Source: Candidatus Enterenecus merdae
GTDB lineage: Bacteria > Bacillota > Clostridia > Oscillospirales > Oscillospiraceae
Assembly: GCA_018716385.1 (NCBI GenBank)
Contig: DVJZ01000022.1
Span: 1-32,512, forward strand
Length of the DNA stretch: 32,512 nucleotides
Direction: 5' to 3'
Part shown: positions 1 through 32,512 of the stretch, piece after piece
Layout: every line of letters starts with the position of its first letter
Numbering within the stretch: the first letter of the stretch is position 1
The notes under the pieces: model-generated
Seen by the model: only the letters and a program-made list of their open reading frames with translations
What the model was told of the DNA's origin: nothing
The model's database searches: none
Translations under genes and position numbers: made by a program

Positions 1-14
1 TCCACAGCGACGAA

Positions 15-129
15 GTCGGTGCTGATTGCGGTGAGGGTCCACCCGTTCCCTTTCCGAACACGGCAGTTAAGCTCACCCGCGCCCACGATACTTGGCTGGC
101 GACGGCCTGGGAAAATAGGTAGTGCCGAC
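15..129 (+). rRNA. rrf: 5S ribosomal RNA
   Basis: The conserved 5S core is readable (CCCGTTCC near 42-49, CCGAACACGG at 54-63 and AGTTAAGCTC near 65-74). The ends pair to close helix I: GTCGGT at 15-20 with GCCGAC at 124-129. It is followed at once by a tRNA cluster, so this is the 3' end of an rRNA operon whose 16S and 23S genes would lie before the window. Confidence 0.93.
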
Positions 130-138
130 ATGTAAAAA

Positions 139-170
139 GGGGTCTGGTCTTCACCGGGCCAGACCTCTTT
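139..170 (+). terminator. Stem-loop after 5S rRNA
   Basis: GGTCTGG at 141-147 pairs with CCAGACC at 159-165 and is followed by CTCTTT. The tRNA genes continue only ten bases later in the same direction, so this may be a processing stem or a leaky terminator rather than a full stop. Confidence 0.5.
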
Positions 171-175
171 CATAT

Positions 176-251
176 TCCTCCTTAGCTCAGTTGGTAGAGC
201 ATGCGGCTGTTAACCGCAGGGTCGTTGGTTCGAGTCCAACAGGGGGAGCCA
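176..251 (+). tRNA. tRNA-Asn (GTT)
   Basis: Complete cloverleaf. The acceptor 176-182 pairs with 241-247, the D arm contains AGCTCAGTTGGTAGAGC, the anticodon stem TGCGG/CCGCA encloses loop CTGTTAA with anticodon GTT, and the T arm is GTTGG-TTCGAGT-CCAAC. Discriminator G248 and an encoded CCA at 249-251 follow. Confidence 0.95.
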
Positions 252-252
252 G

Positions 253-298
253 CCTGACGCATATGCCGCCACTTCGGTGGCGGCATATGCGAGTCAGG
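253..298 (+). other. Strong intergenic hairpin with UUCG tetraloop
   Basis: Bases 259-272 pair perfectly with 277-290 (14 bp) around a TTCG loop closed by C-G, the extra-stable cUUCGg class. Outer bases CCTGAC (253-258) pair with GTCAGG (293-298). It lies between tRNA-Asn and the CAT tRNA and lacks a T tract, so a processing or stabilising element in the polycistronic tRNA transcript is more likely than a terminator. Confidence 0.75.
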
Positions 299-312
299 AA
301 TCAGACCGGCGT

Positions 313-389
313 GGGCCTTTAGCTCAGTTGGTTAGAGCAGCCGGCTCATAACCGGCCGGTCCACGGTTCGAGCCCGTGAAGGCCCACCA
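313..389 (+). tRNA. tRNA with CAT anticodon (Met or Ile2)
   Basis: The acceptor GGGCCTT (313-319) pairs with AAGGCCC (379-385). The anticodon stem GCCGG/CCGGC encloses loop CTCATAA with anticodon CAT. Discriminator A386 and CCA 387-389 follow. CAT may be elongator Met or the lysidine-modified Ile2. The overall body resembles the Ile2 type known from Bacillus, but sequence reading alone does not settle it. Confidence 0.93.
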
Positions 390-392
390 TTT

Positions 393-468
393 AGGGGTAT
401 AGCTCAGCTGGTAGAGCATCGGTCTCCAAAACCGAGTGCCGAGGGTTCGAATCCTTCTGCCCCTGCCA
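393..468 (+). tRNA. tRNA-Trp (CCA)
   Basis: The acceptor AGGGGTA (393-399) pairs with TGCCCCT (458-464). The anticodon stem TCGGT/ACCGA encloses CTCCAAA with anticodon CCA. Discriminator G465 and encoded CCA 466-468 follow. Confidence 0.95.
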
Positions 469-503
469 GACAAACCACAGTTGGATACTGTTTCCATAAA
501 AAT

Positions 504-580
<77 letters not shown>

Positions 581-584
581 TTTT

Positions 585-660
<76 letters not shown>

Positions 661-697
661 AAAGGAGGACATCCATAGGATGTCCTCCTTTTTTATC
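661..697 (+). terminator. Intrinsic terminator of the rRNA/tRNA operon
   Basis: A perfect 14-bp stem (661-674 with 678-691), a three-base loop and a T-rich tract follow the CCA end of tRNA-Thr directly. The left arm is A-rich and the right arm T-rich, the classical intrinsic form. Confidence 0.92.
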
Positions 698-1338
698 TCC
701 CAGGGCTGCCGCTTCGGCTTTGGCCATGGACTGATATGCACTGGAACAGTAAGGGATGACGTTCCTATTAGGGATCCAAGGAAATCCCTGTCCCAACTTA
801 CGCAGCCATGGCTCAGAGAATGATAGAAAATTTTGGGGACGCGTCTGTGGCACTAACTTAACCTGCATTTGCCCCTTCAAGACCGAATAAATTCCTGGGA
901 GGGAAAGGGTTCCCAGGAATTTTGCTTTGGTGGCTGGTATCTTGTATAAGGCCGGGGGATAGGGCGGCGCCTCGGGTGAAGATTGGATGATCAAGTTGAA
1001 CTCTGCAGCGGCCATGCCGCAAGCGTTACCGCTAAAGCTTGACGCTACTGGTCTTTTTTCTTTAGCGGGCCGGGCCTAAACCTGTGCCCTCCCCAGGGCG
1101 AGAGCGATTCTTTTGCGCGTTGTCATACTTTTGCTTTTTTAAGACCCCGATCCCCAGGCGGATTAGCTCCAATGTGGCGGCAGAGCGGCTGGGCTGGCGG
1201 CGTTCAAAGCGGAAAAAGAGGCGAAGCAGAAGGGCGACCCGGTATAACGGCCGCCAAGTCGGAAGAAGAAACCGGCAAGACACAAAGTCTGGACAGAGCA
1301 GGGTCCCGATGCTGGGACAATGTTCAAGTGGGGTAGGG
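698..1338. other. Gene-free stretch with two inverted repeats
   Basis: No reading frame here has a good ribosome site together with a recognisable protein. Two structures stand out. AATTCCTGGGA at 890-900 pairs with 911-921 and is followed by a short T run, which is terminator-like. CCGCTAAAG at 1029-1037 is inverted at 1060-1068 with a T-rich loop. The DNA may be decayed coding or mobile sequence, but nothing identifies it. Confidence 0.4.
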
Positions 1339-1367
1339 TTGTATTTCCCCGGCTCTTATGTTACGAT
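1339..1367 (+). promoter_or_regulatory. Possible promoter of the cohesin/protease pair
   Basis: TTGTAT at 1339-1344 and TACGAT at 1362-1367 are 17 bases apart, a moderate sigma-A match. It would leave a leader of roughly 150 bases before the first gene. That leader contains a stem (CTACCCTG/CAGGGTAG, about 1389-1420) but matches no riboswitch known to me. Confidence 0.35.
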
Positions 1368-1523
1368 CTATATAGTAAGTACATAGCGGCTACCCTGGCC
1401 GGGAGGGGTACAGGGTAGTAGCGAACCATTGCAGGCCGGGAGGGTATGGGCAGCAGTGTCTACCCCGCAGTGGGCAGAGAAACGGGTGCAAGAATGAAAA
1501 AGCAAAGGAGTTGAGGTAAGATC

Positions 1524-2867
1524 ATGAGGTGGTACAAAGCAAGGATAAGCAGATGGGCGGCGGCAGCACTGGCAGTCATCCTGCTGGTGGGCTGCATCCA
1601 GATCAGCCTGTCCTCCGCCCGGGCGGCCTCGGTGGATCTGCGGGTTCCGGGGTCTGCTTCCTTCGAGGTGGGAGATCAGGTGACGGTGGAACTTGTTGCC
1701 ACCGTCAGCCAGGCAGTGACGGACGGAGTGCTGACGCTCCAGTATGATCGGAACGCGCTGGACTATGTGAGTGCGCAACAGGGTTCTGCCTGGACGAACA
1801 GCGGCCGGTTGGTCCTGGAGGACAACGGGACGCAAGACGGCCGGGTGGTGCTGGCCTTTGCGGCGGAGAATCAGGCTGCCACGAACGGGATCCTGTTCAC
1901 CGTGACATTTGCAATTCAGCGGACAGGCAGCGTGACCATTTCCCTGGGCAGCGGCAGCTATCTGACCGGCGTGAGCGGAGACCTGTCTGCCTCGGTGGAG
2001 ATCAATGTGGGTGGCGGCACGCAGGTCACCCCCGGGCCGACCCCGACGCAGTCCCCGGCGGATCCGAGCAATCCTGGTACATCCAACCCGCCGGTGACGC
2101 CCACTCAGCCGGGCACGACCAACCCACCGGTGACGCCCACCCAGCCGGGGACAACCAACCCACCGGTGACACCCACCCAGCCGGGGACAACCAACCCGCC
2201 CGAGGAACCGGGTGCGTCTGATCCCCCTGTGACGCCCACTCTGCCGGGCGGTGGGACACTCCTGCCACCGGTGACCCCCTCCCAGCCGCCGGAAGAGCCG
2301 GAGGATCCGGAGGTGCCCGCCGTAGAGTTTACCGATGTGGAAACCGGCGCCTGGTACTATGGGAGCGTGGCGTACATGGTGGAAAAGGGCCTGATGCTGG
2401 GCGTGAGCGATACGGTCTTTGCCCCTGACGACGGGACCACCCGGGGGATGCTGGCCACCATTCTGTACCGGTTGGCCGGCTCGCCGGAAGTGTCCGGGAG
2501 CATGGACTTCACCGACATCCAGGGCGACGCATACTATCGCAGTGCGGTGCTCTGGGCGGTGCAGAACGGCATTACCATGGGTGTGAGCGACACCGCCTTT
2601 GCCCCCGATGACCAGATTACCCGGGAGCAGCTGGTTACCCTCCTGTACCGGTATGCTCAGGCCACCGGACGGGACACCACGGCTCGGGCGAACCTGGACG
2701 ACTTTGGAGATGTGGACCGGATCAGCGGCTTTGCCCGGGACGCGATGGCCTGGGCCGTAGCGGAGGGCATTGTCCAGGGCGGATCGAACGCCATGATCCT
2801 GCCCGGCGACGAGGCCAGCCGGGCGCAGATTGCTGCGATCATCCAGCGGTTTGACACGGCGGAGTAA
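1524..2867 (+). CDS. SLH-anchored surface protein with one cohesin-like domain
   Basis: A 447-aa exported protein, probably a cell-surface scaffold that holds a dockerin-bearing partner. The N-terminus is basic then hydrophobic. Either a lipobox (LVGC, Cys24) or a signal peptidase I site after SSARA near residue 34 could be used. Residues about 35-160 have the cohesin pattern: GDQVTVELVATV, a beta-rich middle, LTLQYDRNALDYVSA and ILFTVTFAIQ. A Pro/Thr linker with three 12-residue repeats begins at residue 188. Three SLH repeats (about 268-320, 327-381, 392-443), with motifs such as TREQLVTLLYRY, end the protein; SLH repeats bind secondary cell-wall polymer. A GAGGT site lies six bases before ATG. 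The next gene, 16 bases downstream, encodes a protease with a dockerin, which makes a partnership likely. The cohesin call rests on pattern recognition; the SLH call is strong. Confidence 0.85.
   Translation: MRWYKARISRWAAAALAVILLVGCIQISLSSARAASVDLRVPGSASFEVGDQVTVELVATVSQAVTDGVLTLQYDRNALDYVSAQQGSAWTNSGRLVLEDNGTQDGRVVLAFAAENQAATNGILFTVTFAIQRTGSVTISLGSGSYLTGVSGDLSASVEINVGGGTQVTPGPTPTQSPADPSNPGTSNPPVTPTQPGTTNPPVTPTQPGTTNPPVTPTQPGTTNPPEEPGASDPPVTPTLPGGGTLLPPVTPSQPPEEPEDPEVPAVEFTDVETGAWYYGSVAYMVEKGLMLGVSDTVFAPDDGTTRGMLATILYRLAGSPEVSGSMDFTDIQGDAYYRSAVLWAVQNGITMGVSDTAFAPDDQITREQLVTLLYRYAQATGRDTTARANLDDFGDVDRISGFARDAMAWAVAEGIVQGGSNAMILPGDEASRAQIAAIIQRFDTAE
2085..2192 (+). repeat. Three 36-bp in-frame tandem repeats (Pro/Thr linker)
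   Basis: Three consecutive 36-bp units (2085-2120, 2121-2156, 2157-2192), each encoding NPPVTPTQPGTT, differ by only a few bases. They form the extended linker between the cohesin-like and SLH parts of the scaffold. Copy number could change by slippage. Confidence 0.9.
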
Positions 2868-2883
2868 GGGGAGGAATGACAGC

Positions 2884-5800
2884 ATGAAAGGCATTCAGAA
2901 ACGGGGCTTGGCCCTTCTGCTGGCGCTGGCTTTGACCGCCTCGCTGGCGCCGGCAGCGCTGGCGGTGCTGGCCGAGGGAGAGCCGGCACAGGACACACAG
3001 GCAGAGCAGACGCAGGAGCATCTGTCCGGCTTTGCCTTCCAGGATGACGATGAGACTGCCCCGGGCGGCCTGAGCTTGGCCGACCCCGGGGAGGGGAGCG
3101 GCACCACCGCCGTGGACGATGGGTCGGACACCATCACCGGCACCCTCACCGAGGGGACCGGTGAGGTCACCGAAGCGGCATTGGAGCCTGATGAGGATCG
3201 CCCCGCCGGCAGCGGCGCGGACAACGAGCCCGCGGCGGACGACCAGGTGACCTTCATTGTGGAGTTGGAGCAGCCCTCCCTGCTGGCCCAAGGTTATTCC
3301 ACGGATGAGATTGCCGGCGGCACCAGCTCGGTGCGCAATTATGAGGCTCGGCAAGAGGCCGCTGTGGAGGAGCTGAAGGCTCAGATCCTGGAGGCGGTGG
3401 GGGACGAGGCCGATGTGGAATTTGGCTATACCTACACGGTGGCCAGCACGGGCTTGTCCGTGACCACCACCTATGAGAACAAGGAGCAGATCGCCCAGCT
3501 GCCCGGGGTGGACCGGGTTTACGTGGCCCCCATGTTCCACATTCCGGAGACGGACGACCAGCTCTACCCCCAGACCAGCAACGCCACCACCATGATTGGC
3601 GCGGATACGGTCAACAGCACGGGCTATACCGGTGAGGGGATGCGCATCGCCATCATCGACACCGGCCTGGTGCTGAACCATCCCAGCTTTCAGGCGCTGT
3701 CGGACGACAAGCTCACTGAGGACTCCCTGACCCGGGACGAGGTGATCAACGTTTGGCGCAGCCTAAATGCCAGCCAGGGTTCTTCGGTGTACCCCGGCAA
3801 TGTCTATGTCAGCACGAAGGTGCCCTATGCCTACAACTATGCCCTGAACAACACGGACGTGTCCCATACTGGGGCAGGCAGTGACCACGGCACCCATGTG
3901 GCGGGCATCGCCGCGGCCAACCGGCTGAACACGACTGACGTGGTGGGGGTAGCCCCCGATGCGCAGCTGTTAGTCATGCAGGTATTTACTGGAAACGGGG
4001 CCAATTGGGATACGGTGATGGCCGCCCTGGAGGACTGTGTGGCCCTGGACGTGGACGTGGCCAACCTCTCCCTGGGATCGGCGGCTGGCTATACCGATGA
4101 CGACCAGAACATGATTGAGATCCTGCAAAGGCTGACCAATGCCGGGGTCCAGGTGGTCATTGCCGCAGGCAACGATACCAACAGTGCCTATAACAACAGC
4201 TTCGGGGGCTACTCCCTGGCGGGAAACCCAGATATTGGTCTGGTGGGAACGCCCAGCACCTATGCTGCCGCCCTGAGCGTGGCCTCTGCGGACAACAACG
4301 CGGTGACGCAGCTCTACTTCACCGTGAATGGCCGGGAGATCGGCTACAACGACACGGGAAACGGCAACGAGCTGTTTAGCCGCTACAGTGGTCAGACGCT
4401 TTCGTTTGTGGCCCTGAGCGGATACGGGGATGAGGACAGCTATACAGGCGTCAACGTGAGCGGCAAAGTTGTGGTGGTGTCCCGGGGTGGCGGCGTGTCC
4501 TTCCCGGATAAGCAAGCCATCGCCCAAAGGCACGGGGCCATCGCCTGCGTGGTCTATAACAACACCACGGGCATCCTCAATATGCAGGTCAACACCGGGA
4601 CGGGCAACATCCCCTGCGTGTCCATCAGCCAGGCGGACGGCCAGTTCCTGGCCCAGCTGGGCAGCGGCTCTATGGCAGTGAGCAACCAGCCGGCCAAGGA
4701 GTTTCAATCCAACACCGCCATGAGCAGCTTCTCCTCCTGGGGGAGCGCCCCGAACCTGCAGCTGAAGCCCGAGATCACCGGCGTGGGCGGCAACATCTAC
4801 TCCACCCGGGATCCCGCTTATATGGGCAGCACCACCACCTACTACGGCAATATGAGCGGGACCTCTATGGCATCCCCCCAGGTGGCTGGGGCTATGGCAG
4901 TGCTGAACCAGTACCTGCGGGAGCAGGGCTATGAAAAGGGAATGACTACCTGGCAGTTGGCGGCCAACCTGCTGATGAGCACCGCCGACCCCATCTGGTA
5001 TAGCACCGAGCTGGAGTACTCCCCCCGGCAGCAGGGGGCGGGCCTGGTGGATCTGGAGGGGGCGACCGGTGCGGGAGCCTACCTGTCCAACCCCGATGCG
5101 GAGTATGGCCGGCCCAAGGCCGAGGTGGGGGAGAGCGCAAGCGGCACCTACCGCTTTACCTTCACCATTACCAACATCTCCAACGAGGACAAAACCTACC
5201 GGTTTGACTCCTCCCTATTCACCGAGACTTACAACAACGGCCTGATCGGTAACCAGCCCCACGCCCTGCAGGCTACGGTGCAGGTGGCCACCGGCGACGG
5301 GGCCGGGCTACGGTACGACTTCAACGGCGACGGAGCGATCACCACGGCGGACGCCCGGATGCTGCTGCGCTCCTTGAGCAACGCGAGCGTGATCCCCTCC
5401 ACCGATTCCCACTATACCTATCGGGACGTGGACGGGAACGGCACGGTGAATGAGGCAGACGTGTCCGTCATGGTGCGTTACTGCGCCGGGCTGTCCGTGG
5501 AGGTGAACCTGCTGGCCACCATCGGGAATGCCAGCGGGGCGACGGAGGTCACCGTGGCTGCTGGCGAGACCGAGACCTTCACCGCCACCATTACCCTGAC
5601 GGCGTCGGACCGGTCGTATCTGAACCAATTCCCCAACGGGATGTACGTGGAGGGCTACCTGTACGCGGAGAGTGCCGACGGCAATCCCGTGGAGAACCTG
5701 ACCATGCCCATCCTGGGCTTCTACGGCGACTGGTCGGCCGCCCCCGTGTTCGACGGGGTGAACGATCTAGAGGGGCAGACCAGCCTGTTTGAGCCGGTGG

Positions 5801-8800
5801 TGTACACCTACTATGACAACCAGCTGGGCACCAACCCCTATATCCGGGCCAGCCAGCGCACTGGCGACGGGTACAACGCCGTCTCCCAGAACAACCCCAT
5901 GGTGGAGATCGACCTGGGTCTGCTGCGCAACGCCAAGCTGCTGCGATTTACAGTTCGGAATGCGGCCACCGGCGAGCAGTACTTCCTAGAAGAGTCGGAG
6001 TACAACGCCAAGACCTATTACAGCGATACCTACGGCCAGGTGGTACCCTTCTACATCTACAACTCCACCCTGAGTGAGAACTACGTCTGGAACGGCCGGG
6101 ATCTGCGGGGCAACCTGGTTGCCAACGGGACGCGGGTCATCTATACGGTGGAGGCGTTCTTGGACGATGGGGACACGGTGGTGGACGACAGCTGGTCCTT
6201 CCAGGTGACCATGGACACCGAGGCTCCCCAGGTGCACAACGCCAGCAACCTGCAAAGCGCCCTGGACACCTCGGGCGGCCGGGCAGTCCTCACCCTGGAC
6301 CTGCAGGACAACACCAACATTGCGGCCATCCTGGTGGAGAACCAGAACGGAGACATCGTCGGCCGGTACGAACCGGGGACGGGGGTTACTGCTGGTTCCC
6401 GTTATAATCAGGAGATTGACATCACCGGCCTGGGCTCCGACTTCACCATCATTGTGGCGGACTATGCCTGCAACGAGACGGAGCTGGCAGTCCACCTGAC
6501 GGGCACGGAGGTGGAGAACCCCACCGTCCAGGAACTGGATACGGGCCGCCTGTATGGCAGCGAGAATATCACTGTGGCGGGTAGCGTGGACCTGGGCTGG
6601 TTCAGCGTGGATAAGACGAATCTGAGCGGCGCCCGCAATGAGACCTTCTCCACCGACACCTATTTCTCCGGCGAGTATGTGGACGGCTACGTTGTGGCCC
6701 AGCGCAGCAACGGCGACGTGGTGGTGCTCACCCCCTATGGCTCCTACTGGGGAGCCCAGACGATCATCCCTGCCGCTGCGGCTGCGGAAGGCCAGAGGGG
6801 CTTCCAGACCCTGTATGACATGGCCCTCCAGTACAATAGCTCCGGGCTGGACCGGCTGTTCGCCGTGGGCTGGACCTACAGCGGCACCATCACCGGCAAT
6901 GCCTACGGAGGGACGAACTGGCTGTATGAGATCGTGTTCCCTGCAGGAGGGACTCCTTACATCAAGGAGCTGCACGCGCTCACCGGCCTTTCCTCAGGGG
7001 AGGAAATGGTGTGCCTGACCATCTCGGATGAGGGAACCTTCTACGGCATCAGCACCAGCGGCACCTTGTGGAAGATTGACCCGAACTCCGGGGCCTGCAC
7101 CAGCATCCGCCTCATCACTGAATTTACCGGCCTGGCGGGCTACAGCGGGGTGAACGTCATCCAATCTATGGCCTATGACCATGAGGAGGACGTGATTTAC
7201 TGGGCGGCCCACAGCCAGACTTCCAACGGATACACCTACAGCCACCTATGCCAGATCGTGAAGCTCGACCCCAAGCAGGCCAACTGCCCCGGGCAGGTGA
7301 TCGGCAGCCTGGGCCACTCGGGCGCGTCTGCCCTGTTCGTGCCTACGGATCTGGAGTCCGACCTGTTCGGGCTGAGCAACCAACCCACAGGGTTCAGTGT
7401 CAGCCCCACGCAGGTCACCCTTCTGGCGGGCATGACCACCACCCTGAGCGTGAGCTGGTCGCCCTGGAATGCCGAGGCTCAGCCCATCACCTGGAGTTCC
7501 AACAACGAGAATGTGGCCAAGGTAGACAGCCGCGGTGTGGTGACCGCGGTGGCCCAGGGCACGGCCCAAATCCAGGCGACGGCCCAGGTGTATAACACGA
7601 CCACGAGCCAGATGGAAAACCGCACGGTGAGCGTCACGGTCAACGTGCAGTCGGCTCAGTCTAAGCTATACGGCTTTGTGGCCACCTCTGGCGGGGTGGA
7701 TGCGCGGAACTGGATCACCTACAGCGCGGCCAACCCCGGGAGCGCCACCACGATCGGGTCGGCCAGCCAGTACTGGCAGGGCGGGGCCTATTATGAGGGC
7801 AACGTCTACACCGTGGAGTATCCCAGGAACACCCAAGGGCTGTCCGGCTACACGGGCACCGTCGTGTACAAGAGTGCGGTGGGGGCAGATGGCAGCCTTG
7901 GCAACCCGGTAGAGATCAGCCGCACCCTGAACATCGAGGTCGGCAGCCTGGCCATTGACTACAACACTGGCCGGATGTACGGCGTGGACCTGACCAACGG
8001 CGGCCTTGTCATCGTAGATACCCAGACCGGCCTGATCGACCCCCTGGGCACGTTTAAGTTTGACGGCCGGGTGGACTCTTCGGAGTATGTCATGACCGCC
8101 ATGGCCATCATCTGCAAGGGGACGGAGACCACCATCCTGACGAGCAGCATGAACGGCAACCTGTACACTGTGGACCCGGATACGCTGGAGTGCACCAACA
8201 TTGGAAACGCCGGCGGGGCGGAGTACTGGGGCTATGGCTCCATGACTTATGACTACAACACTGGCAACATCTACTGGGCTCCGGCCAGCATGGGCGGCAG
8301 CAACCCTCTGCTGCTGGTGACGCTGGAGGGGAGCGGCTCCACCCTGCGGGCACAGGTCTCCGAGCTGGGCTATGTGTCCCGGTCCGGCGGCGTGCAGCAG
8401 ACCGTGTTGTTCACCATCCCAGAGAAAGAGCCGGAGACCATCATCATTCCTGTGGAAGATATGTGGATCGAGGGGGCGGAAGAGCGTACTGCCCTGACAG
8501 GGGCCACCCTCCAGCTGGTGGCACAGACCAAACCCACCCGGCCCACGGTACGGGCCAAGACCTGGACGTCCAGCAATGAAAGCATTGCCACTGTGGACAA
8601 CTTCGGCAACGTTACCTTCCATCAGATAGGCACGGTCACCATCACCGCCACCCTCAACGACCGGAATGGCAAGGTCTTTACCGACTCTGTGACCTACACC
8701 GTCCTGCCCGGCGGAGGGAAACTGACGGCTAACCTGGCCGCAGATACGGCCACCGGTTACTACGGCTTCCAGATCACCGTGCCGGTGTCCACCCCCCAGA

Positions 8801-10593
8801 AGTCTGAGCCTGGGCAGCGGGTGCTGGACTCCTACAACCTCCGGGCGGGCGAGTACTATGACGGGTTCTTCTACGCCTATGAGAACGACGGCACCTTCCT
8901 CCGGATATCCGCCAGCAACCCGCAGGACTTCGTTGTCCTAGGCCAGCTGACCGGAAACCAGGTGGTGGATATGACCTTCGACTACTCCACCGGCACCATG
9001 TACGCCCTGACGTCCAGCCAGCAGCTGATGAAAGTGAACCTGAGCACCGGACAGCTGACTCAGGTGGGCACGATCAGCCAGGCGCGCACCCTGGCCGCGG
9101 GGGAGAACGGCGCCCTGTATGCCATCTCTGCCGGTAGCAGTGGGACGTCGACCCTCAACAAGCTGACCGTTTCCGGCAACAGGATAACGTCCCAAAACAT
9201 CGGGACTGTGGCGGTTGCGGTGGGTTCCATCACATATAACAAGCAGACCTACCACTCCCAGATGACCTATGATTACGCCACAAACCGGCTCTACCTGCAT
9301 GCGGTGAACAGCGGAGGGAGCGGCGGCCTGTTCATGATCCAGCTGGATGAGAATGGGGATCGGACCACCCATGTGGCGGCCGAGCTGGGCAAGATCGCCC
9401 TGGAGATTACCGGCAGCTACACCGTGGGCGATGCCTATCTGGGTATGCTGTGCGCCATCCCCGATGAGAGCGATCTGCCGCAGCCCGACTATGTGACCAG
9501 CGTGACGCTGAATACCACCAACGTCCAGCTACAGGTGGATGACACCTTCACGCTGACGGCCCAGGTGCAACCCAGCAATACCAGCGCCCAGAGGGTGACC
9601 TGGAGATCTGACAACACTGGTGTCGCCAGCGTGGACAGCAATGGTAAGGTGACTGCGAAGAGCGCGGGCACGGCTACCATCACCGTCACCTCCACCCAGA
9701 ACTCCGATATCTCTGCAAGCTGCACCGTGCGGGTGCTGTCCGTCTCGGAGGCGGGGAACACCATGGCTTATGCCATCACGGAGGAAGGACTGATCTCCTT
9801 CAATCCCAAGGCCCCCAGTAGCTATAAGGTGGAGAGCAGTGGCATCCGCAATTCGGAAAACGTGGTGGGCATGGATGTGGCCGGTTCCACCGTGTACTAT
9901 GTGCGCAATGACGGCGGGAGTATCACGCTATACAGCTATGGACTGAGCACCCAGCTGGAGCGCAGCCTGGGCACGTTGAGCACCTATACCCTGTCCTTCA
10001 GCGACATGGCCTATGACGCGGAAGAGCAGATCGTCTACGTGGCCTGTGGCCTGTACGTCTACCAGTACTATCTGCCGAATCTGAGCGTGTCGGGGATCAA
10101 TTTGCCGTCCGGTGCCGTCCAGCCCACAGTGGCGGGGATGCCCTCCACCGGCAGCGTATACGGCGTGACCGTGGTGAACGGCAAGGCAGTGGCCCTGTGC
10201 GTCAGCGAGGGGAGGACCTTCCTGTACCAGATTGACAGCTTCAGCAGTGGGGAGTGTACCTTCCTGGGCTGGATTGGCGGGCTGAACCTCTCCCAGGGTA
10301 GCACTGAGTTCGCCTATGATGCGGCCGAGGATCGCTTCTATGTGACCGACGCGCGCAACGAGCTGTACACCTTTGCCATGGACGATCTCTATGACGGCTA
10401 CCTTGAGGTGGGGACGACACCCCCAATCCAGGACGCTGAGCTGATCGGTCCTGTGGGCGGTGGACTGAACGTCACTGGCTTTGCCATTGTGAACGATGCC
10501 TCCACGGCCCTGGAGGTATCCGCTGCCGCCGTCCCGGTGAGCCAGCCTGCCGCCCCCGTCCGGGAGCTGCGGCCCCAGACGCTGGCAGTGTGA
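2884..10593 (+). CDS. Giant secreted S8 subtilisin-like protease with internal dockerin
   Basis: A 2569-aa secreted serine endopeptidase of the lactocepin/C5a-peptidase type. The start is ATG 2884, after GGGGAGG at 2869; an in-frame TTG upstream would overlap the previous gene and spoil the signal peptide. Domains: signal peptide (1-27, ending APAALA), inhibitor-I9 propeptide (about 119-219), and an S8 catalytic domain with Asp259 (IIDTG), His335 (DHGTHVAG), oxyanion Asn430 and Ser661 (SGTSMASP). A PA-like insert lies about 493-600. A type I dockerin lies about 805-878, with two calcium loops, D812-N-G-D-G and D848-V-D-G-N-G. An FlgD/Fn3-like domain follows (about 1013-1116). Three Big2 domains (about 1503-1590, 1855-1940, 2200-2286) then alternate with four propeller-like stretches. 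There is no LPXTG or SLH, so surface attachment probably runs through the dockerin to the neighbouring cohesin protein. The natural substrate is unknown. Confidence 0.93.
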   Translation: MKGIQKRGLALLLALALTASLAPAALAVLAEGEPAQDTQAEQTQEHLSGFAFQDDDETAPGGLSLADPGEGSGTTAVDDGSDTITGTLTEGTGEVTEAALEPDEDRPAGSGADNEPAADDQVTFIVELEQPSLLAQGYSTDEIAGGTSSVRNYEARQEAAVEELKAQILEAVGDEADVEFGYTYTVASTGLSVTTTYENKEQIAQLPGVDRVYVAPMFHIPETDDQLYPQTSNATTMIGADTVNSTGYTGEGMRIAIIDTGLVLNHPSFQALSDDKLTEDSLTRDEVINVWRSLNASQGSSVYPGNVYVSTKVPYAYNYALNNTDVSHTGAGSDHGTHVAGIAAANRLNTTDVVGVAPDAQLLVMQVFTGNGANWDTVMAALEDCVALDVDVANLSLGSAAGYTDDDQNMIEILQRLTNAGVQVVIAAGNDTNSAYNNSFGGYSLAGNPDIGLVGTPSTYAAALSVASADNNAVTQLYFTVNGREIGYNDTGNGNELFSRYSGQTLSFVALSGYGDEDSYTGVNVSGKVVVVSRGGGVSFPDKQAIAQRHGAIACVVYNNTTGILNMQVNTGTGNIPCVSISQADGQFLAQLGSGSMAVSNQPAKEFQSNTAMSSFSSWGSAPNLQLKPEITGVGGNIYSTRDPAYMGSTTTYYGNMSGTSMASPQVAGAMAVLNQYLREQGYEKGMTTWQLAANLLMSTADPIWYSTELEYSPRQQGAGLVDLEGATGAGAYLSNPDAEYGRPKAEVGESASGTYRFTFTITNISNEDKTYRFDSSLFTETYNNGLIGNQPHALQATVQVATGDGAGLRYDFNGDGAITTADARMLLRSLSNASVIPSTDSHYTYRDVDGNGTVNEADVSVMVRYCAGLSVEVNLLATIGNASGATEVTVAAGETETFTATITLTASDRSYLNQFPNGMYVEGYLYAESADGNPVENLTMPILGFYGDWSAAPVFDGVNDLEGQTSLFEPVVYTYYDNQLGTNPYIRASQRTGDGYNAVSQNNPMVEIDLGLLRNAKLLRFTVRNAATGEQYFLEESEYNAKTYYSDTYGQVVPFYIYNSTLSENYVWNGRDLRGNLVANGTRVIYTVEAFLDDGDTVVDDSWSFQVTMDTEAPQVHNASNLQSALDTSGGRAVLTLDLQDNTNIAAILVENQNGDIVGRYEPGTGVTAGSRYNQEIDITGLGSDFTIIVADYACNETELAVHLTGTEVENPTVQELDTGRLYGSENITVAGSVDLGWFSVDKTNLSGARNETFSTDTYFSGEYVDGYVVAQRSNGDVVVLTPYGSYWGAQTIIPAAAAAEGQRGFQTLYDMALQYNSSGLDRLFAVGWTYSGTITGNAYGGTNWLYEIVFPAGGTPYIKELHALTGLSSGEEMVCLTISDEGTFYGISTSGTLWKIDPNSGACTSIRLITEFTGLAGYSGVNVIQSMAYDHEEDVIYWAAHSQTSNGYTYSHLCQIVKLDPKQANCPGQVIGSLGHSGASALFVPTDLESDLFGLSNQPTGFSVSPTQVTLLAGMTTTLSVSWSPWNAEAQPITWSSNNENVAKVDSRGVVTAVAQGTAQIQATAQVYNTTTSQMENRTVSVTVNVQSAQSKLYGFVATSGGVDARNWITYSAANPGSATTIGSASQYWQGGAYYEGNVYTVEYPRNTQGLSGYTGTVVYKSAVGADGSLGNPVEISRTLNIEVGSLAIDYNTGRMYGVDLTNGGLVIVDTQTGLIDPLGTFKFDGRVDSSEYVMTAMAIICKGTETTILTSSMNGNLYTVDPDTLECTNIGNAGGAEYWGYGSMTYDYNTGNIYWAPASMGGSNPLLLVTLEGSGSTLRAQVSELGYVSRSGGVQQTVLFTIPEKEPETIIIPVEDMWIEGAEERTALTGATLQLVAQTKPTRPTVRAKTWTSSNESIATVDNFGNVTFHQIGTVTITATLNDRNGKVFTDSVTYTVLPGGGKLTANLAADTATGYYGFQITVPVSTPQKSEPGQRVLDSYNLRAGEYYDGFFYAYENDGTFLRISASNPQDFVVLGQLTGNQVVDMTFDYSTGTMYALTSSQQLMKVNLSTGQLTQVGTISQARTLAAGENGALYAISAGSSGTSTLNKLTVSGNRITSQNIGTVAVAVGSITYNKQTYHSQMTYDYATNRLYLHAVNSGGSGGLFMIQLDENGDRTTHVAAELGKIALEITGSYTVGDAYLGMLCAIPDESDLPQPDYVTSVTLNTTNVQLQVDDTFTLTAQVQPSNTSAQRVTWRSDNTGVASVDSNGKVTAKSAGTATITVTSTQNSDISASCTVRVLSVSEAGNTMAYAITEEGLISFNPKAPSSYKVESSGIRNSENVVGMDVAGSTVYYVRNDGGSITLYSYGLSTQLERSLGTLSTYTLSFSDMAYDAEEQIVYVACGLYVYQYYLPNLSVSGINLPSGAVQPTVAGMPSTGSVYGVTVVNGKAVALCVSEGRTFLYQIDSFSSGECTFLGWIGGLNLSQGSTEFAYDAAEDRFYVTDARNELYTFAMDDLYDGYLEVGTTPPIQDAELIGPVGGGLNVTGFAIVNDASTALEVSAAAVPVSQPAAPVRELRPQTLAV

Positions 10594-10643
10594 GGAGGCC
10601 TGGCTCCATCCGGTAGCCCAGCAGAGCAAGCCAAGACAAAAAC

Positions 10644-10688
10644 AACGGGGGTTGGATCTGAACCTGGATCCAACCCCCGTTGGGTTTT
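10644..10688. terminator. Terminator between protease and SDR genes
   Basis: A perfect 15-bp stem (10644-10658 with 10667-10681), an eight-base loop and a GGGTTTT tail follow the protease stop by about 50 bases. The convergent SDR gene ends at 10717, and the A-rich left flank allows use on both strands. Confidence 0.85.
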
Positions 10689-10716
10689 GCGTATCGTTGG
10701 CGGGTTATCTCTTGGG

Positions 10717-11487
10717 TTAGGACAGGGCGTCCAGACCGCCGTCCATGCGGATGCCGCTGCCCATGATGTGGCTGGACAGGTCGCTGGCCAGGTACAGGGC
10801 CAGGCCGGCCACCTCATCGGGCCGGCAGTAGCGCTTGTCCAGGTACTGGTCGGCGAACAGCCCGTCCCCGGAGGCGCCGGTGGCGTTCTCCTCGATGCGG
10901 TGGATCATGGGGGTCTCCACCGCGCCGGGGCAGATATAGTTGCAGTGGATACCCTGGGGTCCCAGCTCCAGCGCAGCGCACTTGACCAGACCGGCCACCG
11001 CATGCTTGGAGGAGCAGTAGGCCCCCATGCCGGCGCTGCCGGTGAAGCTGCCGTTGGAGGCGATGGTGACGATGGCCCCCCGGCCACGGGCAATGAGATG
11101 GGGAGCGGCGTACTTCATGCAGTAGAGGGGGCCGAAAACGTTGACGTCATAAACCTTCCGATAGGTCTCGGCCTGGGCGTGCTGGATCTGCTCCATCTTG
11201 CCCTCGTAGCCGGCGTTGATGACCAGCGCGTCCAGTCCGCCAAAGTGGGCGGCCGCACCGTCCACAAAGGCGCGCACCTGGGCTTCGTCGGTCACATCGG
11301 CCACAAAGCCCTTCAGCCGGTCAGGGCCCAGGCCCAGGGAGGGGAGGAAGGCATCCAGCTTGGCCTGGCTGGTAGAGCTGACGGCCAGTCGGCAACCCTC
11401 CTGGGCGAAGGCCCGGGCCAGTGCCTGGCCGATGCCGCCGGTAGCCCCGGTGATGAGGACCACCCGGTCCTTGAGTTGATAGTCCAT
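10717..11487 (-). CDS. Short-chain dehydrogenase/reductase (classical SDR)
   Basis: A 256-aa cytoplasmic NAD(P)-dependent oxidoreductase. The nucleotide-binding motif TGATGGIG lies at 13-20, NAG at 91-93, and the catalytic set is Asn116, Ser144, Tyr157 and Lys161 (YCSSK). The C-terminal SHIMGSGIRMDGG is the usual SDR end. The start is ATG at 11487, with AAGGAG seven bases before it; the longer frame upstream has no ribosome site. Its length and motifs fit FabG, 3-hydroxybutyrate dehydrogenase and sugar-alcohol dehydrogenases equally, so the substrate cannot be assigned. The gene stands alone between a terminator and the divergent Rrf2 operon. Confidence 0.9.
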   Translation of the reverse strand: MDYQLKDRVVLITGATGGIGQALARAFAQEGCRLAVSSTSQAKLDAFLPSLGLGPDRLKGFVADVTDEAQVRAFVDGAAAHFGGLDALVINAGYEGKMEQIQHAQAETYRKVYDVNVFGPLYCMKYAAPHLIARGRGAIVTIASNGSFTGSAGMGAYCSSKHAVAGLVKCAALELGPQGIHCNYICPGAVETPMIHRIEENATGASGDGLFADQYLDKRYCRPDEVAGLALYLASDLSSHIMGSGIRMDGGLDALS

Positions 11488-11522
11488 AGGAAAACTCCTT
11501 TCCGATTCAGGTTTCTGCTCCC

Positions 11523-11551
11523 ATCTTACCACCTGGAACCGCAGCTGTCAT
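11523..11551 (-). promoter_or_regulatory. Likely promoter of the SDR gene
   Basis: On the minus strand ATGACA (11551-11546) and TAAGAT (11528-11523) are separated by 17 bases, 36 bases before the SDR start codon. Nothing else was recognised from there to the Rrf2 promoter. Confidence 0.5.
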
Positions 11552-11744
11552 TGGGCAAATGGCTCAAATCCCGCCGGTGGGGTCCCGCTGGATGGACAAA
11601 GGGCCCAACCGGGCCGGATGGGGGAGGGCGGAAAGCCCTGGGCAGGGCGGAAAATGAGGGAAAAAGGCTTCGTAATTTTACTCAAAAGCAGGCGGGTGAT
11701 TTTGTGGGATAGCGCCAAACTTGTTTGGAACCCAGCCGGAATAC

Positions 11745-11773
11745 TTGACAAAAAAAGTCCAGATTGCTATGCT
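11745..11773 (+). promoter_or_regulatory. Strong promoter of the Rrf2/fusion/flavodiiron operon
   Basis: A perfect TTGACA at 11745-11750 and TATGCT at 11768-11773 are 17 bases apart, giving a leader of about 25 bases before the GTG start. An Rrf2 protein would be expected to bind at or near this site if the operon is self-regulated. Confidence 0.8.
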
Positions 11774-11805
11774 CAAATCAAACAGCAAATCAGGAGGGCA
11801 CGGTA

Positions 11806-12210
11806 GTGGTAATCACCAGAGAGACGGACTATGCCCTCCGGATCCTGCGCGCGCTGACAGACGGGGAGCTGCACACTGTCAGGCAGATCGCGCAGGACGA
11901 ATTGCTGCCCCGGGCTTTTACCTATAAGATCTTGAAAAAGCTGGCGCAGGCAGGCTTGATCGAGGTGGTTCGGGGGACGGCAGGCGGCTGCCGACTGAGC
12001 GTGGAACTGGCCGACACCAGTTTGTATGACCTGATGATGGCAACCGGCGAGCGCAGCAACCTGACATCCTGCATGGATCCCCAGTTCCAGTGCCAATGGC
12101 GGGACTGCCACGGGGAGTGTGCGGTGCACCACAACCTGATGAAGATCCAGGAGAAGCTAGACCAGGAGCTTCGGATGCACAACCTAAAGGAGATTTTGGC
12201 CGGGCATTGA
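11806..12210 (+). CDS. Rrf2-family transcriptional regulator, probable Fe-S sensor
   Basis: A 134-aa DNA-binding regulator of the IscR/NsrR/CymR group. A winged helix begins MVITRETDYALRILRAL; residues 24-60 (HTVRQIAQ to VVRGTAGG) cover the recognition helix and wing. A cysteine cluster at Cys89, 96, 101 and 105 (C-X6-C-X4-C-X3-C), plus Cys62 in the wing, could carry an iron-sulphur cluster, as in family members that sense Fe-S status, NO or redox. The start is GTG 11806, with AGGAGG eight bases before it; the upstream ATG in frame has no ribosome site. It is the first gene of an operon with the dehydrogenase fusion and flavodiiron protein, so sensing of O2, NO or Fe-S damage is a reasonable inference. 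The ligand is not shown. Confidence 0.88.
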   Translation: MVITRETDYALRILRALTDGELHTVRQIAQDELLPRAFTYKILKKLAQAGLIEVVRGTAGGCRLSVELADTSLYDLMMATGERSNLTSCMDPQFQCQWRDCHGECAVHHNLMKIQEKLDQELRMHNLKEILAGH

Positions 12211-12273
12211 CCCAGTCCGTTTTTATAGGATCAAACTGGACAAAAATCATCAACATTAGAAGGAGGTACCACC

Positions 12274-14184
12274 ATGCAATTCCAAACCACACCGGCCCAG
12301 GAAGAAATAAGGGCCAAGGTCCGGGCATTCGTGGAGGAGGAGGTCAAACCCATCGCCTTCCAGCTGGACCAGAACAACGAGTTCCCCGACGACGCGGTGC
12401 GTAAGATGGGGGAGCTTGGCCTGATGGGCATTCCCTTCCCCAAGGAGTACGGCGGCGCTGGACTGGACGCGCTGAGCTATGCCATCGCGGTGGAGGAGCT
12501 CTCCCGGGTGGACGGCGGCGTCGGGGTTATCCTGTCGGCCCACGTGTCCCTGGGCTCCTGGCCCATCTTTGCCTACGGCACCGAGGCGCAGAAGAAGAAA
12601 TACCTGACCCCGCTGGCCCGGGGCGAGAAGATCGGCGCCTTCGGCCTGACCGAGCCCAATGCCGGCTCTGACGCGGGCGGCACGGAGACGACTGCCGTGC
12701 TCAAGGGCGACCATTACATCCTCAACGGCGGCAAGATCTTCATCACCAACGCCCCCAAGGCGGACACCTATGTGGTGTTTGCGGTGACCACGCCGGACAT
12801 CGGCACCCGGGGCATCAGCGCGTTCATCGTGGAGAAGGGCTGGAAGGGCTTCTACTTCGGCGACCACTATGACAAGCTGGGCATCCGTTCCTCTTCCACC
12901 GCCGAGCTGATCTTCGACAACGTGGAGGTGCCCAAGGAGAACCTGCTGGGCAAGGAGGGCGAGGGCTTCAAGATCGCCATGGCCACCCTGGACGGCGGCC
13001 GGATCGGCATCGCCTCCCAGGCCCTGGGTATCGCCCAGGGGGCCTATGAGAACGCCCTGGAGTACGCCAAGGAGCGCATTCAGTTCGGCAAGCCCATCGG
13101 CTTCCAGCAGAACACCTCCTTCAAGCTGGCGGACATGGCCACCAAGCTGCGCTGCGCCCGCTTCCTGATCTACTCCGCCGCCGAGCTCAAGGAGGCCCAC
13201 GCCCCCTACGGCATGGAGTCGGCCATGGCCAAGATGTACGCCTCCGACATCGCCCTGGAGGTGACCAACGACGCGCTGCAGATCTTCGGTGGCGCCGGCT
13301 ACATGAAGGGTATGGAGGTGGAGCGCGCCTACCGGGACGCCAAGATCACCACCATTTACGAGGGGACCAACGAGATCCAGCGGGTGGTCATCGCCTCCCA
13401 CATCCTGGGCAAGCCCCCCAAGAGCGAGAGCGGCTCTTCCAGCCGGCCCAAGAAGCCGGCCCCCATCACCGGTGTGCGCAAGAAGATGATCCTGCGCGAC
13501 GGTGGCCCCGCCGAGCAGGTGGCTGCGCTGGTGGAGCACCTGAAGAAGGATGGGCACGACTTCACCGTGGGCATCCCCATGGACACCCCCATCGCTCAGG
13601 CCGAGCGGGTGGTTTCCGCCGGTAAGGGCATCGGGGATCAAAAGAACATGAAGCTGGTGGAGAACCTGGCCCGGGCGGCCGGCGCCGCGGTGGGTTCCTC
13701 CCGCCCCGTGGCCGAGACCCTCAAGTATGTGCCCCTGAACCGCTATGTGGGTATGTCCGGCCAGAAGTTCACCGGCAACCTGTACATCGCTTGCGGCGTC
13801 TCCGGCGCGGTGCAGCACCTGAAGGGCATCAAGGATGCGTCCACCATCGTGGCCATCAACAAGAACCCGGGCGCGGCCATTTTCAAGAACTGCGACTACG
13901 GCATCGTGGGGGATGTGGAGGAGATCCTGCCCCTGCTGACCAAGGCGCTGGACACTGGCGAGAAGCAGCCCGCGCCTCCCATGGTGAAGATGAAGCGCCC
14001 CCGTCCGCCCAAGGAGGAGCCCATCGGCCCCCGGTACGTCTGCAGCGGCTGCGGCTACGAGTATGTGCCCGAGCTGGGCGATCCGGATGCGGAGATCGCA
14101 CCGGGCACCCTGTTCTCCAAGCTGCCTGAGGACTGGGTGTGCCCCGAGTGCGCAGAGGATAAGACCCAGTTTATTGAGGCGTAA
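12274..14184 (+). CDS. Fusion: acyl-CoA dehydrogenase, EtfA FAD domain, rubredoxin
   Basis: A 636-aa three-part redox protein. Residues 1 to about 385 are a full acyl-CoA dehydrogenase, with catalytic Glu363 in YEGTNEIQR as in short- and medium-chain enzymes and [14 protein letters not shown] in the FAD region. Residues about 402-560 match the FAD-binding C-terminal domain of EtfA ([43 protein letters not shown]). EtfA domain I is largely missing and no EtfB is encoded nearby. Residues about 586-636 are rubredoxin, with Cys590, 593, 623 and 626 (CSGCG, CPEC). The layout predicts electron flow from acyl-CoA through two flavins to iron within one polypeptide. AAGGAGGT precedes ATG by six bases. 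The next gene encodes a flavodiiron protein, whose usual donor is rubredoxin. Direction of flow and acyl chain length are inferred, not shown; reductive use toward butyryl-CoA is an alternative. Confidence 0.93.
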
Positions 14185-14217
14185 CAGCCGAAAAAGATTG
14201 AAAAGGAGGACTGAACC

Positions 14218-15438
14218 ATGCATTGCGTGAGAACTGTGACTGACAATCTCTACTGGGTCGGCGCCAATGACCACCGGCTGGCCCTGTTTGAAAACGTCCA
14301 CCCCATTCCCAAGGGGGTGAGCTACAACTCCTACCTGCTGATGGACAAGAAGTCCGTGCTGTTCGACACGGTGGACTGGTCGGCCTGCCGCCAGCTGCTG
14401 GAGAACGTGGAGTACCTGGTGGGCAGCAAGGGGCTGGACTACCTGGTCATCAACCACATGGAGCCTGACCACGGGGCCTCCATCGAGGAGATCCTGCTGC
14501 GCTGGCCCAAGGTGAAGATCATCTCCACGGAAAAGGCCTTCATGTTCATGCGCCAGTTCGGCTTCCACGTGGACGGCCACGAGTGCATCGAGGTCAAGGA
14601 GGGCGACACCTACAACTTCGGGGACCACACCGTCACCTTCGTGGGCGCCCCCATGGTCCACTGGCCCGAGGCCATGGTCACCTTTGACACCACCAACGGC
14701 GTGCTCTTCTCCGCCGACGCATTCGGCACCTTTATCGCCCTGGACGGTAAGCTGTTTGCCGATGAGGTGGACTTTGACCGGGACTGGATCGATGAGGCCC
14801 GCCGCTACCTGACCAACATCGTGGGCAAGTATGGCCCCCATATCCAGTTGCTGCTGAAGAAGGCCGGCGGCATCCTGGACAAGATCAAATACATCTGCCC
14901 CCTCCATGGGCCCGTCTGGCGCAAGGACCTGGGCTACTTCATTGACAAGTATGACAAGTGGAGCCGTTATGAGCCCGAGGTGAAGGGTGTGCTCATCGCC
15001 TACGCCTCCATGTATGGCAACACCGAGGCTGCCGCCCAGGCCCTGGCCGCCAAGCTGTGCGAGAAGGGCGTGACCAACGTGGCGGTGTACGACGTGTCCA
15101 ACACCCACGTGTCCTACCTCATCTCCGAGACCTTCAAGTACAGCCACATCGTGCTGGCCTCTGTGACCTATAACCTGGGTATCTACCCGGTGATGAAGAA
15201 CTATCTGGAGGATATGAAGGCCCTAAACCTTCAAAACCGCACCTTCGCCATCGTGGAGAACGGCTCCTGGGCCTGCAAGTCGGGTGACCTGATGGAGAAG
15301 TTCATCAACGAGGAAATGAAGAACATGACGGTGCTCAACGAGCGCCTGTCCCTGGCCTCCGCCCTCCACGCGGACAAGGCCATCGAGCTGGACGTGTTGG
15401 CGAACGCCATCGTGGAGTCGATCAACGAGCAGGCGTAA
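14218..15438 (+). CDS. fprA: Flavodiiron protein (O2/NO reductase, FprA type)
   Basis: A 406-aa cytoplasmic A-type flavodiiron protein that reduces O2 to water and/or NO to N2O. The beta-lactamase-like domain has every diiron ligand: His80, Glu82, Asp84 (HMEPDH, 80-85), His148, Asp167 and His230. The flavodoxin domain starts near 255, with the FMN loop SMYGNT at 264-269. The length matches minimal family members without a fused rubredoxin, and here rubredoxin is supplied by the preceding gene 33 bases upstream. AGGAGG precedes ATG. The relative preference for O2 or NO cannot be read from sequence. No NADH:rubredoxin reductase is present in the window. Confidence 0.95.
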   Translation: MHCVRTVTDNLYWVGANDHRLALFENVHPIPKGVSYNSYLLMDKKSVLFDTVDWSACRQLLENVEYLVGSKGLDYLVINHMEPDHGASIEEILLRWPKVKIISTEKAFMFMRQFGFHVDGHECIEVKEGDTYNFGDHTVTFVGAPMVHWPEAMVTFDTTNGVLFSADAFGTFIALDGKLFADEVDFDRDWIDEARRYLTNIVGKYGPHIQLLLKKAGGILDKIKYICPLHGPVWRKDLGYFIDKYDKWSRYEPEVKGVLIAYASMYGNTEAAAQALAAKLCEKGVTNVAVYDVSNTHVSYLISETFKYSHIVLASVTYNLGIYPVMKNYLEDMKALNLQNRTFAIVENGSWACKSGDLMEKFINEEMKNMTVLNERLSLASALHADKAIELDVLANAIVESINEQA

Positions 15439-15488
15439 GCCCGGCAAACTTTCATCCGATTCAGACCGCGCCATCCCGGCGCGTCAAG

Positions 15489-15533
15489 GCACCGGACGGA
15501 AGGGTTGGAAACCCTTCCGTCCGGTGCTTTTTT
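15489..15533 (+). terminator. Terminator of the flavodiiron operon
   Basis: A 17-bp stem (15489-15505 with 15511-15527), a five-base loop and a TTTTTT tract lie 50 bases after the flavodiiron stop codon. It separates this operon from the fructose operon. Confidence 0.93.
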
Positions 15534-15684
15534 GACGTTTTGGCTCCTTGGCGGATACATATCCAGGGCCGTCCCGGCGCATACTGAACTGACTGGAATT
15601 GAAGCCATCCATAGAACATGGAACAATTGCACAAAAGAGAGTGGGAAAATTTATCCAAACTGATTGATTGAAAATGATTAATTA

Positions 15685-15750
15685 TGATTGATTTTGACAG
15701 AAACGGTGTTATAATAAAAGTAAGAAAAGCGAGCAGATCAAAATCAATCA
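15685..15750 (+). promoter_or_regulatory. Fructose operon promoter with FruR operator palindrome
   Basis: TTGATT at 15688-15693 and a perfect TATAAT at 15710-15715 are 16 bases apart. A 13-bp sequence, TGATTGATTTTGA (15685-15697), overlaps the -35 and returns as an exact inverted copy at 15738-15750, so the two arms bracket the -10. A related half-site, TGATTGATTGAAAATGA, starts at 15661. This arrangement is what a DeoR-type repressor such as FruR, encoded just downstream, would bind, possibly by looping. Confidence 0.75.
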
Positions 15751-15769
15751 GGAAGAGGGGGTGGACGAG

Positions 15770-16528
15770 ATGCTGGCGGAGGAGAGGATGGCGGCGGTGC
15801 TGGCGGTGGTGGAGCGGCAGGGGTCGGCCAGCGTGGCCCAGCTGTGCCAGGCCACCGGAGCCTCGGAGGCCACCATCCGGCGGGACCTGGCCCAGCTTCA
15901 CCAGCAGGGGCGGCTGAACAAGGTGCACGGCGGGGCGATGGCCCTGGGGGGCAACTTCTCCAGCGAAGAGCCCGACCTGACCACCAAGGCCCAGCTTCAT
16001 GTGGGGGAGAAGGATGCCATCGGGCGCTATGCGGCCACCCTGGTTCACGACGACGACTTCGTCTTTCTGGATGCGGGGACAACGGTGCTGGCCATGGCCA
16101 ACTACCTGGGCGCGTCCCAGGCCAGCTTCGTCACCACCAGCATCGCCTGCGCCAAGCGCCTGAGCGAGTTGGAACGCCGGGTGACGGTGGTAGGCGGCCA
16201 GCTCAAGCTGGGTACGCAGGCCATCATTGGGGCGGAGGCGCTGGCCTTTCTGGAGCGCTACCACTTCACCAAGGCCTTCTTAGGGGCCAACGGCATCGCG
16301 GTGCAAGAGGGGTGCACCACCCCCGACCCGGAGGAGGCGGCAGTCAAACGCAAGGCGGCCGACCAGGCATATATGGCCTATGTGCTGGCCGACGCCAGCA
16401 AGTTTGGCCAGGTGGCGGCGGTGTCCATCCGGCCGCTGGAAAAAACCTGCGTGATCACTGAGCGCCTGCCCGACGCGCGGTTTCGAGGCAAGGGAATCAT
16501 CAAGGAAGTGTGGGGGGAGCGGACATGA
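15770..16528 (+). CDS. fruR: DeoR-family repressor of the fructose operon
   Basis: A 252-aa sugar-phosphate-responsive regulator. The N-terminal DeoR helix-turn-helix spans about residues 21-56 (VAQLCQATGASEATIRRDL, then the KVHGGA wing), and the C-terminal sensor domain contains FLDAGTTVLAMA. ATG 15770 is preferred because family members begin ML-x-EER and a G-rich site lies about eight bases before it; GTG 15761 would add three residues. The stop overlaps the fruK start (ATGA). Fructose 1-phosphate is the usual inducer of FruR homologues, and the operon context supports this. The operator is the palindrome around the upstream promoter. Confidence 0.92.
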   Translation: MLAEERMAAVLAVVERQGSASVAQLCQATGASEATIRRDLAQLHQQGRLNKVHGGAMALGGNFSSEEPDLTTKAQLHVGEKDAIGRYAATLVHDDDFVFLDAGTTVLAMANYLGASQASFVTTSIACAKRLSELERRVTVVGGQLKLGTQAIIGAEALAFLERYHFTKAFLGANGIAVQEGCTTPDPEEAAVKRKAADQAYMAYVLADASKFGQVAAVSIRPLEKTCVITERLPDARFRGKGIIKEVWGERT

Positions 16529-17427
16529 TCTATACCGTCACCTTCAATCCCGCCATTGACTATGTGGTGTGGCTGGATCGGCTGGAGCCGGGGACCATCA
16601 ACCGGGTCCAGCAGGAACTGATCCAGTTTGGGGGCAAGGGGATCAATGTCTCCGTGGTGCTGGGCCGCCTGGGGGTGGAGAACCGGGCGCTGGGCTTTCT
16701 GGCCGGCTTCACCGGGCAGGCGGTGGAGCGGGGGCTGGCCGCGGAGGGGGTGCAGACCGACTTCATCCACTTGCCGGAGGGAGTCACTCGCATCAATGTG
16801 AAGGTCAAGGGCCGGGAGGAAACTGAACTCAACGGCCGGGGGCCGGACATCGGAGAGGCGGCGCTGGCGGAGCTGCTGGGCAAGCTGGATGAGCTGACCG
16901 ACGCGGATATCCTGGTGCTGGCCGGCTCCATCCCGGCTTCCCTCCCCGGGGATGTCTACGAGCAGATCCTCGCCCGCCTGGAGGGCCGGAATGTGCGGGT
17001 GGTGGTGGACGCGGAGGGGGAGCTGCTTTGCAGCGCTCTGGCCTACCGCCCCTTCCTCATCAAGCCCAACAGCCTGGAGCTGGGGGGAATCTTTGGCAAA
17101 ACGCTGCACACCCCAGAGGAGATCCGGACGTGTGCTGCGGCCTTGCAGGAGCGTGGCGCTCGGAACGTGCTGGTGTCCATGGCGGGGGACGGGGCCATTC
17201 TGCTGGATGAGCAGGGGGGATTCCACCAGCTGGCCGCCCCCAAGGGGACGGTGCGCAACTCCGTGGGCGCCGGGGACTCCATGGTGGCGGGCTTTCTGGC
17301 CGGCTGGCTGCGCACCGGCTCCTATGCCCAGGCCCTGCGGATGGGGACGGCCACAGGCAGCGCCACCGCCTTCTCAGACGGCCTGGCCACCCGGGAGCGG
17401 GTGGAGCAGTTGCTGGCGGAGCTTTGA
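16525..17427 (+). CDS. fruK: 1-phosphofructokinase
   Basis: A 300-aa PfkB/ribokinase-family enzyme that phosphorylates fructose 1-phosphate to fructose 1,6-bisphosphate with ATP. Family signatures are GGKGINVS (36-43) and NSVGAGDSMVAGF, with catalytic Asp251. The start MIYTVTFNPAIDY is typical of FruK and LacC. It overlaps the fruR stop by four bases, with GGGGGGAGC as ribosome site. Placement between fruR and fruA supports 1-phosphofructokinase rather than tagatose-6-phosphate kinase. Confidence 0.94.
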   Translation: MIYTVTFNPAIDYVVWLDRLEPGTINRVQQELIQFGGKGINVSVVLGRLGVENRALGFLAGFTGQAVERGLAAEGVQTDFIHLPEGVTRINVKVKGREETELNGRGPDIGEAALAELLGKLDELTDADILVLAGSIPASLPGDVYEQILARLEGRNVRVVVDAEGELLCSALAYRPFLIKPNSLELGGIFGKTLHTPEEIRTCAAALQERGARNVLVSMAGDGAILLDEQGGFHQLAAPKGTVRNSVGAGDSMVAGFLAGWLRTGSYAQALRMGTATGSATAFSDGLATRERVEQLLAEL

Positions 17428-17496
17428 GAGATGGCAGACCGGGACGCCCCGGCGGGGGCTCCGGTATTCCAAAAACAGACGGAAAGGATGAAGACG

Positions 17497-19422
17497 ATGC
17501 GTATCACAGACCTTTTGCGGGCAGAGGGCATTCAGCTGCGCTCCGCCGTTGTTGACCAAAAGCAGGCCATCGATCTGCTGGTGGGATTGCAAGAGCAGTC
17601 GGGTAACCTGACCGACCGGGAGGGGTACAAGAAGGACATCCTGGCCCGGGAGGCCCAGGGCAGCACCGCCATCGGCAACGGCATCGCCGTACCCCACGCC
17701 AAGAGCGGGGCGGTGCGCCGGCCAGGGCTGGCGGCCATCACCGTACCGGGCGGGGTGGATTACAACGCCCCCGACGGCCAGCCCGCCAAGCTCCTATTCA
17801 TGATCGCTGCCCCAAAGGACGGGGGGGACGCCCACCTGGAGATCCTCTCCCGGATGATGGTGATGCTCATGGACGAGGGATTTTGCAAGTCGCTGTTGGA
17901 GGCTCAGAACGCCCAGGATTTCCTGGCCTGCATCGACCGGCAGGAGCGGGAGAAGTACCCGGAGGACGGCCAGCCTGCCGCGCCTGAGCCCCAGCAGACG
18001 CAGGCCAATGGTTACCGCATCCTGGCGGTGACGGCCTGCCCCACCGGCATCGCCCATACCTATATGGCGGCCGAGGCCCTGGAGCAGAAGGGACGGGAGC
18101 TGGGCATCCCCGTCAAGGCGGAGACCCAGGGCTCCGGAGGGGCGAAGAACGTGCTGACCCGGGCGGAGATCGCCGGGGCGCAGGCCATCATCATCGCCGC
18201 GGACAAGGAGGTGGACCTGGCCCGGTTTGAGGGAAAGCCCGTGCTGCGGGTGCCGGTGTCCGACGGGATCCACCGCCCGGAGGAGCTGATCCGCTCCGCC
18301 CCTGATGCCCCGGTCTATCACCATACCGGGCAGGCGCCGGAGCAGGAGGAGGGGGAGAGCGTTGGCCGGCGCATCTACAAGCAGCTGATGAACGGCGTCA
18401 GCCATATGCTGCCCTTCGTCATCGGCGGCGGCATCCTCATCGCCCTGGCCTTCCTGCTGGACGACGCGTCCATCAACTACGCCAACTTCGGCACCAACAC
18501 CCCCGTGGCCGCCTGGTTCCGGAACATCGGCAACGCAGCCTTCAACGTGATGCTGCCCATCCTGGCCGGCTATATCGCCATGGCCATCGCCGACCGCCCG
18601 GGTCTGATGGTGGGCTTTGTGGGTGGCGCGCTGGCGGTGTCCGGCGCCACCTTCGCCGCCCCGGCAGGGGACTCGGGGTCAGTGTCCGGCTTCCTGGGCG
18701 CGCTCATCGCGGGCTTTGTAGCCGGTTACCTGATGCTGGGCCTGCGGGCGCTGTGCGACAAGCTGCCCCGGGCGCTGGAGGGGATCAAGCCGGTGCTGAT
18801 CTACCCGGTGGTGGGACTGCTGCTCATCGGGGTGTTCATGTGCGTGATCAATCCCTTCGTGGGGATGCTCAACAGCGCGCTGTACTCCGGCCTGTCCGCC
18901 ATGGGCAGCGGCAGCAAGGTGCTGCTGGGCTTTGTGGTGGCGGCCATGATGGCCATCGACATGGGCGGGCCGTTCAATAAGGCAGCCTATCTGTTTGGCA
19001 CCTCCACCCTGGCGACGGCGGACATCGCTGCGGGAGGTTCGGACGTGATGGCGGCGGTGATGATCGGCGGCATGGTGCCTCCCATCGCCATCGCCCTGGC
19101 CACCACCTTCTTCCGGAACCGTTTTACCCAGGAGGAGCGCAAGTCCGGCCCGGTCAACTACGTCATGGGCCTGTGCTTCATCACCGAAGGGGCCATCCCC
19201 TTCGCCGCGGCGGACCCCTGGCGGGTGATCCTGTCCTGCGCCCTGGGCTCCGGCGTGGCCGGCGCACTGTCCATGCTCTTTGGGTGCGCCTCTCCCGCCC
19301 CCCATGGCGGCCTGTTCGTCTTCCCGGTGATGCACAATGTGCTGGGCTATCTGGCTGCCCTGGTCATCGGCTCGGTGGTGGGGATGATTCTGCTGGCGGC
19401 GCTGAAAAAGCGCAAGAGCTGA
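17497..19422 (+). CDS. fruA: Fructose PTS enzyme IIABC
   Basis: A 641-aa membrane permease and phosphotransferase that imports fructose as fructose 1-phosphate. The order is A-B-C. The IIA domain has phospho-site His67 (GIAVPHAKSG). The IIB domain has Cys181 (TACPTGIAHTYMAAEAL). The hydrophobic IIC domain runs from about residue 300 to the end, with FVIGGGILIALAFLL and several glycine-rich helices. ATG 17497 is chosen because GGAAAGG precedes it by nine bases and IIA domains commonly start MRITDLL; ATG 17488 and 17431 are in frame but poorly placed. Phosphate arrives from HPr, encoded next. Confidence 0.95.
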   Translation: MRITDLLRAEGIQLRSAVVDQKQAIDLLVGLQEQSGNLTDREGYKKDILAREAQGSTAIGNGIAVPHAKSGAVRRPGLAAITVPGGVDYNAPDGQPAKLLFMIAAPKDGGDAHLEILSRMMVMLMDEGFCKSLLEAQNAQDFLACIDRQEREKYPEDGQPAAPEPQQTQANGYRILAVTACPTGIAHTYMAAEALEQKGRELGIPVKAETQGSGGAKNVLTRAEIAGAQAIIIAADKEVDLARFEGKPVLRVPVSDGIHRPEELIRSAPDAPVYHHTGQAPEQEEGESVGRRIYKQLMNGVSHMLPFVIGGGILIALAFLLDDASINYANFGTNTPVAAWFRNIGNAAFNVMLPILAGYIAMAIADRPGLMVGFVGGALAVSGATFAAPAGDSGSVSGFLGALIAGFVAGYLMLGLRALCDKLPRALEGIKPVLIYPVVGLLLIGVFMCVINPFVGMLNSALYSGLSAMGSGSKVLLGFVVAAMMAIDMGGPFNKAAYLFGTSTLATADIAAGGSDVMAAVMIGGMVPPIAIALATTFFRNRFTQEERKSGPVNYVMGLCFITEGAIPFAAADPWRVILSCALGSGVAGALSMLFGCASPAPHGGLFVFPVMHNVLGYLAALVIGSVVGMILLAALKKRKS

Positions 19423-19470
19423 GCGCCCCACCGGGCAGATTAAGACTGACTGCGAAAGGAAGCGTTGGAA

Positions 19471-19734
19471 ATGGTAAGCGCAAAGACCAAGATCGTCAAC
19501 CCCATGGGGATGCATATGCGCCCCGCCCAGCTCTTTGTGAAGGCGGTGACCCCCTTTCCCTGCCATGTGACCCTGGTGTGCAACGGCAAGGAGATCAACG
19601 GCAAGAGCATCATGAACCTGATGGCCGCCTGCATCAAGCAGGGGATGGAGCTGGAGATCCGCTGCGACGGCGAGGGGGAGGCCGAGTGCCTCCAGGCCGC
19701 GGTGGAGCTGGTGGACGCAGGGCTGGGCGAGTGA
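19471..19734 (+). CDS. ptsH: Phosphocarrier protein HPr
   Basis: An 87-aa cytoplasmic PTS carrier. His15 (GMHMRPA) takes phosphate from enzyme I and passes it to IIA. Ser46 (NGKSIMNL) is the regulatory site that HPr kinase phosphorylates in Firmicutes for catabolite control. The length matches the family. AAAGGA lies ten bases before ATG 19471; an in-frame TTG six bases earlier is less likely. Because ptsH sits within the fructose operon it could be a fructose-induced copy rather than the only HPr of the cell. Confidence 0.95.
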   Translation: MVSAKTKIVNPMGMHMRPAQLFVKAVTPFPCHVTLVCNGKEINGKSIMNLMAACIKQGMELEIRCDGEGEAECLQAAVELVDAGLGE

Positions 19735-19768
19735 GGCGGCGGACGCCGGGAAAGGACGGAACGGGAGC

Positions 19769-21478
19769 ATGAAGCTGCACGGGATCGGCGCCTCCCACGG
19801 CATCGGGATCGGGACCGTGGTGCGGGTGCGCACGGGGGAGTTGGATTACAGCGCGGTGCCCTACGCCGGGGCGTCCCGGGAGAAGGAGCGCCTGCGCCAG
19901 GCCATGGAGACCTTTGCCGCCCGCACCCAGGCTATGGCCGACCGGGTCAGGGCCCAGGTGGGGGAGAAGGAGGGGGAGATCCTCAGCGGACAGATCACCA
20001 TGCTGGAGGACCCCTATCTGGTGGAGCAGATGGAGCAGGCCGTGGACGAGGGGAAGTGCGCGGAGGCCGCCCTGGACATGGTGTGCCAGAGCTTCATGGA
20101 GCTGTTTGCCGGCGCTGAGGATGAGCTGATGCGCCAGCGGGCGGCCGACGTGGGGGACATCCGGGCCCGGATGCTGGCCATCCTGCTGGGGGTGGAGGGG
20201 ACGGATCTATCCGACCTGCCCCCGGGCACCGTGCTGGCCGCCCATGACCTGACCCCCTCCATGACCGTGGGGCTGGACCGGGAGCACGTGGCGGGCATCC
20301 TCACCGAGACGGGGGGCAGCACCAGCCACTCGGCCATCCTGGCCCGGGCGCTGGAGGTGCCGGCGGTGCTCAGCGTACCCGACGCGCTGGAGCTGGCCCA
20401 GGACGGGATGACCGCCGTGGTGGACGGCGGGGAGGGGGTGGCCGTACTCTCCCCAGAGCCGGACCAGCTGGCCGACTACCAGGCCCGGCGGGATCAATGG
20501 CTGGCCCAACGGGAGCAGCTGCAGGCCTATCGGGACCAGCCCACCCGCACCGCCGACGGCCGTCAGGTAGCCCTGTACGCCAACATCGGCGGGGTGGCCG
20601 ACGCCAAGGCAGCCCTGGAGGCCGGGGCGGAGGGCATCGGGCTGTTTCGCACGGAGTTTCTGTTCATGGACCGGGCCGCCCTGCCCGGGGAGGAGGAGCA
20701 GTACGAGGCCTACCGCCAGGTGGCCCAGCTGATGGCGGGCAGGGAGGTCATCATCCGCACCCTGGACGTGGGCGGGGACAAGGACATCGCCTACCTGGGC
20801 ATGGAGCGGGAGGAGAACCCCTTCTTGGGCCACCGGGCCATTCGCTACTGCCTGGACAACCCGGAGACGTTCAAGGTCCAGCTCCGGGCCTTGCTGCGGG
20901 CGGGGGCGGAGGGGGGCAATGTGAAGATCATGCTGCCCCTGGTCACCGGGGTGGAGGAAGTGCGGCGGGCCCGGGCGCTGCTGGAGCAGTGCAAGCAGGA
21001 GCTGGCCGGACAGGGGCTGGCCTATGACCAAGACATCTCCCTGGGGGTGATGATCGAGACCCCCGCCGCCGCCCTCACCGCCGACCTGCTGGCCCGGGAG
21101 GTGGATTTCTTCTCCATCGGCACCAACGATTTGACCCAGTACACCATGGCGGTGGACCGGGGCAACGCCCGGGTGGCCGGGCTGTACACGGTGTTCCACC
21201 CGGCGGTGCTGCGGGCCATCCGGCAGGTGATCGCCGCGGGCAAGGCCGCAGGCATCCCGGTGGGGATGTGCGGGGAGGCGGCGGCCGACCCCGCCCTGAT
21301 CCCGTTGCTGCTGGCCTTTGGGCTGGATGAGTTCAGCGTCAGCCCCGCCTCGGTGCTGACCGCCCGCCGGCACATCGCCCAGTGGGAGCAGGAGCAGGCT
21401 GACCGGCTGGCTCAGCAGGTGATGGAGCTGCCCACCGCCGCCCAAGTGGAGGAGCGGCTGAAAGGGCAGAGCCGGTGA
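19769..21478 (+). CDS. ptsI: PTS enzyme I (PEP-protein phosphotransferase)
   Basis: A 569-aa cytoplasmic enzyme that takes phosphate from phosphoenolpyruvate and hands it to HPr. The phosphorylated residue is His187 in TGGSTSHSAI. The PEP-binding TIM-barrel half contains GLFRTEFLFMDR, IRTLDVGGDKD, FSIGTNDLTQY and Cys501 in GMCGEAAADP. The length fits the family. It follows ptsH by 34 bases and is the last gene of the operon, so the cluster encodes every PTS component from PEP to fructose. Confidence 0.96.
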   Translation: MKLHGIGASHGIGIGTVVRVRTGELDYSAVPYAGASREKERLRQAMETFAARTQAMADRVRAQVGEKEGEILSGQITMLEDPYLVEQMEQAVDEGKCAEAALDMVCQSFMELFAGAEDELMRQRAADVGDIRARMLAILLGVEGTDLSDLPPGTVLAAHDLTPSMTVGLDREHVAGILTETGGSTSHSAILARALEVPAVLSVPDALELAQDGMTAVVDGGEGVAVLSPEPDQLADYQARRDQWLAQREQLQAYRDQPTRTADGRQVALYANIGGVADAKAALEAGAEGIGLFRTEFLFMDRAALPGEEEQYEAYRQVAQLMAGREVIIRTLDVGGDKDIAYLGMEREENPFLGHRAIRYCLDNPETFKVQLRALLRAGAEGGNVKIMLPLVTGVEEVRRARALLEQCKQELAGQGLAYDQDISLGVMIETPAAALTADLLAREVDFFSIGTNDLTQYTMAVDRGNARVAGLYTVFHPAVLRAIRQVIAAGKAAGIPVGMCGEAAADPALIPLLLAFGLDEFSVSPASVLTARRHIAQWEQEQADRLAQQVMELPTAAQVEERLKGQSR

Positions 21479-21498
21479 GGGACCTTACAGGGGACAAC

Positions 21499-21545
21499 GC
21501 GCCCCCGGCGCGGCGAATGCCGCAGCTGGGGGCGCTGCGCGCTGT
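21499..21545. terminator. Hairpin between convergent ptsI and LysR genes
   Basis: GCGCCCCC (21499-21506) pairs with 21528-21535, and an inner GCGGC/GCCGC (21510-21514 with 21519-21523) extends the stem. The T tract is weak (GTTTC), so it is a probable rather than certain shared terminator. Confidence 0.55.
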
Positions 21546-21546
21546 T

Positions 21547-22440
21547 TCAGGGGATAGGAGGGGCGTGCAGCTGCTCGGTGAGCAGGCGGAAAAAGGCCTG
21601 GGACACCTTGGAGCGCACCTGATACTTGGGCCAGACCAGGCTCATGCCGCACTCCAGGGTGGGGAATAAGGGTCGGAAGCACACCCCGCTGTCCTGCCCG
21701 GTGTTGATCAGGTGGTTTAGGGTGAGGGCGCAGCCCACGCCGGCCTGCACCATCAGCGCGGCGTTGTAGATCAGGTTATAGGTGGCCACCACCTGCAGCT
21801 GGGTAAAGTCATAGCCCAGCCATTGGGAAAAGTCGGAGATGGCGTGGGCCTGCCGGGACATCAGCAGGGGGACCTGGCGCAGATCGTCCGGGGTGATGTG
21901 GGCCTGCTGGGCCAGGGGGCTGGTTTTGGGCACCACCAGCCCCCAATGATTCTTTGCGGGCAGGCGCAGGCTGTCATATTTCCCGGGAATGACAGCGTCC
22001 AGCACCAGGCCGAAGTCCAGCAGGCCTTTGTCCATGCGCTCGAACAGATCGTCCGCATTGGCGCTGAACAGGTGGAAGCGGACCTGGGGATAGCGGGCCT
22101 GGAAGCGGCGCACCGCCTGGGCGATGAGGGCCATGCCGTCTGTCTCCCCGCCGCCGATGTATACGTCGCCGGTGGTGATGACCTCTGTCTCTCGCAGCTC
22201 TGATTGGGTCTTTTCCACCAGATCCAGGATCTCGCTGGCCCGTTTGCGCAGCAGGATGCCGTCCTCGGTCAGGGTGACGTGCCTGCTGCCCCGGAGAAAC
22301 AGAGGCTTGCCCACCTCCTCCTCCAGCGCCATCAGCTGCCGGGACAGGGTGGGCTGGGACAGGTGCAGGGCCTGGGCGGCCCGGGAGATGCTCTCCTCCC
22401 TGGCCACCGTCAAAAAATAACGCAGTACACGCAGCTCCAT
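21547..22440 (-). CDS. LysR-family transcriptional regulator
   Basis: A 297-aa regulator with an N-terminal winged helix (MELRVLRYFLTVAREESISR, then AQALHLSQPTLSRQL) and a substrate-binding domain from about residue 90. The ATG at 22440 is preceded by GGGAGGG and matches the family start exactly; the longer open frame upstream is non-coding. It is divergent from a polar amino-acid ABC transporter, the common arrangement of a LysR activator with its target. If that transporter moves cystine, the protein would be a functional analogue of CysB or AscR/YtlI, but no effector residues were identified. Confidence 0.93.
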   Translation of the reverse strand: MELRVLRYFLTVAREESISRAAQALHLSQPTLSRQLMALEEEVGKPLFLRGSRHVTLTEDGILLRKRASEILDLVEKTQSELRETEVITTGDVYIGGGETDGMALIAQAVRRFQARYPQVRFHLFSANADDLFERMDKGLLDFGLVLDAVIPGKYDSLRLPAKNHWGLVVPKTSPLAQQAHITPDDLRQVPLLMSRQAHAISDFSQWLGYDFTQLQVVATYNLIYNAALMVQAGVGCALTLNHLINTGQDSGVCFRPLFPTLECGMSLVWPKYQVRSKVSQAFFRLLTEQLHAPPIP

Positions 22441-22551
22441 GCCAGAACCCTCCCCGCTGCTGCTTTCTGGCCAACAGCATATCACCTGGGGCCCGAGGCT
22501 GTCAATCGCGGCTGGGGATTGAACGGAGAAATCTATGCCTTCTGAGCATAA

Positions 22552-22574
22552 AAATATATCCAATATAGGTATTT
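22552..22574. promoter_or_regulatory. Possible LysR binding site
   Basis: An AT-rich, imperfectly symmetric element (AAATATATCC, AATAT, AGGTATTT) sits just upstream of and against the -35 of the transporter promoter, in otherwise GC-rich DNA. LysR activators commonly bind dyads in this position. Confidence 0.4.
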
Positions 22575-22601
22575 GATATTTGACGGGACAGGGGCTATAA
22601 T
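22573..22601 (+). promoter_or_regulatory. Promoter of the first amino-acid ABC transporter
   Basis: TTGATA at 22573-22578 and a perfect TATAAT at 22596-22601 are 17 bases apart, about 60 bases before the permease start. A TTGACG closer to the -10 is only ten bases away and cannot serve as its -35. Confidence 0.75.
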
Positions 22602-22663
22602 GTGCAGCAGACGGAACGGACCGCCCCGGCTCTCTGAGGGCCAGGGCGGAGGAGGGGGGAGAC

Positions 22664-23344
22664 ATGATCAGCGAGCGACTACTGGGTATTTTGCTGGAGT
22701 CCTTCTGGCAGATCCTGCTGCCGGGGCTGGCGGTGACCATCCCCCTGACCGCGGTGTCCTTTTTCTTCGCCATGGTCATCGCGGTGCTCACCGCCATGGT
22801 GCAGTTTGCCAAGGTGCCTGTGCTGCGCCATGTGGCCCGGTTCTACATCTGGGTGGCCCGGGGCACCCCGCTGCTGGTGCAGCTGTTCGTGGTGTTCTAC
22901 GGCTTGCCCGACCTGGGCATCCTGCTGGAGCCCATCCCGGCAGCCATCATCGTCTTCTCCCTCAATGAGGGAGCCTACTGCGCTGAGACGGTGCGGGCCG
23001 CCCTGGAGGCAGTCCCCTCCGGACAGATGGAGGCGGGGCGGTGCGTGGGGATGAGTTATCTGCAAGTGATGCGGTGCGTGGTGCTGCCCCAGGCCATGCG
23101 CATTGCCTTTCCCTCCCTGTCCAACTCCCTGATCGCCATGGTGAAGGACACCTCGCTGGCCTCCAACATCACGGTGACGGAGATGTTCATGGAGACCAGG
23201 CGCATCGCCTCAGCCAATACGGAGTTTTTGGGGCTGTACATCGAGGTGGGGCTGATCTATCTGCTGTTCTGCACGGTGCTGACTAAGCTCCAGCGGGTGG
23301 TGGAGCGGCGGCTGGGCAGCTACGGCGGGCCGGTGGGGAGGTGA
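22664..23344 (+). CDS. Polar amino-acid ABC transporter permease
   Basis: A 226-aa inner-membrane permease of the His/Glu/Gln/Arg/cystine (PAAT) type. The first long hydrophobic stretch is about 15-48 and the last about 188-208. RGTPLLVQL (66-74) and the EAA loop (EAGRCVGMSY to VLPQA, 123-143), which contacts the ATPase, are present. GGGGGGAG precedes ATG. The ATPase and binding-protein genes follow with gaps of a few bases or overlap. A single permease gene implies a homodimer. Substrate is uncertain; cystine is a guess from the binding protein. Confidence 0.93.
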   Translation: MISERLLGILLESFWQILLPGLAVTIPLTAVSFFFAMVIAVLTAMVQFAKVPVLRHVARFYIWVARGTPLLVQLFVVFYGLPDLGILLEPIPAAIIVFSLNEGAYCAETVRAALEAVPSGQMEAGRCVGMSYLQVMRCVVLPQAMRIAFPSLSNSLIAMVKDTSLASNITVTEMFMETRRIASANTEFLGLYIEVGLIYLLFCTVLTKLQRVVERRLGSYGGPVGR

Positions 23345-23348
23345 GCGG

Positions 23349-24149
23349 ATGCTGGAAGTGCGCGGGCTGAGGAAGTCCTTTGACGGGCAGGAGGTGCTCC
23401 GGGGCATCGACCTGCGGGTGAACCGTGGGGACGTGGTGGCAATCCTGGGCAGCAGCGGCTCGGGCAAGACCACCCTGCTCCGGTGCCTGAACTTCCTGGA
23501 GCGCAGCGACGGGGGGGAGATGTGCTTTGACGGGACGTGGTTCCAGATGGCGCGCATGTCCAAGCAGGACATCGCCCGGCTGCGGGGCAAGACCGCCTTC
23601 GTCTTTCAGGACTACAACCTGTTCCGGAACAAGACCGCCCTGCAAAACGTCACCCTGGGGCTGACCGTGGCCCGGCGGACGCCCAAGCGGGAGGCCCAGG
23701 CGATTGGCCTGCAGCTGCTGGCCAAGGTGGGCCTGGCCGACCGGGCGGGGCACTATCCCAGCCAGCTGTCCGGCGGGCAGCAGCAGCGGGTGGCCATTGC
23801 CCGGGCGCTGGCCACCAATCCGGAGATCCTCTACTTTGACGAGCCCACCTCCGCCCTGGATCCCGAACGGACGGGGGAGGTACTGGCTGTAATGCGGGAG
23901 CTGGCGGAGGAGGGACGCACCATGCTGGTGGTCACCCACGAGCTGGGCTTTGCCCGGCAGGCGGCCAGCCAGGCGATCTTCCTGGAGGGCGGGGAGGTGG
24001 TGGAGGCCGGCCCGGCCCGGGCCTTCTTCGACCATCCCCAGCAGGCGCGCACCCAGGCGTTCCTGCGGGGCATCCAGCCGGTGGGACAGGCCGGGTCCCC
24101 GGCAGCAAGAGACAAAACGACCAATCATTCTTGGAGGGAAACGACATGA
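23349..24149 (+). CDS. Polar amino-acid ABC transporter ATP-binding protein
   Basis: A 266-aa ATPase that powers the adjoining permease. Walker A is GSSGSGKTT (Lys40), the Q-loop glutamine is in FVFQDYN, the signature is LSGGQQQR (140-147) and Walker B with catalytic Glu is ILYFDEP (Asp164, Glu165). It starts four bases after the permease stop and its stop overlaps the binding-protein start (ATGA), so the three genes are translationally coupled. Confidence 0.95.
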   Translation: MLEVRGLRKSFDGQEVLRGIDLRVNRGDVVAILGSSGSGKTTLLRCLNFLERSDGGEMCFDGTWFQMARMSKQDIARLRGKTAFVFQDYNLFRNKTALQNVTLGLTVARRTPKREAQAIGLQLLAKVGLADRAGHYPSQLSGGQQQRVAIARALATNPEILYFDEPTSALDPERTGEVLAVMRELAEEGRTMLVVTHELGFARQAASQAIFLEGGEVVEAGPARAFFDHPQQARTQAFLRGIQPVGQAGSPAARDKTTNHSWRETT

Positions 24150-24973
24150 AGTACGGGAGAAGTTTGAGAAGATGGACGGCCCTGGCCCTGGCGGCGGTAG
24201 GGGGCGCCCTGGCCCTGACCGGCTGCGCCGGCGGGGGGTCCGGAGGGCAGGCCGAAGGGGACCAGCTGGCCCGCATCCAGGCCAGCGGGGAGATCGTCAT
24301 CGCCCTGGAGGGCACCTGGGCCCCCTGGAGCTACCATGACGAGGACGATACGCTCACCGGATACGACGTGGAGGTGGGCCGGCTCATCGCCCAGGAGCTG
24401 GGGGTGGAGGCCACCTTTGTGGAGGGAGGCTGGGACGGCCTGATGGCCGGGCTGGACGCCGGGCGCTATGACGTGGTCATCAACGGCATGGGGGTCACCG
24501 AGGAGCGGGCGGAAAAGTATGACTTCTCCACCCCCTACGCCTACAACCGCACGGCGGTCATCGTCCGGGGGGATAACACGGACATCCAGTCCATGGAGGA
24601 CCTGGCCGGCAAGACCACGGCCAACACCCTGGCCAGCACCTACGCTATCCTGGCCGAGTCCTATGGGGCCACCAACACCGGTGTGGACGACCTGCTGCAG
24701 ACCATCGAGCTGCTGGAGGCCGGACGCATCGACGCCACCCTGAACGCGGAGGGCACCTTTGCCTTCTACATGAGCCAGCACCCCCAGGCCAATCTGAAGA
24801 TTGCCGCCTATGCCGATCAGAGCGAGCAGATCGCCATCCCCTTCCGCAAGGGGGAGGACTCGGCCAGCCTGCGCCAGGCGGTGGATCAGATCTTGGAGGC
24901 GCTGAGCCAGTCCGGACAGCTGTCCGAGTTGTCCCAACAGTTCTTCGGCATCGACATCTCCCAGGCCCCGTAA
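24146..24973 (+). CDS. Amino-acid ABC transporter substrate-binding lipoprotein
   Basis: A 275-aa extracellular binding protein held by a lipid on Cys27 (lipobox LTGC). It belongs to solute-binding family 3: EGTWAPWSY, LTGYDVEVGRLIAQELG, WDGLMAGLDAGRYDVVING and RAEKYDFSTPY resemble cystine-binding proteins such as FliY/TcyJ and TcyA. GGAGGG lies seven bases before ATG 24146; an upstream TTG is in frame but unlikely. Cystine or a related polar amino acid is the best guess; glutamine or arginine cannot be excluded. Confidence 0.93.
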   Translation: MKYGRSLRRWTALALAAVGGALALTGCAGGGSGGQAEGDQLARIQASGEIVIALEGTWAPWSYHDEDDTLTGYDVEVGRLIAQELGVEATFVEGGWDGLMAGLDAGRYDVVINGMGVTEERAEKYDFSTPYAYNRTAVIVRGDNTDIQSMEDLAGKTTANTLASTYAILAESYGATNTGVDDLLQTIELLEAGRIDATLNAEGTFAFYMSQHPQANLKIAAYADQSEQIAIPFRKGEDSASLRQAVDQILEALSQSGQLSELSQQFFGIDISQAP

Positions 24974-25034
24974 GGATCCGGGGGCACAATGTGGGACAGC
25001 GGCGCCGGTTTGGCGGGAGAAAGGCGGGAGCGCA

Positions 25035-25319
25035 ATGTGGAAGGATCCCCTGTCGCCGGAGGCGGTGGAGCGGGCCCTGCGGGACGCGGGCTGCCCGGGC
25101 AGCTTTGTGGAGCGGTTTCTGGCCTGCTACGGGGAGTGCACGCCGGAGGAGCAGCTCCAGCTCCTATACGGCCAGCGCAAGGCGCTGCTGGAGCAGGTGC
25201 ACGCCTGCCAGGAGAAGCTGGACTGCCTGGACTACCTGCGCGACCAGATCCGGAGGGGGCAGGCCCGGCAGAAACGGAGCGACCGCCCAGACGGCCCTCC
25301 GGAGCAGGGCGGAGTTTGA
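25035..25319 (+). CDS. Small predicted coiled-coil protein, unknown function
   Basis: A 94-aa cytoplasmic protein without signal peptide or membrane segment. The first part (PEAVERALRDAGCPGSFVER) looks like a helical bundle. The second (QLLYGQRKALLEQVHACQEK, then LDCLDYL) resembles the dimerisation helix of MerR-family regulators, but no DNA-binding domain is present. It lies 61 bases after the binding-protein gene and before the shared terminator, so it is probably the last gene of the transporter operon. The ATG is preceded by GGGAG. A role as a small partner or regulatory protein is speculative. Confidence 0.75.
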   Translation: MWKDPLSPEAVERALRDAGCPGSFVERFLACYGECTPEEQLQLLYGQRKALLEQVHACQEKLDCLDYLRDQIRRGQARQKRSDRPDGPPEQGGV

Positions 25320-25332
25320 ATGGACGCAGAAA

Positions 25333-25376
25333 GCCCACCCCCATGGCGGACGCCGCCATGGGGGTGGGCAATTTGT
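25333..25376. terminator. Bidirectional terminator between transporter and dipeptidase
   Basis: A perfect 17-bp stem (25333-25349 with 25353-25369) has a three-base loop. The tail AATTTGT serves the plus strand, and the opposite flank TTTCT serves the minus-strand dipeptidase gene. It lies 13 bases after one stop codon and 36 from the other. Confidence 0.85.
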
Positions 25377-25405
25377 CTGGGCGTGGGCTGGGGGCCTGGA
25401 GCAGG

Positions 25406-26806
25406 TCAGGCGCACAGGTCCAGGATGATGTGGGCGAACAGCTTGGCCGACAGCATCAGGTCCTGGATCCGAACCCGCTCGTCAGGGCCGTGGAGGTGGG
25501 TGTCAAAGCCGGGCAGGGTGCAGCCGAAGGCCACGCCGCCGGGAATGCCATGTACGTAGGTGCCCCCGCCGGTGGACAGACACTCTCCCTTCAGCCCGGT
25601 GTACTGCTCATACCGCCGCAGCAGGGTCTGGACGAAGGGGGTGTCCGCAGGGGTGTGGTGGGGGCTGCCCTGCTGGCCGGAAAAGGTGAATCCGTGGCGG
25701 GCAAAGGCGGCTTGGGCCACCTTCAGGCAGTTGTCCTGGGTTGCGCACAGGGGGACGCGGCTGTCAAAGCGCCCCTCCAGGCCGGTGTCGGTCACCTCCA
25801 GCAGGGTGAAGGCCACCGTGAGAGGGCCGGCCACCGGCTCGGACTGGGCGATGCCCAACGCCCGGCCCAGGTGGTCGCCGTGGGGCAGCAGGGTGTTGAG
25901 CGCCTCCAGAGCATCCCGGCAGGGGCCGGGGGCAAGGGGCAGGGCGCACAGCAGGGCCATCAGGCCGGTGAGGGCGTTGTTCCCGCCCTCCGGCCAGGCG
26001 GCATGGGATGCCTCGCCCTTGGCCCGGATGACGGTGAGGTCGCCCTCATGGGCAAAGGTGAACATGACGCCGGTGCGGGCGGTGATGTCCCGGGCGCAGG
26101 GCTGGACATCGTGCATGCTCAGCCCCTCCACCGCGGCACTGGCCTCCCCAGGCAGGATGTTGATGCGCAGCCCGCCGTGGAGCCAGCGCAGCCGGGGCAG
26201 CTGCTCCTGTACCGGCCAGGACATGGAAAAGGTCGGTTGAAAGCCCCCCTTCTCGGTGTTGATGACGGGGAAGCCGGAATCGGGGGAGAAGGTGGCGGGG
26301 GCGAAGGGGTGGCGCGCAAAGTACCAGGCGATGTCCGCCGAGCCGGACTCCTCGTTGGTGCCCAGGATCAGGCGGCAGTTGGCCTTTAGGGGAACCCCCA
26401 GATCCCGCACCGCCTTCATGGCCAGCAGGCAGGCGGCGGCGGGACCCTTGTCGTCGTCGGTCCCCCGGCCAAAGATCATGCCGTCGGCCACCTTGGGGGT
26501 GAAGGGCTGGGTCACGCTCCAGCCCTCCCCCGGGGCCACCACATCCAGGTGGCACAACAGGTGCAGGGCATCAGGGCAGTCGTTCAGGTCCACACAGCCC
26601 ACATAGCCCTCCAGATTTTGAGCTGTCAGCCCCCACTCGCCGGCCAGGCGCAGAGCCTCGTCCAGGGCGGCGGCAGGGCCGGGGCCAAAGGGCATGCCGG
26701 GGGCGGGGGAACCCTCCACACTGTCGATGGCCACCAGGCGGCACACCGCGTCCACCAGCAGGGGCTCCTGATTGGCAAAGTAGGCTTCGATCTGTTGCTG
26801 ATACAT
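25406..26806 (-). CDS. M20 dipeptidase of the PepV/Sapep family
   Basis: A 466-aa cytoplasmic metallopeptidase that cleaves dipeptides, often with a broad range. Metal and catalytic residues line up with PepV: His86 and Asp88 (CHLDVV), Asp118 within GRGTDDDKG, Glu152 and Glu153 (NEESG), Asp176 (PDSG) and the C-terminal His439 (HGPDE). The length equals the family norm. A GAGGAG site precedes ATG 26806. Its own promoter lies upstream. Placement between two amino-acid transporters suits a peptide and amino-acid fermenting cell. Confidence 0.95.
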   Translation of the reverse strand: MYQQQIEAYFANQEPLLVDAVCRLVAIDSVEGSPAPGMPFGPGPAAALDEALRLAGEWGLTAQNLEGYVGCVDLNDCPDALHLLCHLDVVAPGEGWSVTQPFTPKVADGMIFGRGTDDDKGPAAACLLAMKAVRDLGVPLKANCRLILGTNEESGSADIAWYFARHPFAPATFSPDSGFPVINTEKGGFQPTFSMSWPVQEQLPRLRWLHGGLRINILPGEASAAVEGLSMHDVQPCARDITARTGVMFTFAHEGDLTVIRAKGEASHAAWPEGGNNALTGLMALLCALPLAPGPCRDALEALNTLLPHGDHLGRALGIAQSEPVAGPLTVAFTLLEVTDTGLEGRFDSRVPLCATQDNCLKVAQAAFARHGFTFSGQQGSPHHTPADTPFVQTLLRRYEQYTGLKGECLSTGGGTYVHGIPGGVAFGCTLPGFDTHLHGPDERVRIQDLMLSAKLFAHIILDLCA

Positions 26807-26886
26807 GGGTTCCCATCTCCTCGCGCAGGGGTCTGGATGCGGGCGGGGAACGGTCGGGGCCTCGCCCGGCCCAGGAAAGTGTTCCT

Positions 26887-26915
26887 ATTGTATCGGCCCA
26901 TGGAGAAAAAAGCAA
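26887..26915 (-). promoter_or_regulatory. Promoter of the dipeptidase gene
   Basis: On the minus strand TTGCTT (26915-26910) and TACAAT (26892-26887) are 17 bases apart, giving a leader of about 75 bases before the dipeptidase. Confidence 0.65.
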
Positions 26916-26949
26916 GGGGAAAACGGGAGAAATCTGGGGGAAGATTACA

Positions 26950-27588
26950 TTATGACTCCCCTGGCCCGGCGGTGATCTCCCCCAAGTACTTGTAGATGGT
27001 ATATCGGGAAACCCCAAGATGCTTGGCCACATAGGGCACCGACTTGCGGAAGGAGAAGGCGTTTTGCTGCTCCAGCATGGCCACCAGGCGGATGCGCTCG
27101 GCCTTGCTCAGCGCGTCGGCGGGCTTGCCAAAGCTGGCCAGGCATCGCTCGAACAGGTCGGCCAGCTGCCGGGAGTTTCCCTCCTGCCACAGGGCGGACT
27201 GCAGGTCGGACTGGGCGCTCATCAGATCCACCAGGATGCGGTTGGCGAATACCAGGGAGGTGTAGTCAAAGTTGATGCCCAGGGCCAGGTTGTAGTCCTC
27301 CCCGATCATGTGAAAGGTGGAGGACTTGGCCTGCCGGCCATCCGGGGTGGTGGCGGCCAGGTTGACCTGGTCGGTGGTGGCGGCCTGCTCGTCCAGAGCC
27401 AGGCCGATGCCCATGATGTCCATGGTGGAGCCCACCTCCCGGCCGGAGACGTGGCCGTTGTAGATGGACAGGATGGGGTGGGTGGGCACGCCCATGTCGT
27501 GGACCAGCGTCTCGCAGGAGGAGCCGAACATCTCGGCAATGCCCCGGGCGGTGCGGTCCAGGAACTCAAAGGCCTGGTCACGGTTCAT
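26950..27588 (-). CDS. YheO/DauR-type PAS-like transcriptional regulator
   Basis: A 212-aa regulator. Residues 1 to about 120 form the YheO-type PAS-like sensor (ETLVHDMGVPTHPILSIYNG, then GRQAKSSTFHMIGEDYNLALG). A C-terminal helix-turn-helix (YVAKHLGVSRYTIYKYLGE) matches the DauR-like class. DauR of Pseudomonas represses D-arginine/D-lysine catabolism. The start is ATG 27588, with AAAGGA nine bases before; the upstream part of the frame lies in the neighbouring terminator. It has its own promoter and lies just downstream of a lysine-riboswitch transporter, so an amino-acid ligand is plausible but unproven. Confidence 0.9.
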   Translation of the reverse strand: MNRDQAFEFLDRTARGIAEMFGSSCETLVHDMGVPTHPILSIYNGHVSGREVGSTMDIMGIGLALDEQAATTDQVNLAATTPDGRQAKSSTFHMIGEDYNLALGINFDYTSLVFANRILVDLMSAQSDLQSALWQEGNSRQLADLFERCLASFGKPADALSKAERIRLVAMLEQQNAFSFRKSVPYVAKHLGVSRYTIYKYLGEITAGPGES

Positions 27589-27622
27589 GTGGGCACATCC
27601 TTTCAACAAACTGTCAACGTTC

Positions 27623-27651
27623 AGTATAGCGTCTTTCCTGGGAAATGGCAA
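27623..27651 (-). promoter_or_regulatory. Promoter of the YheO-type regulator
   Basis: On the minus strand TTGCCA (27651-27646) and TATACT (27628-27623) are 17 bases apart, about 35 bases before the start codon. The -35 lies in the T-rich tail of the preceding terminator. Confidence 0.75.
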
Positions 27652-27691
27652 GAAAAACCCCCTGGGCGGCTGTGGGCCGGCCAGGGGGGTT
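27650..27691 (-). terminator. Terminator of the lysine-type transporter operon
   Basis: On the minus strand a stem of AACCCCCCTGG with its near-complement CCCAGGGGGTT is followed by TTTTCTT. It begins four bases after the ATPase stop codon at 27695. Confidence 0.85.
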
Positions 27692-27694
27692 CGG

Positions 27695-28438
27695 TTATCG
27701 GGCCATGAACCGGGCCAGAAAGTCCCGGGTGCGCTGCTGGGTGGGGTTGGCCAGCACTTGCTGGGGGTCCCCCTGCTCGCAGATGACCCCGTCGGCCATG
27801 AACACCACATGGCTGGACACGTCCCGGGCAAAGGCCATCTCGTGGGTGACCACCAGCATGGTCATGCCTTGCTGGGCCAGGGTGCGCATCACGGACAGCA
27901 CCTCGCCCACCATCTCGGGGTCCAGGGCGGAGGTGGGCTCGTCAAACAGCAGCACCTCCGGCTCCATGGCCAGGGCCCGGGCGATGGCCACCCGCTGCTT
28001 CTGGCCGCCGGAGATCTGCCAGGGCTTGGCGTGGATGTAGGGGCCCATGCCCACCTGCTCCAGGTACTTCAGGGCGTTCTCCCGGGCCTGGGCCTTGGGC
28101 CGCTTGAGCACCTTCACCTGCCCCACCACGCAGTTTTCCAGCACCGTCATGTTGTGGAACAGGTTGAAGGACTGGAACACCATGCCCACCTTGGAGCGGT
28201 ACTGGGTGGCCTTGACCCCAGGGGCGGTCATGTCTTGGCCGTGGAAGATCACCTGGCCGCTGGAGGGGGTCTCCAGCAGGTTGACACACCGCAGCAGGGT
28301 GGACTTGCCCGATCCGGACGCGCCGATGATGGACGTCACGTCCCCGGGGCGCACGGTGAAGTCGATGTCCCGCAAGACCTCGTGGCTGCCAAAGGACTTG
28401 GACAGATGGCGCACCTCCAAAATGGCGTCGCTGTGCAT
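27695..28438 (-). CDS. Amino-acid ABC transporter ATP-binding protein (lysine type)
   Basis: A 247-aa ATPase of the GlnQ/HisP group. Walker A is GASGSGKST (Lys45), the Q-loop is VFQSFN, the signature is ISGGQKQR (142-149) and Walker B is LLFDEP (Asp166, Glu167). Its ATG overlaps the permease stop by one base (TAATG). It is the last gene of an operon led by a lysine riboswitch. Confidence 0.95.
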
Positions 28439-29319
28439 TATCGCTCCCCCCTGTTCCTGCCGTGCTTGAGCTGCTGCCGGATCCGCTCCCGGGCCTCTGG
28501 ATCAGGCGGCTCGGGGGGTGTGTCCCCGGTGGGGTCAGGGCGGCGGTAGGTGCCGGCGGTCATGGTCAGCGCGTCGGCCTGGGCCAGCTCGTAGCTGTCG
28601 CTGCCGTCCAGCCGCCGCTCCAGAGCGCGCAGCAGGAAGGAGGCGACGAGGGTCATGGTGAGATAGCCGATCATCTCGATGGTGGCGGAGGGGAAGTACA
28701 TATTGTTGACGCCCACGATGTACCGGTGGAAGGCAAAGAACTCGGTGAAGGTGATGACGAACATCACTGAGGTGTCCTTGACATTGATGATGAAGTTGTT
28801 GCCGATCTGGGGCAGGATGTTCCGGAAGGCCTGTGGCAGGATGACGCTGAGCATGGTCTGCACATGGGTCATGCCGATGGCCTTGGCCCCCTCGGTCTGG
28901 CCGGGGTCGATGGACAGGATGCCGCCCCGGACCGACTCGGCCATATAGGCCCCCGTGTTGATGGACACCACCACGATAGCGGCCGCCCACACGCTGGGCC
29001 ACTGGACGGCGTTATAGGTAAAGTAGGGCAGGCCGTAGTAGATAAACACGGCCTGGAGCACCATGGGGGTGCCCCGAAAGACCTCCACATACACCCGGAC
29101 GACCACCCGGATCAGCTTTAGGAAGAAGCGCTTGACGGGGCGGTCTCGTTTGGTGTAGGGAATGGTGTTGAGCACGCCGCAGGCAAAGCCGATGACGCAG
29201 CCGATGAGGGTGGCGACCACGGCCAGGATCAGGGTGCTGCGGATGCCGTTGACATAGCCCGGCCAGTAGTTCTGCCACAGGCGGGCCATGTCTTGGAACA
29301 GGTCGAGAAAGCGCTGCAT
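28438..29319 (-). CDS. Amino-acid ABC transporter permease (lysine type)
   Basis: A 293-aa PAAT permease, longer than the usual 215-240 because of a hydrophilic C-terminal tail of about 45 residues rich in Pro, Glu and Arg. FRGTPMVLQ (81-89) and the EAA loop ([10 protein letters not shown] to LPQA, 143-164) are present. The first membrane helix is about 25-50. AAGGAG precedes ATG by six bases. It follows the binding-protein gene after a strong intercistronic hairpin. The role of the tail is unknown. Confidence 0.94.
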
Positions 29320-29343
29320 AGGGGGCTCCTTTCCAATGGGGGC

Positions 29344-29370
29344 GGCCCGGCCCCGGGGTGGGGCCGGGCC
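29344..29370 (-). other. Intercistronic GC hairpin between binding protein and permease
   Basis: A perfect 11-bp stem (29344-29354 with 29360-29370) made only of G-C pairs has a five-base loop. It sits in the 60-base gap and has no T tract. Such stems after binding-protein genes often shield the upstream message from 3' exonucleases and raise binding-protein yield over permease. Confidence 0.7.
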
Positions 29371-29379
29371 GACGGGAGA

Positions 29380-30321
29380 TCAGATTTCAGGCTGGATGGC
29401 GATGGCCTGATCCATGATGGCGTTGAGCTGTTCCCGGGTCAGGGCGGACAGGACAACATCGATGGCGTCCCGCAGCTGGGTGTTGCCCTTTTGCACGGCG
29501 ATGCCCTGGTTCACGTTCTCCGCCCGTTCCTGTTCGTTGTCAAACTGGAAGTCCCCGTCGGTGCCGGAGAAGTCCAGGATGACCAGGCTGTCGTCCCGGG
29601 CGGCGGCAGCCATGGCGGTGGGCAGGTCGGTGCACACGAAGTCCACGGTGCCGGTCTGAAGCTGCATGACCATGGCCGGGGCGGTGTCGGCGGGGGAGAG
29701 GATGTCGGCGTCGGGGATCTGGGGCAGGCAGGTGTCATACCAGATGGTACCCGACTGGGAGGTGCAGGTGCCGCCGGCCAGGTCGGCGATGGAGGTGGCG
29801 GAGGCGTACTGGCTGTCCCGGGTGGTCAGGCAGACGATGTTGGCGTAGTAGTAGGGGCCGGCCATGTCCACCTCCTCCATGCGCTGGGCGGTCATGGACT
29901 GGCCGCAGATGTTGGCGTCCATGGTACCGGCCTGGACGGCGGGGGTGAGGGAGTCCCACTCGCTGGAGACGATCTCCAGCTCCCAGCCGTAGGCCTCACA
30001 GATGCGCTGGGCGATCATCACGTCATAGCCGTTGGCGTAGGAGCCGGGGACGTTGGAGATGGGCACCGCCCCGTTGGCGTCGGTCATCTGCATCCAGTTG
30101 TATGGGGCGTAGGCGCACTCCATACCCACGGTGAATACCCCGTCCTCCAGGCCGGGGATGGAGCTGGTATCCACGTCGGTGAGATCCTCCACCGGGGGGA
30201 CGGTGACGGCGGGGGAGCTGCTGGCGGGTGCGTCAGAGGACGCGGCGGGGGAGCCGCCGCAGGCGGACAGGGTGGTGGCCAGCGCGGCGCACAACAGCAG
30301 GGCAAGGGTTCTTCTCTTCAT
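29380..30321 (-). CDS. Amino-acid ABC transporter substrate-binding lipoprotein (lysine type)
   Basis: A 313-aa extracellular lipoprotein (lipobox LSAC, Cys21) followed by a Ser/Pro/Ala linker and a family 3 binding domain: VGMECAYAPYNW, GYDVMIAQRICEAYGWELEI, WDSLTPAVQAGTMDANICG and TAQRMEEVDMAGPYYY. GAGGAG lies six bases before ATG 30321; a longer frame into the riboswitch is not real. The lysine riboswitch upstream is the main evidence for lysine as the substrate; the binding residues are not decisive. Confidence 0.93.
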   Translation of the reverse strand: MKRRTLALLLCAALATTLSACGGSPAASSDAPASSSPAVTVPPVEDLTDVDTSSIPGLEDGVFTVGMECAYAPYNWMQMTDANGAVPISNVPGSYANGYDVMIAQRICEAYGWELEIVSSEWDSLTPAVQAGTMDANICGQSMTAQRMEEVDMAGPYYYANIVCLTTRDSQYASATSIADLAGGTCTSQSGTIWYDTCLPQIPDADILSPADTAPAMVMQLQTGTVDFVCTDLPTAMAAAARDDSLVILDFSGTDGDFQFDNEQERAENVNQGIAVQKGNTQLRDAIDVVLSALTREQLNAIMDQAIAIQPEI

Positions 30322-30372
30322 ATTCTTCTCCTCTTTTCTTTGGCAATGGCCCCGGCGGCGGGCCGGGGGAAT

Positions 30373-30407
30373 GAAAAAGACCATGAACCGCCGATGCGAT
30401 CATGGTC
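30373..30407 (-). terminator. Riboswitch expression-platform terminator
   Basis: On the minus strand GACCATGA (30407-30400) pairs with TCATGGTC (30386-30379) and TTTTT follows at once. It lies between the L-box aptamer and the binding-protein gene, so lysine binding would favour early termination. An antiterminator would need to use the segment 30408-30440. Confidence 0.85.
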
Positions 30408-30438
30408 GATGCTCCACCCCAGGGGAGGCGACTCCGCC

Positions 30439-30600
30439 ATGATAGCGCTTCACACGGGGGTGTGACAGTCCGCCGGGTATTCCCCGGCGGCCCAGGCAGC
30501 GGGGAGCCGGACCAGCGCCCCGTCCTTCGGCGGTACTGCCTTTCGCCGGGGGCAGTCGTCCATGCCCCCCGGGTACTGATCGGTACCGCGCCTCTATCAT
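30439..30600 (-). ncRNA. Lysine riboswitch (L-box) aptamer
   Basis: Reading the minus strand, the 5' arm ATGATAG (30600-30594) pairs with CTATCAT (30445-30439) to close P1. The conserved L-box landmarks appear in order: GATAGAGGCGC, AGTA, CGCCGAA near 30520, CTGG and GGACTGTCAC near the 3' end. The length of 162 bases fits the family. A promoter stands directly upstream and an intrinsic terminator downstream. It controls the three-gene transporter operon. Confidence 0.88.
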
Positions 30601-30613
30601 TGGTTCAGGTTGG

Positions 30614-30691
30614 GTGTATTATAGCCCGCCTGTCCCGCACCTGTCAACAGGAAGGGACAAAGTTTGGGCATTTGTGGGGGAAAAGTCGGGA
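30614..30691 (-). promoter_or_regulatory. Lysine operon promoter within repeated cassette A
   Basis: A perfect TTGACA (30647-30642) and a perfect TATAAT (30623-30618) on the minus strand are 18 bases apart. The upstream part (to about 30691) is repeated at 31192-31267, including CACAAATGCCCAAA, so the shared block is a promoter plus upstream element. Confidence 0.85.
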
Positions 30692-30723
30692 AACACCACC
30701 CATACTGGGGCATTTTGCACGGG

Positions 30724-30753
30724 AAAAGCGGCGCCCCCGGCTGGGGGCGCCGC
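30724..30753 (-). terminator. Terminator of the small membrane protein gene
   Basis: A perfect 11-bp GC stem (30728-30738 with 30743-30753) is followed on the minus strand by TTTT. It lies 15 bases after the stop codon of the 57-aa protein and upstream of the lysine operon promoter. Confidence 0.8.
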
Positions 30754-30768
30754 AAACGGGCTGAGACG

Positions 30769-30942
30769 TCATTCTTTCTCTCGAAGACACAGAAAGGCTT
30801 TCACGGCTATGACAGCGTATAGAGCGGACGTGATCAACGGAAGGAACGAATGGATGTAAAGAGCATAGAGAAATTGCGCGATGGAGGCCAGGGGCGCAAA
30901 AATGGCCACAATCTGAAACAGAATGATACGTCTCTTCTTCAT
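30769..30942 (-). CDS. Small membrane protein with two helices, unknown function
   Basis: A 57-aa protein beginning MKKRRIILFQIVAIFAPLAS, with two hydrophobic stretches (about 6-26 and 30-50) and charged ends (KKRR and LREKE), fitting a hairpin in the membrane. GAGGT lies five bases before ATG 30942; the in-frame ATG 12 bases earlier has no ribosome site. It is closed by a clear terminator and preceded by promoter cassette B some 250 bases upstream. The local base composition is AT-richer than neighbouring genes. I recognise no family. Confidence 0.65.
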   Translation of the reverse strand: MKKRRIILFQIVAIFAPLASIAQFLYALYIHSFLPLITSALYAVIAVKAFLCLREKE

Positions 30943-30958
30943 GATCCACCTCATTTTG

Positions 30959-31171
30959 TCAGGGCTGCTGACCCAAGATGAGAAATGCGTTGCGCGCATC
31001 TAAAACCTGAGCGTTCAGCGCGTTAAAATAAGTAAAACCACGACAGTCACGATACGTTTTCAAACGAGAACGAGTGTCTATCGCTATCTTTTCAGGTCTC
31101 GGGTCATTCGGATCAGCATTTTCCTATGCGCAATCGTTTATGGCCTCCCCCGCCATCTTGTCTGGAAACAT
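30959..31171 (-). pseudogene. Open frame interrupted by a single TAG
   Basis: From ATG 31171 the frame reads 15 codons (MFPDKMAGEAINDCA), meets TAG at 31126-31124, then runs 54 sense codons to TGA at 30961-30959. It ends 16 bases before the small membrane protein, a spacing typical of coupled genes. It lies directly after promoter cassette B. It could be a gene disabled by one base change, or chance, since open runs of this length are not rare in AT-richer DNA. No family is recognised. Confidence 0.3.
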
Positions 31172-31191
31172 GGCGTTGTTAGCCCTCTTGC

Positions 31192-31267
31192 GTGTATTAT
31201 AGTCCATCTGCCTCGCGCCCGTCAACAGGAAGGGGAAAAATTTGGGCATTTGTGCGGGGAAACGGGG
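31192..31267 (-). promoter_or_regulatory. Promoter within repeated cassette B
   Basis: TTGACG (31225-31220) and a perfect TATAAT (31201-31196) on the minus strand have the same 18-base spacing as the lysine operon promoter. The upstream sequence is also shared. It would transcribe the interrupted frame and the 57-aa membrane protein. Confidence 0.75.
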
Positions 31268-31287
31268 CGGCAGGGAGAAGGGCGGGG

Positions 31288-31710
31288 TCACGTTCTACCG
31301 TAGACGGGGGGCCAGCCAGGGATATCGGCTGCGTCCAGGCGCTGGAACAGGGCGGCCCACAGGGCGTAGAACTCCATGTTGCTCCGCTCCGCCATCCAGG
31401 GGTCCCGCGCTTCCAGGGCGGCGCGCAGCAGGGCCAGGGCCCGGCGCACGTGAAAGCCCCGCATGCCGTATTCCTCCGCCACCGCGAAGAGCATGGTGGG
31501 GCTGGGGGGCAGGCCGTCCTCCCGGTACAGACGGTAGCCGTCCATCAGGTAGCAGGGGCCGGCGGGGCCGGGGCGCGCGCCGACGGCGGCCAGGTAGCCG
31601 GCCACCTGGGCCGGATAGGGGGAGAGTACGGGGGGATAGGGGCGGTCTACCAGACGCAGCACCCGGCGGCGCAGGAAGGCGGCTGGGGAGGGATGGTGGG
31701 ATGTGCCCAT
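31288..31710 (-). CDS. Hypothetical helical protein, remotely like the Spo0A C-terminal domain
   Basis: A 140-aa cytoplasmic protein with no signal or membrane helix. The stretch [20 protein letters not shown], then [20 protein letters not shown], follows the order of the Spo0A DNA-binding domain (L-x-x-I-G-x-P, G-Y-x-Y-L, then Y-P-x-I-A and R-V-E-R-A-I-R). The match is weak and several key positions differ. AAGGAGGT precedes ATG 31710 by six bases. It follows the ribbon-helix-helix gene by 34 bases and probably shares its transcript. If the resemblance is real it may be a divergent DNA-binding or sporulation-related protein. Confidence 0.7.
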
Positions 31711-31744
31711 GGGGGACCTCCTTTTGAATCGAAGCGGAGAGAAG

Positions 31745-31939
31745 TTATATGGTGAGAGCTGTATCATCTTGAAGATTATCCAGCGCGACCCGGACCGCCT
31801 CCACCACAAAGGCGGAAAATGTGCAGTTGGTGCCGCGGATGGCGTCCTCCACGGAGTGGATGACCTGATTGGGGAAGCGGATGCTTTTGGTTGCGCTTTT
31901 CGGCTCGCTTGTGCCCTCTGGTATCTTGAATTTTCGCAT
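31745..31939 (-). CDS. Small ribbon-helix-helix-like DNA-binding protein
   Basis: A 64-aa protein: a basic start ([19 protein letters not shown]) reads as the beta strand, then [30 protein letters not shown] supplies two helices, the Arc/MetJ-type fold. ATG 31939 follows AAGGGG; the longer frame has no better site. It precedes the Spo0A-C-like gene. It may regulate its own operon or be an antitoxin-like protein, but no toxin is recognisable next to it. Confidence 0.7.
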
Positions 31940-32001
31940 GGCGCTCACCCCTTCGGCCTGACTGTCTGTCCGACATTTTATCCTATCATTCGCCATTTGT
32001 A

Positions 32002-32023
32002 TGCATTACATATCTGCAATGCA
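32002..32023. promoter_or_regulatory. Inverted repeat upstream of the ribbon-helix-helix gene
   Basis: TGCATT (32002-32007) is repeated inverted as AATGCA (32018-32023), spaced by ten bases, about 65 bases before the ribbon-helix-helix start. It could be an operator for that protein; otherwise this gap holds nothing recognised. Confidence 0.3.
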
Positions 32024-32112
32024 ATCTGTGGGGCAAGATGCGTGACAACTGGATTGCCGTCTGCGGGAGGCGGTGCTGGGGAATCGGCGGGGGGTGAATT
32101 CACAATTTCCTC

Positions 32113-32141
32113 TTTTTTCTCCCGGGGCAATGTGTTATACT
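32113..32141 (+). promoter_or_regulatory. Possible secA promoter
   Basis: TATACT at 32136-32141 is preceded by TGTG, close to an extended -10. The -35 position 17 bases upstream is only a T run, so the match is partial. Confidence 0.4.
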
Positions 32142-32215
32142 ACGAGATAATTGGGTCAATCTGCCCGCGGGGCCTGCGGGCGGGGTATGTACGGAAAAGA
32201 AAGGACGCGGAAGCA

Positions 32216-32512
32216 ATGGGTCTGTTTTCAAAGGTATTCGGCACCCGTTCCCAGCGGGAGGTCAAGGCGATCCTGCCCCTGGTGGACCAGATCGAGGCGC
32301 TGGGCGAGCAGATGAAGGGACTGAGCGACCAGCAGCTGCGGGCCAAGACCGACGAGTTCCGGGGCCGCCTGGCCCAAGGGGAGACGCTGGACGACATCTT
32401 GCCCGAGGCCTTCGCCGTCTGCCGGGAGGCGGACGAGCGGGTGCTGGGGATGCGGCCCTACCGGGTGCAGCTGATCGGCGGCATCATCCTCCATCAAGGG
32501 CGCATCGCCGAG
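32216..32512 (+). CDS. secA: Preprotein translocase subunit SecA (N-terminal part)
   Basis: The first 99 codons of SecA, the ATPase that drives protein export through Sec[22 protein letters not shown], the [20 protein letters not shown] segment and the [35 protein letters not shown] block are diagnostic of the first nucleotide-binding domain. AAAGGA precedes ATG. The frame is open at the window end, so the gene continues beyond it. SecA would export the protease, scaffold and binding lipoproteins found here. Confidence 0.96.

What the first reader, a model, noticed from the sequence alone, without database searches (positions are those of the whole stretch)
11745..15533. Rrf2 / acyl-CoA dehydrogenase-EtfA-rubredoxin fusion / flavodiiron operon: possible acyl-CoA-driven O2 or NO reduction
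One polypeptide joins an acyl-CoA dehydrogenase, only the FAD domain of EtfA, and a rubredoxin with all four cysteines. The next gene is a complete flavodiiron protein, which normally takes electrons from rubredoxin. EtfB and NADH:rubredoxin reductase are absent here. The simplest reading is a direct route from acyl-CoA to O2 or NO, controlled by a cysteine-rich Rrf2 sensor. Seen: domains and catalytic residues. Known: rubredoxin feeds flavodiiron proteins. Inferred: the direction and the physiological role.
Basis: partly seen in the sequence, partly recalled or inferred. Interest (0 to 1): 0.8.

Follow-up and report, generated by a model that had tools for sequence, protein, structure and literature searches.

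The report
Butyryl-CoA-driven oxygen-removal operon
Three genes of a gut anaerobe form an oxygen-removing system that probably spends a fermentation intermediate, butyryl-CoA, to turn oxygen into water; the same pair of enzymes was described in Fusobacterium in 2024, so this is another example of it, with a likely DNA control site added here.

Summary
Observation confirmed: a short operon of an Rrf2 repressor, one 636-residue protein (acyl-CoA dehydrogenase + EtfA FAD domain + rubredoxin) and a complete flavodiiron protein, closed by a strong hairpin. The reading is essentially right but not new. This is butyryl-CoA oxygen oxidoreductase (BOOR), shown biochemically in Fusobacterium nucleatum (Bystrom & Wolthers 2024, seen only through papers citing it): butyryl-CoA is oxidised to crotonyl-CoA, O2 goes to water, no NO activity. 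A July 2026 preprint already links an NsrR-like Rrf2 gene to BOOR in gut Clostridia. Added here: a dyad over the rrf2 promoter (right half present in 37 of 40 promoters, 0.9 expected) and a similar, less symmetric site before the fusion gene. Of distinct operons without adjacent Rrf2, 10 of 44 carry a Fur-box-like site instead. Binding, signal and activity are inferred.

The parts
11744..11762 (+). Predicted Rrf2 operator 1, CTTGACAAAAAAAGTCCAG, lying over the -35 box and spacer of the rrf2 promoter
   Evidence: Test that does not use the right half for selection: of 40 distinct rrf2 promoters anchored on -35 and -10, 37 have TCNA at the dyad position, 0.9 expected. 33 of 41 within 4 mismatches of the 19-mer consensus against 0.3 in dinucleotide shuffles, consensus drawn from the same data. 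Only site with fewer than 2 mismatches in this genome to a 17-mer whose centre was written to admit it
11745..11773 (+). Sigma-70-type promoter TTGACA - 17 - TATGCT
   Evidence: 10 of 12 positions; 2 found in the stretch against 1.0 expected, weak alone; same layout seen by eye in the loci
11806..12210 (+). Rrf2-family repressor, NsrR-like residues D8, C89, C96, C105
   Evidence: Pfam Rrf2 E 8.6e-24; D8 in 40 of 41, the three Cys in 41 of 41
12236..12254 (+). Possible operator 2, CTGGACAAAAATCATCAAC, between rrf2 and the fusion gene
   Evidence: 24 of 41 gaps have a site within 4 mismatches of the 19-mer against 0.2 expected, 23 of 40 distinct; hit at 12237-12253 with 2 mismatches. An unbiased dyad search of the gaps shows little excess (7 of 39 with 7 or more pairs, 4.1 expected)
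12274..14184 (+). BCR-type fusion: acyl-CoA dehydrogenase - EtfA FAD domain - rubredoxin, 636 aa
12274..13407 (+). Acyl-CoA dehydrogenase domain (residues 1-378), Bcd-like; Q249, Y362, E363 kept
   Evidence: best solved relatives 5ol2_C and 4l1f_A
13576..13950 (+). EtfA domain II (FAD domain, residues about 435-559) without domain I
14032..14172 (+). Rubredoxin domain, Cys 590/593/623/626
14218..15438 (+). Two-domain flavodiiron protein (diiron + flavodoxin), 406 aa
15486..15533 (+). Intrinsic terminator: 21-nt arms, 3-nt loop, T-run
   Evidence: (z -7.5 for 15440-15540); the consensus scan did not flag it

Best explanation
The fusion and the flavodiiron protein form a butyryl-CoA:O2 oxidoreductase (BOOR). 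The dehydrogenase domain oxidises butyryl-CoA (possibly other short acyl-CoAs) to the enoyl-CoA; its FAD passes electrons to the FAD of the tethered EtfA domain II, which takes the place of the mobile domain of a full ETF so that no EtfB is needed; this reduces the rubredoxin, which feeds the FMN and diiron site of the flavodiiron protein, where O2 becomes water. The crotonyl-CoA made can be re-reduced by the genome's separate bifurcating-type Bcd-EtfAB, whose low-potential product can drive Rnf, so O2 is removed without direct NAD(P)H use. A dedicated Fe-S Rrf2 protein represses the operon, and its own gene, through the dyad over the promoter and perhaps a second site; O2 or NO damage to the cluster would release it. 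Shown here: domains, residues, conserved gene order, operator conservation, presence of Bcd-EtfAB and Rnf genes. Shown by others for a homologue (known to me second-hand): activity and complex. Inferred: substrate and acceptor in this species, the order of electron steps, operator binding, signal.
For: Domains and residues. Gene pair kept in 14 of 14 other complete fusions found in 150 genomes of the family, 19 of 19 others found in 291 genomes of the class and 78 of 80 named loci, the other two ending 90 and 5 bases after the fusion gene. EtfB beside 0 of 80. The two related frames that stop before rubredoxin (L020, L022) have no flavodiiron match in the stretch read. Biochemistry of F. nucleatum BOOR: PMC12288474 section 8, passages of PMC12630350. 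Own Bcd/EtfB/EtfA and Rnf; EtfB nearest to chains of 6fah, 5ol2 and 4kpu, which are bifurcating from recall. Operator.
Against: No activity, expression or binding was tested. The F. nucleatum BCR/FDP sequences were not obtained, so identity to the characterised pair was not measured. The AlphaFold model was weak (mean pLDDT 73, pTM 0.56) and was not used for distances. Pocket residues do not separate butyryl-CoA from other short acyl-CoAs. The operator consensus was written after looking at the same sequences and its left half coincides with the -35 box; the second site shows little symmetry in an unbiased search.
Confidence: 0.9

Rival explanations
1. The same enzyme pair serves mainly as an acyl-CoA-driven NO reductase, with the NsrR-like Rrf2 sensing NO.
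For: Rrf2 has NsrR-type residues D8 + 3 Cys; the nearest NCBIfam models and solved relatives of the flavodiiron protein are named NO reductases.
Against: F. nucleatum BOOR had no NO reductase activity; family names of flavodiiron proteins are a poor guide to O2/NO preference (recalled); the score is far under the NCBIfam cut-off (216 against 635 bits).
Confidence: 0.06
2. The fusion runs in reverse: reduced rubredoxin drives enoyl-CoA (crotonyl-CoA) reduction, and the flavodiiron neighbour is only co-regulated.
For: The dehydrogenase domain is Bcd-like and matches acryloyl-CoA reductase best in NCBIfam, although below its cut-off (491 against 640 bits).
Against: No rubredoxin reductase was recognised among the 22 window frames scanned; the flavodiiron gene stays with the fusion; the genome already has Bcd-EtfAB for this step. 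The fusion keeps Q249 and Y362, which by eye match the Gln/Tyr pair missing in a F. nucleatum Bcd that butyryl-CoA does not reduce (passage); the genome's own Bcd seems to keep them too (by eye), so this is weak.
Confidence: 0.03
3. The fusion needs the genome's separate EtfB (or EtfAB) to work, as an ordinary ETF-linked dehydrogenase, with rubredoxin as a side outlet.
For: EtfB and EtfA are encoded elsewhere in the genome.
Against: EtfA domain I, which packs against EtfB (recalled), is missing; EtfB is beside 0 of 80 homologues; F. nucleatum BCR + FDP were enough in vitro according to the review.
Confidence: 0.03

Closest known systems
Butyryl-CoA oxygen oxidoreductase (BOOR), F. nucleatum FN1424-FN1423 (Bystrom & Wolthers 2024; seen second-hand)
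   Same: Same domain order in the fusion (Bcd - C-terminal part of EtfA - rubredoxin), same adjacent flavodiiron gene; this genome also has Bcd-ETF and Rnf genes as in the published energy scheme.
   Different: Different phylum; here preceded by rrf2 with a conserved dyad (control of the F. nucleatum pair was not examined here). Sequence identity not measured.
Rrf2 C0FN14 - BOOR neighbourhood in Roseburia inulinivorans, Eisenbergiella, Faecalibacterium (preprint PMC13404960, July 2026)
   Same: Rrf2 with D8 and three Cys beside the BOOR pair in gut Clostridia, proposed as its repressor.
   Different: The main text gives no hit for operator, binding site, palindrom, promoter or motif, and the parts read do not mention a Fur-box-like alternative in operons without Rrf2.
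NAD(P)H-driven flavodiiron systems (C. difficile multidomain protein; Trichomonas fusion; Moorella Hrb and flavodiiron protein)
   Same: Flavodiiron O2/NO reduction fed through rubredoxin.
   Different: Electrons come from NAD(P)H, not from an acyl-CoA (titles and abstract starts; passages).

Membership tests
BOOR | One protein with Bcd, EtfA FAD domain and rubredoxin in this order | tested here: met
BOOR | Adjacent two-domain flavodiiron gene with complete diiron ligands | tested here: met
BOOR | Catalytic Glu of the dehydrogenase, FAD-tuning R/S/H of EtfA, four rubredoxin Cys | tested here: met
   E363, R477, S495, H515, C590/593/623/626 invariant in 15 of 15; role of R/S/H from a passage of PMC12630350, matched to this protein by eye; role of the Glu recalled
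BOOR | Butyryl-CoA-dependent reduction of O2 to water, no NO reduction | not testable with these tools
   needs purified proteins
BOOR | Alpha4-beta4 complex of the two proteins | not testable with these tools
   only single chains can be modelled here
BOOR | Sequence relationship to F. nucleatum FN1424/FN1423 | not tested
   those sequences were not obtained; class-wide homologues down to 63% identity keep the pair
NsrR-like Rrf2 regulators | Rrf2 domain, D8 and three Cys as cluster ligands | tested here: met
   spacing C-x6-C-x8-C, which differs from the C-x5-C-x5-C recalled for NsrR
NsrR-like Rrf2 regulators | NCBIfam NsrR equivalog cut-off | tested here: not met
   36.9 against 182 bits, so not filed as NsrR
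NsrR-like Rrf2 regulators | Cluster binding and NO or O2 sensing | not testable with these tools
   needs spectroscopy

The most novel reading that the evidence does not exclude
BOOR in gut Clostridia is governed by interchangeable control systems. In one, a dedicated, autoregulated Fe-S Rrf2 repressor reads its own dyad (CTTGAYAAAWTTTATCMAG) over its promoter; in another, the rrf2 gene is gone and the promoter carries a Fur-box-like site (ATAATGATTCTYATTAT), nearly unique in the four genomes searched, read by an unlinked regulator. The oxygen-removal enzyme would thus be fixed while its sensor is swapped, so different butyrate producers would divert butyryl-CoA to O2 in answer to different signals (cluster damage versus metal or peroxide).
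Probability: 0.5. Interest if true: 0.5.

Novelty: already known. Interest (0 to 1): 0.35.

Why it matters
The operon ties the main product pathway of gut butyrate producers to oxygen removal: each turn takes butyryl-CoA that could have become butyrate. The fusion occurs in 20 of 291 class genomes and 15 of 150 family genomes, this one included. The enzyme is known; the conserved promoter sites found here give a direct, testable handle on when commensals switch it on.

Tried and rejected
NO reductase reading: kept as a rival at 0.06, because the characterised homologue has no NO activity.

Dependence on EtfB: looked for beside 80 homologues, found at none.

Rrf2 regulon: a 17-mer pattern in five genomes. 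In this genome 11 of 12 strand hits have 2 mismatches, operator 2 among them, so no wider regulon can be claimed (reversed-pattern control: 1). The operon's site is the best or joint best hit in all five, but G146 has seven further places with 1 mismatch that I did not follow.

PerR box: no excess in operons without Rrf2 (6 against 5.3 at 3 or fewer mismatches). Fur 7-1-7 box: in excess there (12 against 2.6) but also in rrf2 promoters (11 against 0.4) and gaps (9 against 0.3), probably because it resembles the Rrf2 dyad, so only the 19-mer Fur box was used to discriminate.

Dyad symmetry (0.67 and 0.65 against 0.17-0.32 at slid axes) was measured on sites chosen with a palindromic consensus, so it is partly built in; one search was run as a fairer test and supports the promoter site, hardly the gap site.

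Structure: one AlphaFold job, pTM 0.56, not used for distances. No fold search was run.

Solved structures: of 203 matches the best 60 were shown; none of those covers the fusion past residue 400. No match for Rrf2 at 0.001.
Full report
WHAT IS THERE. The window is contig C5 of a 1.80-Mb, 99% complete genome. A promoter (TTGACA-17-TATGCT, 11745-11773) is followed by an Rrf2 gene (GTG 11806-12210), a 636-codon gene (12274-14184), a 406-codon gene (14218-15438) and a hairpin with 21-nt arms plus a T-run (15486-15533). The middle gene has acyl-CoA dehydrogenase domains (residues 6-377), the FAD domain of EtfA (about 435-559) without EtfA domain I, and a rubredoxin (587-633); the third is a flavodiiron protein with diiron and flavodoxin domains. 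Gaps of 63 and 33 bases and the terminator suggest one transcript. Upstream on the other strand lies a short-chain dehydrogenase; downstream a DeoR regulator, 1-phosphofructokinase and PTS genes.

RESIDUES. In 15 complete fusions (this one and 14 that are 68-88% identical to it), E363 with Y362 and Q249, EtfA R477, S495 and H515, and rubredoxin C590, C593, C623, C626 are invariant. In 105 near full-length, stop-free flavodiiron sequences from the fetched loci (this genome counted twice, a few others too) H80, E82, D84, H148, D167, H230 are invariant; that these are the metal ligands is recalled. Rrf2: D8 in 40 of 41, C89, C96 and C105 in 41 of 41.

GENE ORDER. Family sample: 15 of 150 genomes, this one included, hold the complete fusion; two more hold pieces at contig ends, and two hold frames that stop before rubredoxin. 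The other 14 complete ones have the flavodiiron gene directly downstream. Class sample: 20 of 291 genomes, this one included, hold the fusion (350 bits or more; the next match, EtfA-like without the rest, has 132 bits), and the 19 others have the flavodiiron gene next. The sets overlap (three genomes occur in two sets) and relatives are not independent. No EtfB (own EtfB as query, E up to 1e-5) and no EtfA domain I was found in the 80 loci, 1.02 Mb in all, although the flanks of some are short. Closest named record: L036, an uncultured Oscillospiraceae bacterium, 97-99% identical in the three proteins.

WHAT IT IS. A literature search showed that this is butyryl-CoA oxygen oxidoreductase, BOOR. 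I read section 8 of the review PMC12288474 whole, passages of PMC12630350, and section 13 plus passages of the preprint PMC13404960. The primary paper (Bystrom & Wolthers 2024, Biochemistry 63:2352) is not held, so what it found is second-hand: the F. [quoted passage not shown] The preprint reports an NsrR-like Rrf2 gene beside BOOR in gut Clostridia and proposes it as the repressor. Both halves of the finding are therefore in print.

HOW IT LIKELY WORKS. Butyryl-CoA reduces the dehydrogenase FAD; the tethered EtfA FAD domain collects the electrons (in an ordinary ETF this mobile domain swings between partners; recalled) and hands them to rubredoxin, then to the FMN and diiron centre, where O2 becomes water. 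This genome also has Bcd, EtfB and EtfA in a row, with a crotonase-like gene nearby (the crotonase read by eye), EtfB being nearest to 6fah, 5ol2 and 4kpu (bifurcating from recall), and two Rnf-Nqr family genes with other Rnf-like genes beside them (the others by eye). So the loop proposed in the review, in which crotonyl-CoA from BOOR feeds bifurcation and Rnf, is possible here; that it runs is inferred.

Of 97 loci considered I kept 88 with the fusion start intact and dropped nine whose fusion match is cut or split. In 41, rrf2 lies within 400 bases upstream on the same strand; in 47 it does not, L082 because its contig begins too close to tell, L018 because rrf2 is divergent. Sites within 4 mismatches of CTTGAYAAAWTTTATCMAG: 33 of 41 rrf2 promoters (0.3 expected from dinucleotide shuffles), 24 of 41 rrf2-fusion gaps (0.2), 3 of 47 operons without adjacent rrf2 (0.4); with duplicate stretches removed 33 of 40, 23 of 40 and 3 of 44. 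The consensus came from these same data. A test that does not use the right half for selection: 40 of 40 distinct promoters could be anchored on -35 and -10, and 37 have TCNA where the dyad requires it, 0.9 expected from shuffling the rest of the same stretches. An unbiased dyad search finds 9 of 40 promoters with 8 or more of 9 pairs (0.8 expected) but only 1 of 39 gaps (0.3 expected), so the gap site is conserved in sequence yet weakly symmetric. L018 has a perfect 9-1-9 palindrome upstream of the fusion. In this genome operator 1 is the only site with fewer than 2 mismatches to a 17-mer whose centre I wrote to admit it; 12 strand hits in all, 1 in the reversed control. In the four other genomes searched the operon's site is best or joint best, but G146 has seven further 1-mismatch places.

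Operons without adjacent rrf2: 11 of 47 have a site within 4 mismatches of the 19-bp Fur box (0.1 expected), against 0 of 41 in either region of rrf2-type operons; distinct stretches 10 of 44 against 0 of 40. In four such genomes ATAATGATTCTYATTAT, a pattern drawn from these promoters, occurs five times with up to 2 mismatches, four of them at the BOOR promoter, 0 in the reversed control. In seven genomes without adjacent rrf2 no match to this Rrf2 exceeds 30% identity, while two others have 64% and 52% at the operon (two of the seven are only 80-85% complete). Against: 36 of 47 have no such box at this threshold, so other or no control exists there; no Fur-family gene was recognised nearby, by eye only, and Fur itself is not established. 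The preprint's main text has no hit for operator, binding site, palindrom, promoter or motif. A search for Rrf2, flavodiiron, Clostrid, operator and Fur box (31 papers with three or more terms, 20 listed) showed no other paper on this in titles and abstract starts. Supplements and the 2024 paper were not seen, so a published operator cannot be excluded.

VARIANTS. L022 (L176) in G033 is a frame of about 565 residues, 47% identical, dehydrogenase + EtfA domain without rubredoxin and without a flavodiiron match in the 4.65 kb read; ABC-transporter-like genes follow (the latter by eye). L020 (L177) in G047 stops before rubredoxin, has a transposase-like frame next to it and lies at a contig end, so it may be a decayed copy (by eye).

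VERDICT. Real and intact-looking; an instance of a system published in 2024, with a regulator link published as a preprint in 2026. Interest 0.35, mainly for the operator and the apparent exchange of control.

Noticed in passing
L176:7979-9673 (G033) and L020: Dehydrogenase-EtfA frames that end without rubredoxin and have no flavodiiron match in the stretch read; the G033 copy (47% identical) may be a separate architecture with another electron acceptor.
   Followed up: partly
window 2830-10593: A 2587-aa frame with S8 subtilase, PA, fn3-like, dockerin and bacterial Ig-like domains, probably a very large secreted protease.
   Followed up: no
window 15761-21478: DeoR regulator, 1-phosphofructokinase, a PTS IIA-IIB-IIC protein and PTS enzyme I, probably fructose uptake, next to BOOR.
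   Followed up: no
upstream of the fusion in L005, L007, L008, L052, L053, L055, L068 and others: Fur-box-like dyad in BOOR promoters that lack rrf2.
   Followed up: partly
L101: Record labelled Faecalibacterium prausnitzii ATCC 27768 whose BOOR region resembles that of Clostridium fessum (L095), with a second flavodiiron gene about 4-5 kb downstream in both; the label may be wrong.
   Followed up: no
L095, L100, L101, L102: A second, more distant flavodiiron match (41-57% identical) near the BOOR operon.
   Followed up: no
L090 and L099: The fusion match is split into two pieces (in L090 the flavodiiron match too), possibly sequencing error or decay.
   Followed up: no
Rrf2 residue C62 (window): A further Cys in the GGC motif, kept in 36 of 41 Rrf2 proteins, outside the usual cluster ligands.
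   Followed up: no
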